Positions 1 through 64,000 of a DNA stretch of 64,000 bases are shown piece after piece. Numbering within the stretch: the first letter of the stretch is position 1; each line of letters opens with the position of its first letter. This DNA comes from Chloroflexota bacterium (GTDB lineage Bacteria; Chloroflexota; UBA11872): the NCBI GenBank assembly GCA_022824495.1, contig JAJDZU010000009.1, forward strand, positions 1 through 64,000. Direction: 5' to 3'. The notes beneath the pieces were generated by a model. It worked only from the letters and a program-made list of their open reading frames with translations. It was not told the origin of the DNA and made no database searches. Position numbers and translations under genes: made by a program.

Positions 1-549
1 ACGGCCGCGCCCCAGCCAACCGCCGCGTCCGCAACCCCCGCCCCCCAGCCCACCGCCGAACCCACCCCCGCGCCCACCCAGGCCCCCGCGCCCCAGGTCG
101 CCGCCGGCCCCATGGCCCCCCTCTTCACCCTCCCCAGCGCCCGCGGCGGCGAAGTCAGCCTCGCCAGCTTCCAGGGCCAGAAAAACGTCGTCCTCGTCTT
201 CTACCGCGCCTTCTGGTGAGGCACCTGTCGCACGCAACTCGTGGAGTTGCAAAACAACTACCAGCAAATCGCTGAGCAGAACGCCGAAGTCGTCGCCCTC
301 AGCACCGACAACCTCGAAGGCGCCAAGTGGGCTATCGAAAGCCTCGGCGTCCCCTTCCAGGTCGTCTACGACCTTTCCACCGACGTCCCCAAGGCCTACG
401 ACGTCTGGAACCTCTACGGCGACAACCTCGCCACCGGCTCCGCCTTCGTCATCGACACCAACGGCATCGTCCGCTGGTCCCAGATCTACTCCGGCATCCA
501 CGACCTCGTCACCGCCAACGCCATCGTCGACGCCCTCAAAGACCTCTAA
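1..549 (+). CDS. Peroxiredoxin/thioredoxin-fold protein, probable selenoprotein, 5'-partial
   Basis: The reading frame is open from base 1 to the stop at 547-549 except for one TGA at 217-219. Visible codons 1-37 encode a Pro/Ala/Thr-rich linker, typical of an anchored exported protein. After it comes an AhpC/TSA-like domain with LVFYRAFW before the TGA and GTCRTQLVEL after it, then a normal C-terminal half (AFVIDTNGIVRW). In this fold the site of the TGA is the first Cys of a W-C-x-x-C motif, so reading it as selenocysteine gives a U-x-x-C redox centre. A hairpin just downstream fits a bacterial SECIS. The protein would reduce peroxides or disulfides outside the membrane (inference). The alternative is a nonsense mutation of TGC/TGT, but no other damage is seen. 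The true start lies outside the window. Confidence 0.8.
217..250 (+). promoter_or_regulatory. Candidate selenocysteine UGA codon and bacterial SECIS hairpin
   Basis: TGA at 217-219 is in frame. A perfect 7-bp stem GCAACTC (234-240) / GAGTTGC (244-250) closes a three-base GTG loop (241-243), 21 bases after the TGA. Bacterial SECIS elements carry a small apical loop with a G in its first two bases at roughly this distance from the UGA (established knowledge). Folding and function are inferred. Confidence 0.65.
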
Positions 550-607
550 CTCCCGCGTCACGTCTCGCTCCCATAGGCCCTCGCCCTGGCTCGCCCATCC
601 ACCTGGC

Positions 608-688
608 CGCCCCCACCGCATTCAGCACATCCACCAGCAACAAACCCACAATCCACACTTCAGATTCCCAACGTCCGCCTTCGTCCAG
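608..688 (-). pseudogene. Remnant of a small membrane-protein gene
   Basis: The minus strand reads TKADVGNLK, then after a one-base frameshift VWIVGLLLVDVLNAVGAA. The same stretch is intact in the minus-strand ORF at 13003-13398 (TKADVANLKVWMVGLLL). It is a short decayed copy. The rest of 550-847 shows no gene I can support. Confidence 0.5.
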
Positions 689-847
689 TAGCTGTGGCCC
701 CGTCAGCGCCGCTCTTGGACTCGCACCATCGTCGTCACATCATTCCGGTGGCCACGCCCACAGCGCAGTCGCCCATGGAATCCCGAGTCCACCATTCAAT
801 GCTTTAGACTCGAACCACCGACTCGATGCTGACCAACGGCCTATCCC

Positions 848-2404
848 GTGCGGGTGCGCCGAGGGGCACTGGAGCGCGGTCCAGTGAAGCCGGTCATCGG
901 CCAAACGAAGTCGTCACGAAAACGTGCGGGATTCCGACGCACCGCGTCGCTGCTCATGGCGGCGATTGCCCTCGTCACCTTTGGCGTCTCGATCGCCCAC
1001 GCCCAGTGGCCCACAACCTGCGTTGAACTCAACGACCTCGCCGAGGCCGCCGCAGGTGCCCACCAGAACGTCGGCATCTACCAGCGAGCGTTCGGTGCTC
1101 AGGCTGAATCGTGGTGTCAGACCGATCATCGCGACGACGTACGCCAAACCTTCGCCTGGGCGCTCGGCGGCGAAGGCCAAGCGGTCGCTGGGACGTGGCC
1201 GGCAACCTGCGTCGCGCTCAACGATCTGGCGGAAGCCGCCCGCGGCAACCCCGGCAACGTCGGCATCTACCAGCGCGCCTTCATGGACGACGCCGAGGCC
1301 GAGCGCGCCTGTCGGTCCGATCACCGCGACGACGTGCGCCAAACCTTCGCCTGGGCCATCCCGCCCGACGTCCCGGAACCCGAGCCCGAACCTGGTTCTA
1401 CCTCGCCGTCCGTCCCGCCAACCGAGCATCCCGACTATCACCGCGTTCGGAACGCGGCCCTCGCGCGCAGCGGCGACGCCAACCTTGCAAGTGCCGTCGC
1501 ATCCAACGTCATAGAACGTCGGGCCGTCGACAGCTTCCTTCGCGGAACCGATTCCGGCGTGCAATACGGGCTCTGGAGTTGCCCGCGGCGAACTGCGGCC
1601 TGTCCCCTGGCGCCTGAGGCGCCGCAGAACAACCAGGGCGCCCAGAGCCGGGCTCCGGCCGCCGCGCTCGGTATCCGCCTCAGCGACCTGGTGGAACAGA
1701 TCACAGTTTCCATCTGGGACGGGGGCACCATCCACCTCTCCAACCTGGATGCTGCCCAGACCTACGATGTCGTCGTGTCCAGCACCAACCCCTCCATCGT
1801 GGGGATCGGTGACTGCCTGGGGGCATCGGAATGGACCACGATCTCGGGATCCACCACTCGTGACTTCTGGTTCGTCATGCGCGGCTGCGCCCCCGGCACT
1901 GCCACGGTCACCATCGAGGTGTTCCCGGTCGGGTCCAGCGGCGCCACGCCCAGCCTCATCCACCATGTCACGGTGTCACCAATCCCCGACTACGTTTGGA
2001 GGGAATTCACGGAGTCGGCCGAGGAGGCCATGCAATCCGTGCGCGACGCCTTCGCCCGCGCGGCCCAGGTGCGGCCGGTGCTGGGGCCGTTCCCGCCGCG
2101 ACTATTCGGCTACGTAAGCAGCGCCACCGCAACCGCCACCACGGTCAGTTGGGCGACCTGGTGGGCGACGGGCCCCACGCGCGACCTGGAGATAACCGGC
2201 TTCCAGATGCAGTATTGGCCGCGGAATCAGCCGTCCCAAACCACCACGGTCCAGATCACCGGCGCCAACGCCTGGCAGCACCGGCTCACCGGGCTTGCGC
2301 CGGACACCTGGTACGCGGTCAAGCTGCGCGCCTGCACCAACCGGGGAGACTGCGCCGCAGCCGAGTGGTCATTCAACCACCAATTCAAAACGCAGCCCGG
2401 CTAA
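848..2404 (+). CDS. Secreted repeat protein with C-terminal fibronectin-III-like domain
   Basis: 518 aa from the GTG at 848. A GTG at 884 would also serve and gives a more usual leader. Residues about 35-52 form a hydrophobic signal segment ending AHAQ. Two ~56-residue repeats follow (about 54-110 and 118-172). Each has WPxTCVxLNDLAEAA, NVGIYQRAF, a second Cys and DHRDDVRQTFAWA, so each probably holds one disulfide. A Pro/Glu linker leads to a middle region of unknown type. Residues about 420-517 look like an Fn3 domain (TVSWATWW, LTGLAPDTWYAVKLRAC). It is likely exported and adhesive or surface-associated (inference). I do not recognise the repeat family. Confidence 0.75.
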   Translation: MRVRRGALERGPVKPVIGQTKSSRKRAGFRRTASLLMAAIALVTFGVSIAHAQWPTTCVELNDLAEAAAGAHQNVGIYQRAFGAQAESWCQTDHRDDVRQTFAWALGGEGQAVAGTWPATCVALNDLAEAARGNPGNVGIYQRAFMDDAEAERACRSDHRDDVRQTFAWAIPPDVPEPEPEPGSTSPSVPPTEHPDYHRVRNAALARSGDANLASAVASNVIERRAVDSFLRGTDSGVQYGLWSCPRRTAACPLAPEAPQNNQGAQSRAPAAALGIRLSDLVEQITVSIWDGGTIHLSNLDAAQTYDVVVSSTNPSIVGIGDCLGASEWTTISGSTTRDFWFVMRGCAPGTATVTIEVFPVGSSGATPSLIHHVTVSPIPDYVWREFTESAEEAMQSVRDAFARAAQVRPVLGPFPPRLFGYVSSATATATTVSWATWWATGPTRDLEITGFQMQYWPRNQPSQTTTVQITGANAWQHRLTGLAPDTWYAVKLRACTNRGDCAAAEWSFNHQFKTQPG

Positions 2405-2458
2405 GTTCGCAATCGGGCGTTGAAACAACGCCAGTACGACACCCCCACCGCCTCCACC

Positions 2459-2790
2459 CCGTTCGTGGTGAGCCGACCGGGAGTCTTCGGACGGTCGTGT
2501 CGAACCACAAAGCCCTACCACCCAACCCCCCAGGCCGTTCTCCGCACCCCCCGGCCGGCCCCCACCCCGTTCGTGGTGAGCCGACCGGGAGTCCTCGGGC
2601 GGTCGTGTCGAACCACTCAGACCTACCACCCAACCCACCAGGCCGTCCTCCGCGCACCCCCCCGCCGGCCCCTACCCCGTTCGTGGTGAGCCGACCGGGA
2701 GTCCTCGGACGGTCGTGTCGAACCACAAAGCCCCACCACCCAACCCACCAGGCAATCCTCCGCGCACCTCCGCCGGCCCCCACCCGTTCG
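2459..2790. repeat. Three tandem ~109-bp units with hairpin core
   Basis: The core CGTTCGTGGTGAGCCGACC...GTGTCGAACCAC occurs at 2459-2508, 2567-2616 and 2677-2726, each followed by a similar C-rich spacer ending near CCGGCCCC. The ends GTGGT/ACCAC and the inner GACC/GGTC can pair, so each unit is an imperfect hairpin. A further copy of the core lies at 5060-5110. No gene is visible between 2405 and 2969. Confidence 0.85.
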
Positions 2791-2969
2791 TAATGAACCC
2801 GTGCTGCGCCTGTCAAAGGAGGCCCCAACCCTTCCGTCCGACCCTTCCGTCATCCCGACGGTCGTCAACTTGAGACCCGCGAATCCGGCGCCGAACGCGG
2901 CACCCTGGGCTAACCTGCACATCGAACGCGGAACCGAACCACTGCCTCGGCGCTGTGAGGAGCGAGCGG

Positions 2970-4145
2970 ATGCACATTGAGCATCTCGAACTCCGCAACT
3001 ACCGCGTCTTTCACCACGCCATCCTCAGCGACCTACCGCCGATGGCAGTCGTCGTGGGCGCTAACGGGTCTGGCAAATCCACCCTGTTGGACGTCTTCAG
3101 TTTCCTCAAGGATGCCCTGACCCAGAACGCCGCCGCCGCCGTGGCTCGGCGAGGCGGATTCCATGAACTGAGGAGCCGTCGCCGGCGGAAGCCGATCGGA
3201 ATCACGGTCAAGTTCCGCGAGAGCGGCGGGCGCCTCGTCACGTACATGCTTGAAATCGCAATTCGCCAGAGGCGCGTCGTCGTTGAGCGCGAAGTGCTGC
3301 GATACCGACGAGGAAGCCACGGTCGGCCCTGGCACTTCGTCGACTTCTCGCGCGGCGAGGGCACCGCGATCACGAACGAGGCGGTCTACGGCCAGGAAGA
3401 TGCGGAACCGGCCTGGGATCACTATGAACTTGATGATCCCAGCGTGCTCGCAATCAAAGGCCTGGGCCAGTTCCGGGACTTCCGAGTAGTCGCGGAGTTC
3501 CGCAATCTGATCGAGAACTGGCACATATCCAACTTCCACATCCAAGACGCCCGCCCCAGCGCTGAAGCCGGCTATGCCGAGCACCTTTCCACCCGCGGCG
3601 ACAACGTCGCCCAGGTCGCGCGTTTCCTATACGAGCACCACCCCAAGCGCTTCCGGCAGGTACTCGACGCCATGCGCCGCCGCGTTCCCGGCATCGAGAG
3701 CGTGGAGGCCAAACCCACCGAGGACGGGCGGCTCGTATTGCGCTTTCAGGACGGCAGCTTCAAAGACCCCTTCATCGCCCGCTACGTCTCCGACGGCACC
3801 ATCAAGATGTTCGCCTATCTCGTGCTGCTCTACGACCCCACGCCCCATCCGCTATTGGCCGTCGAAGAACCCGAAAACCAGCTCTACCCCGAGTTGCTGC
3901 CGGAACTCGCCGAGGAGTTTCGGGACTACGCGCGCCGAGGCGGCCAGGTATTTGTTTCCACGCATTCACCAGACTTCCTCAACGGCGCGGAAATCGACGA
4001 GGTCTTCTACCTGGTCAAGCAAGGCGGATACAGCAGCGTCCGACGAGCGCACGAGAATGAACTGCTGCGCGACCTGGTGGACGAAGGCGACCTGCCGGGC
4101 TCGCTCTGGAAACAGGGATTGTTTGAAGGTGCCAGCCTTCGGTGA
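2970..4145 (+). CDS. AAA family ATPase (OLD/COG4637-like, putative defence ATPase)
   Basis: 391 aa from ATG 2970, chosen over the in-frame GTG at 2955 because AGGAG lies about 8 bases upstream. Walker A GANGSGKST is at residues about 30-38, and Walker B LLAVEEPE with the OLD-type ENQLYPELLPELAEEF at about 293-310. The STHSPDFL switch motif follows. Family ATPases of this kind power SMC/OLD-like DNA-sensing complexes (established). It overlaps the next gene by four bases, so the two are translationally coupled. By analogy with split ATPase plus TOPRIM systems it may sense phage or damaged DNA for its partner (inference). Confidence 0.85.
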   Translation: MHIEHLELRNYRVFHHAILSDLPPMAVVVGANGSGKSTLLDVFSFLKDALTQNAAAAVARRGGFHELRSRRRRKPIGITVKFRESGGRLVTYMLEIAIRQRRVVVEREVLRYRRGSHGRPWHFVDFSRGEGTAITNEAVYGQEDAEPAWDHYELDDPSVLAIKGLGQFRDFRVVAEFRNLIENWHISNFHIQDARPSAEAGYAEHLSTRGDNVAQVARFLYEHHPKRFRQVLDAMRRRVPGIESVEAKPTEDGRLVLRFQDGSFKDPFIARYVSDGTIKMFAYLVLLYDPTPHPLLAVEEPENQLYPELLPELAEEFRDYARRGGQVFVSTHSPDFLNGAEIDEVFYLVKQGGYSSVRRAHENELLRDLVDEGDLPGSLWKQGLFEGASLR

Positions 4146-4720
4146 GCCGAGTCGTGTTCTTGCTGGAAGAGCCGTCGATGAAGACACTGCTGGACGGCCT
4201 GCTGCCACGGCTGTTCCCCAGCCTCGTTTTTCAATGTGTCCCACACGAAGGCAAGCAAGACTTGGCCAAAAGCGTGCCCCGCAAGCTGCGAGCCTGGCGT
4301 GAGCCAGGAGTCCGCTTCGTGGTCCTGCGAGATAACGATGGCGGCGACTGTCACGCCTTGAAGCGACGACTGACCGACCTCTGTCGGGAAGGCCGTCGGC
4401 CTGACACCTTGGTCAGAATCGCCTGCCAGGAACTCGAAGCCTGGTACCTGGGCGAACCCGACGCCCTCGCCGACGCCTATGGAAACGACAACCTCCGCGG
4501 AATTCGAGGCCGTGCCCGCTACCGCAACCCTGACGCCATCGTCAAACCATCGGCAGAGGTCCGTCGCCTCATTCCCCAGTTCCAGAAAACCAACGGCGCC
4601 CGCCGCTTGGCCCAGCATCTCTCCCTCCAACGCAACCACTCCCCCAGCTTCCAAGCCCTCATCCAAGGCATCCACAACCTCTCCCGCGACACGCCCCAGC
4701 AACAAACGCCGCCTACGTGA
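4142..4720 (+). CDS. DUF4276-like TOPRIM-type putative nuclease, partner of the upstream ATPase
   Basis: 192 aa, starting at a GTG that overlaps the ATPase stop (GTGA). It has an acidic N-terminal strand (VVFLLEEPSMKTLL), a DND motif in VLRDNDGGDC and a later CQELEAWYLG. Together these resemble the E...DxD...E layout of TOPRIM-like folds in DUF4276. With the ATPase it forms a two-gene cassette like an OLD nuclease split in two. Catalysis and a defence role are inferred. The family assignment is moderately sure. Confidence 0.75.
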   Translation: MSRVVFLLEEPSMKTLLDGLLPRLFPSLVFQCVPHEGKQDLAKSVPRKLRAWREPGVRFVVLRDNDGGDCHALKRRLTDLCREGRRPDTLVRIACQELEAWYLGEPDALADAYGNDNLRGIRGRARYRNPDAIVKPSAEVRRLIPQFQKTNGARRLAQHLSLQRNHSPSFQALIQGIHNLSRDTPQQQTPPT

Positions 4721-4737
4721 GTCCCGCCTTTCGTACG

Positions 4738-4756
4738 GGCCGGTTTCTAACCGGCC
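4738..4756. repeat. Perfect hairpin repeat (GGCCGGTT-TCT-AACCGGCC)
   Basis: An 8-bp stem with a TCT loop, 18 bases after the DUF4276 stop. The same hairpin with a 7-bp stem lies at 9905-9921, again followed by CTCTTCCG, and a degraded version near 5938. It could act as a transcription-end or mRNA-stabilising hairpin, but there is no T run. Confidence 0.75.
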
Positions 4757-5349
4757 TCTTCCGGTCGAGGTCATACGCTTCCACCCTCCAACGCTGGGCC
4801 GGCATCCACCCTTGCCTCTTCCACGCCACGCGCCCCCTCCCTTTCGTAAGGCCATCCGTCGCAGGGGTGCCTGCTGCAGGGGCCAGTCCCCGACCCGCCC
4901 ATCTTCCTCTTCCTCCGCCATCCCGGCGTCCGCGGCCGGGACCCAGCAGCAACCAGCAGTCGCAGTACCTCGCTGTCACCCCTGGCAACCCACAACCTCA
5001 CCTCCTCATCCGGTCCGATCTCACTGCTCACTCCTCTTCACTCTCTCCTCGCTTCGCCCCCGTTCGTGGTGAGCCGCCCCGGAGTCCGTCGGAGGAGCGT
5101 GTCGAACCACAAAGCCCCAGCACCCAAGCCTTCCAGGCAACCCACGGATCTTGGCGAAAGTCGGAAGCCCCTCTCAATCAAATGTAGTAACCAGATGCCC
5201 AACTTGACATAAGCCTGCTACAAGGCCCCAGCCCCCGCCCCGTTCCACGAACCACGCGGAATCGCCGCGCGGCAACCCAACTATCCACATTCCCTATACT
5301 CGCGCGTGCCCACTCCCCTGTTGCTGGCCGCTGCAAACCTGTCAGATCC
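4757..5349. repeat. Intergenic repeat cluster
   Basis: No gene seen. It contains one copy (4919-4955) of the dispersed CATCCCGGCG...GGCCGGGACCCAGC palindromic element and one copy (5060-5110) of the GTTCGTGGTGAGCC...GTCGAACCAC element. Confidence 0.7.
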
Positions 5350-5898
5350 ATGACCAACGACGAAACCCAAGCTGATACTGAACCCGGAATCGTCTACGCC
5401 GCCACCAACCCCCTGATGCCCGGCCTCGTCAAGATCGGCGGCACCAGTCGCGCCAACGTCCAGGTGCGCTTGGACGAACTCTATTCCACCGGCGTACCAG
5501 CGCCATTCACCTGCGAGATTGCGCGACGCGTGGACCGTTACCTCGAGGTTGAGTCCGCGCTCCACACCGTCTTCGAACCGTCGCGAGTCCCGTCGGGCCG
5601 CGAATTCTTCAAGGTGACCCTGAATCAGGTGGCTGCGGCGCTTGAACTGGCTGGTGGAGAGGATGTAATGCCACAGAGCGACGACGAAGTTGAGTTCGTC
5701 GTCGGACAGACCGTGGTGGACAACGATGGCCGGCACGGCGAGATCGTGAAAATCACCAGGGCCATGTTTATCCTTCGGGATCCAGAAAGCGGTGAGGAAT
5801 TCAGACGTTTCTACATCCGCCCCGCCAGCGACCCACCTCCGCCACCCCCCTCCCAAATCCCGCCCAATCCCATCCCCTCCCAGACCGAGCAGTCCTAG
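5350..5898 (+). CDS. T5orf172 (GIY-YIG superfamily) domain protein
   Basis: 182 aa. Residues about 13-100 match the T5orf172/MUG113 version of the GIY-YIG fold: GIVYAATNPLMPGLVKIGGTS, RLDELYSTGVPAPF, then a downstream ALHTVFEPSR with conserved Glu/His/Phe. A second small domain (about 115-160, VVDNDGRHGEIVKITRAMFIL) and a Pro-rich tail follow. Proteins of this group often accompany restriction or phage genes and are thought to be DNA endonuclease-like (family knowledge). The canonical GIY...YIG is replaced by IVY...VKIG. It is probably monocistronic, in a defence-rich stretch. Confidence 0.8.
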   Translation: MTNDETQADTEPGIVYAATNPLMPGLVKIGGTSRANVQVRLDELYSTGVPAPFTCEIARRVDRYLEVESALHTVFEPSRVPSGREFFKVTLNQVAAALELAGGEDVMPQSDDEVEFVVGQTVVDNDGRHGEIVKITRAMFILRDPESGEEFRRFYIRPASDPPPPPPSQIPPNPIPSQTEQS

Positions 5899-6094
5899 GC
5901 CTTAACACAAACCCGCCACCCATATCCACTCTCGCGTACGGCCCGCTTCTCAGACGGACCTGTTCCGGCCAATCAACCCCGCGCGTCCCTAGTGCTCACC
6001 TGAATGTTGCAGGCGCGTCACCAGGTAGCCACATGGTGAAGTAGGCGCAACGAGCGTCGGCATCTCGGGCGTCTCGACGCCTGCAGCACCCCCG

Positions 6095-6943
6095 TCAGCG
6101 AGATAACGCATCAACCACTTCGCGCGATCGTCCGACGACTGTAGTGCTTTGGCGGAGCATCAGATCGTTGAGTAAGCCAGCGAACTCCTTGTCCTTCGTG
6201 AACAAGGAAATCCCTTCGCTGCGTGTAAAGGCTGGTCGTACAGCTACATCGTGAGCAACCGGCAGCCAACCTTCAAGAGGCGGCAGTAAGACTCGCGCTG
6301 GCTTGCAGAGATTGAAGTTTATGATCGGATTGTCTCCGATGACTAGGCATCCTGAAGAACACCTTATAATTGCAATATCAAGACCGCGTCTGCTAAAGAG
6401 TTGAAATGCTGCACCCACTTGCAAGACTCCGCGTACCTTGGCAGTCTGCCTCAAATTTGCTCCAAGAAGATTAGTGCGTTCCTGCTCGGTAACGATTGCT
6501 CTATCTGAAACTTGGTGTTCAACTATAACCCGTGAGATTATCTCTGCTATTTGTTCATCTTCCAATTCCATTCTTCTCATGGCATCAGAAGTTCGTTTGT
6601 ATAGGGTGTAGTAGTATAAGTCCCACGTGAAACGCTCATGAAAGTCGAGGTCGGGCAACTTGTCAGATCTGGCAGATTCGACAATCTTGTGAATTACTGT
6701 ATTCGCCTTTCCGTCAAGCACGGCAAGGGTCTCTTCGGCCGATGTCTCGACCTTGCCATCTTCGTGGTGCTGATCGTATAAGTGTCTTTCGACGAAAGTA
6801 TTCTTAGGCGTTGTCCGGAATACACATCGCTCAGGAGAGCGCTTGTCGAATCGATAAAGGAGGCCCTGGGTGTTCGCTAGACGCTTCTGGTGCATCTGCG
6901 GAATATAGTGATGACGAACTGGAATGTTCTCGGGCTTACTCAT
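6095..6943 (-). CDS. DUF4238 domain protein
   Basis: 282 aa from the ATG at 6943. The N-terminus RHHYIPQMHQKRLA and the later CLVIGDNPII are hallmarks of DUF4238. The role of the family is unknown, but its members are frequent near restriction and toxin-type genes. It lies 17 bases downstream of the type IIG enzyme on the same strand, so it is likely co-transcribed. The region is AT-richer than its surroundings, suggesting separate acquisition. Confidence 0.8.
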   Translation of the reverse strand: MSKPENIPVRHHYIPQMHQKRLANTQGLLYRFDKRSPERCVFRTTPKNTFVERHLYDQHHEDGKVETSAEETLAVLDGKANTVIHKIVESARSDKLPDLDFHERFTWDLYYYTLYKRTSDAMRRMELEDEQIAEIISRVIVEHQVSDRAIVTEQERTNLLGANLRQTAKVRGVLQVGAAFQLFSRRGLDIAIIRCSSGCLVIGDNPIINFNLCKPARVLLPPLEGWLPVAHDVAVRPAFTRSEGISLFTKDKEFAGLLNDLMLRQSTTVVGRSREVVDALSR

Positions 6944-6960
6944 ACCGTTTGATCGTGTCG

Positions 6961-9807
6961 TCAGCTAAGCCGATCTTGATTCAAACTTAGGAGATTCTGT
7001 AGCAAGCATTCGTCTGAGATGCTTGGAAGCAGTCCATAGGCTTTCGCCACCGCCGCATCCAACTCCCTATGCGCATCCAGCAACCACCGCGGCCGCTCGT
7101 TATACAAATTCGTCAACGTCCTCCGCCCAAGCTCCTTCAGAGGTGCGCTGGCAGTCGGAACCGCCCGCTTCGGATACCCCGCCACCGGCTCCTCCACCCA
7201 CTCCACCCATTCCGGCGGATTCAGCCAGTGGTCACGGAGCTCCACTAGTCGTCGTGCGGCCTGTGCAATGGCGATAGCCCGCGGATCGTCGGCGTAGTCG
7301 GCGGCTGGAATGTCGGGCGCTAGACCTTCGGGAAACGGAAACGTCTGGAAGGTGGTCGTAGGCGTGTAACGCGGATCGTTTCCCACGCCGAGCCAGGTGC
7401 CGAGACGGAGCGACCAGAGTTCATGGAATCGGCTGTGCAGGATGCCGAACGTCGTGTCGTCGTCGCGGGCAATCACGATGAGCTGATGATCGGGGCAAAC
7501 GCTCCTGTCGTACCACGCGAACAGCCGATGCCTCGCCATTGTTGGGGTGGCGATGTAGCGGGACAGACCATCCAGCGCCTGCCACATGGCAGGCCGCGGA
7601 CGCCAGTGCCGCCACCACTCGTCTCGAAGTTTCTTTATTCGGTTCCGTTGCCGCACCGGTCTGACGTTGCCTGACACGTAGGCGAACGGTGCTTCGTACA
7701 GCGCCGCTTCCGCCTCGCTCAGAGTTAATCCAAAGTCAACGATCCAGCCATCCGAGTGGCGGCGCGTTAGGTCCCTTCCAATCACTCGCGGCTTCAGTAC
7801 GTCGGCGTTCGGCCGACCATTTGGGTTGGACGGTAGCCGCAGCCATTCGCGCGCGAGGTCGCCGGGAATGTCAAACGCGCCGTTCTTGTTGACGCCCAGG
7901 AACGCAACGCCCTGATTGCTTTCCAGACGTGAGGCCTGCGTAAGATCGACGCTTCCTTCGGTCAGATCGGCATGGATGCGTTCTACCGCCGCTCCGTTCA
8001 GATGGATGGCGTCGTCGGAGTCCTTGGCGCCGAAGCAGATCAAGGACACGCGTACGGCCGCCCCGTCGATGACCCAGGGCTCGTCCGACCATGCGTCAAA
8101 GATGGCGCCTCGATCGACAATGCGGTCCAGCACCGCTCGGTTGTTTCCGCCACGGATCGAGTTCGTTGCAACCAGGCCGGCCCGAGCGATCTCGCTTTGG
8201 GCAACCAAGTCGCCGACCTTGGAGAACCAGTAGCAGACCAGATCGGCAGACGCCGGAACCGTGCCTTGATACGCCTGCCGCAATCGCTCCGTGTAGCTGT
8301 GTCCCAGGCCGTCCCGCATGACCCGATCACCCAGAAACGGCGGATTCCCAATCACCACATCCGCCGCCGGCCACTCCGGTTCCCGCCCGTCCTCCGTCAG
8401 CACCGCGTCCCGGTGCTCAATCGACTCCAGGTCATCGAGAATCGGCCTGCGATTCAGGCCGAAACCGTTGCGCTGCATCCACTGGATCTCGCCGATCCAC
8501 ACCGCGGCTCGCGCCAGTTCGGCGGCGTACGGGTTGAGCTCGATGCCCTTGACGCTGGAGGGGCCGATCGACGGGAACTGCCGCCCCAGCCCCAACGCGT
8601 GCGCTTCCAGTTGCACCCGATGCTCCAGGTCTTTCAGTTCGCGCAGGGCCAGGTAAAGGAAGTTCCCGGACCCGCAGGCCGGATCCAGCACGCGAAACTC
8701 GCGAAACCGGCCCAGGAACTCGCGCAGCGTCCGCTCCGCCCGTTGGCGCCGCCGGCCGCCCGCGCCCGCCGGCTCGACGTGGGCCATTTCGTGGGCGATC
8801 AGTTCTTTGGTGCGCTCCCATTCGGCCTTCCAGGGACGCACAATCACCGGTTCGACAATTCGCATGATCTTGTCGGCGTCGGTGTAGTGCGCGCCGAGCT
8901 GAGTGCGTTTGTCCGGGTCCAGCCCCCGCTCGAACAGCGTGCCCAGGATTGACGCGTCGATTTCCGACCAGTCCAGGCGGGCCGCTTCACGCACGATCTC
9001 GATACCGGTCCGGTCCAGCGGCAGGGCCTTGGAGTTCTCGGCGAACAGCCCGCCGTTGAACCAGGGCACGTCGTCCACGCCGAACATCCCGCCGGAAGCC
9101 ATCCGGGCAAACAGCTCGCTCGCCAGCGGGGCGAACTGCTCGGGCCGACGCCGCACCGTATCCAGCAGGCGCCGGAATAGCTGGTCGGGCAGCAGCCGCA
9201 TGTCTTCCGCGAACATGCAGAACGCCAGCCGGATAACGAACCGCGCCACCTCTTGCCGGTCGTGATCCTTGCGCAGCTTCAGCGCCAGGTCGGCGAATGT
9301 GGCCGCGGCCTGCTCCGTGACGGTCTGCCGCGTCTGCTCGGGCCGCAATCGTTCCGGGTCGCTGAACGCCCACTTCAGCTTGCTCCAGGCTTCGTTGTCG
9401 TCGAGGTCGTAGATGGTGAATTCGTGAACCTGGCTGACGCTATTCGTGAAGTTGGTGTAAATGCGGAAGCGCCGCATGTCCGAGACGATCAGCAGCGGCG
9501 GGTTCTCCAGCGCCAGCGCGTATTGCCGTAGCTGCTGAAACGCCGCGTCCAGATCCCGGCCCTGGCTCTTGTACTCCCAGGCGAAATGCGCCCGCTTCCA
9601 CACGTCCGCCCAGCCGCCGCCCCCACTATCCTTCCGCGCCACCTTCTCAAAGCGGTACCACTCCTGGTCCGGGTCGGCTTCCACCGGCGTCGGCTCACCC
9701 AGCAACCGACAAAGATCAAGAAAATGCTCGTGCGCCACCGCCCGCTCATTCAACGCTACCGCCCGCCACTTATCAATGAACTCTGCAGCCGTCATCCCAT
9801 CAGCCAA
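6961..9807 (-). CDS. MmeI-like type IIG restriction-modification enzyme
   Basis: 948 aa (a start at an internal ATG at 9795 is also possible). The order is that of MmeI-family enzymes. First is an N-terminal PD-(D/E)xK-type nuclease region around residues 45-90 (FEKVARKD...WEYKSQGRD), then a helical connector. The class I N6-adenine methyltransferase follows, with motif I DPACGSGNFLYL near 372 and motif IV NPPF near 487. A C-terminal target-recognition region ends the protein. One polypeptide cuts and methylates DNA (established for the family). It is intact in length. The downstream DUF4238 gene may belong to the same operon. Confidence 0.88.
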   Translation of the reverse strand: MADGMTAAEFIDKWRAVALNERAVAHEHFLDLCRLLGEPTPVEADPDQEWYRFEKVARKDSGGGGWADVWKRAHFAWEYKSQGRDLDAAFQQLRQYALALENPPLLIVSDMRRFRIYTNFTNSVSQVHEFTIYDLDDNEAWSKLKWAFSDPERLRPEQTRQTVTEQAAATFADLALKLRKDHDRQEVARFVIRLAFCMFAEDMRLLPDQLFRRLLDTVRRRPEQFAPLASELFARMASGGMFGVDDVPWFNGGLFAENSKALPLDRTGIEIVREAARLDWSEIDASILGTLFERGLDPDKRTQLGAHYTDADKIMRIVEPVIVRPWKAEWERTKELIAHEMAHVEPAGAGGRRRQRAERTLREFLGRFREFRVLDPACGSGNFLYLALRELKDLEHRVQLEAHALGLGRQFPSIGPSSVKGIELNPYAAELARAAVWIGEIQWMQRNGFGLNRRPILDDLESIEHRDAVLTEDGREPEWPAADVVIGNPPFLGDRVMRDGLGHSYTERLRQAYQGTVPASADLVCYWFSKVGDLVAQSEIARAGLVATNSIRGGNNRAVLDRIVDRGAIFDAWSDEPWVIDGAAVRVSLICFGAKDSDDAIHLNGAAVERIHADLTEGSVDLTQASRLESNQGVAFLGVNKNGAFDIPGDLAREWLRLPSNPNGRPNADVLKPRVIGRDLTRRHSDGWIVDFGLTLSEAEAALYEAPFAYVSGNVRPVRQRNRIKKLRDEWWRHWRPRPAMWQALDGLSRYIATPTMARHRLFAWYDRSVCPDHQLIVIARDDDTTFGILHSRFHELWSLRLGTWLGVGNDPRYTPTTTFQTFPFPEGLAPDIPAADYADDPRAIAIAQAARRLVELRDHWLNPPEWVEWVEEPVAGYPKRAVPTASAPLKELGRRTLTNLYNERPRWLLDAHRELDAAVAKAYGLLPSISDECLLQNLLSLNQDRLS

Positions 9808-10223
9808 AACAACCCCTCACAGCGGCGCCAACCCACGGTGCCGCTCACATTCTGCCCCCAGCACCCAACCCAGCGCGTCCGCTCCTGCCGCATCTTGCGC
9901 ACGAGCCGGTTTCTAACCGGCCTCTTCCGCTCGTAGTCCATCGGGTCGCCCGCCGCCATCCCGCACTCCCACCCCCATGGCGCCCCTCCCCCATCCCGGC
10001 GACCCCGGCCGCGACCCAGGAGCAACTCGCCCGAAGAGCACGACCAAGCCACCCCTGGCAACCAACCCCGACCAAAGCTTCCCAACCTCCGACTCCGCCT
10101 CTCAATTCTCACTTCTCTCCGCTCACTCCTGGCCTTCAGATGAGGGTGGCCGCCGACCCAACTCCCACGCCGAACCAGCAGCAACCCACCAACCCCAACC
10201 ACTGACCTCCCACTCCACACCCC
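9808..10223. repeat. Intergenic region with dispersed palindromic elements
   Basis: No gene is supported. It carries the GCCGGTT-TCT-AACCGGC hairpin (9905-9921), a CATCCCGGCG...GACCCAGG element (9992-10026) and a short stretch (about 10138-10223) that also precedes the terminase-tail copies near 12770 and 13003. Confidence 0.6.
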
Positions 10224-10414
10224 CTAATCCGTAACAATCCGAAACGGAATCGACCGCCGCGGCCCTCTCGGCCTTACCGCCCCAAACCGGTCATACAGCC
10301 AGTAGCACAACGCCTTGATCGCGTGATTGTCCGCGTCGATCGGCTGTTCCGAGATCGGGTGATGCTCCGGCGGCTCGTGGTAGCGGTAATTCCCGAACTC
10401 CCGCATCAGCGCCC
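10224..10414 (-). pseudogene. Orphan 3' end of a terminase large-subunit gene
   Basis: The minus strand encodes REFGNYRYHEPPEHHP...DADNHAIKALCYWLYDRFG...PRRSIPFRIVTD, nearly identical to the last ~62 residues of the intact terminase at 22766-24079. Homology stops abruptly at about 10414, where unrelated repeat DNA begins. It is a broken or transplanted 3' end with no start of its own. Confidence 0.85.
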
Positions 10415-10435
10415 CCGGCGACCGCCTCCCGCCAT

Positions 10436-10472
10436 CATCCCGGCGTCCGCGGCCGAGACCCAGCAGCAACCA
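10436..10472. repeat. Dispersed palindromic element, third copy
   Basis: CATCCCGGCG...GGCCGAGACCCAGC, sitting at the broken edge of the terminase-tail fragment. Its inner arms (CCGGC/GCCGA) pair imperfectly. Other copies are at 4919, 9992 and 13504. Confidence 0.7.
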
Positions 10473-10641
10473 ATTCGCGCTGCTCCAACCCGTGTCCCCG
10501 GTTAGCCTGTCCAACCAAACCTGCGGCAAACCAGCCCGACCAAGTCCTCCCGACCTCCTACTCCCCCTCTCACCCAGTCTTTCTCCCCCTCCGCCTCTCG
10601 ATTCTCACTCCTTCCTCTCCCGTTCCTCATCTCCGGCCCCC

Positions 10642-12168
10642 AATCGCTGGGCTCCCCACGTCGCCCAGCGCGGCCGCCCCAACCGACCGCTCGGTCGAGC
10701 CCCAGCCGGCGACGGACGCCCTGGACCTGAAGGTTCACACCTGGCCGATGCCCTTCGAACGCCGCGGCCAGCCACCCTTGCAAGCGCGAGTCCAGGGCCG
10801 CCCCCCCCGCCGCATGCTGGCAGCCACCGCTGGTCACGAGCGGGGGGTGCTGACCCTGCGGGTGGCCACCCAGCACCGGCGCCGCCAAGCGCCCCGCCGG
10901 CGCCGACTGCGCCGCGACGCCCACCTGGCCGAGCGGCGCCCCACCCTCCGCAAACTGAACCGGAAGCTGCCCGCCGCCCCGCCGGCCAACCCCACCCGGC
11001 GCGCCCGCAGCGCCTCACGGCCCAGCATCCTCGACACCGCCCCACCCCCGCACCACCGTTTCCCTCGCCCCCACGCAGCCACGTCGACAATCGCTCGTAC
11101 TCACTCAAGTAGCGAACTGCTGAAACGCCCCGCACCCCAAGCGCTCGGCTATCCACGTCGCCCAACGCGGCCACGCCAACCAACCGAGCAGTCGAGCCCC
11201 AGCCGGCGACGGACGCCCTGGACCTGAAGGTTCACACCTGGCCGATGCCCCACGCCCGCCGCCTCCTGCGACGCTGGCCGGCCCGGCAACTGCCGGCCGT
11301 CTGGCAGGCGGATCCCACGCGGCGCGTCCGCAGCGCCTCGCGGTAACGTACGCCCGGCATTGGCCCCCACCCCCGCCCCTCGCCCCGATAGCCACCTCAC
11401 CCACAATCCGTACGCATTTTTCTAACGAATCGCTGGGGGACTCCGACCCCAATCGCCCGGCTACCTCACAACACTCAAAGCGGCTGCCCCAACCGATCTC
11501 ACGGTCAAGCCCGAGCCGGCGACTGACGCCCTGGGCGTGGAGGTCGACACCTGCCCGGCGCCCCACATCCGCCGCGCTCTGCGACGCTGGCCGGCCCGGC
11601 AACTGCCCGCCGCGCCGCCGGCCGACCCCACCTGGCGCGCCCGCAGCGCCTCGCGGCCGAGCATCCCCAACACCACCCCCACCCCCCGCACGACCGCGCC
11701 CCTGCCCCCACGCAGCCACGTCGATTATGTTGCGTACTCACTTTCCCAACGAACCACTAGTGGGCTCCGCCCCCAATCGCCCGGCTATCTGATGCCCCCA
11801 GGAGCACGGCCCCAACCGACTTCGCCGTCGAACTCGATGTGCCGAAGGACGCCCTGGGCGTGGAGGTCGACACCTGCCCGGCGACGCTGGCCGGCCCGAG
11901 CCCAGATCCTGCAACCCCCGCGCATCGCGCTGGATGCGGCCGGTGGCTACGAGCGGGCGGTAGTGCACCTGCGGGTAGTCGCCCAGCACCGGCGCCGCCA
12001 GGCGCCCCGCGGTAGCGTACGCCCGGCACCGCCCCCACCCCAGCACCACCACGCCCCCGCCCCGATAGCCACCTCACCCACATTCCGTACGCATTTTTCA
12101 AACGAACCACTGCAGGGCTCCGACCCCAATCGCCCGGCTACCTCACCACGCCCAGGGCCGCCGCTAGC
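10642..12168. repeat. Degenerate tandem array of 300-500 bp units
   Basis: Four full units and one truncated unit start at about 10642, 11141, 11450, 11774 and 12127. Shared blocks are AATCGCCCGGCTA, a GACGGACGCCCTGG block, a GCCGGCCCGGCAACTGCC block and an end block with CCGTACGCATTTTT...AACGAA. Frames are interrupted in both directions, so no gene can be supported. On the minus strand the end blocks read SLEKCVRIVGEVAIG and related peptides, hinting at a decayed coding repeat. Confidence 0.7.
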
Positions 12169-12199
12169 GTGTCTCCCACCTCGTCATCCCTGCCGGCGT

Positions 12200-12252
12200 T
12201 GCTTGCACTGTCGGCAATGCCTGCACTGATTGCGTTGCTGACAGTGCAAGCA
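12200..12252. repeat. Large inverted repeat (21-nt arms)
   Basis: Arms 12200-12220 and 12232-12252 are complementary at 19 of 21 positions (TGCTTGCACTGTC / GACAGTGCAAGCA plus inner pairs) around an 11-base loop. It sits directly after the degenerate array. It could be a miniature-element end or an RNA hairpin. No T run follows. Confidence 0.7.
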
Positions 12253-12299
12253 TTACCAGCACCCGCCATCCCCGGCGCTGCTCCGCCCCACGAATCCCC

Positions 12300-12520
12300 G
12301 CGCCTCCCTCATTCCCCTCTCCTGTGGGAGAGGCAGAACCTGTCCTGAGCTAGCCGAAGGATTCGGCTGTCCTCGCCGGAAATCGCTGAGGGCGCTTCCG
12401 GGCAAGACGCATACGAACCAGCACCGCTCCCAGCTTCCCCTCTCCTGGGGGAGAGGCAGATTCGGCCGTCCTCGGCCGAAATCGGTGAGGGGTCCTCCGG
12501 GCAACCATGTCGCAGCGAAA
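12300..12520. repeat. Two copies of a CCCCTCTCC...GGAGAGGCAGA element, one with a nested insert
   Basis: Copy one (about 12310-12400) and copy two (about 12433-12510) match closely. Copy one carries an extra 24 bases at 12338-12361 (ACCTGTCCTGAGC...CCGAAGGA) that are absent from copy two, which has a clean joint at the same place. No gene is visible here. Confidence 0.7.
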
Positions 12521-12601
12521 GCAACCCGAAAATCCGAACTCCCGCGTCCATAAGTTCCCCGCAGCCTCCCCGCCTCACCACGTAATCCGGAAAGGAATCG
12601 A

Positions 12602-12810
12602 CCGCCCGCAAGACCGCCAGCACTGTCGTGTCCGACACCCCGCCGATCCGACTCTTGCTCCCTCGCCCGGTGGGAGAGGGTTGGGGTGAGGGTCTTCCGC
12701 GCACCCAACGCGCACGAGCACCGACGGCTAGCCAGAGCACCCCACCAACCCCAGCCGTCCACTCCACACCCCCTAATCCGTAACAATCCGAAACGGAATC
12801 GACCGCCGCG
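12602..12810. repeat. ~200-bp module duplicated at 22600-22800, ending in a terminase-tail remnant
   Basis: This stretch matches 22600-22800 closely, including the CCCTCGCCCGGTGGGAGAGG hairpin element at about 12658. It ends (12772-12810) with the last ~12 codons of the terminase reading frame (RRSIPFRIVTD, minus strand). A related CTCCCTTGAGGGAGAAGG element lies at about 12887-12904. Confidence 0.75.
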
Positions 12811-13002
12811 GCCCCTGCCGATTCACCGTCCCAGACTGTCGACAGCGACCCCAAGCACCAACCGCCGGATGCCGCTCTTTCTCCTTCTCCCTTGAGGGAG
12901 AAGGCTGGGATGAGGGTGGCTGCCGGCCCCAGCACCCACGCGGAAACAGCAGCAATCAGCCAAACCCCACCTGTCTTTCTCCTGCTCCGGGTACTTCCTC
13001 CA

Positions 13003-13398
13003 TCACCACGTAATCCGAAACGGAATCGACCGCCTTGGCCCCCGCGGCCGCACCGCTCCAAACCGGTCATACAACCAGTAACACAACGACTTGATCGCGT
13101 GATTGTCCGCGTCGATCGGCTGTTCCGAAATCGGCCGGCGCTTATACGGTTCGCGCTGTCGCAGAGACTCGCAAACGCTTGACTCAGCGCTTGCCGCGAC
13201 CTGGCGAGCCAGAAAAGCCGCCACAATCGCCCCCGCCGTTCCCACCACATTCAGCACAACCACCAGCAGCAGACCCACCATCCACACCTTCAGGTTGGCA
13301 ACGTCAGCCTTCGTGGCACAGTGCGTCAGCGTCCGATCCAGTTCGTCCCGTAGGTCCGATCTGGTTAAAGGCGGTTCTTGGACCCGGGCGGTCATCAT
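13003..13398 (-). pseudogene. Chimeric ORF: small membrane-protein head fused to a terminase tail
   Basis: 131 aa from ATG 13398, with GAGGGG about 7 bases upstream. Residues 1-88 have a charged N-terminus (SDLRDELDRTLTH, ATKADVANLK) and then one strong membrane helix (VWMVGLLLVVVLNVVGTAGAI), a layout like small phage XhlA/holin-type proteins. From about residue 89 the frame continues into DADNHAIKSLCYWLYDRFG...RRSIPF, the C-terminal end of the terminase. The join looks like recombination. Whether the product is made is unknown. The head recurs as a decayed copy at 608-688. Confidence 0.6.
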
Positions 13399-13503
13399 CG
13401 CGTTTCCCCTCTCGTGGCGCTCACCGCGCCCGCGGAAGGACCCCAGTGCCGCCCCTGAATCCCGTCAACAATCACACCCAAGCGACGCCCCTGACCCCCC
13501 CCG

Positions 13504-13587
13504 CCATCCCGGCGTCAAGCCTGTCCTGAGCCAGTCGAACGGGCCTGCCCTGAGCCTGCCGAACGGGGCCGGGACCCAGCGGCAACC
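13504..13587. repeat. Palindromic element interrupted by a nested double insert
   Basis: The CATCCCGGCGTC and GGCCGGGACCCAGC halves seen together at 4919 are separated here by about 50 bases. The insert consists of two tandem units of CCTGTCCTGAGCCAGTCGAA type (about 13516-13566). Confidence 0.7.
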
Positions 13588-13738
13588 AACCAACAGACCC
13601 CACCAAAGCCATCCCTGGCAACCCTCGCTACGAAATGCTCCCGAACCTCCCCCTCTCACCGCTCTCTCCTCTCAACTCACTCCTTCCCCACCCCTTCCCT
13701 ATAATCCCCAGGCCTTTTGGGCGGGAGGCATCCACGAC

Positions 13739-16700
13739 GTGCCGATCATCAACGTGCAGGACGCGATCGAGGTGCATGAGCACATCGACGAGGTATTCGC
13801 CGCCGCCCAGCCGGACGAACGCGCCCAGGCAGTCCGCCGGCTCTTCGTCGAGGCCTTGGACTTCAACCCTGATTCTGGCCACGTATCCCTAGATTCGGCT
13901 CCGGCCCGAGTCTCTCTCCCGCCGTCCGCCGAACGCATCGCCCTCCTCGACGGCGTCCACGTCTGCTACATCGCCCTCGATACCTCCGATACCGACCGAG
14001 TACGCAAGCAGGAAGCCGTCGCTGCAGCCCGCCAGTTGGCGGACGATCTGGGCGACGATCTCCTGCTCGTATTCACCAACACGTCCAGAAGCCAACTGCA
14101 CGTCGTCCACCCGCAGTTCGAGACCGCCCAACCCACCCTCCGCCGCATGGTCGTCGAGCGCGACCTGCCCCGCCGCACCGCCGTCCAGCAGATCGCCAAC
14201 ATTTACTCGAACCACGTCGATTCCGGCAGCATCCGCACAGCACTCGAAACCGCCTTCGATGTCGAACCGGTCACCAGACGCTTTTTCGCCGAATACAAGC
14301 GCGTATTCCAAGACGCGGAGAAGCTCATCATCGGCTCAAATAGCGACATCGAGGCCGACTGGCACCTGTTCGTCCAGACACTCTTCAACCGCCTCATGTT
14401 TGTCCACTTCCTCTCGCGCAAGGGCTGGCTGACGTTCGACTGCGATACCGATTACCTCAACGCACTCTGGCGCAGCTACCAGTCTCGGCGCGACGAAACC
14501 AGCTTCTACCGCGATCGTCTACACCCTCTGTTCTTCTGTGGACTCAACAACCCGTCGTCCACCGATGTAAACCGAGCAGGCCGTTATATGTCCTCTGTCT
14601 ACGGGGATCCGCCCTTCCTCAACGGCGGCCTGTTCGAAAAGAGTGAACTGGACCGGCGAATCGACATCAAAGTGCCGGACTCGGCCGTGGAACCCCTGCT
14701 CGTCCAACTGTTCAACCGCTTCAACTTCACGGTCCTCGAATCCACTCCCTTCGACATCGAAGTTGCCGTCGACCCCGAAATGCTCGGCAAGGTCTTCGAG
14801 GAGCTGGTCACCGGTCGCAACGAGTCCGGGGCCTACTACACACCGCGGACGGTCGTGGCCTTCATGTGCCGCGAGGCGATCAAGGGCTATCTGGAAGGCA
14901 GGGAAATAGGCCTTGGCGCTGAAGACATTGAGCAATTCGTGGACAAGCGTGACGCCAGCAGAATACCCCTAAGCGCCGCACTGAAGGTCAGCCAGGCACT
15001 GGATGAGATCACCGTCGTCGACCCCGCCTGCGGATCCGGTGCATACCTGCTGGGCATGTTGCAAGAGCTAGTCGACCTGCAGACCACTCTATACAACGTT
15101 AGGACAGATTCCCGCAGCCTTTACGAATTGAAGCTCCACATCATCGAGCGCAACCTCTACGGCGTGGACAACGACCAATTCGCTGTCAATATCGCCATGC
15201 TGCGATTGTGGCTTTCACTCGCCATTGAAGGCGAGGAGCCCGAGCCTCTACCCAACCTGGACTTTAAGATTGTATGCGGCGACAGCCTCCTCGCTCCGGA
15301 TCCCAATCCGGCATTGCAGGGTGATCTGTTTACCGAGTATATCCGAGCATCTAAACTCGGCAGTCTAAAAGCCGAGTACATGCGTGCGTTTGAAGGAAAC
15401 GTCAAGAGCTCGAAGAAGTCTGAGATTGAGCGCATACAGCAACATCTGGGTGACATGCTTGGGGGAATCGCTGTCCCCGAAAAGGTGATTGACTGGCGCA
15501 TCAGCTTTGCAGAAGTCTTCTCGGCACATGAAGGTTTTCACGTCGTCATTGCGAATCCACCGTACGTCCAGCTGCAGAGAGACGGAGGCAGGTTGGGCAA
15601 GCTTTACCAAGACGTGGGCTACCAGACTTTCGTCCGCACCGGTGACATCTACCAACTCTTCTACGAGCGCGGATGTCAGTTGCTCAAGAAACGTGCCGGC
15701 ATGCTCGCCTATATCACTTCCAATAGCTGGCTGAGAGCTGAGTACGGCAAGTCACTTCGCCAATATTTCACGGAAGAGCAAGAGCCGGTCGTTCTTCTCG
15801 AACTCGGCAAGGATGTCTTTGCGAGCGCGATCGTGGACACCAGCGTTCTTCTCTTGCGAGAAGGAGGCGCAGGCGAGACCTTCCCTGCGGCCGATGTGGA
15901 CCACCTGCCGAGTGACGACTTCCCGTCGGCTGCTAGCTTGCTAGGCCGGGTTCGCCCCGCAGGTGAAGGACCATGGAGCATCCTGTCGCCCTTAGAACAG
16001 AGCGTAATGGACAAGATGCTTGCCGTGGGCACGCCATTGAAAGATTGGGATATTGCTATTTATCGAGGAATAACAACGGGCCTCAACAGCGCATTCATCA
16101 TCGATAATCAAACTAAGGAAGCAATAGTCTCCCAAGACTCAAAATCCGAAGAGATCATTAAGCCCGTGCTTCGTGGACGAGACATACAACGCTACCAAGC
16201 CCAATGGAAAGGCCGATGGCTAATATCTACCTTTCCTTCTCTCGATCTAAACATCGATGACTATCCCGCAGTGAAGGAGCACCTACTTTCATATGGTAAA
16301 CAGCGGCTCGAGCAATCGGGAATACGGTTTTCCGATGGAACACGATCTAGAAAGACGACTCGCCACGCTTGGTTTGAATTACAGGATACCTGCGCTTACC
16401 ACGAAGAGTTCAAGAGCAAGAAACTGCTATGGCGACGTGTTTCAAGTCAAGGAACCTTTGCATATGATGAGAGCGAGATCTATTGCATAAACGCTGGATG
16501 CATGATAGTCGGAAGGAATTTAAAGTATCTGTGTGCTATATTGAATGCCAGAGTAAGTGCTTGGTTCTCACGACGAAGACATCCGACATCTGGGACAGGT
16601 ACATTTCATTGGGAAATAGTTCACGTCGGACGGATCCTGATCCCCACGGTCAGCACTCACGCACAACAACCGCTTGTTCGTCTGATGGATCGCATCATCC

Positions 16701-16816
16701 ATGCTAAGGCCGCCGATCCTAGGACGAACACGGAGGACTTTGAGGCGCAGTTAGACAAGCTCGTGTATGACCTCTATGGGCTAACGCCTGAAGAGATCGC
16801 GGCAGTAAACAAATAG
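13739..16816 (+). CDS. Eco57I-like N6-adenine DNA methyltransferase with C-terminal target-recognition region (type IIG-like)
   Basis: 1025 aa from GTG 13739, with GGGAGG ten bases upstream and a possible -10 TATAAT at 13700-13705. The frame is open further upstream but only over repeat DNA. Residues 1-130 form an N-terminal domain without an obvious nuclease motif. The motif GAYYTPRTVV near 365, motif I DPACGSGAYLLGM near 427 and motif IV NPPYVQL near 605 define the methyltransferase. From about 770 a TaqI-type specificity region follows (FIIDNQT at 786-792, CAYHEEF near 883, TSGTGTFHW). Two DNA blocks in this region are repeated, inverted, in the orphan cassette at 16878-17693. The distal TRD is AT-richer than the MTase half. 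Confidence 0.88.
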   Translation: MPIINVQDAIEVHEHIDEVFAAAQPDERAQAVRRLFVEALDFNPDSGHVSLDSAPARVSLPPSAERIALLDGVHVCYIALDTSDTDRVRKQEAVAAARQLADDLGDDLLLVFTNTSRSQLHVVHPQFETAQPTLRRMVVERDLPRRTAVQQIANIYSNHVDSGSIRTALETAFDVEPVTRRFFAEYKRVFQDAEKLIIGSNSDIEADWHLFVQTLFNRLMFVHFLSRKGWLTFDCDTDYLNALWRSYQSRRDETSFYRDRLHPLFFCGLNNPSSTDVNRAGRYMSSVYGDPPFLNGGLFEKSELDRRIDIKVPDSAVEPLLVQLFNRFNFTVLESTPFDIEVAVDPEMLGKVFEELVTGRNESGAYYTPRTVVAFMCREAIKGYLEGREIGLGAEDIEQFVDKRDASRIPLSAALKVSQALDEITVVDPACGSGAYLLGMLQELVDLQTTLYNVRTDSRSLYELKLHIIERNLYGVDNDQFAVNIAMLRLWLSLAIEGEEPEPLPNLDFKIVCGDSLLAPDPNPALQGDLFTEYIRASKLGSLKAEYMRAFEGNVKSSKKSEIERIQQHLGDMLGGIAVPEKVIDWRISFAEVFSAHEGFHVVIANPPYVQLQRDGGRLGKLYQDVGYQTFVRTGDIYQLFYERGCQLLKKRAGMLAYITSNSWLRAEYGKSLRQYFTEEQEPVVLLELGKDVFASAIVDTSVLLLREGGAGETFPAADVDHLPSDDFPSAASLLGRVRPAGEGPWSILSPLEQSVMDKMLAVGTPLKDWDIAIYRGITTGLNSAFIIDNQTKEAIVSQDSKSEEIIKPVLRGRDIQRYQAQWKGRWLISTFPSLDLNIDDYPAVKEHLLSYGKQRLEQSGIRFSDGTRSRKTTRHAWFELQDTCAYHEEFKSKKLLWRRVSSQGTFAYDESEIYCINAGCMIVGRNLKYLCAILNARVSAWFSRRRHPTSGTGTFHWEIVHVGRILIPTVSTHAQQPLVRLMDRIIHAKAADPRTNTEDFEAQLDKLVYDLYGLTPEEIAAVNK
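16094..16114 (+). repeat. Inverted repeat pair 1, copy in the methyltransferase
   Basis: Twenty-one bases containing ATCATCGATAATCAAAC, identical to the reverse complement of 17553-17573. They encode FIIDNQT in both genes and lie between less similar flanks. Candidate recombination site. Confidence 0.8.
16390..16407 (+). repeat. Inverted repeat pair 2, copy in the methyltransferase
   Basis: Eighteen bases, CTGCGCTTACCACGAAGA, identical to the reverse complement of 17287-17304. They encode CAYHEE in the same frame in both genes. This is a second possible crossover point that splits the specificity region into two halves. Confidence 0.75.
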
Positions 16817-16877
16817 CTTTAGACTCATTGACAAAATGGAGTGTAATAGACATGATAAGATATTCGCAAATAGACTC

Positions 16878-17693
16878 TCACTTACCAGAGATTACATGGA
16901 TTTCATCTTCGGTCAATCCATACAGTCTATACACATGACGATCAATCGCCTCTTCTATATTCTCACTGTCCGTGAGCCTTGTGTCCAAATTGGCAAGGAT
17001 ACGCTCTACTAGTCGGACAAGCGCTAGTTCCCTGGCGCGCTCTACCTTCGGTACTGGTAATCGTTCAACATAAGCCTTCTTCCAGCGCAACGTGCCCGTT
17101 CCTGAAGTCGGAGCAGTCTTTTCTAGAAACCAGTGGGTGAGGGTCGCATTGAGTAGGGCGCAAAGGTATTTTATCGACTCCCCGGTCAGAAGGAACGTAG
17201 TGGCCTCTCCATAGAGGCCGCTGTTGTCGTAGGAAAATCGACCATTGTTGACAAGCTCAATCCAGAGAAGCTTCTCCCTGGTGAATTCTTCGTGGTAAGC
17301 GCAGTTACGGAGGTTATACGGCGTTTGTCCCTTGTCGTAGCGTCTTGCTAGACGTGTGTAGAAACTGTCGAGGTGTGCTTTCACCGCTGGGTACTCTTCG
17401 ATGTCGACAGCAGGTACATTGTCGTACCCATTGTGAGTGTCAATCAGCCATTTCCCCGCCCAATGTGGTCGATATCGCCGGATATCCCGACCGCGCACAA
17501 CCGGCTTGATAATTTCCCTTGATTTGGGGTCGTGAGCGATCAGATCTTGGTAAGTTTGATTATCGATGATGAAGGCATCGTTGAAGCCAGTTTTTATTCC
17601 GTAGTAAATAGCATATCCAACGACTAGATGATGTCGCGATGGTCCATCCGGCAGTCGGGCAATCCCTTCGCACTCGTGAGTTCGGAACCTCAT
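16878..17693 (-). CDS. Orphan, probably silent target-recognition cassette paralogous to the methyltransferase C-terminus
   Basis: 271 codons without any methyltransferase motif. From about residue 27 (GYAIYYGIKTGFNDAFIIDNQT) to the end it parallels the last ~250 residues of the enzyme at 13739-16816: IIKPVVRGRDIRRY, CAYHEEF, TSGTGTLRWKKAYVERLPVP, YRLYGLTEDEI. It faces the active gene tail to tail, 61 bases away. FIIDNQT starts at codon 41. Inversion between the 21-bp repeats would therefore join MTase residues 1-785 to cassette residues 41-271 in frame (1016 aa). The first ~26 residues do not match and the ATG is probably incidental. It could instead be a dead remnant, but the frame is intact. 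Confidence 0.75.
   Translation of the reverse strand: MRFRTHECEGIARLPDGPSRHHLVVGYAIYYGIKTGFNDAFIIDNQTYQDLIAHDPKSREIIKPVVRGRDIRRYRPHWAGKWLIDTHNGYDNVPAVDIEEYPAVKAHLDSFYTRLARRYDKGQTPYNLRNCAYHEEFTREKLLWIELVNNGRFSYDNSGLYGEATTFLLTGESIKYLCALLNATLTHWFLEKTAPTSGTGTLRWKKAYVERLPVPKVERARELALVRLVERILANLDTRLTDSENIEEAIDRHVYRLYGLTEDEIHVISGK
17287..17304 (-). repeat. Inverted repeat pair 2, copy in the orphan cassette
   Basis: Reverse complement of 16390-16407, 18 of 18 bases identical. Same reading frame within the cassette. Confidence 0.75.
17553..17573 (-). repeat. Inverted repeat pair 1, copy in the orphan cassette
   Basis: Reverse complement of 16094-16114, 21 of 21 bases identical. Same reading frame within the cassette. 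The segment between the two copies is about 1.48 kb. Confidence 0.8.
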
Positions 17694-17866
17694 GCACCGA
17701 CTTGCGCTTCTCGATACAGTGTCGAGCTTCTTGCACTTGGATCGGCATTCCAGCTATTCACAAATGGCCTGCGTGGTCTGCCAGGAGACGACCGTGCACG
17801 TTGGGCATCAGCTGCGGTAGCCTGTCCGGCCTCTGAGGCCACGCCCACTTTGACAAGGAGCATGCT

Positions 17867-18829
17867 GTGCTGGATCCTGACTTTACTGATAGAGATTCGT
17901 ATTCCGAAGGACTTCCGTCAGAGTTATCTGACAATACGCGTACTGCATATCAGAAAGGTTGGAATCGGTTTGTTGAGTACTGTGTTGCTGAACATATTCC
18001 CATTCCATTGTCGGCGTCCCCGGAACAAGTAGCTCACTTCTTTGTCCAGCTGGCAACGCAACCCAGCCCACACAGTGGAGTGGTACTTGCGATGGGTACA
18101 ATTATGCTCTATAAGAGTGCTGTCAATAAGACGTTTCTTATGGCCGGAAAGCCTTCACCAACGAGCCATCCGCTGGTCCAAGCGACGATTAGAGGCCTGC
18201 ATCGAGTCAAGGGCTCTACCAATCGCCGGGTCGAAGCGCTGCGGGAGCACCACATTGAATCTATGTTGCAGGTGTGCCCGGACACTTTGATCGGCAAGAG
18301 AGACTCCGCCATCATTGCTGTTGGATTCGCCGCTGCCATGCGCCGGTCGGAGATATGCAGTCTGTGTGTCGAAGACGTGGAGTTCTTGTTGGACGGGGAG
18401 GAACACCGAATGTGGCTTACGATTCGGAGATCCAAGACTGATCAACAAGGCAGAGGGCAGCGAGTGGCGGTTTTGGACGGAAGACGCATCCGTCCTATAG
18501 CGCGTCTACGAATCTGGCTGGAGGATTCCGGCATCACCGATGGGCCGCTCTTCCAGACGATGAAGCGCGGAGGCGGTTTGCGAGGAAGGCCGATGCACCA
18601 TAGTGATATTCCTCGGATTCTGAAGCACTATGCAGCGCTCATCGGGCTGAATCCAAGGGATGTCGCGGGGCATTCCTTGCGGGCGGGCTTTGTCACGAGT
18701 GCGGCCGTTCACCACGCACGACTGGACAAGATCATGGAGGTCACTCGCCATGCCAATCCGGCAACGGTGATGCGATATATTCGAGACGCCGACGCGTTCG
18801 CCGACCATGCTGGTCAGCGTTTCCTTTAG
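17867..18829 (+). CDS. Tyrosine recombinase (phage-integrase family), candidate invertase for the adjacent TRD locus
   Basis: 320 aa from GTG 17867, with AAGGAG six bases upstream. It has an N-terminal SAM-like DNA-binding half (NTRTAYQKGWNRFVEYC) and a catalytic half with the full R-K-H-R-H-Y set: Arg in AAMRRSEI, Lys in RRSKTDQQG, HSLR, the second His in TRHANPATV and the Tyr in VMRYIRDAD. Such enzymes invert or excise DNA by strand exchange at short repeats (established). It lies beside the inverted TRD cassette and away from phage genes, which suggests it flips the cassette (inference). A GGCCTC-T-GAGGCC dyad at 17828-17840 in its leader may be an operator or hairpin. Confidence 0.9.
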   Translation: MLDPDFTDRDSYSEGLPSELSDNTRTAYQKGWNRFVEYCVAEHIPIPLSASPEQVAHFFVQLATQPSPHSGVVLAMGTIMLYKSAVNKTFLMAGKPSPTSHPLVQATIRGLHRVKGSTNRRVEALREHHIESMLQVCPDTLIGKRDSAIIAVGFAAAMRRSEICSLCVEDVEFLLDGEEHRMWLTIRRSKTDQQGRGQRVAVLDGRRIRPIARLRIWLEDSGITDGPLFQTMKRGGGLRGRPMHHSDIPRILKHYAALIGLNPRDVAGHSLRAGFVTSAAVHHARLDKIMEVTRHANPATVMRYIRDADAFADHAGQRFL

Positions 18830-18995
18830 TGGCGAGCCGCACAGATTCATGTCGGCGGCGTCGGCAGTCACAACCAAGTTGCATAGCTATCGTAAGGATG
18901 GCTCTGGAGAGGCCGGATCGGCGTGAGCGCTACCAGAGGCTTCTGCCTGACCGTTGCGCGAATGAGTCTCGAGGCAAGCGCACAGGCCTGATCCG

Positions 18996-21900
18996 ATGAA
19001 CATCCTCCACGCCTCCACCGACCCGACACTGCTCGCACGCTTGAAGGAAATGCTGACCAGTTCCGCCCGTGCCGACATCGCCGTGGGCTACTTCTTCATG
19101 AGCGGTTTCCAGCAGGTAGTTGACGACCTGGCTGCACTGGACAAGGTCCGCATTCTGGTCGGACGCACTGACAGGAAAGTGCTCGACCAGGTCGCCCTCG
19201 GTCTCCAGCAGACGCAGGCGCTCCGCGCCCGGCTGAATACGGACAGTCTGCTGCCGCGCGGGCAGCGGGCCTCCGTTACTCGGGAGTCTGTGGACCGCAT
19301 CGCCCGGGGCGTCGCCCTTCTGCCTCAGGACCGTGATTCGCAGCATGCAGTTTCCTTGCTGCGGGACATGGTTGCGTCGGGGAAGGTCGAGATCCGCTCC
19401 TACCCGCGCGGTCCCCTGCACGCCAAGGCCTACCTCTGCTGGTACGCCAACCACGCCGAACCGGGCGCGGCGGTTGTCGGCTCCTCAAACTTCACCCTGG
19501 CCGGCTTCACGGGCAACACCGAACTCAACGTGCGCGTCACCGGCGATGCCGAAATGGCCGCGCTTCGCGAATGGTTCGAGTCGCTCTGGAAGGACTCTCA
19601 GGACATTAGCCAGACCCTGCTAGCTCAGCTAAATCGCTCCTGGGTGCTCGCCCACACACCGCCCTATCACGTCTACCTCAAGGCTTTGCACGAGCTGTAC
19701 TACACCGACTTCAGGGGCGCTGAACTGCCGCTGCCGCAGCCCGCCGAGCCACTGGCTAACTTTCAGCTCAGCGCCGTCAGAGGCGGGCTGGGCATGATTG
19801 AGGCTTACGGCGGCTGCTACATCGGCGACGTCGTGGGCTTGGGCAAGACCTACATCGGTGCCGAACTTCTGCGCCAGCTCCGCGTCAGCAATCCAAACGA
19901 CGGCTTGCCGCTGATCCTCTGTCCTGCCGGACTAGTCCCCATGTGGCGGCGTTTCAACGAGGAGTTCGGTCTAGGCGCCGAGGTCGTGTCCCACAGCATG
20001 ATCCGTGCCGTCCCCGATCCCGAGTTTGACGAAGAGTTGGGCCGATATGTCGATGCCCAGACACCCGAACACGGCTTGATCCTGCAGGACCGGTACGCCA
20101 ACCGCGGGCCGGTGCTGGTTGACGAAGCCCATAACTTCCGCAACCTCAACCAGCGCTCGCTCGGTCTCCGCCAATACCTGGACGCTGGAGATCACAAGGT
20201 CATTCTGCTCAGCGCGACGCCCCAAAACCTCGGTCCGATGGATATTTACCGCCAGTTGCGATTGTTCTTGGATGAGACGGAGCACGGCTTGAACATCGAA
20301 CCGCTCAACCTGGAGGAGTATTTCCGTAACGCGCGGCGCTGGCACGAGTACCAAGCGGACTACGAAAACTATAAGGCCGAACACAAAGCATGGGTAGAGA
20401 GTGGTGCCCAGGGTGTGCCGCCCATGGACAAGCCCACGCCGCCAAGCGCGCCCCACGCTGACATTCAGCAAGTGCTTGCGCCAATCTTCATTCGTCGCCG
20501 GCGCCGCGACATTCGCGAACTCTACGGCGACACGGCCATGGTGAACGAGCAACCCGTGCGCTTTCCGGACCCGGTGCTGAGCAACTTGGACTACCGGCTG
20601 GACAAGGTGTACGCCAAGGCCGGATCCCTCGCCGACCTTCAGGCTCGGCTCAAGGAGCACCAGGCGGCCCGGTACAGGGCCACCGACTACCTGAAGCCTG
20701 CGGCCAAGGAGAAGAACGAGTATCGCGACCTGTTTAGGGCAGGCGACCGAATCCCGAACCTCATGCGGGCGCTGCTCTTCAAACGCTTGGAGTCCAGCAT
20801 CGCGGCTTTCCGCTCCACGCTGGAATCTCTGGTCCACAGCAACCGGAACTTTCGCGAGTCTCTCGAGGCCGGCTTTGTTCCGATTGGGACCACGGCCACC
20901 CGCGTGCTGTCCGGCCAGTCGTTTGACGCCAGTGAATTGCTGGAAATCCTTCAACAGGAGGAGGAGAAGCGAAGCGAGCGTGCACTTGAGCGGTCCACGC
21001 TCGTCCACTCCACCGCTGACTTTGAGCTGGGGAGCTGGCTCGACGATCTTGATGCCGACTTCAGATTGCTAGCCGACATCCGGGCTCGAATCGTCGACAT
21101 CGGGCCAGAGGACGACGACAAGCTCCAGTCGCTGCGCCGCTTTCTCGATCGGTCAGAGGTGGCGTCGGGCAAAGTGCTGATCTTCTCGGAGGCCGAGACG
21201 ACCGTCGAGTACCTGCATCGCGAACTCAATCCCGATGGCAATTCGGAAGTCGCGCGTCTGACCGGAAGCACCAGCGGCAATGCGACGAGTATCGTCCGTC
21301 GCTTTTCCCCGAAGAGCAATCCCGAAAGAAGTGGCCGAGCCCCACGCAACGAGATTCGCGTATTGCTTGCCACTGACGTTGTCTCGGAGGGCCAGAACTT
21401 GCAGGACTGTGCCCGTGTCCTGAACTACGACCTGCACTGGAATCCCGTCCGGCTAATTCAACGCTTCGGCCGTGTCGACCGCATTGGCTCCGAGCACGAC
21501 GTAATCCACCTGCACAACATGTGGCCCGACACCGATGTGGACGCCGAGTTGGACTTGACCGATCGCCTAAGTAACCGCATCCAATCTTTCCACGACCTGA
21601 TAGGCCTCGACAGCAAGCTGCTGTCTGAGTCTGAACGCCTAAACGTCGGCGACATGTTCCGCATCTATGTCGAAAAGGAATTACCAGAAGAAGACGACGT
21701 GCTCGACGAATTGGCCGCCAACCAGCGTGCGGTCGCCCTGTTACAGCGAATCCAGCAGGAAAGTCCTGAGCTTTGGGAAACGGTCGTGAATCTGCCCGAC
21801 GGCATCCGCTCGGCGCTCAATGCCGGCGGGGAGCCCGGTAGCGACGGATCGGATGTCCATCTGCAGAACGTTCTGGCGGTCGACGGGATGCAAATGCCGT

Positions 21901-22490
21901 TGGTGTCCCCCAACCAACCGACGGCCCCAGCGTCGCCGTTCGATGCCCCGCGCGCCGGCGAGACGCTGGTGTTGTTGGCTGCCGGCGAAGTCAAGAGTTG
22001 TTACGCCGTCGCCGACGGTCAGGAACCGCGCCAGATCAGCCCCGCCCAGTTCGTGGCGGCCGCCGAGTGCCAGCCGATTACGCCCGCCCAAACACTGCCG
22101 CCAACGACAAACGAACGCGTAATGCGAGCTTTCGAGGCTTTCCGAACCGATGTGCAGCAACGCCTCGGCCGCGCCCGTCGTCCCCGCAACACCCAGGCCC
22201 GCCGCTACGTATCGCGACGCCTGAATCAGGCACGCGCGGACTTGGCAACGTCGCCCGACCTGGCAAAGCGCATCGACACACTCCGTCGCATCTTTCTCGC
22301 CGAGCTGCCGTCAGGCGCCGAAAACGGTCTGGAAGAGATTCGACGGCTCGGACTGCAAGGCACCATCCTGATCACCCGCCTCGAAGCCCTCCGCGAACGC
22401 TTCCGCCTCAACCCGCCCGACGACTCCGCCGCCAGCAAATCCCCCGAACCCCAGATCATCCGCATCGTCTGCTCCGACGGCCTCACCTAA
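18996..22490 (+). CDS. PLD-nuclease/SNF2-type helicase fusion
   Basis: 1164 aa from ATG 18996. Residues 1-215 form a phospholipase D-like nuclease module with one HxK motif (LHAKAYL near 141) and GSSNFT near 160, so two chains would be needed for a full active site. The SF2/SNF2 helicase follows: Walker A VVGLGKT near 279, DEAH near 374, LSATPQ near 407 and motif VI QRFGRVDRIG near 821. Similar fusions act as ATP-driven nucleases in restriction-like loci (family knowledge). It lies 166 bases after the recombinase on the same strand and may be the restriction partner of the methyltransferase (inference). DISARM uses separate helicase and PLD genes plus DrmA/DrmB, which are not seen here. Confidence 0.88.
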   Translation: MNILHASTDPTLLARLKEMLTSSARADIAVGYFFMSGFQQVVDDLAALDKVRILVGRTDRKVLDQVALGLQQTQALRARLNTDSLLPRGQRASVTRESVDRIARGVALLPQDRDSQHAVSLLRDMVASGKVEIRSYPRGPLHAKAYLCWYANHAEPGAAVVGSSNFTLAGFTGNTELNVRVTGDAEMAALREWFESLWKDSQDISQTLLAQLNRSWVLAHTPPYHVYLKALHELYYTDFRGAELPLPQPAEPLANFQLSAVRGGLGMIEAYGGCYIGDVVGLGKTYIGAELLRQLRVSNPNDGLPLILCPAGLVPMWRRFNEEFGLGAEVVSHSMIRAVPDPEFDEELGRYVDAQTPEHGLILQDRYANRGPVLVDEAHNFRNLNQRSLGLRQYLDAGDHKVILLSATPQNLGPMDIYRQLRLFLDETEHGLNIEPLNLEEYFRNARRWHEYQADYENYKAEHKAWVESGAQGVPPMDKPTPPSAPHADIQQVLAPIFIRRRRRDIRELYGDTAMVNEQPVRFPDPVLSNLDYRLDKVYAKAGSLADLQARLKEHQAARYRATDYLKPAAKEKNEYRDLFRAGDRIPNLMRALLFKRLESSIAAFRSTLESLVHSNRNFRESLEAGFVPIGTTATRVLSGQSFDASELLEILQQEEEKRSERALERSTLVHSTADFELGSWLDDLDADFRLLADIRARIVDIGPEDDDKLQSLRRFLDRSEVASGKVLIFSEAETTVEYLHRELNPDGNSEVARLTGSTSGNATSIVRRFSPKSNPERSGRAPRNEIRVLLATDVVSEGQNLQDCARVLNYDLHWNPVRLIQRFGRVDRIGSEHDVIHLHNMWPDTDVDAELDLTDRLSNRIQSFHDLIGLDSKLLSESERLNVGDMFRIYVEKELPEEDDVLDELAANQRAVALLQRIQQESPELWETVVNLPDGIRSALNAGGEPGSDGSDVHLQNVLAVDGMQMPLVSPNQPTAPASPFDAPRAGETLVLLAAGEVKSCYAVADGQEPRQISPAQFVAAAECQPITPAQTLPPTTNERVMRAFEAFRTDVQQRLGRARRPRNTQARRYVSRRLNQARADLATSPDLAKRIDTLRRIFLAELPSGAENGLEEIRRLGLQGTILITRLEALRERFRLNPPDDSAASKSPEPQIIRIVCSDGLT

Positions 22491-22542
22491 CTCCGGCCCC
22501 GTCGCGCCAACTCCGACTACGCACTCCCCAGGCTGCATCCCC

Positions 22543-22765
22543 TAATCCGTAACAATCCGAGACGGAAACGACCTCCTCGGCCCCCTCGGCCACACCGCCC
22601 GCAGAATCTCCAGCACCTTCGTGTCCGACATCCCGCTGATCCGCCTCTTGCTCCCTCGCCCGGTGGGAGAGGGTTGGGGTGAGGGTCTTCCGCGCAACCA
22701 ACGCACACGAGCATCGACGGCTAGCCAAAGCAACGCACCAACCCCAACCGCCCACTCCACAACCC
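22543..22765. repeat. Duplicated module next to the terminase gene, with a tail-like remnant
   Basis: Matches 12602-12810, with the CCCTCGCCCGGTGGGAGAGG hairpin element at about 22653. Its left edge (22543-22600) reads on the minus strand RGPRRSFPSRIVTD, another version of the terminase C-terminus, joined to MSDTKVLEILRAVWP. A 72-codon minus-strand ORF (22542-22760) spans it, but I do not trust it as a gene. Confidence 0.65.
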
Positions 22766-24079
22766 CTAATCCGTAATAACCCGAAACGGAATCGACCGCC
22801 TTGGCCCCCTTGGCCTCACCGCCCCAAACCGGTCATACAGCCAGTAACACAACGCCTTGATCGCGTGATTGTCCGCGTCGATCGGCACTTCCGAGACCGG
22901 GTGATGCTCCTGCGGCTCGTGATACCGGTAATTCCCAAACTCCCGGATCAGCGCCTGGCAGCGCGAATTCACCGTCATCCGCGGCGCCCCCGTCCCCGGA
23001 TTGCGTAAGAACGTCCGCAGCCGTTCGATCCCGTCCTGCAGCAGCACCCGGTGCGAGCGCAGCCGGATTCGCGCCTGCGCCAGCCACACCTCAATCTGGC
23101 TCGGCATCGCGTGATGCTGCCGCCCCGCGATGTCGATCACCCCGCTCCGCACGTACGGCCACCACGACCGTCGCTTACACGCCTCGATCACCTGCGACGT
23201 CATCGCGTACTGCATGTAAACCTCGTCCAGCACAAACACCTCCGACCCGCGCTGCGCCACCGCCAGCACCGCGTACGCCCCTGCATAGCCCGGATCCACC
23301 GCGATCTCGATGTTGTCGAAACTCTCGTACGAGTCCTTGATCGTCCGCACGTGCGCCGCCGGCTCGAACTCCCGGAACACCAGCGACACCGGCGCGCACG
23401 GCACCCCGCCCAGCCGCTCCTGGAACAGGTCCGATGGGTACGCCACCGCCAGCCGCTCGATCTCCGGATCCTCCCGACCGCCCGGAAACAGCGTCCGGTT
23501 CGCCCAGGACGGAATCGAAAACGAGGCCGCCTCGTCCGGGTTCTCGCTCTGCCAGGCCCGGAACTTCTCCGCGTACCAGCCCCGCGAACCCTCGAACGTC
23601 CCGCTCAGCCACAACCAGCCGCGCCGTTCCGACAGTCGCCCGCTCAGCCGCAGAAACGCCTCATACGACAGCTGCGCCGCCTCGCACCCCAGGATCCCGT
23701 CCGGCGCCTGCCCCGCCAGCCGCAGCGCCCGTTGCGCCGTCCGCGTCGCGATCACCGTGCCGTTGCGCAGCAACATCCGGTTCGACTGCCCGCTCGGCAT
23801 GCTCAGCGTCTCGATCGCGTCCAGCGACTCCAGCGATTCGACCAGGTACGTGAACTCCGGCCGGCACAGGTCATAATCCGGCCCCACCAGCCAGTACAGC
23901 TGCCCTTCCAGGAACCGCCCCGCCAGCTCCATCGCCGCGCTGCGGCTTTTCCCGGCCCGCTCCCCGCCCGCGATCAGCCGGATCCGCGCCTCCGAATCAT
24001 GCGCCGCGCGCTGCTCCGGGTACGGCCGGTACCCCACCCGCGCCCACAGGTGATTACGAACCGCTGGCGGCAGCCGCAC
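22766..24079 (-). CDS. Phage terminase large subunit-like ATPase/nuclease
   Basis: 437 aa from the GTG at 24079, chosen because GGAGG stands six bases upstream. The longer open frame only overlaps the preceding gene. Walker A-like GGERAGKS is near residue 40, and an RNase H-type nuclease core starts at VDPGYAGAY near 260, with FVLDEVY and a final DADNHAIKALCYW. Terminases package phage DNA (established). No capsid, portal or tail gene is visible beside it, so this is either the edge of a decayed prophage or a gene-transfer/satellite remnant. Its 3' end recurs, broken, at 10224, 12772, 13003 and 22543. Confidence 0.82.
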   Translation of the reverse strand: MRLPPAVRNHLWARVGYRPYPEQRAAHDSEARIRLIAGGERAGKSRSAAMELAGRFLEGQLYWLVGPDYDLCRPEFTYLVESLESLDAIETLSMPSGQSNRMLLRNGTVIATRTAQRALRLAGQAPDGILGCEAAQLSYEAFLRLSGRLSERRGWLWLSGTFEGSRGWYAEKFRAWQSENPDEAASFSIPSWANRTLFPGGREDPEIERLAVAYPSDLFQERLGGVPCAPVSLVFREFEPAAHVRTIKDSYESFDNIEIAVDPGYAGAYAVLAVAQRGSEVFVLDEVYMQYAMTSQVIEACKRRSWWPYVRSGVIDIAGRQHHAMPSQIEVWLAQARIRLRSHRVLLQDGIERLRTFLRNPGTGAPRMTVNSRCQALIREFGNYRYHEPQEHHPVSEVPIDADNHAIKALCYWLYDRFGAVRPRGPRRSIPFRVITD

Positions 24080-24299
24080 GTAAATCCTCCAGTAACCCCG
24101 CAAACGCCTGCCCGCTCCCCGCCCGCGGCGGCTCCCCGAACGCATACCGGAACGCCAGTTCCACCGCCCACCGCTCCCCCGCCAGCGCTTTGTCCAGCAC
24201 CAGGTCCGACAACTCATCCGCCTTCACCAACACCGCCGACCGAAACCGCTGCTCCGCGCTCGTCGGCCGCTTCCTACCCCGTCGCTTACCCACGTCCAA
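24054..24299 (-). CDS. Small terminase-subunit-like protein
   Basis: 81 aa: MDVGKRRGRKRPTSAEQRF, then an acidic/hydrophobic helix pair (VKADELSDLVLDKALAGERWAVELAFRYAFG). Size, the basic N-terminus, and the 26-base overlap with the large subunit suit a terminase small subunit or its DNA-binding partner (inference from context, no strong motif). It is the first gene after the divergent promoter. Confidence 0.6.
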   Translation of the reverse strand: MDVGKRRGRKRPTSAEQRFRSAVLVKADELSDLVLDKALAGERWAVELAFRYAFGEPPRAGSGQAFAGLLEDLRAAAASGS

Positions 24300-24343
24300 A
24301 CCTCTCTGCGCTACCGGCTCGCGCTAATCTCCCGCCGCCCAAT

Positions 24344-24391
24344 TTGCGAGTCGTATGCAGCTAGTGTACACTAGGCGTATCCGTTTGGCAA
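24344..24391. promoter_or_regulatory. Bidirectional promoter sharing a perfect palindrome
   Basis: The 14-base palindrome CTAGTGTACACTAG (24361-24374) supplies both -10 boxes. Minus direction: -35 TTGCCA (24391-24386), 17-base spacer, -10 TACACT (24368-24363), driving the terminase pair. Plus direction: -35 TTGCGA (24344-24349), 17-base spacer, -10 TACACT (24367-24372). A repressor on the palindrome would block both (inference). Confidence 0.65.
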
Positions 24392-24405
24392 GTCGGAGTT
24401 CATCC

Positions 24406-24669
24406 ATGCCCACCTTCCCGCCGCGCCTTCCCCTTCCGCCCACCCCGCATCAGCTGGCTCGACGCCTGCGCTCCGCGGCCTTCCGCCCGATCCGAGCCGC
24501 CGTACACCGTCTTTCGGCTGGCGCGCTTCGCCTCACCCGCCGAGTACGCCGCCGCCTTCTTGCCCTCCGCCCGATTCAGCTCGCGGTCGAGCGCCCGTCA
24601 ATCGTGGTGGTCGTCGTGCGCACTGGGTGGACCTCATGGCATTTCTGGCGGCTCCCAGACCGCCCGTGA
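24406..24669 (+). CDS. Small Arg-rich hypothetical ORF
   Basis: 87 codons from ATG 24406, with GGAG eight bases upstream, placed just after the plus-direction promoter. The product is rich in Arg/Pro with a VVVVV stretch and resembles nothing I know. High-GC DNA gives such ORFs by chance, and overlapping frames are also open. It is reported mainly because of the promoter. Confidence 0.25.
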   Translation: MPTFPPRLPLPPTPHQLARRLRSAAFRPIRAAVHRLSAGALRLTRRVRRRLLALRPIQLAVERPSIVVVVVRTGWTSWHFWRLPDRP

Positions 24670-25031
24670 TCGCCCTCCTGCGGCTCGCACTGACCTTCGG
24701 TTCGCTTCTTGCACGCCGCCTGCCCGTCGGGACAGGCGGCTGGCCGCGACTGTCGAGCCTTATCCCGCCCGCCCATCGACGACGCCACGATGAAGTGGCC
24801 CCGTCGAACCACAGCCCTCGCCCCGGTCCATTCCATCGACCCGCTTCACCCGGTGGCGCACCCGCGAAACGGAGAAGCCGGGGCCAACCCCACGCTCCTG
24901 GAACTCGGCGCAAAACCACCCCGCCGCCCCTCAAGAGTTTTTTAGAAAAAACTCTTACCGCGCGCGAGACCCCCACCGCCCATGTACCCTCACCCCCAGG
25001 TCGACCGTCACCCCCGAAAGTCGGTCCTGAC
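24670..25031. other. Gene-free stretch with an AT-rich hairpin
   Basis: No convincing gene. At 24933-24956 AAGAGTTTTTT and AAAAAACTCTT form an 11-bp perfect palindrome around AG, 76 bases before the aminotransferase start. It may be a terminator for leftward or rightward transcription or a dispersed element. Confidence 0.5.
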
Positions 25032-26360
25032 ATGCCAGCCCTCGCCCTCACCGGCGGTGCCCCCGTCCGCACCCAACCCTTCCCCGCCTGGCCCGTCTTC
25101 CCCGAGCCCGACATCGCCGCCCTCGCCGCCCGCCTCCGCGCCGGCGACCATTCCGACGACGACCCCGTCATCCAGTTCGAGCAAGCCTTCGCCGCCGCCC
25201 ACGGCGCCCGCTACGGCATCGGCGTCAACAGCGGCACCAGCGCCCTCGAACTCGCCCTCCAGGCCCTCCGCCTTGAGCGCGGCGCCGAAGTCATCGTCTC
25301 CCCAATCACCTTCTTCGCCAGCGTCTCCGCCATCCTCAACGCCGGCCTCGTCCCCATCTTTGCCGACATCGACCCCGACACCTACAACATCGCCCCCGCA
25401 GCAATCCAGGCAGCCGTCACCCCCCGCACCGCCGCCATCATGACCGTCCACTTCGGCGGCGTCAGCTGCGACATGCAACCCATCCTTGCCATCGCTAAGC
25501 GCCACAACCTCGCGATCGTCGAGGACGTCTCCCACGCTCACGGCGCCACCTGGAACCACCGCGGCCTCGGCTCCATCGGCGACGCCGGCTGCTTCAGCTG
25601 CGGCAGCGGCAAAAACCTCTCCGCCGGCGGCGGCGGCGTCCTGATCACCAACGACCCGCTCATCCACGAACGCGCCAGCGGCTATGGCGAACTCAACCAC
25701 CCCCGCCGCCAGCGCCGACGCGAACTCACCGGCGCCCACGAGACCCGTCCCGCCACCGACGAGTTCTTCCCCTTTTCGTCTGGCAATCGCCGCCTCCACC
25801 CCGTCCACGCCGTCCTCGGCCTGCCCCAACTCCAGCGCCTCGACGAGCAAACCGCCCGCCGCGACGCCAACGGCCGCTACCTCGCCGCCCTTCTAGACGA
25901 CCTCGAAGGTGTCACCCCCCGCCGCCAGGACCCCTTCGCCACCCGCGCCGCCAACCACCTCTTCGTCCTGCGCTACCACGCCCAGGCCTTCGGCGGCCTC
26001 TCCCGCGAGGTCTTCGTCAAAGCCCTCAACGCCGAGGGCATCCCCTGCCAGACCGAATACCACCGCCCCATGCACCAGGCGGACCTGTTCACCGACCCCG
26101 ACGGCGAACTCACCCGCGTCTGGCCCCGCGCCAACGCCGCCCCCGACGTCAACTACGCCGCCATGAAGTGCCCCAACGCCGAACGCGCCTGCGCCCAGGA
26201 AATGGTCACTCTCCCCACCCGCGTAACCCTCGACACCCGCGACGGCATGGACCAGATCCTCACCGCAATCGAGAAGATCCAATCCCACCAATCCGAACTC
26301 GCCTCCTACGTCCCTGATTCCCCTTCGGAGCAATCGCAGTGGTCGATCTCCGGCCGGTAG
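25032..26360 (+). CDS. DegT/DnrJ/EryC1/StrS-family PLP aminotransferase
   Basis: 442 aa from ATG 25032. The frame is open upstream but over non-coding-looking DNA. The fold-type I pattern is clear: NSGTSALELALQAL, ADIDPDTYNI, VHFGGVSCDM, VEDVSHAHGA and the PLP lysine in SGKNLSAGGGG near residue 193. Members transfer amino groups to keto-sugars for antibiotics or surface glycans, and some act as dehydratases or on scyllo-inosose (established for the family). There is no sugar-nucleotide gene next to it, so the substrate is unknown. Almost every codon ends in C, far more than in the operons to the right. Confidence 0.88.
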   Translation: MPALALTGGAPVRTQPFPAWPVFPEPDIAALAARLRAGDHSDDDPVIQFEQAFAAAHGARYGIGVNSGTSALELALQALRLERGAEVIVSPITFFASVSAILNAGLVPIFADIDPDTYNIAPAAIQAAVTPRTAAIMTVHFGGVSCDMQPILAIAKRHNLAIVEDVSHAHGATWNHRGLGSIGDAGCFSCGSGKNLSAGGGGVLITNDPLIHERASGYGELNHPRRQRRRELTGAHETRPATDEFFPFSSGNRRLHPVHAVLGLPQLQRLDEQTARRDANGRYLAALLDDLEGVTPRRQDPFATRAANHLFVLRYHAQAFGGLSREVFVKALNAEGIPCQTEYHRPMHQADLFTDPDGELTRVWPRANAAPDVNYAAMKCPNAERACAQEMVTLPTRVTLDTRDGMDQILTAIEKIQSHQSELASYVPDSPSEQSQWSISGR

Positions 26361-26472
26361 TGACAGCCGTGAATTGCCCGCTCATATCGACCGCCGCCGA
26401 CCGCAGTGCTAGCCTGATTCGACTCCGAATGATGACGGGTTTGCAGATCCGGCAACGCGGGGAGAGACGGCC

Positions 26473-27621
26473 ATGAGCTACCGGCCGCTGGCTGACGTTC
26501 GCAAAGACCTTCGGGTCCAGTGGTACCGCTGCCCCATCGAGGGCGCCAGGCTGCGCGAACTCTCCCGCCGCAGCGACCTCCAGGGCTGGTTCCAGGCCGG
26601 CGGTCACCTGGCGCTCTTTCTCACGACCGGCGCCATTACCTACTTCTTCTGGCTGCAACAGATCTGGGTCGGCGTTGTCATCGGGCTCTTCTTCCACGGA
26701 ACCGTGGGCTCGTTCTTGCGCGGTGTCGCGAGTCACGAGCTTGTCCACGGCTCGGTCTTCCGAAGCAAGTTTCTGAACAAGTTCTTCTTGTACTTCTTCG
26801 GTCTCGTGGGCTGGTTTGATTCCTTCGACTACGCCAGCAGCCACACCTATCACCACCGCTACACCCTGCACCCCGAGGGCGACCGCGAGGTTCTGCTTCC
26901 CCTCAAACCGACCGTCGGCAAGACTTTCCTGCTCCAGATATGCACCATCAACCTCTGGACGCAGAAGGGCCGTACCTTCGGCCGCGCCGGCGGCCTCATC
27001 CCCACCATCATCGCCACGGTCCGATCGGCCTTTTCGACGCCCGGCTCGCCGGATACGTCCAAGTCGGAGTGGTGGAACGCCTTGAACTACGACCAGCCGG
27101 AACAGTACCGCCGCTCGCTCTGGTGGTCGCGCGCGCAGTTGACCTACCACGCAACCGTCTGGGTGGTATCGATCCTGACCGGCCAATGGATCTGGATCTT
27201 CCTGGTGAGCATCTTTCCCTTCATCGCCAATCTGGCTTCCTACCTGGTCAGCATGCCCCAGCACTGCGGCCTGCGAGACAACGTCCCCGACTTCCGAAAA
27301 TGCGTGCGCTCGAACACTCTGATTCCGATCCTCGAATTCCTCTACTGGCGCATGAACTGGCACCTGGAGCACCACATGTACGCCGGCGTCCCCTGCTACA
27401 ACCTCAAGAAGCTCTACCACGAAGTCGCCCACGACATGCCGGAACCGCGCACCCTCCGCAGCGCCTGGCGCGAGATGCTGGACACCTGGAACCGCCAGCA
27501 AACCGACCCCGACTATCAGTACGACACCCCGCTGCCCGCCACCGCGCAGCGCATCCGCGAGGATGAATCCACCGCGCTGGAGAGCTCGATCGGAGACCTC
27601 GCGCCGAAGGGTCTGAGATAG
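26473..27621 (+). CDS. Membrane fatty-acid desaturase, copy 1
   Basis: 382 aa, with GGGGAGAG before the ATG. The three His boxes of the FA_desaturase family are present: HELVHG near 88, HTYHHRYT near 123 and WHLEHHMY near 296, with paired hydrophobic segments between them. They bind a di-iron centre that inserts a double bond or hydroxyl into a lipid chain (established). The exact substrate is not clear. The next gene is a close paralogue (roughly three quarters identical by eye), so this is a recent tandem duplication. The conserved MPQHCGLRDNVPDFRKCVRS stretch is unusual and shared by both. Confidence 0.88.
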   Translation: MSYRPLADVRKDLRVQWYRCPIEGARLRELSRRSDLQGWFQAGGHLALFLTTGAITYFFWLQQIWVGVVIGLFFHGTVGSFLRGVASHELVHGSVFRSKFLNKFFLYFFGLVGWFDSFDYASSHTYHHRYTLHPEGDREVLLPLKPTVGKTFLLQICTINLWTQKGRTFGRAGGLIPTIIATVRSAFSTPGSPDTSKSEWWNALNYDQPEQYRRSLWWSRAQLTYHATVWVVSILTGQWIWIFLVSIFPFIANLASYLVSMPQHCGLRDNVPDFRKCVRSNTLIPILEFLYWRMNWHLEHHMYAGVPCYNLKKLYHEVAHDMPEPRTLRSAWREMLDTWNRQQTDPDYQYDTPLPATAQRIREDESTALESSIGDLAPKGLR

Positions 27622-27673
27622 CTATGCAAGGCACGATGAATCCCCTGGTTCAAAGGCCCTGGGAGGAGAAGCC

Positions 27674-28819
27674 ATGAGCTACCGGCCGCTTGACGAAGTA
27701 CGCAAAGATCTCCGCGTCGAGTGGTATCGCTGCCCGATCGACGGCGCCAGGCTGCGTGAGCTTTCCCGTCGCAGCGACTTGCAGGGCTGGTATCAAGCAG
27801 GCGGTCACCTGGCCCTATTCCTGATGACCGGCGCTCTCACCTACTTCTTTTGGCTACAGCAGATCTGGGTAGGCGTTGTCGTTGGCCTGTTCCTCCACGG
27901 AACGGTCGGGACCTTCTTCCGGGGCGTCGCCCCCCACGAACTGGCCCATGGCTCCGTCTTCCGGACCAAGATCCTCAACAAGATCTTCCTCTACCTGTTC
28001 AGTCTGCTCAGCTGGTGGGAGGTCTTCGACTACGCCAGCAGCCATACCTACCACCACCGCTACACGCTGCACCCCGAGGGCGATCGCGAGGTCCTGCTTC
28101 CAATCAAACCCACGACCGGCAAGACCTTCCTGCTTCAGATGTTCACGTTCAACATCTGGACACAGCGCGGACGCACGCTCGGCGGTAAAGGCCTTATCCC
28201 AACGATCTTCTTCACGATTCGGTCGGCCATCGGGACGCCGGGCAAGTCGGATCCCACCAAGGCGGAGTGGCTGAACTCGCTGCACGCCGATCAGCCCGAC
28301 CAGCACCGGCGCTCCATCTGGTGGGCGCGCGCGCAGCTGACCTTCCACGCGGCCGTCATCGTCTTTGCCATTGTTTCCGGCCAGTGGATCTGGCCCTTCC
28401 TGCTCACGTTCGTCTCGTTCACCGCGGGCTGGGCGGCCTACTTCTGCGGATTGCCCCAGCACTGTGGCCTGCGGGACAACGTCCCCGACTTCCGCAAATG
28501 CGTTCGCTCGAACACGCTGATTCCGATTCTCGAGTTCCTCTACTGGCGGATGAACTGGCACCTGGAACACCACATGTACGCCGGCGTCCCTTGCTACAAC
28601 CTCAAGAAGCTGCACCAGGAAGTCGCCCACGACATGCCGGTGCCTCGCACCCTGCGCAGCGCCTGGCGCGAGATGCTGGACACCTGGGAACGCCAGCAAA
28701 CCGACCCCGATTACCAGTACGACACCCCCCTGCCATCCACCGCCAGCCGCGTCCGCCTCGGGGATACCGACGAACTCGAAAGCTCAATAGGCGACCTGGC
28801 GCCCAAAGGTCTCCAATAG
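27674..28819 (+). CDS. Membrane fatty-acid desaturase, copy 2
   Basis: 381 aa with a strong GGAGGAG site. All three His boxes are retained (HELAHG, HTYHHRYT, WHLEHHMY), so both copies should be active. The differences from copy 1 cluster in the central membrane loops and in the first box (L/A change), which could alter the substrate. It sits 52 bases after copy 1 and 4 bases before the START-like gene, suggesting one operon. Confidence 0.88.
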   Translation: MSYRPLDEVRKDLRVEWYRCPIDGARLRELSRRSDLQGWYQAGGHLALFLMTGALTYFFWLQQIWVGVVVGLFLHGTVGTFFRGVAPHELAHGSVFRTKILNKIFLYLFSLLSWWEVFDYASSHTYHHRYTLHPEGDREVLLPIKPTTGKTFLLQMFTFNIWTQRGRTLGGKGLIPTIFFTIRSAIGTPGKSDPTKAEWLNSLHADQPDQHRRSIWWARAQLTFHAAVIVFAIVSGQWIWPFLLTFVSFTAGWAAYFCGLPQHCGLRDNVPDFRKCVRSNTLIPILEFLYWRMNWHLEHHMYAGVPCYNLKKLHQEVAHDMPVPRTLRSAWREMLDTWERQQTDPDYQYDTPLPSTASRVRLGDTDELESSIGDLAPKGLQ

Positions 28820-28823
28820 CCCG

Positions 28824-29291
28824 TTGCCCGTCCACGTCGGCCCTTCCGGCCGCCGTTCGGTCTCCGTCGAAGTCCAGGTTCCCGGCCCACCCGACCGGGT
28901 CTGGTCCGCCATCGCCACCCCCGAAGGAATCTCGTCCTGGTTCGTACCCACATCCTTCGCCCTAAACCCCAACGGAACACCCAACCACATCACCTTCACC
29001 TTCACCCCAAACCACACCGACTCCGTCACCATCACCACCTGGCAACCGCCCCACCGCTTTGTCGTCCAGAGCCCCGACTTCATCCCCAACGGCCCACCCG
29101 TCACCACCGAATGGACTGTAGAGGACCTTTGTGACGGAACATGCGTTGTCCGGGTCGAGCACCAACTAGTCGCCGACACCGATGAGTGGGACGCTTACCT
29201 CGAAGGTGCCGAGTCTGGCTGGCCAGCCTTCTTCAGGAACCTCAAAACACTGTTGATGCTGAACCAGCGGCTCCCTGGCTCGCCCGCCTAG
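28824..29291 (+). CDS. SRPBCC/AHSA1-type (START-like) protein
   Basis: 155 aa from a TTG at 28824, four bases after the desaturase stop. It has the helix-grip pattern VQVPGPPDRVWSAIATPEGISSWFVPT, a central strand series and a C-terminal ESGWPAFFRNLKTLL helix. Such proteins have a hydrophobic pocket for lipids or other ligands (family knowledge). Its position after two desaturases suggests lipid handling (inference). The start codon is uncertain. Confidence 0.75.
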   Translation: MPVHVGPSGRRSVSVEVQVPGPPDRVWSAIATPEGISSWFVPTSFALNPNGTPNHITFTFTPNHTDSVTITTWQPPHRFVVQSPDFIPNGPPVTTEWTVEDLCDGTCVVRVEHQLVADTDEWDAYLEGAESGWPAFFRNLKTLLMLNQRLPGSPA

Positions 29292-30616
29292 CTACCGAAT
29301 GTCTTTTGACTGCGAATCCCGCGTTGAAACGCGAGGTACTCGTTCTTGCTCATCGGCGCTTCCCACGAGGCCAGAACTGACTGCGCTTGATCGGCATCGC
29401 CGCGCAAGAGATCAATGGCAGTCATTGCCAACGTCTTCCCCGGGCTCAGATACGCCGCGTCCGGGTCGGCAATTGCCCAGTCCGCGCCGTGGCCGCTTCC
29501 TGACGCTCCCGTCATCGAGGGCTGGATCGTTGGCATGAGATGGCTCACATCGCCCGTATCAGTGCAGGATCCGCTGTGGCCTCGGTATCCCACGCATTCC
29601 TCGCCAAATATCTGCTCAACGTTGGGAATCACGACATCCGCGAGTCCAGGATCATTTCGTAGCGGCAGATACCCGGGGAGCGTATCGACGACAGCATGTG
29701 CGCCAAACGCCAGGGCACCGCTGTGGATACATCGGTCAACCAGTGACCCCGCTTCTTGTATTGCCTCGGCCGTCTTGCCGCGGACGTTCATCTCAAGCAC
29801 GACCTCGGAGGGCACGACATTCACGAGGTCACCGCCGCGCGTGACGATGTGGTGGACACGTACTCCGTCGTCTTCGCGGAAAGTCTCACGCTGAGCGTCG
29901 ATCGCATCCATTGCCAGCGTGGCCGCCTTGAGTGCATTGACCCCATCCCAGGGATTGCCGACGTGGGCGGCTTTGCCGTTGAAGGAAACTGTCTTGGCAA
30001 TTAGCCCGTTGAGTGATTCCCAAAGCTCCACCGGCATTTCGCCATGCTTGGGCGCGCTGGTGTGGATCATCATTGCCAGGTCCACGTCATCAAACTCGCC
30101 CAGCCGGATGAGCTCGGGCTTGCCTCCGATGAACTCAATGGCGCCTTCGTCAATGAGTTGACGCCGGTAGGAGAGTTCTACGAATTCCTCCGCCGGCACG
30201 GCGAAGAACACGATCCGGCCCGACAGTTCGGACAGGATCCGGTCGTCGGTCAGCGCTACTGCCGCAGCTACTAGGCCCGCGATCTGCGCATTGTGGCCGC
30301 AGGCGTGGGCGGCGTGGGAGTCTGGGTTGGCGTGGGGGTGGCCAGGAACCACGATGGCGTCCAATTCACCCATCAGGCAAAACGTTGGGCCGGGCCGCCC
30401 GGTGTCCAGGGTAGCTTTTGCCCCGGTGACCGCCAGCCCCGCGCGAAACGGCAAGCCTAGCCGTCTGAACCACTGCTGCACGCGTTCGGACGTCGCATGC
30501 TCTTTGAAGCCGAGTTCCGGCTCGTGCAGGATCTGGTTGCCGAGCGCGAAGAGCGAATCGCGCTCAGCCTCGACACGTTCGTCCACGATCTGCTTCAGCC
30601 GGTCGAATTCGTTCAC
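29288..30616 (-). CDS. M20-family amidohydrolase (AbgB/aminoacylase-like)
   Basis: 442 aa. The metal-site motifs ACGHNAQIAG, the catalytic EE in VPAEEFVE and SGSGHGADWAI near the end match M20D amidohydrolases such as AbgB. They remove acyl or aminobenzoyl groups from amino acids in the cytoplasm (established). It is the last gene of the minus-strand sugar operon, 80 bases after a Gfo/Idh/MocA gene, so its substrate may be an N-acylated amino sugar or conjugate taken up by the transporter (inference). It overlaps the end of the convergent START-like gene by four bases. Confidence 0.85.
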   Translation of the reverse strand: MNEFDRLKQIVDERVEAERDSLFALGNQILHEPELGFKEHATSERVQQWFRRLGLPFRAGLAVTGAKATLDTGRPGPTFCLMGELDAIVVPGHPHANPDSHAAHACGHNAQIAGLVAAAVALTDDRILSELSGRIVFFAVPAEEFVELSYRRQLIDEGAIEFIGGKPELIRLGEFDDVDLAMMIHTSAPKHGEMPVELWESLNGLIAKTVSFNGKAAHVGNPWDGVNALKAATLAMDAIDAQRETFREDDGVRVHHIVTRGGDLVNVVPSEVVLEMNVRGKTAEAIQEAGSLVDRCIHSGALAFGAHAVVDTLPGYLPLRNDPGLADVVIPNVEQIFGEECVGYRGHSGSCTDTGDVSHLMPTIQPSMTGASGSGHGADWAIADPDAAYLSPGKTLAMTAIDLLRGDADQAQSVLASWEAPMSKNEYLAFQRGIRSQKTFGS

Positions 30617-30695
30617 AGTTGCCTCGCTTCATCTGAATGGGCGTCGTGGTTATTGGGGAATGCCGGTCGGCGATCCAAGCCCGGTTGTCGTTGAC

Positions 30696-31754
30696 TCATG
30701 GGCCACCTACAGGCTGGGTCTGCCGCGACTCGGCGGCGGCCCGTACGGCAGCCGTGAATTCAAGTACACGTGCGCCGGCTTCCGGCTCACAGGGTGTCGG
30801 CGCTTCGCCGCGAGCAGCGTCAATGAAGGCGTCGGCCAGCAGCGCATAGACGTCCACGGTCGCACCGTTATAGAAATCCATGGCCCAGTCGCGGCTCTCC
30901 GGTATGGGCGGCTTCGTGGCGTGGCAGGTCACTGTTGGAGAGCCGATGGCAAGCGGCTCGGTGGACAGCCAGCCCTCACTTCCGTACACCGAAATCGTCC
31001 CGAGCCCGGGGTGCTCGGGCAGGTCGTACCCGGTCAACAACGTTCCGTACCCGCCCCCGCTCAGCCGGAACGACACGGCATTCGTGTCATCCACGTCGAA
31101 CGATTCGCCATGCACCTTGCCTGCGAACGCCGAGACTTCGGTGAACTCCTGGCCGGTCACCCATCGAATCAGGTCGACCGTGTGGCAGCCGAGAAAGTTG
31201 AGCCAGCCTCCACCTCGTTCTCTGGAGAACAGCCAGCCGCCGCCGAATGTCTGCCAGCCTCTCACGAGCCGGTCTCGGGCGACGAACACGGCATTCACCG
31301 CCCACACGTCGCCGATTAGCCCGCTCCGAATAAGGTCCGCGACGTAGCGGATATGCGGCGCCATGCGGTTCGACAATGCGCAGACGAACTGCAGATCACG
31401 TGTGCGCGCCGTCGCCGCAAGCTCAGCCAGGTCCGTCGCGGCCACCGCCCCGGGCTTTTCATACAGCACGTGGGATCCGGCTTCCAAGGCGACGCCGCAC
31501 GCGTGCGGAGACCGTCGCGGTTCGAGCGTGATGAAGGTGGCCTCAGGTTGCGTCGCCTCAAATAGCCTCGCTGGTGACGAAAACACGGCGGAGAGTCGGT
31601 CGCCAAACGCCGCGCGCGCTTCGGCCTCCGTCTCTCCGGTCGGATCGCTTAGGTAGACGCGCCCTATGTCGTCGCGGTCGGCAAGCCGACTAATCCATCC
31701 AGCCACGTGCCACGCCGTTGGCTCAACGACGAGAGCGACGTCAAGCGGCGTCAT
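30696..31754 (-). CDS. Gfo/Idh/MocA-family oxidoreductase A
   Basis: 352 aa. It has a weak N-terminal Rossmann segment (VALVVEPTAWHVAGWISRLADR) rather than the usual GxGxxG, then LYEKPGAVAATDLAEL with the family EKP lysine, and a C-terminal sheet (GGGWLNFLGCHTVDLIRWVTG) holding the catalytic His. It probably oxidises a sugar or polyol with NAD(P) (inference). Its start overlaps the stop of oxidoreductase B by four bases. The two are paralogues and may act in sequence. It resembles the gene at 44955-46043 (FLGCHTVDL versus FLGCHYLDL). Confidence 0.82.
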   Translation of the reverse strand: MTPLDVALVVEPTAWHVAGWISRLADRDDIGRVYLSDPTGETEAEARAAFGDRLSAVFSSPARLFEATQPEATFITLEPRRSPHACGVALEAGSHVLYEKPGAVAATDLAELAATARTRDLQFVCALSNRMAPHIRYVADLIRSGLIGDVWAVNAVFVARDRLVRGWQTFGGGWLFSRERGGGWLNFLGCHTVDLIRWVTGQEFTEVSAFAGKVHGESFDVDDTNAVSFRLSGGGYGTLLTGYDLPEHPGLGTISVYGSEGWLSTEPLAIGSPTVTCHATKPPIPESRDWAMDFYNGATVDVYALLADAFIDAARGEAPTPCEPEAGARVLEFTAAVRAAAESRQTQPVGGP

Positions 31755-32920
31755 GCTTCAGCCCAACCGCCCACGGGGTCTCGGCCGGCATCGCGCTGCC
31801 AACGAACGAGCGGGTGGCCGCGATATTCCAGGGGAAGTCTCACCCGACGACCCGTGACATGCGACTCCCAGGCAGAGAACACCATTTCCTGAGCCGCCCT
31901 ACCGTGCTCACCACTTGACGCGTGGTCGCGATCCTCTCGAACAGCATTCGTCATTTCGGCATACATGCTCGCCAGTGGACGGAGCAGGGCTTCGCGGAAA
32001 TCGATGGGTCGTCCGTCGGCCCCGAATTCCTCGGCCGGAACGGGTACCCGTTCATAGCCGTGGCCCAGGGCTGGCGTCATGTACGGGCCCCGGAACCTCC
32101 AGAGCGAGTAGGGCGTTTCACCGCGGATGAGTACCTGACCTTCCGTGCCAATCAGATCAATGCCGGAGCCGAGACCCTTGAACGGAAGGTGGGGCCACTG
32201 GCCCAGAAGCGCACGCACAATCACCCCATTTGCCGCCCCGAAGCGGATGTCCGCGCGATCGCCAAGCAGGGGGCCTTCCTCACGCTGATCCGGCCGGCCC
32301 TCGTCGCTGCTGAGGTGGACGTCGTCCAGGTCGGCCAGCCGTCCGCCTGCCATGAAGTCGGCCGAGCACCACTCGACGTCGCCGCAGAAAATTCTCGCCC
32401 AATCGAAGAAGTGCGTTCCTACCTCCATGAGTTCGTACGCGGCTGTCCTACCGCTGGTGAAGCGGATCTCAATTGCCACGAGTTCCCCAAAGCCCCAAGC
32501 GTTCTCCATCAGACTTTTGGCAACGTCGTTGTACGGACTCACTCGTCGCTGGTGATTGATCGCCAGCTTTACTCCGGCCTTCCGGCACGCCTCGACCATG
32601 CGATCACAGTCGCTCAACGTCAGTGCCATGGGCTTCTCGCACAGTACGTGGACGCCTGACTCGGCGGCCTCAAGCGTTGGCTCAACGTGATGCGGCCCCT
32701 GGGTTGCGACTATTGCCATGTCCAGACCGGCACGACGGCACATCTCCCTACAGCCGGCGTACGTTTCCAAGGGTCCATAGCGCGAACTGAACGCCTGGGC
32801 GGCCTGCGGACGAATGTCGGCCACCGCTACAAGCTCTGTTTCGTCAGCTAGGCGTAGAGCGTCGGCATGATTGCCGGCCATCTGTCCGCAGCCCACGATG
32901 CCGACTCGAAGTGGCGCCAT
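31751..32920 (-). CDS. Gfo/Idh/MocA-family oxidoreductase B
   Basis: 389 aa with a canonical Rossmann start GIVGCGQMAGNHADAL, then LCEKPMALTLSDCDRMV with the EKP lysine and VGTHFFDWARIF as the C-domain His segment. NAD(P)-dependent sugar or inositol dehydrogenase family (established); substrate unknown. It follows the permease gene by four bases and overlaps oxidoreductase A, so it is firmly inside the sugar-uptake operon. Confidence 0.88.
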   Translation of the reverse strand: MAPLRVGIVGCGQMAGNHADALRLADETELVAVADIRPQAAQAFSSRYGPLETYAGCREMCRRAGLDMAIVATQGPHHVEPTLEAAESGVHVLCEKPMALTLSDCDRMVEACRKAGVKLAINHQRRVSPYNDVAKSLMENAWGFGELVAIEIRFTSGRTAAYELMEVGTHFFDWARIFCGDVEWCSADFMAGGRLADLDDVHLSSDEGRPDQREEGPLLGDRADIRFGAANGVIVRALLGQWPHLPFKGLGSGIDLIGTEGQVLIRGETPYSLWRFRGPYMTPALGHGYERVPVPAEEFGADGRPIDFREALLRPLASMYAEMTNAVREDRDHASSGEHGRAAQEMVFSAWESHVTGRRVRLPLEYRGHPLVRWQRDAGRDPVGGWAEA

Positions 32921-32924
32921 ACTG

Positions 32925-33848
32925 CTACCCTTTAATCCCAGTCAACGCAACACCTCTGATGAAGGTGCGCTGCGTGAAGAAGAACACAATCACAATTGGA
33001 AGCATGGCTGCCGTTGATGCCGCCATCATAAGTTCCCAAAACGTGCCGCTATATTGCGACACAAAGAACCGCAGCCCGAGGGCGACGGTGAAGTTCTCCA
33101 TTGAACTCAGGTAGATCAGCGGATCGAGAAACTCATTCCAATGCCCGATGAACGCAAACAAAGCGACCGTGGCAATTGCCGGTTTCGAGAGCGGTACAGC
33201 GATTTGCCAAAAGATCCGGAATGAACTCGCGCCATCAATTCTTGCCGCCTCATCCAATTCCAGGGGCAGCGTCAGAAAGAACTGGCGAAGTAGGAACACC
33301 GAGAAGGCGCTCCCAAAGAGGCTGGGGACAATCAGTGGAAGGAGGGTGTCAATCCAACCGATGCTACGGAACAGTAAGAATGTAGGAAGAAGTGTGACGT
33401 GCTTGGGAAGCATCATTGTCGCTAGTACGAGGAGGAACAAAAAGCCACGTCCCCGAAATCGGAATCGAGCAAACCCAAACGCGACGAGAGCTGAACTAAG
33501 CGTGAGTCCGATCGTGGCCGTAAACGTGACAATTGCGGTATTAGCGAAGAACCTACCAAACGGAAGGGAGTTCCAGAAGTCCGGGTAGTTCTCCAAATGG
33601 ACCGGCCAGGGGACAATGATCGCCGGTACGGAAAAGATATCCTGAGGTCGCATCAACGAGGAGCGAACCATCCACAGAAACGGAACCACAAAGAACGCAC
33701 TTCCGACGAGGATGACCGCGTATATGAAGGCATATTGAATAAAACTAAAAATACGGTAGTGTTTTCGACGTATCCGAACAGGACCCGGCTCTCTTCTGGG
33801 CTCGGATCGGACAGCTCCGAGATTCGAGGGACGCGCCTGGACGCTCAA
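32925..33848 (-). CDS. Sugar ABC transporter permease, MalG type
   Basis: 307 aa if translation starts at the TTG at 33848, which overlaps the upstream permease stop (TTGA). The frame is open further but only inside that gene. Six hydrophobic segments are visible, beginning FIQYAFIYAVILVGSAFFVVPFLW at about residue 30-50. The EAA loop reads EAARIDGASSFRIFWQIAVPLSKPAI. It forms the inner-membrane channel with the MalF-type partner. No ATPase gene is in this operon, so a shared MsmX/MalK-type ATPase elsewhere is likely (inference). Confidence 0.85.
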   Translation of the reverse strand: MSVQARPSNLGAVRSEPRREPGPVRIRRKHYRIFSFIQYAFIYAVILVGSAFFVVPFLWMVRSSLMRPQDIFSVPAIIVPWPVHLENYPDFWNSLPFGRFFANTAIVTFTATIGLTLSSALVAFGFARFRFRGRGFLFLLVLATMMLPKHVTLLPTFLLFRSIGWIDTLLPLIVPSLFGSAFSVFLLRQFFLTLPLELDEAARIDGASSFRIFWQIAVPLSKPAIATVALFAFIGHWNEFLDPLIYLSSMENFTVALGLRFFVSQYSGTFWELMMAASTAAMLPIVIVFFFTQRTFIRGVALTGIKG

Positions 33849-34738
33849 GTTACCTCGCCTTCGTAATAGACCCAACGCCTGGCTGCGACAACCTGAGTAA
33901 TGGTGAAAACCAGCACGATTACGAAGAGCAGCCACGCCAAGGCCGATGCATAGCCGAGGCGCAAAGCCACGAAAGCTTTGTTGTATAGATGCAGGACGAA
34001 GAACAATGTGGCGTCACCCGGTCCGCCCGCAGTGATGATGAACGCGTTGGTGAAGACCTGGAACGATCCAACGATCTGGATAATGAGCACGAAGAAGATC
34101 GCGGGAGTCATCATCGGAATCGTGATGTGCCACAGTCGGCGTATGCGTCCGGCGCCATCAATGGACGAGGATTCGTAGAGACTCTCAGGGATGCCCTGCA
34201 AGGCGGCAAGAAATATCACAATGGTGCTGCCCATACCCCAGAGGCTGATGATGATAAGCGCCGGCATGGCAAAGCGTGTATCCGCTAACCACTGGGGGCC
34301 CGGGATGCCAAACAGGCTAAGGAAGTTATTGAGTAGGCCAAAGCGTGAGTTGAATACCCAGGACCACACAATTGCCGTAGCCACGCTGGCAGTCACGGAA
34401 GGTAAGTAGTACATTGTTCGGAAGAGCGCCTGTCCCCAAACCTTCTGATTGAGCATGAGGGCGACGAAAAAGGCCATCGCCATCCCGAGTGGTATATGAC
34501 CAGTCATGTAGTACACGGTGTTCCACAGGGATATCCATACCTTTGGATCGCCGGCAAACATCTCTGCATAGTTGTCGAAGCCTATGAACTCCGGCGGTCT
34601 CACGAACTCAAAACGCATAAAGCTGAGCACGAGCGACGCAAACGTCGGCCCAATGATGAATACCACCAAGCCGATCATGAATGGCGAAATGAATACGTAC
34701 GGCTCGACGTCACGCCATCTCAGACGCAGACGTGGCAT
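33845..34738 (-). CDS. Sugar ABC transporter permease, MalF type
   Basis: 297 aa with six membrane segments (PYVFISPFMIGLVVFIIGP first) and the EAA motif YESSSIDGAGRIRRLWHITIPMMTP that docks the ATPase. It imports an unknown carbohydrate with the binding lipoprotein 109 bases upstream and the MalG-type partner that overlaps its stop. Confidence 0.88.
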   Translation of the reverse strand: MPRLRLRWRDVEPYVFISPFMIGLVVFIIGPTFASLVLSFMRFEFVRPPEFIGFDNYAEMFAGDPKVWISLWNTVYYMTGHIPLGMAMAFFVALMLNQKVWGQALFRTMYYLPSVTASVATAIVWSWVFNSRFGLLNNFLSLFGIPGPQWLADTRFAMPALIIISLWGMGSTIVIFLAALQGIPESLYESSSIDGAGRIRRLWHITIPMMTPAIFFVLIIQIVGSFQVFTNAFIITAGGPGDATLFFVLHLYNKAFVALRLGYASALAWLLFVIVLVFTITQVVAARRWVYYEGEVT

Positions 34739-34847
34739 GAATCTATTCCTTCAACCGAACCGTGACCGCGAGCGTTCGGAGGAGAACCTGGCCTGGCGAG
34801 CAAGCACCTGCGTGCCGATAACTCTCCAGACCAGGCCATCAGACAAC

Positions 34848-36320
34848 CTACTGAGCCAGAATCTGATCGCCGTTCGTGATCATGTTTGCAATTGCCTCGT
34901 CAAGAGTAAGTTCTCCCGTTAGTGCCGGGGTGATGTGATTACCAATCTCTCGGAACCACTCCAGCCAATTGGATGTCACGTACTTCAAGTCGGTCGCTTC
35001 ATCGCGCGCGACTGGCACAAGATCAAGCGAAGCTGGCGGGGGATCACCTGCCAGAAAGTTGGTCAAGAGTGCCTCGCGAGTACCTGGGGGATATATCTGG
35101 TTATCGCCAACAAACTCAGCTGCAACTTCATCCGTTAGAAATCTAATTACGGTCCAGGTAGCCTCGACTTCGCCTGCCTGTGTGACACCGGACCATGCGA
35201 CCTGATTGTAGATGTGGCTTCGAATGCCGGTTTGAGGATTCGTCGGCCGCAGGAAGAGGTCCCAATCAAACTTGTCAGCGATTGTTTCTCGGCCGAACGG
35301 GATATAGCCAGCATGTCGATAGAATAGTCCGACGGTGCCGGTCGCAAACACCGCGTCCTGGTTGCCCAGGCTCTGATCCCCGACCGGGAAGGCGACGTCG
35401 TGTTTTGTGTACATATCAGTGAGGAACTGAAGCCCTGCTCGCGCCTCTTCGGTATCGAGCGTTGTGCTAAGACCATCGTCGCTCAGGTAGTCGCCACCGG
35501 CACCGCGCACCCAGGACAGATAGTGCGACTCCCAATTCGGGGGTGCGTGATGGCCCCATTCGTTCGTCTCCTGATCGCGGAGCTGCATGGCGCGTTCTAG
35601 GTACTCGTCCCACGTCCAGTCAGCCGTCGGCGCAGGAACGCCTTTGCGGTCAAGCATGGTGATGTTGTAAAAGCCCATTTGGGCGACTTCGAGGAATGGC
35701 AGCCCATATACGGAGTCGTCCTGTCTTAGACCGGACGCAAGCGGATAGTAGATGTCGAGATCAACGCCATCCTTTTCAATGAACGGAGTGAGATCAGTCC
35801 AAATCTCCTGCGCCTTGAGTATCGTCCAACCTGCGGTGTCCTTGATGTTGGGAGGATCGCCGGCTGCCACGCGGATGAAGAACGTGTCCGTCGTGTTTGT
35901 CGTGGGCTTGTGATCCATGATGATGTTCGGGTAGTGCTCAGCCAGCCGCTCCGAGACGAAGAGCATCCAGGCCCGATGCGGCTGACGGCGCGGAATCCCG
36001 ACGTACGGCGTCATGATCTCGACGCGCTGGAGCGTTGCCTGTGGTGGGGCCTCCACGATCTTTTCGACGACTTTCTCAACTTCAACGACCTTCTGGACTT
36101 CGATTGGGACTTCTTTGGTCACAATCTTCTGGACCACCTTCTCGACGGGAACTTCCTTCTCGACCTGGACGATTTTCTCGACCTCTTGGGTCACGATCTT
36201 TTCTTGAGTGACGACCTGCGTCTCGCCACAAGCGGCCAGGACGATAGCGGCCGACCCTCCGCCAAGCATGGCGATCAAGCTGCGTCGAGAGACGTTGCGA
36301 CTACTGTGCGACGGTGCCAT
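34848..36320 (-). CDS. Sugar-binding lipoprotein of an ABC importer
   Basis: 490 aa from ATG 36320 with GGAGG six bases upstream; the frame runs 19 codons further but lacks such a site. The leader has twin Arg (SRRSLIAMLGGG) and a lipobox IVLAAC, so it is probably Tat-exported and lipid-anchored. Residues about 35-90 form a VEK/VVEK heptad stalk (VQKIVTKEV, VEKVVEKIVE), likely a coiled coil that lifts the binding domain off the membrane. The rest is a family-1 extracellular solute-binding fold. Such stalks are common in Chloroflexota binding proteins. It is the first gene of the operon, with a candidate operator 54 bases upstream. Confidence 0.87.
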   Translation of the reverse strand: MAPSHSSRNVSRRSLIAMLGGGSAAIVLAACGETQVVTQEKIVTQEVEKIVQVEKEVPVEKVVQKIVTKEVPIEVQKVVEVEKVVEKIVEAPPQATLQRVEIMTPYVGIPRRQPHRAWMLFVSERLAEHYPNIIMDHKPTTNTTDTFFIRVAAGDPPNIKDTAGWTILKAQEIWTDLTPFIEKDGVDLDIYYPLASGLRQDDSVYGLPFLEVAQMGFYNITMLDRKGVPAPTADWTWDEYLERAMQLRDQETNEWGHHAPPNWESHYLSWVRGAGGDYLSDDGLSTTLDTEEARAGLQFLTDMYTKHDVAFPVGDQSLGNQDAVFATGTVGLFYRHAGYIPFGRETIADKFDWDLFLRPTNPQTGIRSHIYNQVAWSGVTQAGEVEATWTVIRFLTDEVAAEFVGDNQIYPPGTREALLTNFLAGDPPPASLDLVPVARDEATDLKYVTSNWLEWFREIGNHITPALTGELTLDEAIANMITNGDQILAQ

Positions 36321-36373
36321 GGCTTTCCTCCCCGAGGATTGCAATGGTTCACGGTTTCCAGACCGTGACCGCG

Positions 36374-36390
36374 TCAACCGATGCGGTTGA
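36374..36390. promoter_or_regulatory. Candidate LacI-family operator
   Basis: Perfect dyad TCAACCG-ATG-CGGTTGA between the binding-protein start (36320, minus) and the end of the LacI-type gene. Position and shape suit an operator for that regulator. Not proven, and LacI sites usually lack a three-base centre. Confidence 0.45.
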
Positions 36391-36452
36391 ACGATAAACC
36401 AAATGCGGATGGATGTTACGAGTCCGAAATGCCCGGTGTCAAGCGGTCTCGG

Positions 36453-37577
36453 CTAGTTGCTGCCGTTCAAGCTCGATTCGCGCACGATCAGGCGCGGCTC
36501 GGTCACGATGCTTCGTCCATCCCAGCCATGTGAGTCCTGCAGGACGTCCCTCAAGATTCGAGAAATCGCGTGCACGTAGTCAGCATGGGGCTGCACAACC
36601 TGCGAAAGGCGCGGACTTACCAACTCGACCAGCGGACTTTCGCCGATTGCCACCACGGCCAGGTTGGACGGGAGCGCCACGCCTTGCTCGCGAGCCGTTC
36701 GGATGACCCGCAGGGCCGTAATGTCGGACGATGCCACAATCGCGTCGCAAGTCTGCACGCAGCTGACGAGTCCCCCGTCTGATTCGCCGCTGAGCCGCGA
36801 TACATCAGCGAGCGTTCGAGCCATCGGCGGTAGCCCTGCCGCTTGCAGCGCCTTGAGGTAACCCCGAAGCCGCAGGCCAAGGAGTGCGGTTGGGCCGGTC
36901 GCTGCATCCGGCTCACTCACCAAAGCAATTCGGGTGCGGTTTCCGGCGACGAGATGTTCAGTAGCCAGTTCAGCCATACGCACGTGATCGGACGTTATAA
37001 ACGGCACTTGGGCGCGAGGACAACGAACACTCACGGCTATGCACGGCAGGCCAGCTCCATGCACCTCCTCAAGCTCGTCCGTGCCAGGCCACGCGGGATC
37101 GCGATCACCCAGGAGGACGATCGCGTCCACCTGTTGCTCAACCATGGTCCGCAGCGCTTCGAGCTCGATTTCTGGATCCAAGCCACCGTCCATGATCTCC
37201 AGCTGGTGCCCTAGGCGCTTTACCTCGGTGGCAAGTGACCTGAGGAAGTTGGCCGCATTTGGAACGGAGAGAGCGGTGACGATTCCCACCGCGTGCCGAC
37301 GGCCGGCCCGCAATTGGCGCGCGACTCGGTTGGGCCGATAGCCCAACTGTTCCGCCACTGCTCGTACACGGCACCGCGTGGAATCGGGGATGCGACGAGC
37401 CCGATCGTTGAGCACCCAGGAGACCGTCGTCCGGGACACGCCGGCGGCGGCTGCAACATCGGCCAGTGTGATGCGATCACCAAGCCGTTGCCCGCTTTGT
37501 CCTTTCGCCACGGGGTCTTGCCCTACGTCGCAGCGAAGGTAGTGCGCTGCCAGTCGCTCCGTGGCAATGACGGGCAA
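36453..37577 (-). CDS. LacI-family transcriptional regulator
   Basis: 374 aa. The HTH reads ITLADVAAAAGVSRTTVSWVLND, with the hinge YRPNRVARQLRAGR, followed by a periplasmic-binding-like ligand domain. The first ~35 residues before the HTH are unusually long; a later start is possible. LacI proteins repress sugar genes until the sugar binds (established). It sits between the end of the Liv operon (31 bases) and the sugar operon, all on the minus strand, and most likely controls the latter (inference). Confidence 0.88.
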   Translation of the reverse strand: MPVIATERLAAHYLRCDVGQDPVAKGQSGQRLGDRITLADVAAAAGVSRTTVSWVLNDRARRIPDSTRCRVRAVAEQLGYRPNRVARQLRAGRRHAVGIVTALSVPNAANFLRSLATEVKRLGHQLEIMDGGLDPEIELEALRTMVEQQVDAIVLLGDRDPAWPGTDELEEVHGAGLPCIAVSVRCPRAQVPFITSDHVRMAELATEHLVAGNRTRIALVSEPDAATGPTALLGLRLRGYLKALQAAGLPPMARTLADVSRLSGESDGGLVSCVQTCDAIVASSDITALRVIRTAREQGVALPSNLAVVAIGESPLVELVSPRLSQVVQPHADYVHAISRILRDVLQDSHGWDGRSIVTEPRLIVRESSLNGSN

Positions 37578-37607
37578 CGACGCAGTGACGTGCGGACCAC
37601 ACTCACC

Positions 37608-38345
37608 CTACGCTTCCTCGGTCGATTCTCCGGCATCGAGTTTGCCAAGAAACACTCGCGTCAGGGTGTCGGTTTCCTGGATCGACTCCGGCGTTCCGTC
37701 GTGCACCACCCGTCCCATGTCCAGTACGTAGGCGCGATCCACGATATCCAGCACACCCTTGATGTTGTGCTCTACCACCATGATCGTGGTATTCAGCTTC
37801 TCGCTAATCTCCGCGACCTTCTGAAACACTTCCTTCACGACGATCGGCGCCAGCCCCAGCGTCGGCTCATCCAGCAGCAATACCTCCGGCCCGGCCATCA
37901 ATCCGCGTCCCAGCGCGAGCATCTGCTGCTGCCCGCCCGACATTTGGCTGGCCAGGTCGCGCCGCTTTTCGTGCAAGACCGGGAAGAGCTCTAGCACCGT
38001 GTCCAGGCGCCGTTGCTTCTCAGCCGCGTCGTTTAGATAGAGGCAGCCCATCTCCAGGTTTTCTTCAATCGTCAGATGGGTGAACACGCGCCGGCCCTGC
38101 GGCACAAAGGCAATGCCCTCGCGCACGATCTCGTGTGTCGGCGCGGTGAGCGGGTTCTGACGCCAATTCACATGCCCATCCACGACGGGCGCTAGTCCCA
38201 TGACCGCCTTCAGCACGGTGGATTTGCCGGCGCCATTTGGACCCATCACGGCCGCGATTTCACCCTTGCTGACGCCAAGCGACACCTTGGTGAGAGCGCG
38301 CACCTGGCCGTAGCGGACCGAGATATCGACCAACTCGAGGAGCAT
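37608..38345 (-). CDS. livF: Branched-chain amino acid ABC transporter ATPase LivF
   Basis: 245 aa from ATG 38345; the frame extends upstream into livG. Walker A GPNGAGKST, signature MSGGQQQMLALGRGL, Walker B VLLLDEPTLGLAP and the switch VEHN are all present. Short LivF-type length. Last gene of livJ-H-M-G-F, 19 bases after livG. It hydrolyses ATP for uptake of branched-chain amino acids or other HAAT-family substrates such as amides or urea. Confidence 0.88.
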   Translation of the reverse strand: MLLELVDISVRYGQVRALTKVSLGVSKGEIAAVMGPNGAGKSTVLKAVMGLAPVVDGHVNWRQNPLTAPTHEIVREGIAFVPQGRRVFTHLTIEENLEMGCLYLNDAAEKQRRLDTVLELFPVLHEKRRDLASQMSGGQQQMLALGRGLMAGPEVLLLDEPTLGLAPIVVKEVFQKVAEISEKLNTTIMVVEHNIKGVLDIVDRAYVLDMGRVVHDGTPESIQETDTLTRVFLGKLDAGESTEEA

Positions 38346-38364
38346 TGTTCCGTTCGGATCCACG

Positions 38365-39120
38365 CTAGTTGCCAAGGTAAGCATCGATGACTGACGACCT
38401 GCCAAGCACTTCCTCGACCTCGCCTGCAGCGAGCAGGGCGCCGCTGTCAAGGACAAAGAGGTGGTCGGACAACTCTCGAACGATGTCCATGTTGTGAGAC
38501 ACAAACACAATGCTGCGCTGTTGCTCTCGCATGTCCTTCAAGATTGACTTGACCTGCTCCAGCATCCGGGGAAAGAGCCCGGCAAATGGCTCGTCGAACA
38601 GGTAGATCTGCACGTCCATCGCCATGGCGCGCCCGATTTCCAGGAGCTTTCGCTGGCCATAGGACAGATCCTGGGCCATGGCGTCGCGCTTCTCCCACAT
38701 GCCCACGCTTTTCAGGATCCTCTCCGCCTCTTCCTTGTGGCTTGGCTTCGTACGTTCCAACAGCGCCGGAAACACGCGGCGTTCCGTCAAGACCACCATG
38801 ATGTTGTCCCAGACGCTGATCTGGTCGAAGAGCCGAACTTCCTGGAAGGTGCGCGTGATGCCGTGGTCCGGCGAGTCATGCGCCTTCACCACCCGGAGGC
38901 CGACGTTGTCGACAACCACGATTCCTCCATCCAGCGGAAGCAAGCCGCTCAGGAGATTGATCAGGGTTGACTTGCCGGATCCGTTTGGCCCGACGATGCA
39001 GGTGATCCACTCCCGCAAGATGGAGATCGACAGTTGGTCAATGGCCTTAACGGCCCCGAAACTCTTTGAGACATCGCGCGTCTCCAGCACGTAGACGCGG
39101 GGATCGACCTCGGTGCTCAA
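38365..39120 (-). CDS. livG: Branched-chain amino acid ABC transporter ATPase LivG
   Basis: 251 aa starting at a TTG that overlaps the livM stop; a longer frame exists only inside livM. Walker A GPNGSGKST, the LivG-type GITRTFQEVRLF, signature LSYGQRKLLEIGRAMA and Walker B IYLFDEPFAGL are seen. Signature LSYG rather than LSGG is usual for this subfamily. Works as a heterodimer with LivF. Confidence 0.87.
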   Translation of the reverse strand: MSTEVDPRVYVLETRDVSKSFGAVKAIDQLSISILREWITCIVGPNGSGKSTLINLLSGLLPLDGGIVVVDNVGLRVVKAHDSPDHGITRTFQEVRLFDQISVWDNIMVVLTERRVFPALLERTKPSHKEEAERILKSVGMWEKRDAMAQDLSYGQRKLLEIGRAMAMDVQIYLFDEPFAGLFPRMLEQVKSILKDMREQQRSIVFVSHNMDIVRELSDHLFVLDSGALLAAGEVEEVLGRSSVIDAYLGN

Positions 39121-40172
39121 AGCTTGAACCTCCCGACCAGGCCCTGGGGCCTGAACAGCATCAGCAGGACCAGGAGGATTCCCAGAATCATCTGTCGAAT
39201 CTGGCCGATGAATTCGGATGGTAGGAATGGGACGAAGCGCATGCCCTCTTCCAACATCACGAATGCCAGGGCCCCAAGCAGCGATCCCCAGATGCTGGCC
39301 AATCCTCCCAGGATCACGATGGAAACCAGGAGGACCGATTCCAGCAGAACGAAAGAGTTCGGGTCGATAAACGTGCTCCAGCTGGCGAGGAGGGCGCCAG
39401 CCAATCCGGCCATCATGGCCGAGATGACCCAGATTGCGAGCTTGTAGTGAGTCGTGCGGTAGCCGAAGACTTCGATTGCCTCTTCGTCCTCGCGGATGGC
39501 TGTGAGAACCCGTCCGAACGAAGACGTAACAATGAGCCATGAGATCAGTACCACCAGCCCCAGGAAGACGAGCAGCAGCGCCAGAAACTCCAATTCGCCG
39601 TCAAAGACCAACGGACCGATGGCCGGCCGGGCGACTTGGTGGATTCCAAAGGCGCCCCTGGTCAGGTTTCGCCAGCTCAGAAACGTGGTAAAGGCGATGA
39701 CCGCGAATCCGAACGAGACCAGGACATAAATGTCGTCACGGAAGCGGTTGAATGCGACGCCCACCACCAAGGCCACGAGGCCGGCGAGGACCACACTGAT
39801 CGGCAGCGCGGCGAAGAATGGCCAACCGAAGGTCGGAATTGCCTCCGTGCGCAACTGCTCGTAGGAGGCACTTGAGGTGAGCACCGCCATCGCATAAGCG
39901 CCGATGCCGAAGAAGCCGATGTGTCCCACCGAGAGCAAACCTGTGTAACCGACGACGAGATTCAGGCTGACGGCCAAAACTGCCCAGATGGCGAACACAC
40001 TGCCGACGGTGATCGCAAAGCCGCCGCCTCGCCAGAGCATGAACACAAGCGCCCAGCCGAGAACGATCAGGTTGGCCCACAGCTCGACGCTGCCCTTCGA
40101 GCGTCGCCACCATGATCCTGGATCGCGCGCGACCTCCTGCAGGCCTCGAATCGCTCCGGTGGCGATGCTCAC
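39117..40172 (-). CDS. livM: Branched-chain amino acid ABC transporter permease LivM
   Basis: 351 aa, eight to ten hydrophobic helices. The LivM motif NLVVGYTGLLSVGHIGFFGIGAYAMAVL is clear. It starts four bases after livH and overlaps livG, so all are co-translated. The first ~30 residues are hydrophilic (VARDPGSWWRRSKGSVELW). Confidence 0.88.
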   Translation of the reverse strand: MSIATGAIRGLQEVARDPGSWWRRSKGSVELWANLIVLGWALVFMLWRGGGFAITVGSVFAIWAVLAVSLNLVVGYTGLLSVGHIGFFGIGAYAMAVLTSSASYEQLRTEAIPTFGWPFFAALPISVVLAGLVALVVGVAFNRFRDDIYVLVSFGFAVIAFTTFLSWRNLTRGAFGIHQVARPAIGPLVFDGELEFLALLLVFLGLVVLISWLIVTSSFGRVLTAIREDEEAIEVFGYRTTHYKLAIWVISAMMAGLAGALLASWSTFIDPNSFVLLESVLLVSIVILGGLASIWGSLLGALAFVMLEEGMRFVPFLPSEFIGQIRQMILGILLVLLMLFRPQGLVGRFKL

Positions 40173-40176
40173 CCGG

Positions 40177-41562
40177 CTATTTCCTCGGTATCAGGCCTTG
40201 CGGCCAGAACGACAGGAAAACGATCAACACAATGAACGAGATCACATCACGCCATTCGCCGGCCAAATCCCAAATGCCGAACTGTTCCAGCATGCCCAGC
40301 GCAAAGCCTCCGACGATGGCGCCGTACAGACTTCCGATGCCGCCGACAACGGACGCAATCCAGCCCTTCAACAGCAACAGCAACCCCATTCGTGGCTGAA
40401 TCGCCGTGTCGTGGCCGCTCACGAGCCCGGCCAGAGCCGCGTAAACCGCGCCGATGAAGAACACGATGGCGATGATGACCGTGGTGTTGATGCCGACGAC
40501 CTTCGCCACTTCCTCGTCATCGCCGATCGCCCGTACCGCCTTGCCAAAGGCAGTCTTCTTGACCATGAACAGGAGAATGCTGAAGCCGGCCAGTGCCAGG
40601 CCGATCGCAAAGACATTGAATCCCTTGATGTTGGCACCGCCGATAGTCCACGGCTCACTGCCAAAGGTGTCCGGTAGCGGCCGGGGCGCGCTCCGAAACA
40701 CGATGGTGATGAACGCCGTGATCGCCAGCAGAATCCCCAGTGACGCCACCAGCATGATCAGCGGCGAGTTAGCCCGTTCTCGCATGGTCACGTAGAGACC
40801 GCGATACAGCGCCAGGCTTACGGTCCCCGACAGCAGGCAAGCGACGCCCCAACTCAGGTACAGGCCTAGGCTTGGAGTATTGGCGACCAGGACGGCGACG
40901 AAAGCGCCCAGGACGATAGCCGCCGCAGCGATGGCTGCTATCGGACGGCGGCCGGTGCTGTCGACCAGCTGACGATAGGCGTGTCCAAGGCCCCAATACG
41001 CCACCCCCGCCACCAGGAGCGCGACCAGGGGACTAAGGACCAGGTGAAGTTCGGCAGGATTGGCCAAGACCAGGCCGGTGTAGACGCCGATCGCCGTCGC
41101 CAGTAGTCCGCCAACTACCAGCAGAGCTTTGGGCGATACACGCCTGAGCAAGCGGCGATAGAGCAGGACGTGCAGCGCCCAGGCGGCAACGCCGGCCGTG
41201 ACGACCGCGAATAACACGTTCACCGGACCACTGTTGACTGCGTACTGCCCCCCCAGGACATCGTGCGATCGCAGGTAGAAAACGCCGTATGCGCCGATGG
41301 CCGCGGCCGCGCCGTAGTAAAGGTCGAAGAACCAGACGGTGCTATAGACGAGCGTAAAGCCCATGGCCAGCAGCGCGTAGACCGCGCCGACCGCCAGCCC
41401 GTTGAATGCAAACTGCAGGGCCTGGTCAGGCGATTGGACGATCTTCCAGCCGATATAGGCCACGACGGCCACGGCGAGAGCCGTGGCCAGGAGCCGGCTC
41501 TGGTGCTCGCGAAGGCGCAGCAGACTGCCGAGCATGAAACCGCTCAGTTGGGCGAGACTCAT
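40177..41562 (-). CDS. livH: Branched-chain amino acid ABC transporter permease LivH, enlarged
   Basis: 461 aa, about 150 more than usual LivH. The core motifs are present at both ends: FNGLAVGAVYALLAMGFTLVYSTVWFFDLYYGAAAAIGAYG, VGINTTVIIAIVFFIGAVYAALAG and GGIGSLYGAIVGGFALG. The extra sequence (about residues 105-245) is hydrophobic and adds membrane helices (VLFAVVTAGVAAWALHVLLY, LVALLVAGVAYWGLGHAY, IAAAAIVLGAFVAVLVA). No frameshift is needed, so this looks like a genuine insertion. Confidence 0.85.
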   Translation of the reverse strand: MSLAQLSGFMLGSLLRLREHQSRLLATALAVAVVAYIGWKIVQSPDQALQFAFNGLAVGAVYALLAMGFTLVYSTVWFFDLYYGAAAAIGAYGVFYLRSHDVLGGQYAVNSGPVNVLFAVVTAGVAAWALHVLLYRRLLRRVSPKALLVVGGLLATAIGVYTGLVLANPAELHLVLSPLVALLVAGVAYWGLGHAYRQLVDSTGRRPIAAIAAAAIVLGAFVAVLVANTPSLGLYLSWGVACLLSGTVSLALYRGLYVTMRERANSPLIMLVASLGILLAITAFITIVFRSAPRPLPDTFGSEPWTIGGANIKGFNVFAIGLALAGFSILLFMVKKTAFGKAVRAIGDDEEVAKVVGINTTVIIAIVFFIGAVYAALAGLVSGHDTAIQPRMGLLLLLKGWIASVVGGIGSLYGAIVGGFALGMLEQFGIWDLAGEWRDVISFIVLIVFLSFWPQGLIPRK

Positions 41563-41648
41563 GGCGGACTAGTGTAGGGGCGCAGGCTCGCTCGCCTTGC
41601 CAGCGGGCGATTTCGACGTCCCGGCGGGGACCGTCACTGGTCGGTACG

Positions 41649-41693
41649 CAACCGTGGGGTTGGCCCATGCCCTGCGGACCAACCCCACGGTTG
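41649..41693. terminator. Strong stem-loop between livJ and livH
   Basis: Perfect 15-bp arms (CAACCGTGGGGTTGG at 41649-41663, its complement at 41679-41693) around a 15-base loop. There is no T run, so it more likely stabilises the livJ message or causes partial termination, giving more binding protein than permease (inference). Confidence 0.6.
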
Positions 41694-41713
41694 TAAGAAC
41701 CACTAGATCAGAC

Positions 41714-42889
41714 TCAGTTGCTCGGCGCGGCGCCCAGAACTCTGTAGCCCCCGTTCTCCTCGGTTCGTTCGGCCACGGGCAGCACCTCCAGCACCGCATT
41801 GGACAGTCCTACGACTTCGCCCTTCTCGTCAAAGCTGTAGTCCACGCCGATCGTGCCGCTCCACGTGATGTCGTACAGACAGTCGCGGAAGCCATCGGCA
41901 TCCTGGTCGTCGCCGGTCTTCTTCAGGCACTCAGCGGCGATGTATACGTTGTCGTACGCGGAGCCCAGGAACCAGGGCAACGTTACGTAGTCGTATTCCT
42001 CTCTGAAGGCTGCCAGCACTTCCTGGGCCTTGGCGTTAGCCGGGTCCAGATCGGGCGTAATGGCCTTCACGCCAGTTGCTGCCTCGCCGGCGATCTCAAG
42101 GGCCGTCGTACCGATCGGTACCACGTCGGCGTAGATCGGTCCGTCATAGCCCAACTCGCGAACCTGCTTGATTATGGTGCCGCCGCTGGCCTCGGCCTGT
42201 GCTGCGATGTGCAGAGCATCGGGGGTCGCGTTCAGAATCTTGGTCAATTGTGTTCTGTAGTCGGTGGTGTCGGACGGGTAGCTCTCCGCAGCCACGATCT
42301 GACCGCCCAGCTTCTCAAACTGCGCCGTGGTCGTTCGTCGCACGCCCTCGGCGTAGTCGGTGGATTCGTTGATGGTTGCCAGATTTCGAATCCCGTCGGC
42401 CCAGAGCACGTTCCCCGTGTCAACGCCGACCGTGGCATCGCTCAGCGACGTTCGAAATATGTAGTCCCCGGCTTCGGCAATGTCGGGATTCGTAGCCAGC
42501 CCGGAGAACATCACCACGCCTTCTTTCTCCGCTAGCGGCGCCGCCCCCAGCATCGCCCCGCTGCACGACGTGCCGAGGATGATCTTTACCTCATCCACGT
42601 CAGTCAGCTTGTTGTAGGCGGTGATGGCGTCCTGAGCGTTGCACTTGGAATCCTCAACAACGAGCTCCAGCATGCGACCGTTGATTCCGCCTGCTGCGTT
42701 GATCTCGTCCACGGCCAGTTGCTTCGCCTGTACCGCCACGGTGCCGTAAGTCTCACCGGCTCCGGTAACCGACTCCATCACTCCGATTCGAAATGGCCCT
42801 TTTTCTTCCTCGCCGCACCCTGCGGCCACCACCACAAGTACGGCCAGCAGTGAGAATGCTACAAGTCGTTTGATGAATGAAAATCCCAT
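41714..42889 (-). CDS. livJ: Branched-chain amino acid-type ABC substrate-binding lipoprotein LivJ
   Basis: 391 aa with a lipoprotein leader (VAFSLLAVLVVVAAGC). Periplasmic-binding-protein type 6 fold: PFRIGVMESVTGAGETYG, AGGINGRMLELVVEDSKCNAQDAITAYNKL, ILGTSCSGAMLGAAPLAEKEGVV. First gene of the operon. Substrates of this family range from Leu/Ile/Val to amides and aromatic acids, so the ligand is not certain. Confidence 0.88.
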   Translation of the reverse strand: MGFSFIKRLVAFSLLAVLVVVAAGCGEEEKGPFRIGVMESVTGAGETYGTVAVQAKQLAVDEINAAGGINGRMLELVVEDSKCNAQDAITAYNKLTDVDEVKIILGTSCSGAMLGAAPLAEKEGVVMFSGLATNPDIAEAGDYIFRTSLSDATVGVDTGNVLWADGIRNLATINESTDYAEGVRRTTTAQFEKLGGQIVAAESYPSDTTDYRTQLTKILNATPDALHIAAQAEASGGTIIKQVRELGYDGPIYADVVPIGTTALEIAGEAATGVKAITPDLDPANAKAQEVLAAFREEYDYVTLPWFLGSAYDNVYIAAECLKKTGDDQDADGFRDCLYDITWSGTIGVDYSFDEKGEVVGLSNAVLEVLPVAERTEENGGYRVLGAAPSN

Positions 42890-42927
42890 GGCAGCCCTTT
42901 GTCTTTCACCTAAATCTCTTCGGGTAC

Positions 42928-42957
42928 GTTATACCGTGTCGGCCATTTGTCCCGCAA
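42928..42957 (-). promoter_or_regulatory. livJ: Candidate promoter of the liv operon
   Basis: Minus-strand -35 TTGCGG (42957-42952) and -10 TATAAC (42933-42928) with an 18-base spacer, 38 bases before the livJ start codon. Confidence 0.5.
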
Positions 42958-43329
42958 GATCCAGCGACGGTCGGTGGACTGCTTTGGCCACGAAACACCC
43001 CTCTCGTTCGGGAATCGAACTACGAGCTGCCGACCACCACATCTCCGAGAAGTGTCGGCCGTCGACAATACGGGTGCATTGGGCCTCATTCCTCCAAACT
43101 CTGATAGGCGCGAGTTCCTCGCCCGGCCGCCGATTACGACGGTCATCCCGAGGTCTGCCTACACCTCCGACGATCCTCGACAGTCGGGACGCAAAGCCGT
43201 CCTGGAAGCACCGCCGATCCGCTCAGCGCCAGGTAGCGTCTGGCTATTGGCCTTCGTTCTCTCGGCCCAAACCGTGTAGCATCGCCACACGGGTTTCGGC
43301 AATACGCTGACGGCGGCAGGGGGACTCGA
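42958..43329. other. Gene-free divergent intergenic region
   Basis: Open frames here are short and mutually overlapping, with no recognisable product. I see no repeat or RNA gene. It should hold the promoter for the dioxygenase genes to the right, but no clear box was found. Confidence 0.5.
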
Positions 43330-44130
43330 ATGGCAGTGGCGGAGCCACAACTACGCACACTCACCCGCGAACAGGTCGACCAGTTCCACATTGACGGTTA
43401 CCTCGCGATCCACAATCTGCTGGACGCCGACGAAGTCGCCGACCTCGCCGAACGCGCCGACCTTATCGCCGCCGGCAAGGCCGATCACATCCCCGAAACC
43501 AGCATCCAGCTGGAACGAGTTTTCCGCGAAGGCGAGCGCGAAGTCGAAAACCAGGTCCTCTCCGTCCGCAAACTCTTCAACCTCGCGGTCTACGATGACC
43601 TTCTCTGGGGCCACGTCACCAACCCCAAGATTGTCGATGTCATTGCCGACCTGATGGGTACCGACGACATCAAGCTCTACGGCGACCAACTCTTCATGAA
43701 ACCCCCCGAAATCGGCGCCGCCCAGGACTGGCACCAAGACTCCGCGTCCTGGCGCGACATCCTGCCGATGGACCTCATTACCGCCTGGACCTCCATCGAC
43801 CACGCCACCACCAAAAACGGGTGCCTCAATTTCGCCCCCGGCACCCACCGCTGGGGCATGCTCACTCGCCCCCGCCTTGAGCCGTTGCTGCCCGACCTAG
43901 GCACTGACGAATGGCCAGTTCGGGCCGCGCCGTTGGGCCCGGGCAGCGTCAGCTTCCACCACAGTCTGGTGCTGCATCAGAGCAACGCCAATACCTCCGG
44001 CATGCGCCGCCGCGGCTACGCCACCCACTTCATGCGGGCCAGTTCCTACAAGGACGAGGAAGTGACTGACGCGCCCAAGATGCCTCCGTTCAAACAGGTC
44101 CGCGGGCGCTCTTTCCCCGGCCGCGTGTGA
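43330..44130 (+). CDS. Phytanoyl-CoA dioxygenase (PhyH)-like, copy 1
   Basis: 266 aa. The Fe(II)/2-oxoglutarate facial triad is present: HxD in DWHQDS (His ~134, Asp ~136) and the distal His in VLHQSNAN near 215, with the 2-oxoglutarate Arg in RRRGYATHFM. Upstream FMKPPEIGAAQ and NGCLNFAPGTHRWG are typical PhyH. It hydroxylates an unactivated carbon of a small molecule or lipid (family role); substrate unknown. Followed after 30 bases by a paralogue. Confidence 0.88.
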   Translation: MAVAEPQLRTLTREQVDQFHIDGYLAIHNLLDADEVADLAERADLIAAGKADHIPETSIQLERVFREGEREVENQVLSVRKLFNLAVYDDLLWGHVTNPKIVDVIADLMGTDDIKLYGDQLFMKPPEIGAAQDWHQDSASWRDILPMDLITAWTSIDHATTKNGCLNFAPGTHRWGMLTRPRLEPLLPDLGTDEWPVRAAPLGPGSVSFHHSLVLHQSNANTSGMRRRGYATHFMRASSYKDEEVTDAPKMPPFKQVRGRSFPGRV

Positions 44131-44160
44131 CTGGCGAGGCGCTCTAAACGAGGGACATTG

Positions 44161-44949
44161 ATGAGTTTTCCGCACCGCACTCTCAGCACCGAACAAGTGG
44201 ACAGCTTTTGGCGGAACGGCTGGCTGGTTGTCGAAGACCTGCTGTCACCGGACGACGTTTCGCGGCTCGGCCAACGCGCCGACCAGATCGCCCGTGGCGA
44301 GACGGACGCCGCCCCGGAGCGAGTGCAGGCCGAAAAGGTCATTCGCGAAGGCGAGGCCACGGCCGCCGCCCGCGAACTGGAGGTCCGAAAGCTCTACTGG
44401 CTGGCCGGCGAGGACAACGTGCTCCAAGACCATGCCCGTCATCCAGCGATCGTCGACGTCATCGCCGACCTGCTCGACACCGACGACATCAAGCTCTACG
44501 CCGACCAGCTTTTCATGAAGCCCCCGGCCATCGGAGCCGCCCAACCCTGGCACCAGGACTCCAAGTCGTTCATCGACATCTACCCCATGGACCTGGTAAC
44601 CGCCTGGGCCGCCATTGACGATTCCACCCTGGAGAACGGCTGCCTCGAATTCGTCTCTGGCAGCCACCGCTGGGGCCTCCTGAGCAACGAACAAATGGAC
44701 GAGCACCGCTCACTCATTGGCAGCGACCCCGCGTTCATGCCGGACCCCGGGCCGCTGCGCTCAGGCAGCGTCAGCTTCCACCACAGCCTCACCTGGCACG
44801 CCAGCCGCGCCAACACCAGCACCGCCCGCCGCCGGGGCTACGCCGTCCACTACATGCGAGCCGAATCCCGCCGCACCGCTGCTCTGGAGGCGCCCAGGGT
44901 TCCGCCTCCGCTACAGATCCGCGGCCGCTCTTTCGACGGCTGCGTCTAG
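44161..44949 (+). CDS. Phytanoyl-CoA dioxygenase (PhyH)-like, copy 2
   Basis: 262 aa from ATG 44161 with GAGGG seven bases upstream; a TTG one codon earlier is less likely. HxD in PWHQDSK, distal His in LTWHASRAN and Arg in RRRGYAVHYM are kept. About half of positions match copy 1, so the duplication is old and the two enzymes probably differ in substrate. Both end in a similar RGRSF-G-V tail. Confidence 0.88.
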   Translation: MSFPHRTLSTEQVDSFWRNGWLVVEDLLSPDDVSRLGQRADQIARGETDAAPERVQAEKVIREGEATAAARELEVRKLYWLAGEDNVLQDHARHPAIVDVIADLLDTDDIKLYADQLFMKPPAIGAAQPWHQDSKSFIDIYPMDLVTAWAAIDDSTLENGCLEFVSGSHRWGLLSNEQMDEHRSLIGSDPAFMPDPGPLRSGSVSFHHSLTWHASRANTSTARRRGYAVHYMRAESRRTAALEAPRVPPPLQIRGRSFDGCV

Positions 44950-44954
44950 CCGGC

Positions 44955-46043
44955 CTACGGCGTCTCAGGAATCGAGACGGCCTGTCGCATGCCCGTCTCG
45001 GAAGAGCGGTACGCGGCTTGGACAGCCTCGTTCACCCACATCCCGGCTTCGTTTTCCAGCGGGGGCGGACCGCCGGACAGGCACGACTGGAAGAACGCGC
45101 TGGTCATCAGGTTGTACTCGTCGTTTCTGGCGTCCTCGTCACTGAAAGACCAGGACTTGTGCGGCGATCCGGCGTGAGCGCCCTGATGCGACATCCATTC
45201 CAGCGGTTCGCCGCGGCGCGTTCCGCCGGGATTGAACCGAAGCCATCCGTCGTGACCCCAGAGGATGAATCCGGAATGCCGACCGGAACCGTACTCAGGC
45301 CGCGATACGTAGTACCCGGCGCTCAGGTTGCCGACCATCCCGCTCTTGAATCCGACTGTCACAGAGGCCGCGTCCTCAACCGGCAGCGGCTCGCCGCCCA
45401 CAACGCCGGTCACTGCGCTGACCGAGGCAAAGTCGTCTCCAGTGACGAACCGCATCAGGTCGAGATAGTGGCAGCCGAGGAACGTCAGGTACCCGCCGCC
45501 CGATCGCGCCTTATCGAAAATCCAGCCGCCCTGCAGCGTGGCCCACTGGTGCGTTCGATCATGATCGGCAATGAACCACGCCTGACAGGCGAACAGGTCG
45601 CCCAGCAGACCCTCGGCCACGATGCGTCGAGCCTCCTGCACGATGGCCCGCTGGCGGCTTACGTACGCAATTGAGAAGTTCAGGCCCGCGGCCTGAGCCT
45701 TGCGGTAGATGCGCCGGTAGTCGTTCAGGTCGGCGAATCCCGGCTTCTCGTGCCAGACGTGGCAACCCGCATCCAGCGACGCCTCGATCATGGCCGGCAT
45801 CCGCCAAGCTTCCAGCGTCACCAGGGTGGCGGCTGGGTTGAAGTCGCTGAACAGGGCGTCAGGATCGGTATAGGTGGCTGTTACCCGGTCGCCCACGGCC
45901 TCTTTGGCGGCGTCGAACATTTCACCGGTGGCGTCAAGCACCGCGACTTCCCCAACTTCGGGATTCTGAGCCGCGGCGTACAGGGACCCCAGGTGATTGC
46001 CGGTGGGTTCAATGATCAGCGCGACGCGCAGCGAATCGCTCAC
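44955..46043 (-). CDS. Gfo/Idh/MocA-family oxidoreductase C
   Basis: 362 aa. N-terminal Rossmann-like VALIIEPTGNHLGSLYAAAQ, WHEKPGFADLNDYRRI with the conserved EKP, and GGGYLTFLGCHYLDLMRFVTGDDF. It shares the atypical VALxxEPT start and FLGCH motif with the gene at 30696-31754, so the two belong to one subgroup. It converges on the second dioxygenase with only five bases between them, and follows the unknown gene at 46109-46978. Confidence 0.84.
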   Translation of the reverse strand: MSDSLRVALIIEPTGNHLGSLYAAAQNPEVGEVAVLDATGEMFDAAKEAVGDRVTATYTDPDALFSDFNPAATLVTLEAWRMPAMIEASLDAGCHVWHEKPGFADLNDYRRIYRKAQAAGLNFSIAYVSRQRAIVQEARRIVAEGLLGDLFACQAWFIADHDRTHQWATLQGGWIFDKARSGGGYLTFLGCHYLDLMRFVTGDDFASVSAVTGVVGGEPLPVEDAASVTVGFKSGMVGNLSAGYYVSRPEYGSGRHSGFILWGHDGWLRFNPGGTRRGEPLEWMSHQGAHAGSPHKSWSFSDEDARNDEYNLMTSAFFQSCLSGGPPPLENEAGMWVNEAVQAAYRSSETGMRQAVSIPETP

Positions 46044-46108
46044 AGCAGGCTCCCGACGGGTGCGCCGCGAATCGCGGCGAAGTGCTGGCGGCAGTGTGCC
46101 CCGCCTGG

Positions 46109-46978
46109 CTATCCCTCGCCAGACACGCGCGCGATCGTGATTTCGGCGTCGCGCATCCAGACCTCGTTGAACACCAGCGGTTTCGGCCGCCCACGGGTTA
46201 CACCGGGTGGCTCGACGGCTCCTGCACGAACTTCGTTGCGGTCGCGCCCGCGAACTTCGTGGAACCAGGACAGTTCGCTGGCCGCCGGCTCGATTGCGCG
46301 CTGCAGGATGAACTCCACGTGCTCGAAATCGCTGAAAGCCACGCCAGCCAGAAAGACGCGATCAAGTCCGTGACCGTCCCAGGTGGCCAGGTCAGGCAGG
46401 ATCACGGGCTCGGTGCAGACCTGAAACTTCCCGTTCTCTTCGTCGAAGTTGATCAACTCGACTGGGAACTCGATGGTCACGGCCAGTTTCCGGGCCTCGT
46501 CGCGGTAGGTACAGGATGCGTTCATCAGCGCACCGGCCCGAGTGGCCTCGATTACCTCGAGAACTGATGCCAACGGCTCGGCGTGCGCAAAGTGCCGAAT
46601 GTCGACATCGAACCTGGCGTAGTTCTCAGCCAGCAACTGGCGACTGAGGTTCTCGGCTTCGTCGGAGGGTTGCCTTCCGATGGGAATGCCGAGCGTCTCG
46701 GAGAACACGGCCCGGTACTCGCCGCTCGGAATCTGGAACAGGTTGTCGCTGACGATCGTGTATTCGGCCCGGCAGGGAGCGATGACGTAGCAGGTAAAGG
46801 GCTCGCCGGTGTCGGGAGTGATCGTCAGTCGCGCGTCCGCCTTCAGACGTACGCAGATCACGTCACCACGATCGGCCAGCAATCCGCCGGTGTATTTGTA
46901 AATCGGGTCGGGCTCATGAGGATGGTGCGTCCAGGTCAGGAAGGATCGCGAGAAATCAATCATGTCGGACTCCGGCAT
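46109..46978 (-). CDS. Conserved-looking protein of unknown function
   Basis: 289 aa, soluble, acidic, no signal peptide or membrane helix. The body is rich in beta-strand-like segments (YKYTGGLLADRGDVICVRLKADARLTITPD, EARKLAVTIEFPVELINF). I do not recognise a family. It is upstream of oxidoreductase C on the same strand and probably co-transcribed, so a role with that enzyme is possible (inference). Confidence 0.65.
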   Translation of the reverse strand: MPESDMIDFSRSFLTWTHHPHEPDPIYKYTGGLLADRGDVICVRLKADARLTITPDTGEPFTCYVIAPCRAEYTIVSDNLFQIPSGEYRAVFSETLGIPIGRQPSDEAENLSRQLLAENYARFDVDIRHFAHAEPLASVLEVIEATRAGALMNASCTYRDEARKLAVTIEFPVELINFDEENGKFQVCTEPVILPDLATWDGHGLDRVFLAGVAFSDFEHVEFILQRAIEPAASELSWFHEVRGRDRNEVRAGAVEPPGVTRGRPKPLVFNEVWMRDAEITIARVSGEG

Positions 46979-47062
46979 AGCCGTGGAGGGTGAGCATAGC
47001 CGGGACCGACAGATCGCGGCCTCGGGTTAGGCTGGCTCGGTTCATGTCTGCGCGACCCAGTC

Positions 47063-49063
47063 TTGATCGCTGAACCCTACGAGTACCTCTCGACACTGCT
47101 GATTGCGCTGCTTCCGTGCGCGGCAGGTCTGCAGATTGCTCGCTGGTTGCTTCCACATGAGCGTCGGCTCTTGGTCGTGGGCGGTGTGGGCCTTGGGGTG
47201 GGCATTGGCCTGGTGACGTTTGGGATCGCCGCGCTCGTGCAGGTTGTCCCCCTGCTAGTCGCTGGGGCCGCAGTCAACGCCGCTTGCGCTGTCTTGGCCG
47301 CGCGGCTTGCCTGGCAATGGCGGCGCGATCCGCTGCGCGTAGACCTCGGCAAGTGGCCATGGCTAGTCGGCTCGTTGCTGCTGCTCGTTCTGTTCATTAG
47401 TGGCGTCGAGTTTGTTTCCAGCATCTGGCACGCCAATACGCACGAGAACCTGCTGATCCGACTTGGACTGGCCGCTCACTTCCTGGCGGGCAACTGGCCG
47501 CCGGCGCATCCATGGGAACCGGACACAATCTTCTTCTACCGATTTGGTGGGCCACTCTGGACGGCGGCAGTCGCACGGCTCGGTGGCGCCGACGTGTTCG
47601 CGGCCAGTCTCTCGGTGACTTTGGTCAGCGTACTGGCGTGCCTGTGGGGCGTTGCGGCAGCTGTGACGCTGCTCACGGACAAGTCCACCGGCCTGTTGGC
47701 TGGACTCCTCGTCGCGGTCGCTGGTCCGCAGAATTTTCTCGCGCTTCCGAACGCACCCTTCGGCGAACTGACGGCTTCGAGTGCCCAGAAGCTCGTCGAC
47801 ATCGGGCCGGCCCGTCTACAAGAAGGCTATGTGCTCAGCGAGTCCTTTCAGCAGCTCATCCCGTTCAGCTACACCCTCGTCGTGGGATTGGCGGCCGCGG
47901 CGGGAGTTGGTGCTTTGGCGGTTGCCATGTCCGGCGGGCATACCCGTCTTCCGCCCAGCTTGTTGGTTGGCAGTCTTGCGTTTGCCGGAATAGGCGTTAC
48001 GGCCGAGCACGTGTTTCCGGTGATCGCGGTGGGTCTGCTCCTGCCTGTGCCCGTGCTCGTGCTGTCGGAGCGACGAAAAGAGGCACTGGCGCTCGTTGGT
48101 CTGGTTCTCACCGCATCCTTGATGGCGCTTGTGCCCGAAGGCCCGCTGGCTGAATTCGCTCGCGGCCCCGACCGAGCTGGATTTCTCCGCCTAGACACCA
48201 GGGACCTCTTCACAGTTCCGACGCACGGGCTGTTTCCTGAACCCTCGCTCTTTATGTCCACGGTTCCCGTGACGCGCGCGGGCGTGTTGGATCCGGTGAC
48301 CTGGAAAGGGTTCGGGTGGTCGCTGATAGCCATCGCCGGATCAGTGGTTGTGGCTGCGCTTAAGCGCCGCATCGGCCTCGCGGCTCCTGCGGCCATCGGG
48401 CTATTCGCGCTGCTCATACCGGGCGTTCTGAATGACGAACTTAACCCGTGGAATACCTGGCGCTTCACCCAGGTCGGCCTGCTGCTCTCGGCGCCGGCGC
48501 TAGCGATCCTGATCACTGCCCTGTGGCATTGGCGGCGTACCGGGACTTGGCTCGCGCGTCTCGTGGCGTGTGGTCTGGTCGCACTGGCTGCCGGCACCTG
48601 GCTGGTAAGTCTTGCCTTGCTGCCCGGTGTGGTGCGAACGCCCGAGAGCCCGGTGCTTGCGGAGGAGCTCGCGGCAGCACGTTTCGCGGCCGAGCTTGAC
48701 TATCCTCAACGCGCTCTCCTGCTCCCCGGACCGCGAACCTTCATCGAACTAAGCAGCAGCATGGCTGACGGCATGCACAAGTACGCCGTGACGTTTGGCC
48801 GGCTGCAGGTTCCGATGGGTTTCGACAACAGGGGCTCGCGCGAGCGGTATGCCGATGTCTATGCACGGGCTCAGGACGAACTCGCCCCCGAAGATCTCAG
48901 CACATTAGGAATCGATCTCGTCTATACCGCGCAGAACCACCTGAGTCCCGCACAGCAGACCGTGCTTGACCGGGCAGTGGCGCACGACCGGCTTGCGCCG
49001 GTGTTTACCAGTCCGGGCGGTGCCCGGGTGATCTATCGCGTGGTGGGCGACGACGATGGCTAG
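47063..49063 (+). CDS. Polytopic membrane protein, glycosyltransferase-like in layout
   Basis: 666 aa from a TTG at 47063. About 14 hydrophobic helices with a large first external loop containing HANTHENLLIRLGLAAHFLAGNWPPAHPWE and FFYRFGGPLW, and a soluble C-terminal ~120 residues. The arrangement recalls GT-C lipid-linked sugar transferases, but I cannot see a firm catalytic Asp motif. The next gene overlaps it by eight bases, so the pair is co-translated and probably works together at the cell surface. Confidence 0.65.
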   Translation: MIAEPYEYLSTLLIALLPCAAGLQIARWLLPHERRLLVVGGVGLGVGIGLVTFGIAALVQVVPLLVAGAAVNAACAVLAARLAWQWRRDPLRVDLGKWPWLVGSLLLLVLFISGVEFVSSIWHANTHENLLIRLGLAAHFLAGNWPPAHPWEPDTIFFYRFGGPLWTAAVARLGGADVFAASLSVTLVSVLACLWGVAAAVTLLTDKSTGLLAGLLVAVAGPQNFLALPNAPFGELTASSAQKLVDIGPARLQEGYVLSESFQQLIPFSYTLVVGLAAAAGVGALAVAMSGGHTRLPPSLLVGSLAFAGIGVTAEHVFPVIAVGLLLPVPVLVLSERRKEALALVGLVLTASLMALVPEGPLAEFARGPDRAGFLRLDTRDLFTVPTHGLFPEPSLFMSTVPVTRAGVLDPVTWKGFGWSLIAIAGSVVVAALKRRIGLAAPAAIGLFALLIPGVLNDELNPWNTWRFTQVGLLLSAPALAILITALWHWRRTGTWLARLVACGLVALAAGTWLVSLALLPGVVRTPESPVLAEELAAARFAAELDYPQRALLLPGPRTFIELSSSMADGMHKYAVTFGRLQVPMGFDNRGSRERYADVYARAQDELAPEDLSTLGIDLVYTAQNHLSPAQQTVLDRAVAHDRLAPVFTSPGGARVIYRVVGDDDG

Positions 49064-49805
49064 ACGCCACATCGGCAACACCCTCGTGGCCATCGTGGTT
49101 GCGGGGATTTGGTGCGCGGTGATGCTCGTCCCGGTCGATTGGCCTTCGACCACCTATCAGAAGGAAACCGCAGTCTTTCCCCTGGGACCCGTCTCAGCCG
49201 ACGTGCAGCCAGGCCAGGTGTTCACGGCTGCGGAGCCGTTTGACACGCTGGCGGCGCCGGTGCGCGTTGGAGGCCCTCTGGACAGTGCTGCGGTATTGGG
49301 CACCCGCCTACGACTTGAAGGCCCGCGCGGTTCGACCGTCGCCGAATCCGCGAGCACCACAGTCGTGTCGACCCATCGCAGGTTTGAGATGGTGCTATTC
49401 CGATTCTCAGAGACGCTGTCGGCCGAAAAGACATATTTCGTCGAATTCGACATTCCGCGCGGAACTCGCTGGCCGGTTTTTCTTGCGGCGGTCGGCGGTG
49501 ACACGAATCCTGAGGGACAGCTCTTCATGCAAGGTGATCCGGCGCCTGAGGGACAGGATCTGGTCTATCAGCTGCTACGCCGCCAGTCCCTAGCCACGCG
49601 CCTGCCTGCATGGTGGGTGAGCAATCCGGGTTCCATTGCGGTCAGCACTGGTCTGCTTGTACTTGCTCACCTGACCAGCTTCGCCGCCCTACACACACTT
49701 GTGCCGCCCGCTCGTCGAGGATTGCTCAGCGTCTTCGTGCTTGGACTGATGCCGCCGGTACTTCTCGTCGGCGCGTACTTCGTGCTCTTGTTCGTTGTGC
49801 TCTAG
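49056..49805 (+). CDS. Membrane protein with extracellular beta domain, unknown function
   Basis: 249 aa. One N-terminal helix (NTLVAIVVAGIWCAVMLVP), an external ~150-residue domain likely built of strands (FDTLAAPVRVGG, YFVEFDIPRGTRWPVFL) and two C-terminal helices (IAVSTGLLVLAHLTSFAAL, LPPVLLVGAYFVLLFVVL-like). Partner of the polytopic protein it overlaps. Not recognised as a known family. Confidence 0.65.
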   Translation: MARRHIGNTLVAIVVAGIWCAVMLVPVDWPSTTYQKETAVFPLGPVSADVQPGQVFTAAEPFDTLAAPVRVGGPLDSAAVLGTRLRLEGPRGSTVAESASTTVVSTHRRFEMVLFRFSETLSAEKTYFVEFDIPRGTRWPVFLAAVGGDTNPEGQLFMQGDPAPEGQDLVYQLLRRQSLATRLPAWWVSNPGSIAVSTGLLVLAHLTSFAALHTLVPPARRGLLSVFVLGLMPPVLLVGAYFVLLFVVL

Positions 49806-49865
49806 CGGCGCAAAGACACTTGGCCGCGCTAGGCTCATTCTCGGCGTGGTAGGGAGATCGAGACG

Positions 49866-51008
49866 TTGAAAATCACAGGTCTGGCCTGCGACTTCATTAA
49901 CGACGGCTCACGAAACTGGCCGATCGTGCGCGTGATGACGGATGCCGGCATCACGGGAATCGGTGAGGCTTATCCGGTCGGCCCTGACAAGGCGGTCGCC
50001 GAGACCGTCCGTTACTTTGAAGACTGGGTGCTTGGATTTGACCCATTCGACGGCGAACGAATCTGGCACGAGCTGTATGCCGGCAGCCGTTTTCCGACCG
50101 GTTCGATCATCACGGCGGCGATCAGCGGGATTGACCAGGCGCTCTGGGACAGCAAGGGCAAGGCCCTTGAAACCCCGGTATACCAGTTGCTGGGCGGCAA
50201 AGTGCGTGACCGAGTGCGTGTGTACCAGTCGGCGCACGGTGCTACGCCCGAGGCCATGGGCGAACACGGCAAACGGCTCATCGAGACTTACGGCTATACG
50301 GCGCTGAAGATCGGTCCCTCCGCACCAAACGGCGATGCTGATCCCTGGGGCGTTCAGCTGGATACAGCCGAGCGGCGAATGGCCGCTCTGCGCGCGGCGG
50401 TGGGTGACGCCATTGATATTGGCGTCGACCCGCACGCAAAGATCCTCGAACCTGCGCGTGCCCTGGAAATGGCTGAGCGCATCAGCCCGTATCGGCCCTT
50501 TTTCTTTGAAGAGCCGGTGCGGCCGGAGCAGTTTGAACCGCTGGCCAAGCTGGCTCGCAAATCGCCGATTCCCATCGCCACCGGAGAGTGTCTCTACACG
50601 AAATTCGAGTTCCAGCGGCTGCTCGCCACCGGCGCCGCCGACATCATTCAGCCAGACGTCTGCGTGACCGGCGGCCTGACCGAAATGAAAAAAATCGCGG
50701 CCATGGCCGAAGCGCATTACGTAAGCGTCGCGCCGCACAATCCGCTCGGACCGCTGGCCACGGCCGTGAACGTCCACTTTGCGGCGACGGCGCCCAACTT
50801 CCTGATCCTCGAGTACCACGCCGACGACTCGGGAGTTCGGGCCGAGGTGCTAGACGAGCCGATCCAGCTGGCGGATGGGTACGTGTCCATTCCGGACCGA
50901 CCCGGACTGGGCGTGGAACTGAGCGATGGGATCCTTGAGAAATACCCCTACCGGCCCTGGCGCCGAGGCCGTCCCACCAAGGCGGACGGCATGCTCGCGT
51001 TCATCTAG
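49866..51008 (+). CDS. Mandelate racemase/muconate-lactonizing enzyme family (enolase superfamily) dehydratase
   Basis: 380 aa from TTG 49866 with GGGAG upstream. N-terminal capping domain, then a barrel with KIGPS (base), metal ligands in VDPHAKI (Asp), FEEPV (Glu) and ATGE (Glu), and the His general acid/base in VSVAPHNPLGP. The APHNPLGPL segment fits galactonate/gluconate-type sugar-acid dehydratases, which make 2-keto-3-deoxy acids (established for that subgroup; exact substrate inferred). It precedes a lipoprotein gene by two bases. Confidence 0.86.
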   Translation: MKITGLACDFINDGSRNWPIVRVMTDAGITGIGEAYPVGPDKAVAETVRYFEDWVLGFDPFDGERIWHELYAGSRFPTGSIITAAISGIDQALWDSKGKALETPVYQLLGGKVRDRVRVYQSAHGATPEAMGEHGKRLIETYGYTALKIGPSAPNGDADPWGVQLDTAERRMAALRAAVGDAIDIGVDPHAKILEPARALEMAERISPYRPFFFEEPVRPEQFEPLAKLARKSPIPIATGECLYTKFEFQRLLATGAADIIQPDVCVTGGLTEMKKIAAMAEAHYVSVAPHNPLGPLATAVNVHFAATAPNFLILEYHADDSGVRAEVLDEPIQLADGYVSIPDRPGLGVELSDGILEKYPYRPWRRGRPTKADGMLAFI

Positions 51009-51010
51009 CG

Positions 51011-51772
51011 GTGGCACCGAATCCCCGGCGACTGTGGTTTCTCAGCCTGAATCTGATGATTATTTCGGTGGCCGCTGGGCTGCTGGCCGGGTGCGGCGAG
51101 AGCGCGGCGACGACTGGGGACTCTGCTGAGCTCATGGCCGCCGCGTTCGACCGCTCGACGTTCGACGCGACGATCGCTGGCGATGAAGTGTCCGTATCGG
51201 CTCGCCTGACATCGCCGACGAATGACGGTGACGGCGACGTGCGGGTCGAAGTTGAGCGGCGTCCGTCCGCCCTGACGACCCGCCTGGCTGTCTCGATTAT
51301 TCGCGAATCCGGGCAGGTGGCTTTCGAATTGATCGAAGTCGGCGGAACGGCCTACTTCCGAGAGGGACCGGCAGACGCCGATAGCGAGTGGATCTCCGTT
51401 GACCGCAGCGCCGCCGACACCGAAATACCCAGCGTGGAGTCACTGGCTGCAGCCTTTCCAGTGGTGGGGGACGTTGTTGGGCCGATTCGCGCCGAGGGTT
51501 GGGCCGAGCAAGGCGCTGAACCGTGCCCCTCGACCGGAACCTGCGTTGTGCTTACGAATCCCGGCTACGAATTCGCCAGCCTTTTTGTCGACTCGCAGTC
51601 GTACCGCCCTGTGCATATTCGACTGGCGCGACCCGGCATGCGGGCGGCCGGCGAGATTGAGATCGACTGGACGGCCAGCACCCCGGTCGCACCGCCGGAC
51701 AACGCCCGGGGTGTCGACGCCACGGAGTTTCAGGCGGCGCTCGGACCGGTACTGCGGGCGGTGGGACTCTAG
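51011..51772 (+). CDS. LolA/LppX-like lipoprotein
   Basis: 253 aa from GTG 51011. Leader LNLMIISVAAGLLAGC is a lipobox. The mature part has alternating strands (VRVEVERRPSALTTRLAVSIIRESGQVAFELIEVGGTAYFRE) as in half-barrel LolA/LppX/LprG folds that carry lipids. The fold is inferred from pattern only. Confidence 0.65.
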   Translation: MAPNPRRLWFLSLNLMIISVAAGLLAGCGESAATTGDSAELMAAAFDRSTFDATIAGDEVSVSARLTSPTNDGDGDVRVEVERRPSALTTRLAVSIIRESGQVAFELIEVGGTAYFREGPADADSEWISVDRSAADTEIPSVESLAAAFPVVGDVVGPIRAEGWAEQGAEPCPSTGTCVVLTNPGYEFASLFVDSQSYRPVHIRLARPGMRAAGEIEIDWTASTPVAPPDNARGVDATEFQAALGPVLRAVGL

Positions 51773-51794
51773 CTGCTATTGGGTGCTGAGGCGT

Positions 51795-52154
51795 CTAAGG
51801 CGACTCTGAAATCAGCGTGAAGCCGTTGACTACGCCTTCGTCGATCGGGCCGGCGTGCGCGGTTTGCCAGAACCGGATGAACGGACGTAGGGCGTCGGGG
51901 ATGTCTTCCTGCGCCGCCATGTCGCCCGCCATACCCACAGTCTTCACCGCATCGTCAAGATCCGAATAGATGTGAATGCTGCCGTAGTCGTATTCGCTTG
52001 GCGCCAGCGCGTGGGTGTCGGCCTTGAACCCGCGCAGCAGCAGGATTCGCTCAATGCCCCAGGTTGGCGGCGCTTCTCGAAACGCCTCTTCGAAAGCTGC
52101 CGGATCGGCGTCGTCGCGTAGCTTGTAGAAGCGAATTGAAACGTACTGCGGCAT
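51795..52154 (-). CDS. Small hypothetical protein, ferredoxin-like (dimeric alpha/beta barrel) pattern
   Basis: 119 aa. Start MPQYVSIRFYKLRDDADPAAFEEAFREA and a central YDYGSIHIYSDLDDAVKTV give the strand-helix-strand of EthD/antibiotic-monooxygenase-like small barrels. No catalytic residues recognised. Followed upstream on the same strand by the TIM-barrel gene 33 bases away, probably one operon. Confidence 0.6.
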   Translation of the reverse strand: MPQYVSIRFYKLRDDADPAAFEEAFREAPPTWGIERILLLRGFKADTHALAPSEYDYGSIHIYSDLDDAVKTVGMAGDMAAQEDIPDALRPFIRFWQTAHAGPIDEGVVNGFTLISESP

Positions 52155-52187
52155 CGCGTTTCCTTTCGGGGGTCTGGCGGCGGTCGG

Positions 52188-53405
52188 CTATCCCAGGTGT
52201 TCGCGTAGAACCGAGCCGGCGTGCGCGAGCGTGGCCGGGGCCAAGAGGCCGAAGTTGTAGACCATCACGCGATCCGGCTCGATCTCGCGTAGTCGGCGTG
52301 CCCGTGCCGTAAAGCCCGGGCCGTGCGGATCGACCTCATGATGCGCTGTCTGATTGACCGTGATCTCGATGTCGGCGCCGCTATCACGCACCGTTCGCAC
52401 CTGCGCGTCGGCGACTTCGGCGCTGTGCGTGGGATCCGAAATCATTAGCGCGCCGATCGTGTCCAGCAGGTCGGCGAGGCGCAGTCCGTGGTTGGCCCAG
52501 CCGAGCGATGCCTCGCTGACGCCCACCCGCACGCCGCTGCGCCGTAACTCGTAACGAATGGCTTTCACCAGTCCGATCGCCGCCTGCTCGCGCGCTTCCA
52601 GGTAGCCGCGAAACTCCTCGTCGGCCTCGCAGCGTTCCGCGACTTGCGCAGGCACGTCTTCGTCACCCGCATCCGGATCCGGTACGGCTTCGAGGCGTTC
52701 GCGAAGTTCACCGGCCACGGACCAGCGAACGTCCTCGGGATCGACGCCGTGGGCGCGAGCCGCCGACATGGAGTGTTCGTTAAAGCAGAGTCCCGCCAGA
52801 AACTGCGTCCATGCGTCCATGTGCACGAGGATGCGCGGTCGTACCCACCCATAGGTGAAGTCCGGGTAACCAACGTTCTCAAGCGTCAAGCCACTTATCG
52901 AGAACTGGTCACATAGATCGGCCAGCATTTCGGGGATGTACGCCTGGATGTCCGGATGGGCAGGGCACGTCGCCGCAAAGCTGCGGTGCCCGAACGCGTT
53001 TTCGACGGCCGTATCCGGATAGGCACGGGCAAGCCACGGCTGGAACATCCCAATGACCCAGGCGTTGAGCTGCATCCCTCGGCACTCGGCGCCTCGGGAA
53101 GTCTGCTCGTAGACCGCCAAGACCTCAGGTTCGTCAAAGAGCGCGGGCTTGATCCGGCTGTATCGCTCAGCTCGGGCGGGAAAGTACACGGCGCCCTGTT
53201 CCGAATAGAACTGCGAGCGACGGCGATTGCGCGGCGAGAATGTCGATATCGCGTGATAGTTGGGGCAGAGTTCGATCGCGTCGAACCCGTGCGCCACCAG
53301 CCAGTCCAGCGCCGAATCGACGCCTTCGTCGGCGAGGTCCCAGGGGTAGGCCCAAACGGAGAGTCGAGGGGGCACGGTAGGCTGACGCTGCTGCGAACGG
53401 CTCAT
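52188..53405 (-). CDS. Putative TIM-barrel glycoside hydrolase-like or sugar-binding protein
   Basis: 405 aa, soluble. WAYPWDLADEGVDSALDWLVAHGFDAIELCPNYHA starts a beta/alpha barrel; later ISGLTLENVGYPDFTYGW, ASLGWANHG and DIEITVNQT suit inner strands with acidic ends. No exact family recognised. Neighbours (small barrel protein, Gfo/Idh/MocA divergent) point to carbohydrate metabolism. Confidence 0.6.
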   Translation of the reverse strand: MSRSQQRQPTVPPRLSVWAYPWDLADEGVDSALDWLVAHGFDAIELCPNYHAISTFSPRNRRRSQFYSEQGAVYFPARAERYSRIKPALFDEPEVLAVYEQTSRGAECRGMQLNAWVIGMFQPWLARAYPDTAVENAFGHRSFAATCPAHPDIQAYIPEMLADLCDQFSISGLTLENVGYPDFTYGWVRPRILVHMDAWTQFLAGLCFNEHSMSAARAHGVDPEDVRWSVAGELRERLEAVPDPDAGDEDVPAQVAERCEADEEFRGYLEAREQAAIGLVKAIRYELRRSGVRVGVSEASLGWANHGLRLADLLDTIGALMISDPTHSAEVADAQVRTVRDSGADIEITVNQTAHHEVDPHGPGFTARARRLREIEPDRVMVYNFGLLAPATLAHAGSVLREHLG

Positions 53406-53452
53406 CCTAGGCTATGGGTTGCGTTGCCGTCGCTCTGAAGGAAGACGCCGTA

Positions 53453-54412
53453 GTGAACGTACTGATGGTGGGGTCCGGCAGCATCGCGGGATTTCACTCC
53501 CGCGCCATTCGCGAGTTGGGCCACTCCCTCTACCACGTGGTCGGGCGCCGTGAGTCGCAGGTATCGGAGTTTGCCGCCGAAGCGGGCTATGAACGGCATG
53601 GCATCGACCTGGATCTCGGGCTGGACGATCCGGCCGTGGACGCCGTCGTCATCACGTCGCCCAGCGACTTTCACCGCGCACACGCCGAGGCGGCGCTTGA
53701 GCGCAAGCTGCCGACACTCCTGGAGATTCCGGTGGCCACATCGCTGGCTGACGCCATCGCCGTTGACGAGGCTGCCCGGGCCGCGGACACGCCGGTAATG
53801 GCGGCCCACACGCGACGCTTTCAGCCGGCCATGCTGCGGATGCGCGCCATGGTGGCCGATGGCTCGCTGACCGTGCATCACGCCGTGCAGCGCTACGGCT
53901 TCATTCGTCGACTCAACGTCAACTGGGTTGGCTACGAGCGAAGTTGGACCGACAACCTGATCTGGCATCACGGCGGGCATGCCATGGACGCGTGGATGTG
54001 GGTGTTGGGTGTTACTGAAGCGGAGGTCTCCGCCAAGCTGGGCCCGCCGCACCACCACCTCAAGATCCCAATGGACATCTCGATAGCCCTGAAGACGTCT
54101 AGCGGTGTCGTCGGCAGCATCTCGCTGTCCTACAACACCCACCAGCCGCTCGACGACGCGTTGTTCATCGGCGAAGAGGACACGATATCGGCCAACTACG
54201 CGACGGGCACGCTGGTGGGCAAGGACGGGGTGATCTTCGACGCCGGCATGACCGAAGTCGTGCCGCACGACGTCATCACCGCCCAGGACCGCGAGTTTTT
54301 CGACGCGCTCAATGAACAGCGAGCACCCAACCCCACCATCGGCGACGTTCTGCCGAGCCTGCGTGCCTTGCAGGTCGTCCAGGACATCTACACCGCGGAG
54401 TACGGCGCATGA
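53453..54412 (+). CDS. Gfo/Idh/MocA-family oxidoreductase D
   Basis: 319 aa from GTG 53453 with AAGGAAG upstream; the frame also opens at 53414. Rossmann [33 protein letters not shown] where EKP is changed to EIP, and [15 protein letters not shown]. The loss of the usual EKP lysine is notable and suggests altered catalysis or a non-dehydrogenase role. Overlaps the next aminotransferase by four bases. Confidence 0.83.
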
Positions 54413-55350
54413 GCGAAGAACACGCACCCGACCGAGTCGTCTATCTCAACGGCGCATGGGTGCCCGAGCGCAACGCCGCGATATCGATCTTTGACTCGTC
54501 CCTCGTCTGGGGCGATGCGGTGTTCGAAACCACGCGAACATTCCTCCACGAGCCATTCCGCCTGGATGCACACCTGGAGCGGCTGGAGGCGTCGCTGGGC
54601 GCCTCGGGAGTGCCCTGCGACCTTTCCATGGACGAACTCGCCGCCCTGACCGGCGAACTCATCGAGCGAAACCGAGCGGCCTACGATCCCGAAATCGACT
54701 TCTCGATCGTGCACCAGCTCTCTCCCGGGGTCTTGGGGCGATATCGAAGTTCAGTCGCGCACACGGGCCCCTCGGTATTGATCTACACCTATCCCCTCGA
54801 CGGCATGTTGGGCGAGTCGGCCTACCTTTACGACGAGGGCCTGAACGCCGTTGTGCCGCGGCAGCGCGCCATTCCTTCCCGGTTGCTAGATCCCAAGATC
54901 AAGAGCCGGTCGCGCCTGCACTACCAGGTGGCCAATCAGGAAATCGCCGCCCAGGCAGCCGACACCTTTGTGGTACTGCAAGGCGAAGACGGCTTCATCA
55001 CCGAGGGCACCGGCTCGAACTTCTTCATCGTGCGCAACGGCGAACTTCTCACGTCCCGTGGCCACAGCGTCCTTCGTGGCGTCACTCGCGACACGACCCT
55101 GGCGCTCGCCAGCGAGCTTGGCATTCCCGCGCGCGAGGCCGACTTCGAGCCGTACGACGTTGCTACGGCCGACGAAGCCTTCTTCACCACCACGCCGTAC
55201 TGCCTGATCCCTGCCACGCGCTTCAACGGAGCGCCTATCGGCGATGGCAACGTCGGGGCGGTCTTTCGACGCCTGGCGGATGCGTTCAGCGAGGACGTGG
55301 GCGTGGACTTCATCGCCCAGGCCAAGCGCTACGCCGAACTGATTGCCTGA
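54409..55350 (+). CDS. Class IV PLP aminotransferase (BCAT/D-amino-acid transaminase family)
   Basis: 313 aa. Fold-type IV pattern: [36 protein letters not shown] Lys in [23 protein letters not shown] with the conserved Glu, and [15 protein letters not shown]. Members transaminate branched-chain or D-amino acids, or lyse aminodeoxychorismate (established). Overlap with oxidoreductase D points to a two-step pathway, oxidation then amination (inference). Confidence 0.86.
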
Positions 55351-55402
55351 GGACTTTGATCTAGGCAGTTGGGGTGAGGCGGCAGGTCGAAGAGTCTGCG
55401 TT

Positions 55403-56653
55403 TCAGAAGATCGCACCGGATACCGGCGACTCCTGCGACTTACCTCCAAGTCCATCCAAGAGCCCTCGCGCCCGCGGCGCCGCTGAGTGATCCCAGGGCG
55501 TGATCCACGCCTCGTCAATCTCCATGCCCCAGCCCGGCGCGTTATTCGGCCTGATGTAGCCATCCTTCGGTACAGCCAGACCGGGAATGGGCCAGACCTC
55601 TTCAAGTGGTATGCCGGGATCGCTCCCCATCCAAAACTCGGCCATCGGCGACTCCGGCATTGAGATCGCAAAGTGCTGTCCCCAGGGTGTAGCAACGGCC
55701 GCATGCGGAATCGTGATAAGCCCCGCCGCCTCGCCGATGGTGTAGATCTTCAGCGCTTCCGAGAGCCCGCCGCACCACATCATGTCGGGCTGTAGCACGT
55801 CAACCGCGCGGTGTTCCACGAGCTGCCGGAACGTCCAACGCCCGTGGTGGTCCTCGCCAGTCGCCAGCGGCACCCAGTTGATGGCCTTGCGTAGCTCGAT
55901 GTGGCCTTCGAGGTCGGTCGGTATCAACGGCTCTTCCAGCCACCGCAGGTTGTACGGCCGCAGGCGCTCGGCCAGCCTGATGGTGAACTCCACGTTGAAG
56001 CTCATGACCGGGTTGTACATGAGCTCGGCATTTGGACCCACCGCTTCGCGCGCCGTCGCTATGTGCTCCTGGACGAGATTGATTCCGTCGATGCCCTCGT
56101 CGTAGTGCGCCGGATTCGAGACCTTGAAGCACGTGAATCCAAGTTCCTGCGACCAGTCCAGATCGTCTGACGTGCAATACACCAGCGCCTTCTCGCGGCA
56201 GGGACCGCCGATCAGCGAGTACACCGGCTGACCCAGCAACTTGCCCTTCAGGTCCCACAACGCGAGGTCGATTCCCGACTGCGCGACGGTCGCGATGCCA
56301 CCGGCGCCGAATCGCTGGGTCGATCGCCACATCAAATCGTTCAGGAACTCCAGCGCCAGGCAGTCTCGTCCCTCCAGTAGCGGCCCGAAGTGGAAATCGA
56401 CCAGGGCAGCCACGGGTTCGCCAAAGCTGCACTCGCCCAGGCCCCAGGTTCCATCCTCGGCCGTCACCTGCACCCACACGCGCTCCCAGGTATTGGCGCC
56501 CGGCATTCGCCCGTGCATTCGAGAGAACTCCGGGTACTTGTTGATGGGCAGCGCGCGGCGCGCGTGAGAGTTCCACCCCGGTCGCCGCGGCTGTGAAGTT
56601 GGAGGTGTCCGCGGAATGTTCACGTTGACGGTACGTACCTGAGTAATCCGCAC
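55403..56653 (-). CDS. Enolase-superfamily dehydratase (rhamnonate/galactonate type)
   Basis: 416 aa from GTG 56653 with GGAGG ten bases upstream; the longer open frame only shadows the upstream gene. Motifs: KVSNPAHY on strand 2, LEEPLIP and ATGEDHHGRW with the second and third metal ligands, LQPDMMWCGGL, and IPHAAVATPWGQH with the acid/base His. At the first metal position the usual Asp seems replaced by Asn (LMYNPVM). Otherwise close to L-rhamnonate-type dehydratases. It follows the UxuA-like gene by 26 bases, so one operon. Confidence 0.82.
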   Translation of the reverse strand: MRITQVRTVNVNIPRTPPTSQPRRPGWNSHARRALPINKYPEFSRMHGRMPGANTWERVWVQVTAEDGTWGLGECSFGEPVAALVDFHFGPLLEGRDCLALEFLNDLMWRSTQRFGAGGIATVAQSGIDLALWDLKGKLLGQPVYSLIGGPCREKALVYCTSDDLDWSQELGFTCFKVSNPAHYDEGIDGINLVQEHIATAREAVGPNAELMYNPVMSFNVEFTIRLAERLRPYNLRWLEEPLIPTDLEGHIELRKAINWVPLATGEDHHGRWTFRQLVEHRAVDVLQPDMMWCGGLSEALKIYTIGEAAGLITIPHAAVATPWGQHFAISMPESPMAEFWMGSDPGIPLEEVWPIPGLAVPKDGYIRPNNAPGWGMEIDEAWITPWDHSAAPRARGLLDGLGGKSQESPVSGAIF

Positions 56654-56679
56654 GGCGCTGTTACCTCCGAGGTCTAGGG

Positions 56680-57678
56680 TCAGACTTTCGCCGGCACCTT
56701 GGAGGCGCGCGGTGGACCCTCCGCCTTGATCGCCTCCAGCAGTCCCATCATCTGGCCCGTCGCCAGGGCCCGACCGCGGTGTCCCCAGGGCGTGTCGTCC
56801 ACCATCTTCGGCACGTGGTCGTCGATCAGGAAGCCGGTGAAGCCTGCGTGGTAGAGGGTTCGCATGGCGGCCGCGATGTCCACGTTGCCCTCGCCGAGAA
56901 AACACTCGTTGAAAACCGGCACCGTGCCCTGCACGTCGCGGAAATGCACGTAGAACAGGCGGTCTTCGGTCACAAAGTGATGCATGGCGGCCAGCACATC
57001 CTCGCCCATCTCCGACCAGCACCCCATGCAAAAATCCAGCCCGTTGTTCGGGCTGTCGGCGATTTGCATGGCGCGCTTGAAGCCCTCGAACGAGCGCATC
57101 AACCGGGCCACGCCGCCCAGCGATGGCACTGGTGGGTCGTCTGGATGTAGGGCCAGCCGAACCCCGCTGGCCTCGGCCACGGGTAGCACGGCGTCGGTAA
57201 AGCGCGCGTAGCTGTCCCACATTTCATCCGCGGTGAAGACTCGGCCGTGGGTGGGCGAGTCGCAGGTAACGGTGGCGGCGTCAAAGGCGGTGGCCACGGC
57301 GCCGCCGCGGATCACTTTGGGTTCCGTGCGCCACACGCCGTTCGGCATCCAGTGGTAGCCGAGAATCGGGATTCCGGCCTCGCCTATGTGGCGGACGGTG
57401 GCCTGGTAGTTGGCAATCTGCCGGTCAGTCCCTTCAAGGCCCAACATCGCCAGGTCATAGAAATGATGCGGCACATTCTCGATCGACTCGATCTTCAGGC
57501 CATGCGCCTCGACTCGCTGGCGAAGACGCACCAGGTCCTCGACTTCCCAGCGCTCTCCGCCCGGCAGGCGCGGAGAGTTGAGGACGATGCCGCTGACCCC
57601 CATCTGCGCGGCAAACTGCAGGATGTCCGGCGTCGGCTCGCTGAACTGGCCCGTCGCGATTCGCATCATCTCCGACAT
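56680..57678 (-). CDS. uxuA: Mannonate dehydratase (UxuA family)
   Basis: 332 aa from ATG 57678 with AGGAGG six bases upstream. LALHPDDPP, FCMGCWSEMG, VHFRDVQG and GFLIDDHVP are UxuA signatures around the Mn(II) site. The family turns D-mannonate into 2-keto-3-deoxygluconate (established). It is shorter than the ~394-residue E. coli enzyme. With the enolase-type dehydratase below it, it forms a sugar-acid catabolic pair. Confidence 0.85.
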   Translation of the reverse strand: MSEMMRIATGQFSEPTPDILQFAAQMGVSGIVLNSPRLPGGERWEVEDLVRLRQRVEAHGLKIESIENVPHHFYDLAMLGLEGTDRQIANYQATVRHIGEAGIPILGYHWMPNGVWRTEPKVIRGGAVATAFDAATVTCDSPTHGRVFTADEMWDSYARFTDAVLPVAEASGVRLALHPDDPPVPSLGGVARLMRSFEGFKRAMQIADSPNNGLDFCMGCWSEMGEDVLAAMHHFVTEDRLFYVHFRDVQGTVPVFNECFLGEGNVDIAAAMRTLYHAGFTGFLIDDHVPKMVDDTPWGHRGRALATGQMMGLLEAIKAEGPPRASKVPAKV

Positions 57679-57807
57679 GCCATTCCTCCTGGCCCGGTGC
57701 GTACCTCTCGACATCGTGCTCTGCACAAGTGAACGACTTGATCGGTCGGCTTGGCAAGTCCGGGAGGGTGGCGCGACATCAAAGTGGCCGGCGTGACCGC
57801 TCGAGCG

Positions 57808-58680
57808 TTAGGTGGACTGGCTGCGACGCAGTCGGACGACGTTCTGCCTGATCGTTCGCCCCACCAGCGCCACCATGAAGGTCGACACGGCAGCCAGCGC
57901 CATTGTCGCGCCGGCCGCCGTGTCGTAGTGATAGCTCACCAGCAGGCCAACGACGACCGACAGCAAGCCGATGCCAATGGCGGTCCCAATGATTACGGGC
58001 ACGCGTCGAAGCAGCATGGTGGCCGTGGCGGCCGGCGCGATCAGAAACGCGACGACCAGCAGGCTGCCGACCGCCTCAAACGAAGCGACGACAGCTATTG
58101 CAATCAGGACAAGCAAGGCCACATGGGCCAACCTGGGTCGCAAACCCAGGAGTTGTGCTTGCGTTTCGTCGAATGTGAGAACCAGAAAAGCGCGGTAGAA
58201 GATCAGGGCGCCGCCGACGGTGATTACGGCGGCGACGCCTTGGCGCACCAAGTCATCGGTCTCGACGCCGGTGATAGATCCGAAGAGAAAGCGGCTGAGA
58301 TCGCCGACATACGAGCCCGCCTGGCTTGACATAATCACCACGCCGAGCGCAAGAAACCCTACAAACAGAACACCGATCGAGGTGTCCGTGGGCAGCGGTG
58401 AATGTGCCCGAATCAGGTTGACGCCCAACACCATCACGATTGCCGCAATCAGAGCGCCGGCTGCGGTGTCGCCGCCAATGATGAAGGAGATGGCAATACC
58501 GGGAAGCACGCCGTGGGCCAGCGCTTCGCCCAAGAAACTCATGCTGCGCAGCACAACCCAGGTGCCGACGCTCGAAGTTGTCAGCACAGCCAGCACGCCC
58601 GCGAATAGAGCGTTCCGCATGAACTGGTTTGATATGAAGGGATCGACCCACCAGCCGAGCGGATCCGTAAAGAGCTCCAT
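57808..58680 (-). CDS. znuB: Zinc/manganese ABC transporter permease
   Basis: 290 aa, eight or so helices. ABC-3 family: FLGEALAHGVLPGIAISFIIGG and VGSLLVVAFLIAPAATATMLLRR are typical. Pairs with the SBP 47 bases upstream. Its ATPase is on the opposite strand at 59846. Metal specificity is from the partner's His loop. Confidence 0.87.
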   Translation of the reverse strand: MELFTDPLGWWVDPFISNQFMRNALFAGVLAVLTTSSVGTWVVLRSMSFLGEALAHGVLPGIAISFIIGGDTAAGALIAAIVMVLGVNLIRAHSPLPTDTSIGVLFVGFLALGVVIMSSQAGSYVGDLSRFLFGSITGVETDDLVRQGVAAVITVGGALIFYRAFLVLTFDETQAQLLGLRPRLAHVALLVLIAIAVVASFEAVGSLLVVAFLIAPAATATMLLRRVPVIIGTAIGIGLLSVVVGLLVSYHYDTAAGATMALAAVSTFMVALVGRTIRQNVVRLRRSQST

Positions 58681-58727
58681 GCCGTTAGGGGCTCGCGGAT
58701 CTTGTGCTTGGCCGCCGGACCAGGCGC

Positions 58728-59741
58728 CTACGAGTTGAGAGCATCGCGAATGCGCGTCGCATTGGTTCGCAACAGGTCGATGTACGTCTCAGCGCCGCTG
58801 CCGGGCTCGCCCAGCGCATCGGTGTACAGAATCACAACCTGGATATTCCCGACTCGCGTGGCCAGCGCATCAACGACTTCCTTGGAGTGCAAGGCCTCGG
58901 TAAAGACCGCTGGAATCCCGTCGGCCTCAATCGCCTTGGCCAGTTCTTCCAGTTCCGCCGCGTTGGGCTCGGCGAGGCTGGACGTTGATGGAATAACCGT
59001 GCCAACCACCTGGAATCCGTAGCGGTCCGCCAGGTAGCCCAGCGCATCGTGGTTCGTTACCAGTAATCGACGAGCCTCGGGAATGTCCTCGAACAGGTGC
59101 TCGAGCTCGTGGTGGACTTCCTCGAGCTCACGCTGATAGGCCGTCATGCAGTCGTTGACGGCGTCGGCGTCGAGCCCGGCGTCTTCCACCAGGTGCTCGG
59201 CCAGGAGCGGCAGCGAGGCCGACACGCGAAGCGGGTCGAACCACACGTGCGGATCATCGCCCTCGTGGGCATGGCCCTCGTCCTGGGTGTGCCCGCCGGC
59301 CTGGCCGTGATCATGGGAATGCCCATCGTCGGCAATTTCAATCGTGTCGATGTGCTCGGCGATGTAGAACACCGGCGTACCGGAGGACTCGACGGATTCG
59401 AGCGTGTCTTCGAAGCGCTCTTCCAGTCCGAGCCCATTGGCGACCACGAGTGCCGCTGCCTCAAGCCGGCCACGGTCCGCCAGCGACGGCTCGAAATCGT
59501 GAGGGTCGGCGCCCGGCGGAGTCAGCACGTCAACCGCGGCCAGACCGTTGCAGGCCACGTTGGCAACCACATCGCCCCAGATGCTGGTGCTGGCTAGAAC
59601 CGTCGGGAGCGCCGAACCTTGTTCCGGCGAATCGGTGTCGGCCTCGCCGCAAGCGGCAAGGGCCAGGCTCAGCGCGAGAATTGAGGCCGCCAGTCCAATC
59701 CTTCCGATCCTTCCGACGAAGACTCGTTGCACTGGCGGCAT
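58728..59741 (-). CDS. znuA: Zinc-binding lipoprotein of ABC importer
   Basis: 337 aa, lipoprotein leader (LALSLALAAC). ZnuA/TroA fold with PPGADPHDFEPS and HVWFDP metal His residues. Residues about 140-162 hold a His/Asp-rich loop (DDGHSHDHGQ, GHAHEGDD) that is characteristic of zinc-type members. Divergent from the ATPase gene, so both can share one control region. Confidence 0.88.
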   Translation of the reverse strand: MPPVQRVFVGRIGRIGLAASILALSLALAACGEADTDSPEQGSALPTVLASTSIWGDVVANVACNGLAAVDVLTPPGADPHDFEPSLADRGRLEAAALVVANGLGLEERFEDTLESVESSGTPVFYIAEHIDTIEIADDGHSHDHGQAGGHTQDEGHAHEGDDPHVWFDPLRVSASLPLLAEHLVEDAGLDADAVNDCMTAYQRELEEVHHELEHLFEDIPEARRLLVTNHDALGYLADRYGFQVVGTVIPSTSSLAEPNAAELEELAKAIEADGIPAVFTEALHSKEVVDALATRVGNIQVVILYTDALGEPGSGAETYIDLLRTNATRIRDALNS

Positions 59742-59781
59742 AAGAAGTACTTCGGCTAAATCTCTTGCTGGGTGAATCCAG

Positions 59782-59811
59782 TTGCACGGAGACGTGGCGA
59801 GAATGTACTAA
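59782..59811 (+). promoter_or_regulatory. znuC: Candidate promoter of the zinc ABC ATPase
   Basis: -35 TTGCAC (59782-59787), 18-base spacer, -10 TACTAA (59806-59811), 35 bases before the GTG start. I found no clear Zur-type dyad in the 105-base divergent space. Confidence 0.4.
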
Positions 59812-59845
59812 AGTTGCTCCTCGTGCTCAATCTGGCTGCAGATCT

Positions 59846-60478
59846 GTGATCGAACTCAACGACGTAACCGTGGAGTTTGACGGTCGGCGTGTCTTGGAGT
59901 CGACAACGTTGTCATTTGAGGCCGGCACGAGCGTTGCGCTCACAGGCCCCAACGGCTCCGGCAAGACGACGCTGCTCCGGATATTGGCCGGCTTGCTCAA
60001 ACCGACGTTTGGAACCCGACGCGGTCCCAGGCCACGTGAAGTGGCCTATGTCTCCCAGCATGTCAGCACCAATCCGTGGATGCCGCTTACCGTGGGCGAG
60101 GTCCTGGCTATGTCGCAGTACCGCCATCGCGGCCTGTTGGGACCGTTGCGTGGCGCTGATCGACGCCGAATCTCGGATGCGAGTTCGCGGCTGGAGATTG
60201 ATGACCTGTTTGACCGGAGTTTCGGCGAACTCTCGGGCGGCCAGTGTCAACGAGTGCGAATGGCCGCTGCCCTGGCCGCCGATGCTCCGTGCCTAATGCT
60301 CGACGAGCCGATTACCGGATTAGACCTTGCCAGCCAATTCCGGATCCTCAATGTCATTGACGATGAGCGCGAAGCCGGGCGCCTGGTTGTCCTGAGCACG
60401 CATCATCTTGAGGAAGCGGAGACGTGCGACCGTGTGATCATGCTGGCCGGAAGGGTTGTAGCCGACGGCCCGCCGTAG
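59846..60478 (+). CDS. znuC: Zinc/manganese ABC transporter ATPase
   Basis: 210 aa from GTG 59846; the frame extends 27 codons upstream without family sequence. Walker A GPNGSGKTT, Q-loop VSQH, signature LSGGQCQRVRMA, Walker B CLMLDEPITGLD and the HH switch STHHLEE are all present. Drives the permease/SBP pair encoded on the minus strand. Confidence 0.87.
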   Translation: MIELNDVTVEFDGRRVLESTTLSFEAGTSVALTGPNGSGKTTLLRILAGLLKPTFGTRRGPRPREVAYVSQHVSTNPWMPLTVGEVLAMSQYRHRGLLGPLRGADRRRISDASSRLEIDDLFDRSFGELSGGQCQRVRMAAALAADAPCLMLDEPITGLDLASQFRILNVIDDEREAGRLVVLSTHHLEEAETCDRVIMLAGRVVADGPP

Positions 60479-60517
60479 CCCGGCGGCGCGAGTGGCAGAA
60501 TTAGTAGTCCGCAAGAT

Positions 60518-61759
60518 GTGTCCGGTCGTCTGATTCTCGCCCGCGCGATTGACCGAATTGCCCGCACGCTCGTCGTGAGCCAGCTTCGAGGCTGGCGCCA
60601 CGGGCGGCTTGAGGCACGTCTGCCGGACGGTTCCGAAAAATCGTTTGGCGATGCAGCGCAGGGTGACGTCGCACGGATCCACATTCACGACGACCGTGCC
60701 TTCACCCAGATCCTGATTGGTGGATCGACGGGCGCCGGCGAGGCCTACATGGAGGGGCTGTGGTCCAGCCCCGATCTTCGGGCCGTATTGCGCGGCGCGC
60801 TGGCCAATGCGCGACGGGTACGGCTGGATGCCGCGATGTCTTTGCCACGACGGCTGGTGGACCTGTGGCGCCACGCACGACGGCGGAATACGCGCTCGGG
60901 AAGTGAACAGAACATCCACGCGCACTACGACCTCGGAAACGAGTTCTTCAGCTTGTTTCTCGACGAATCGCTGGCCTACTCGTGCGCGATCTGGGACGGT
61001 TGCAAGGACTTGAGCGCGGCACAGCAGGCAAAGTTCGACCTCGTGTGCCGCAAGCTGAACCTGGGCCCCGGGGATCGGGTGCTTGAGATCGGTTGTGGCT
61101 GGGGTGGATTCGCAATCCACGCGGCCGAGACCACAGGCTGCCGGGTAGTCGGCATCACGGTATCGCGCGAGCAACATCGCCTGGCCAGGCAGCGGGTCGT
61201 GGCTGCCGGACTGGAGGACCGAGTCGAGATCGTCTACTCGGACTACCGCGACGTCGAGGGCACGTTCGACAAGGTCGTGTCGATCGAGATGTTCGAGGCC
61301 GTCGGCCAGGAGTATTGGGACGAGTTCTTTGCTACCTGTTCACGAGTCATGCGACCCGGGGGAACGATGCTGCTGCAGACGATCGGAATCCAGGACCGCG
61401 ATGCCTCCTCAGGTATGCGCGCCTCCGGCTGGATCAGCAAGTACATCTTTCCCGGGGGCGTCCTGCCGGCGGTGGTCGAGATTCGGCAGTCCGTGCGGCG
61501 GGGCGGGCAGGCGCTGGCGGTTCGCGCTATCGAGGAAATCGGCCCTCACTATGTTCGGACGCTGGATGAATGGCGGCGTCGCTTCTGGCAGGCTGAAAAG
61601 CGTGTGCGGGCGCTTGGGTTTGACGAGCGCTTCATTCGGATGTGGGACTTCTACCTCGCATCCTGCGCCGCGAGCTTCGAGACAAGGACGATTCGCGACG
61701 TCCAGGTGCTCATCGAGCGCGCCGAGTCCCCAACGTCGGCCGCTTCCACCGGCTCATAG
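60518..61759 (+). CDS. Cyclopropane-fatty-acyl-phospholipid synthase family methyltransferase
   Basis: 413 aa from GTG 60518. N-terminal lipid-binding part (GSTGAGEAYMEGLW), then QNIHAHYDLGNEFFSLFLDESLAYSCAIW and SAM motif LEIGCGWGGFAIHAA, with SIEMFEAVGQEYWDEFF carrying the catalytic Glu. Family enzymes add a methylene across a cis double bond of membrane lipids (established). Close to a delta-9-type desaturase that could supply those double bonds (inference). Confidence 0.88.
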   Translation: MSGRLILARAIDRIARTLVVSQLRGWRHGRLEARLPDGSEKSFGDAAQGDVARIHIHDDRAFTQILIGGSTGAGEAYMEGLWSSPDLRAVLRGALANARRVRLDAAMSLPRRLVDLWRHARRRNTRSGSEQNIHAHYDLGNEFFSLFLDESLAYSCAIWDGCKDLSAAQQAKFDLVCRKLNLGPGDRVLEIGCGWGGFAIHAAETTGCRVVGITVSREQHRLARQRVVAAGLEDRVEIVYSDYRDVEGTFDKVVSIEMFEAVGQEYWDEFFATCSRVMRPGGTMLLQTIGIQDRDASSGMRASGWISKYIFPGGVLPAVVEIRQSVRRGGQALAVRAIEEIGPHYVRTLDEWRRRFWQAEKRVRALGFDERFIRMWDFYLASCAASFETRTIRDVQVLIERAESPTSAASTGS

Positions 61760-61941
61760 CCGCCAGAATTGCACCTGCAGCATCCCGACTGAGGCGTGCC
61801 GGTCCCAGGTCCGACCGAGCTGATGCTCCTTGCCTGCGTGGCCTGCCGGGGTTGTCAGCAACCCGCGCTTTGCGCATCCTCGATTTGGACGTATCGTGGC
61901 CGCCGCGCAAGCGGCGCGACACATAGGGAGATGACTGGCTG

Positions 61942-62880
61942 GTGAGCGAAACAAGCCTTGAGGCTTCGCCGGAGGGTCTGAAGCTGGAGAAGATCAAGCT
62001 GCCGACTCGGGTCGAACAGCGCTATACCGCCTGGCAGGCCATTCGGCACAACTGGGGGTTCATTGCCCTGCATCTGGGAGTACTCGCGGCGTTCATCGTG
62101 GGCGTGAGCTGGCCGGCCGTCGTGGCCTGCCTGGCGTTCTATTGGATGCGCGTCTTCTTCATTACCGGCTTCTATCACCGCTATTTCTCCCACCGCACCT
62201 TCCAGACCACGCGGGTTTTCCAGGCTGTCATGGCGCTGCTGGGCACGTTTGGGATTCAAAAGGGGCCCTTGTGGTGGGCCGGACATCATCGCTTTCATCA
62301 CCGGCACTCCGACGAGGAGGAGGATGTGCACTCCCCGCTCAAGGGCGGATTCTGGTGGGCGCACATGGGCTGGTTGCTCGCCTACAACCGCGACGACACG
62401 CGCTGGGAAGAAGTCAAGGACCTGGTCCGCTTCCCCGAACTTCGCTGGCTCGACCGCTGGTACTTCGGCAGCACCCTGCTTTACGCCGGCGGCACGATTT
62501 CCTTGGGTTTCTGGCTCGAGCGCGCATTCCCTTCTACGGGCGTGACCTGGCTGCAGGTATTCGTATGGTGCTTCCTGGCGAGCACCGTCATGCTGCTGCA
62601 CACCACGTACCTCATAAACTCCGGTGCGCATATGTGGGGCAGCCGGCGATTCCCCACGAAGGACACGAGTCGAAACAACCTCCTGCTGGCGCTGATCACG
62701 CTGGGCGAGGGCTGGCATAACAACCATCACCGGTACCCGGGCTCTGAGCGCAATGGATTCTTCTGGTGGGAGATCGACGTGACCCACTACCTGCTCACCA
62801 TGCTGAGCTGGACCGGGTTGATCTGGGACTTGCGACGTCCGCCGGCGCACGTATATGACGAAGGCGCCCGTACTGTCTAA
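61942..62880 (+). CDS. Acyl-CoA delta-9-type desaturase
   Basis: 312 aa from GTG 61942. The stearoyl-CoA-desaturase His boxes are in order: HRYFSH, HHRFHHRHSD (HRxHH type) and GEGWHNNHHRYPG, with four membrane helices. It makes monounsaturated acyl chains (established). This is a different subfamily from the two desaturases at 26-29 kb. Followed after 16 bases by the epimerase-like gene. Confidence 0.9.
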   Translation: MSETSLEASPEGLKLEKIKLPTRVEQRYTAWQAIRHNWGFIALHLGVLAAFIVGVSWPAVVACLAFYWMRVFFITGFYHRYFSHRTFQTTRVFQAVMALLGTFGIQKGPLWWAGHHRFHHRHSDEEEDVHSPLKGGFWWAHMGWLLAYNRDDTRWEEVKDLVRFPELRWLDRWYFGSTLLYAGGTISLGFWLERAFPSTGVTWLQVFVWCFLASTVMLLHTTYLINSGAHMWGSRRFPTKDTSRNNLLLALITLGEGWHNNHHRYPGSERNGFFWWEIDVTHYLLTMLSWTGLIWDLRRPPAHVYDEGARTV

Positions 62881-62896
62881 CCGAGAGTTGACATAA

Positions 62897-63805
62897 ATGC
62901 GCGTCGCCGTCAGCGGCTCGACCGGGTTGGTCGGTGCGGCCCTCGTCGCCGACCTTCGCGCTGACGGGCTCGAAGTCGTCCGCCTGGTACGACCGGCCAC
63001 CAGGAGCGTGCAGCCTGGCGATATTCGCTGGGACCCGCAGACCGGAGACATCGATCACTCTGGGCTGGAGGGTACGGATGCCGTGGTGCACCTGGCCGGC
63101 GAGACGATCAGCGCGTTGCGGTGGACGGCCAAAAAACGTCAACGAATCCGGGAAAGTCGCGTGTGCGGTACCGACACGCTGGCGAGAGCCATCGCGGGCT
63201 TGTCACAGAGGCCTTCGGTACTCGTCTGCGCCGGCGCCACGGGCATCTATGGAAATCGCGGCGAAGAACGGCTCGACGAGAGCAGCCCGCCCGGCGAAGG
63301 GTTCCTGCCCCGGGTATCCACCCAGTGGGAAGCGGCGACGCAACCGGCCGCCGACGCCGGAGTTCGCGTTGCGATTGTCCGCCTGGCGCCCGTAATCGAC
63401 TCCCAGTCGCCCGTCGTGGCTCGAATGCGTTTGCCCATCATGCTGGGAATCGGCGGTTGGTTTGGGTCCGGCCGGCACTACTGGCCGTGGGTTGACCTGG
63501 CGGATGTGATTGGGTCTATCCGTCTGGCGATCGCGCGGGAGACGCTGAGCGGCCCCATCGTCGTGGCGGCGCCGGAAACCGTGACCAACCGCGAGTTTGT
63601 AAAGACGATGGCCCGCGAATTGCGACGCCCGGCAATTCTCCCGATACCCGCGCCGATCCTTCGGGCGTCGCTTGGCGATTTTGCCCGGGAAGCACTACTT
63701 TCCAGCCAGCGAGTTGTTCCGCGAAAACTCCTGGATGCCGGCTATGTATTTCGACAGCCGAGACTCGCGCCGACATTGCGCGCAGCGCTTCGGTCGAGCC
63801 GATAA
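62897..63805 (+). CDS. TIGR01777-family NAD-dependent epimerase/dehydratase-like protein
   Basis: 302 aa. Short-chain-type start MRVAVSGSTGLVGAALVADLR, DIDHSGLEGTDAVVHLAGETI, then SGATGIYGNRGEE-like CAGATGIYGNRGEERLDES and a C-terminal RxPxxLL-like RKLLDAGYVF. Best fit is the YfcH/SulA-like TIGR01777 group, of unknown substrate. Likely in one operon with the desaturase. Confidence 0.82.
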   Translation: MRVAVSGSTGLVGAALVADLRADGLEVVRLVRPATRSVQPGDIRWDPQTGDIDHSGLEGTDAVVHLAGETISALRWTAKKRQRIRESRVCGTDTLARAIAGLSQRPSVLVCAGATGIYGNRGEERLDESSPPGEGFLPRVSTQWEAATQPAADAGVRVAIVRLAPVIDSQSPVVARMRLPIMLGIGGWFGSGRHYWPWVDLADVIGSIRLAIARETLSGPIVVAAPETVTNREFVKTMARELRRPAILPIPAPILRASLGDFAREALLSSQRVVPRKLLDAGYVFRQPRLAPTLRAALRSSR

Positions 63806-63900
63806 CGGGGATTGCACGTGACGCTCAATGGCCGAAGGGCATGGCGTTAGTGCACCGCCAGTTTCGGCAGACGCTGCGATCGCGCGATTGCGCGACGCTG

Positions 63901-64000
63901 ATGGGCAGACAGCTTCGTGGTGGCATCGCAGTGCTGCTGGCCCTCGCGCTGCTTGCATTACCAACAGTTGGAGCCGCGTCCGCTCCTGCCAGCTTCCCGC
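63901..64000 (+). CDS. Start of a secreted protein, cut by the window end
   Basis: From ATG 63901 the frame encodes MGRQLRGGIAVLLALALLAL followed by PTVGAASAPASFP: a basic start, hydrophobic core and AxA cleavage site. An in-frame ATG at 63841 is also open. Too little is left to name the protein. Confidence 0.5.
   Translation, partial: MGRQLRGGIAVLLALALLALPTVGAASAPASFP

What the first reader, a model, noticed from the sequence alone, without database searches (positions are those of the whole stretch)
16094..17573. Invertible target-recognition region: 21-bp perfect inverted repeat shared in frame by a methyltransferase and a silent cassette
Seen: 16094-16114 and 17553-17573 are identical in opposite orientation, encode FIIDNQT in the same frame, and have less similar flanks. 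Inversion of the ~1.48 kb between them gives an intact 1016-residue enzyme with a different specificity region. Inference: specificity phase variation of a type IIG-like methyltransferase, as known for HsdS and some PglX loci.
Basis: partly seen in the sequence, partly recalled or inferred. Interest (0 to 1): 0.9.

Follow-up and report, generated by a model that had tools for sequence, protein, structure and literature searches.

The report
Flippable specificity region of DNA methyltransferase
A bacterium probably living in a marine sponge carries a DNA-marking enzyme whose target-reading half can apparently be swapped for a silent spare by flipping about 1.5 kb of DNA with a dedicated recombinase next door, a trick known from type I restriction systems but here found in a single-chain enzyme and shared by many unrelated sponge-type bacteria.

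Summary
The 21-bp inverted repeat is real, perfect, in frame and unique in the genome. Alone it is weak evidence (P about 0.007 given the shared amino acids). Comparison makes the case. The silent cassette is followed directly by a tyrosine recombinase with all catalytic residues, then a PLD-Snf2 helicase. The same layout (MTase, convergent cassette without N-terminus, same recombinase) occurs in six further genomes and in fragments in three more. Two orthologous loci (L039, L044) carry reciprocally exchanged TRDs, i.e. flipped alleles. Allele linkage fits crossovers at both R1 and R2, so two copies could give four enzyme variants. Several contigs break at R1 or R2, as expected if both orientations coexist. 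The best explanation is recombinase-driven inversion that switches MTase specificity. Known kind (inverting hsdS, some pglX), new variant: a single-chain Eco57I/TaqI_C-type MTase paired with a PLD-Snf2 protein. Inversion inside one population, and the change of target sequence, are inferred and not shown.

The parts
13739..16816 (+). Expressed DNA adenine methyltransferase, 1025 aa from GTG (Eco57I MTase domain plus TaqI_C-type specificity domain)
   Evidence: Pfam Eco57I 3.6e-34, TaqI_C 3.5e-12; PADLOC type IIG models
16054..16059 (+). R1, expressed copy: hexamer TGCTAT (identical run TGCTATTTA 16054-16062); left edge of homology between the two copies; candidate crossover core
17608..17613 (-). 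R1, silent copy: TGCTAT (identical run 17605-17613)
16094..16114 (+). R2, expressed copy: the reported 21-bp repeat; contains covarying tetranucleotide TCAA at 16108-16111
17553..17573 (-). R2, silent copy; TCAA at 17556-17559 (minus strand)
16063..16093 (+). Dimorphic peptide YRGITTG between R1 and R2 (silent copy, about 17574-17604, reads YYGIKTG)
16390..16407 (+). R3, 18-bp exact repeat CTGCGCTTACCACGAAGA (CAYHEE motif), boundary between the two halves of the TRD
17287..17304 (-). R3, silent copy
16115..16816 (+). Expressed TRD (half 1 class A, half 2 unique type)
16878..17613 (-). Silent TRD cassette (half 1 class B, half 2 like those of L039sil/L044exp); mechanical ORF 16878-17693
   Evidence: TaqI_C 8.2e-13
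16054..17613 (.). Invertible segment if crossover is at R1 (1560 bp); 16094-17573 (1480 bp) if at R2; GC 47.8% against 58.4% for the MTase N-part
17867..18829 (+). Tyrosine recombinase, 320 aa, catalytic R159 K190 H269 R272 H295 Y304 present; presumed invertase
   Evidence: Pfam Phage_integrase 2.6e-16; XerD similarity; motifs
18996..22490 (+). PLD-domain plus Snf2-type helicase, presumed restriction/effector partner
   Evidence: PLDc_2 and Helicase_C; PADLOC HKD+Snf2 1.7e-55

Best explanation
This is a specificity inverton. The tyrosine recombinase at 17867-18829 catalyses reciprocal inversion of about 1.5 kb between the methyltransferase gene and the convergent silent cassette, which lacks an N-terminus. 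The crossover falls in short cores at the left edge of the shared sequence (R1, TGCTAT) and/or in the 21-bp repeat (R2). Each inversion keeps the reading frame and joins the constant catalytic N-part (residues 1 to about 772) to the other target-recognition domain. The cell would then methylate, and with the PLD-Snf2 partner restrict, a different DNA sequence. Because R1 and R2 flank a two-state peptide (YRG.TTG or YYG.KTG), two copies could give four expressed variants. Shown: anatomy, open frames, conserved architecture, within-genome identity of R1 and R2, DNA-level conservation, reciprocally exchanged alleles between species. Inferred: catalysis by this recombinase, inversion within one population, change of target sequence, role in phage defence.
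For: Layout MTase(+), convergent TRD cassette(-), recombinase(+) in the window, G004/L038, L039, L043, L044, L065 and L066, plus fragments in L040, L041 and L067, with two MTase families only about 34-36% identical. R1 hexamer and R2 tetranucleotide identical within 8/8 genomes; only 1 of 40,320 re-pairings matches for both, while adjacent control positions do not match. Synonymous codon identity between genomes is 0.67-0.77 over R1-R2 and 0.85 at R3 against 0.38 in the rest of the TRD; homologues without the recombinase use other codons. L039 and L044 (MTase N-parts 61% identical) have exchanged TRDs: 75% and 69% identity crosswise against 44% and 47% in the same position. Linkage of dimorphism and half 1: RA/YB in W and L044, YB/RA in L039 and L043, RB/YA in L065. 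Intact frames after inversion at R1, R2 or R3. Contig ends at R2 in L040 and on both sides in G625, and at R1 in G403.
Against: No read-level proof of both orientations; the window's own assembly shows one. The G004 repeat has 2 of 21 mismatches and no exact inverted repeat of 14 bp or more. No clear dyad arms of a recombinase site were found around R1 or R2. One recombinase homologue (L045, 53%) has no cassette nearby, so the family is not used for this alone. Part of the TRD shuffling could be homologous recombination or horizontal transfer.
Confidence: 0.86

Rival explanations
1. The 21-bp repeat is only a conserved protein motif (G..TG.N.AF.ID) shared by two homologous genes; there is no DNA-level function.
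For: The motif is conserved in homologues without a recombinase; chance of seven identical codons given the amino acids is 0.007, not negligible.
Against: Homologues without the recombinase use different codons. Synonymous identity is about twice the TRD background, and the variable R1/R2 bases match only within genomes.
Confidence: 0.03
2. The copies are homogenised by ordinary homologous recombination or gene conversion, with the cassette as a slow reservoir of TRDs; the recombinase is incidental or a relic.
For: The TRDs are mosaics of half 1 (A/B) and half 2 types. Related TRD parts occur across MTase families, which implies exchange between genomes. In L066 the dimorphism itself is homogenised.
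Against: R1 shares only 6-9 bp and has no homology to its left, too short for RecA-type recombination. Conversion should erase the YRG/YYG dimorphism, yet 7 of 8 genomes keep opposite alleles between two homogenised blocks. The recombinase is adjacent and its catalytic residues are intact.
Confidence: 0.09
3. The cassette is a degenerate second MTase gene and the recombinase belongs to a mobile element that inserted beside it.
For: The cassette has no MTase domain; the recombinase is integrase-like; the module lies between partial copies of a terminase-like gene.
Against: The cassette starts at the same homology edge (R1) in every genome and its frame is open through the TRD in all, although stops lie just upstream in L039, L041 and L044. 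The same trio recurs across phyla and across two MTase families.
Confidence: 0.02

Closest known systems
Inverting type I restriction-modification loci (pneumococcal cod/SpnIII hsdS with tyrosine recombinase PsrA; S. suis hsdS)
   Same: Silent specificity cassettes convergent to the expressed gene, a locus-encoded tyrosine recombinase, in-frame inverted repeats (15-bp IR1, 298-bp IR2, 85-bp IR3 in cod: PMC7096588), and several repeat pairs giving combinatorial variants (PMC7394358).
   Different: There a separate HsdS subunit is switched. Here the TRD is the C-terminal part of a single-chain Eco57I/TaqI_C-type MTase and the partner is a PLD-Snf2 protein, not HsdR.
Phase variation of BREX pglX
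   Same: A single-chain adenine MTase that also sets specificity is the variable component; pglX phase variation is described as common (PMC11341690). Inverted pglX duplications beside recombinases are recalled from memory only.
   Different: BREX PglX models match far below cut-off (88.8 against 500 bits); the genes beside this MTase are a recombinase and a PLD-Snf2 protein.
Phase-variable type IIG enzymes (e.g. Campylobacter jejuni NCTC11168; Anjum et al. 2016, cited in PMC5903667)
   Same: A single-chain restriction-modification enzyme of related MTase type that varies between cells.
   Different: Those switch, to my knowledge, by changes in simple sequence tracts; here specificity is exchanged by inversion.
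HKD+Snf2 / phospholipase D-like antiphage proteins with an MTase
   Same: The helicase partner matches PADLOC C3a139 (1.7e-55) and NCBIfam NF042964 below cut-off.
   Different: I found no report of a TRD inverton attached to this gene pair in the papers searched.

Membership tests
Inverting type I RM (hsdS) locus | hsdM, hsdS and hsdR genes | tested here: not met
   The MTase is Eco57I/TaqI_C type in one chain; the partner is PLD-Snf2
Inverting type I RM (hsdS) locus | Locus-encoded site-specific recombinase | tested here: met
   17867-18829, catalytic residues present
Inverting type I RM (hsdS) locus | In-frame inverted repeats between expressed and silent specificity sequences | tested here: met
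Inverting type I RM (hsdS) locus | Both orientations in one population | not testable with these tools
   No reads available; only indirect hints from contig ends
Type IIG restriction enzyme | Eco57I-class MTase domain and C-terminal TRD in one chain | tested here: met
Type IIG restriction enzyme | Fused endonuclease domain | tested here: inconclusive
   The best PADLOC IIG model (PDLC03596) has its best stretch at residues 412-1024 only; no nuclease domain in Pfam
BREX PglX | Match above curated PglX cut-off | tested here: not met
   88.8 bits against 500 for BREX-1, also below for BREX-2, -5 and -6
DISARM (DrmD/DrmMI) | DrmD helicase above curated cut-off | tested here: not met
   149 bits against 610
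Tyrosine recombinase / invertase | Conserved R-K-HxxR-H-Y catalytic set | tested here: met
   R159, K190, H269/R272, H295, Y304
Tyrosine recombinase / invertase | Core of about 6-8 bp matching between partner sites, flanked by inverted arms | tested here: inconclusive
   6-bp R1 core matched in 8/8 genomes, but no clear dyad arms found

The most novel reading that the evidence does not exclude
A combinatorial, at least four-state specificity switch made from only two TRD copies. Two crossover sites about 50 bp apart (R1 and R2) flank a two-state DNA-reading peptide, so one tyrosine recombinase can flip peptide and TRD together or the TRD alone; a third conserved site (R3) might exchange half-TRDs. 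The whole module has spread among distantly related sponge symbionts and attaches to different MTases.
Probability: 0.45. Interest if true: 0.78.

Novelty: new variant of a known kind. Interest (0 to 1): 0.64.

Why it matters
Inversion-driven specificity switching is documented mainly for type I HsdS. This extends it, with comparative evidence, to a single-chain MTase with a PLD-Snf2 partner, in uncultured bacteria from dense host-associated communities where restriction and CRISPR defences are reported to be enriched (PMC5099237, PMC5649159). One enzyme could offer phages, or its own genes, several methylation states, and swapped TRDs supply natural chimeras for reading the specificity code of Eco57I/TaqI_C-type enzymes. 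The covarying cores predict precise sites that can be tested in E. coli.

Tried and rejected
AlphaFold on the TRD alignment (11 sequences) gave mean pLDDT 53, so it was not used and no fold search was run. A search for inverted arms around R1/R2 found no convincing dyad. R3 shows DNA-level conservation but no within-genome covariation (5 of 7 identical, 720 of 5040 re-pairings as good), so it is not claimed as a crossover site. Viral contigs hold no recombinase relative and no R2 pattern. Phylum-wide sampling around the window genome (400 genomes) found only the window and G004. The idea that the 21-bp repeat alone proves inversion was rejected (P about 0.007 given the peptide).

Full report
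OBSERVATION. The 21-bp repeat at 16094-16114 and 17553-17573 is exact, inverted and in frame (FIIDNQT) in a 1025-residue methyltransferase gene (GTG 13739 to 16816) and a convergent ORF (16878-17693, minus strand). It is the longest exact inverted repeat in the window; the second longest, 18 bp, joins the same two genes (16390-16407 / 17287-17304). The sequence has no other copy in the genome with up to 3 mismatches. Given the identical peptide, the chance of seven identical codons is 0.007, so the repeat is a lead and not a proof.

GENES. The MTase has an Eco57I-type domain and a TaqI_C-type specificity domain; the ORF opposite is only a TaqI_C-type domain. Directly beyond it lies a 320-aa tyrosine recombinase (17867-18829) with R159, K190, H269/R272, H295 and Y304, then a PLD plus Snf2-type helicase (18996-22490; PADLOC HKD+Snf2). 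In silico inversion at R1, R2 or R3 leaves an intact MTase of 1016, 1016 or 1025 residues.

RELATIVES. A same-genus genome (G004; L037/L038) has the same gene order with a 90% identical recombinase. A scan of 84,980 species genomes with the recombinase found nine loci, in MAGs from Chloroflexota, Gammaproteobacteria, Rhodobacteraceae and a Betaproteobacterium. From the record names these look mostly like marine sponge metagenomes; that is my reading. Searches of related genomes added four more. Complete MTase, silent cassette and recombinase sets are present in seven genomes: W, G004, L039, L043, L044, L065, L066. L040, L041 and L067 show the cassette or its beginning at a contig end. L042 has recombinase and helicase with transposase-like ORFs where the cassette would be; L045 (53% identity) and L068 (65%) have no cassette nearby; L046 is cut. 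L039 and L044 carry a different MTase (34-36% identical to W) with a PLD-Snf2 helicase upstream, so the TRD and recombinase module travels across MTase families. In L039, L041 and L044 the silent frame has stop codons just upstream of the homology, so the cassette is truly headless.

WHERE THE CROSSOVER LIES. Homology between expressed and silent copies starts at a short block, R1 (TGCTAT in the window, 16054-16059), not at the 21-bp repeat. In L066 the perfect repeat is 66 bp and begins exactly at R1; other perfect repeats are 46 (L065), 44 (L039), 40 (L044) and 38 bp (L043). Between R1 and R2 lies a two-state peptide, YRG.TTG or YYG/NYG.KTG, opposite in the two copies of 7 of 8 genomes. The R1 hexamer (TGCTAT, TGCGAT, CGCGAT, TGAGAT or TGTGAT) and the R2 tetranucleotide (TCAA, TCGA, TCAG, CGAG, CCAG or CCGG) vary between genomes but match within every genome (8/8). 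Of 40,320 possible re-pairings, 24 do as well for R1, 4 for R2, and only the true one for both; neighbouring control positions do not match. This is what matching of the overlap region by a tyrosine recombinase predicts. Loss-free persistence of the dimorphism between two homogenised blocks argues for reciprocal inversion rather than gene conversion. No clear dyad arms were found, so the exact site is not resolved.

DNA-LEVEL CONSTRAINT. Between genomes, synonymous codons agree at 0.67-0.77 in R1-R2 and 0.85 at R3, against 0.38 in the rest of the TRD (7-codon windows: background mean 0.38, s.d. 0.08, maximum 0.60) and 0.42-0.56 in the MTase N-parts. Homologues without the recombinase keep the peptides but not the codons.

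FLIPPED ALLELES. L039 and L044 have orthologous MTases (61% left of R1), but L039's expressed TRD matches L044's silent one (69%) and L039's silent matches L044's expressed one (75%), against 44% and 47% in the same position. The dimorphism moved with the TRD, which implies crossover at R1. TRD half 1 falls into two classes, A and B. Linkage states (expressed/silent) are RA/YB in W and L044, YB/RA in L039 and L043, and RB/YA in L065; the last differs from W by an exchange at R2. So both sites appear to have been used. Half 2 types (in W silent, L039 silent, L044 expressed and L065 silent, 79-96% identical) occur in both positions. The mosaic at R3 may reflect ordinary recombination.

POPULATION HINTS. 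G625's MTase contig and its recombinase contig both end just right of R2; L040's recombinase contig also ends there; G403's MTase contig ends exactly at its R1 hexamer. Assemblers break where two continuations exist, so this fits coexisting orientations, but contig ends have other causes, and in G403 the recombinase side carries transposase-like ORFs. No reads could be examined.

MECHANISM. Shown: anatomy, open frames, conserved module, covarying cores, exchanged alleles. Inferred: the adjacent recombinase inverts 1.48-1.56 kb; the TRD joined to the constant N-part is the one expressed; methylation specificity changes; the PLD-Snf2 protein restricts DNA lacking the current mark.

KNOWN SYSTEMS. 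It works like inverting hsdS loci (cod/PsrA, PMC7096588; survey PMC7394358) but is not one: no HsdS, HsdM or HsdR. PglX and DISARM models fall far below cut-off. Type IIG membership is open because no nuclease domain was recognised in the MTase. The papers searched describe recombination-driven switching for type I and slippage for other types; none described a TRD inverton in an Eco57I/TaqI_C-type MTase. That absence covers only the open-access library searched.

VERDICT. Real, well supported by comparison, a new variant of a known kind. The main missing piece is direct demonstration of both orientations and of their different methylation motifs.

Noticed in passing
10227-10412, 12601-13167, 22594-24217: A terminase-like ORF (22766-24217, minus; my reading, no Pfam match) has its C-terminal piece repeated at 10227-10412 (90%) and 13012-13167 (77%), with 87-89% identical DNA repeats on both sides of the module: the restriction module sits between duplicated 3' ends of that gene, perhaps a recombination hot spot.
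   Followed up: partly
6961-9807 (minus): A second single-chain restriction-methylation enzyme of MmeI type next to the inverton locus.
   Followed up: no
26473-28819: Tandemly duplicated fatty-acid desaturase-like genes (26473-27621 matched Pfam FA_desaturase; 27674-28819 is a close copy).
   Followed up: no
L045 10001-10984: A recombinase homologue (53%) in a Rhodobacteraceae MAG without MTase or cassette nearby, beside what look like a DUF4007-type gene, a cysteine desulfurase and an ATPase-like gene.
   Followed up: no
window 16054-17613: The invertible segment has 47.8% GC against 58.4% in the MTase N-part and 62.5% in the window, as if TRDs come from outside.
   Followed up: partly
L014 and L017 (about position 1990): Two homologues without this recombinase differ mainly by YRGVLTG or YYGIKTG just before an otherwise identical stretch, suggesting that the dimorphic peptide is a general specificity-linked switch in this family.
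   Followed up: no
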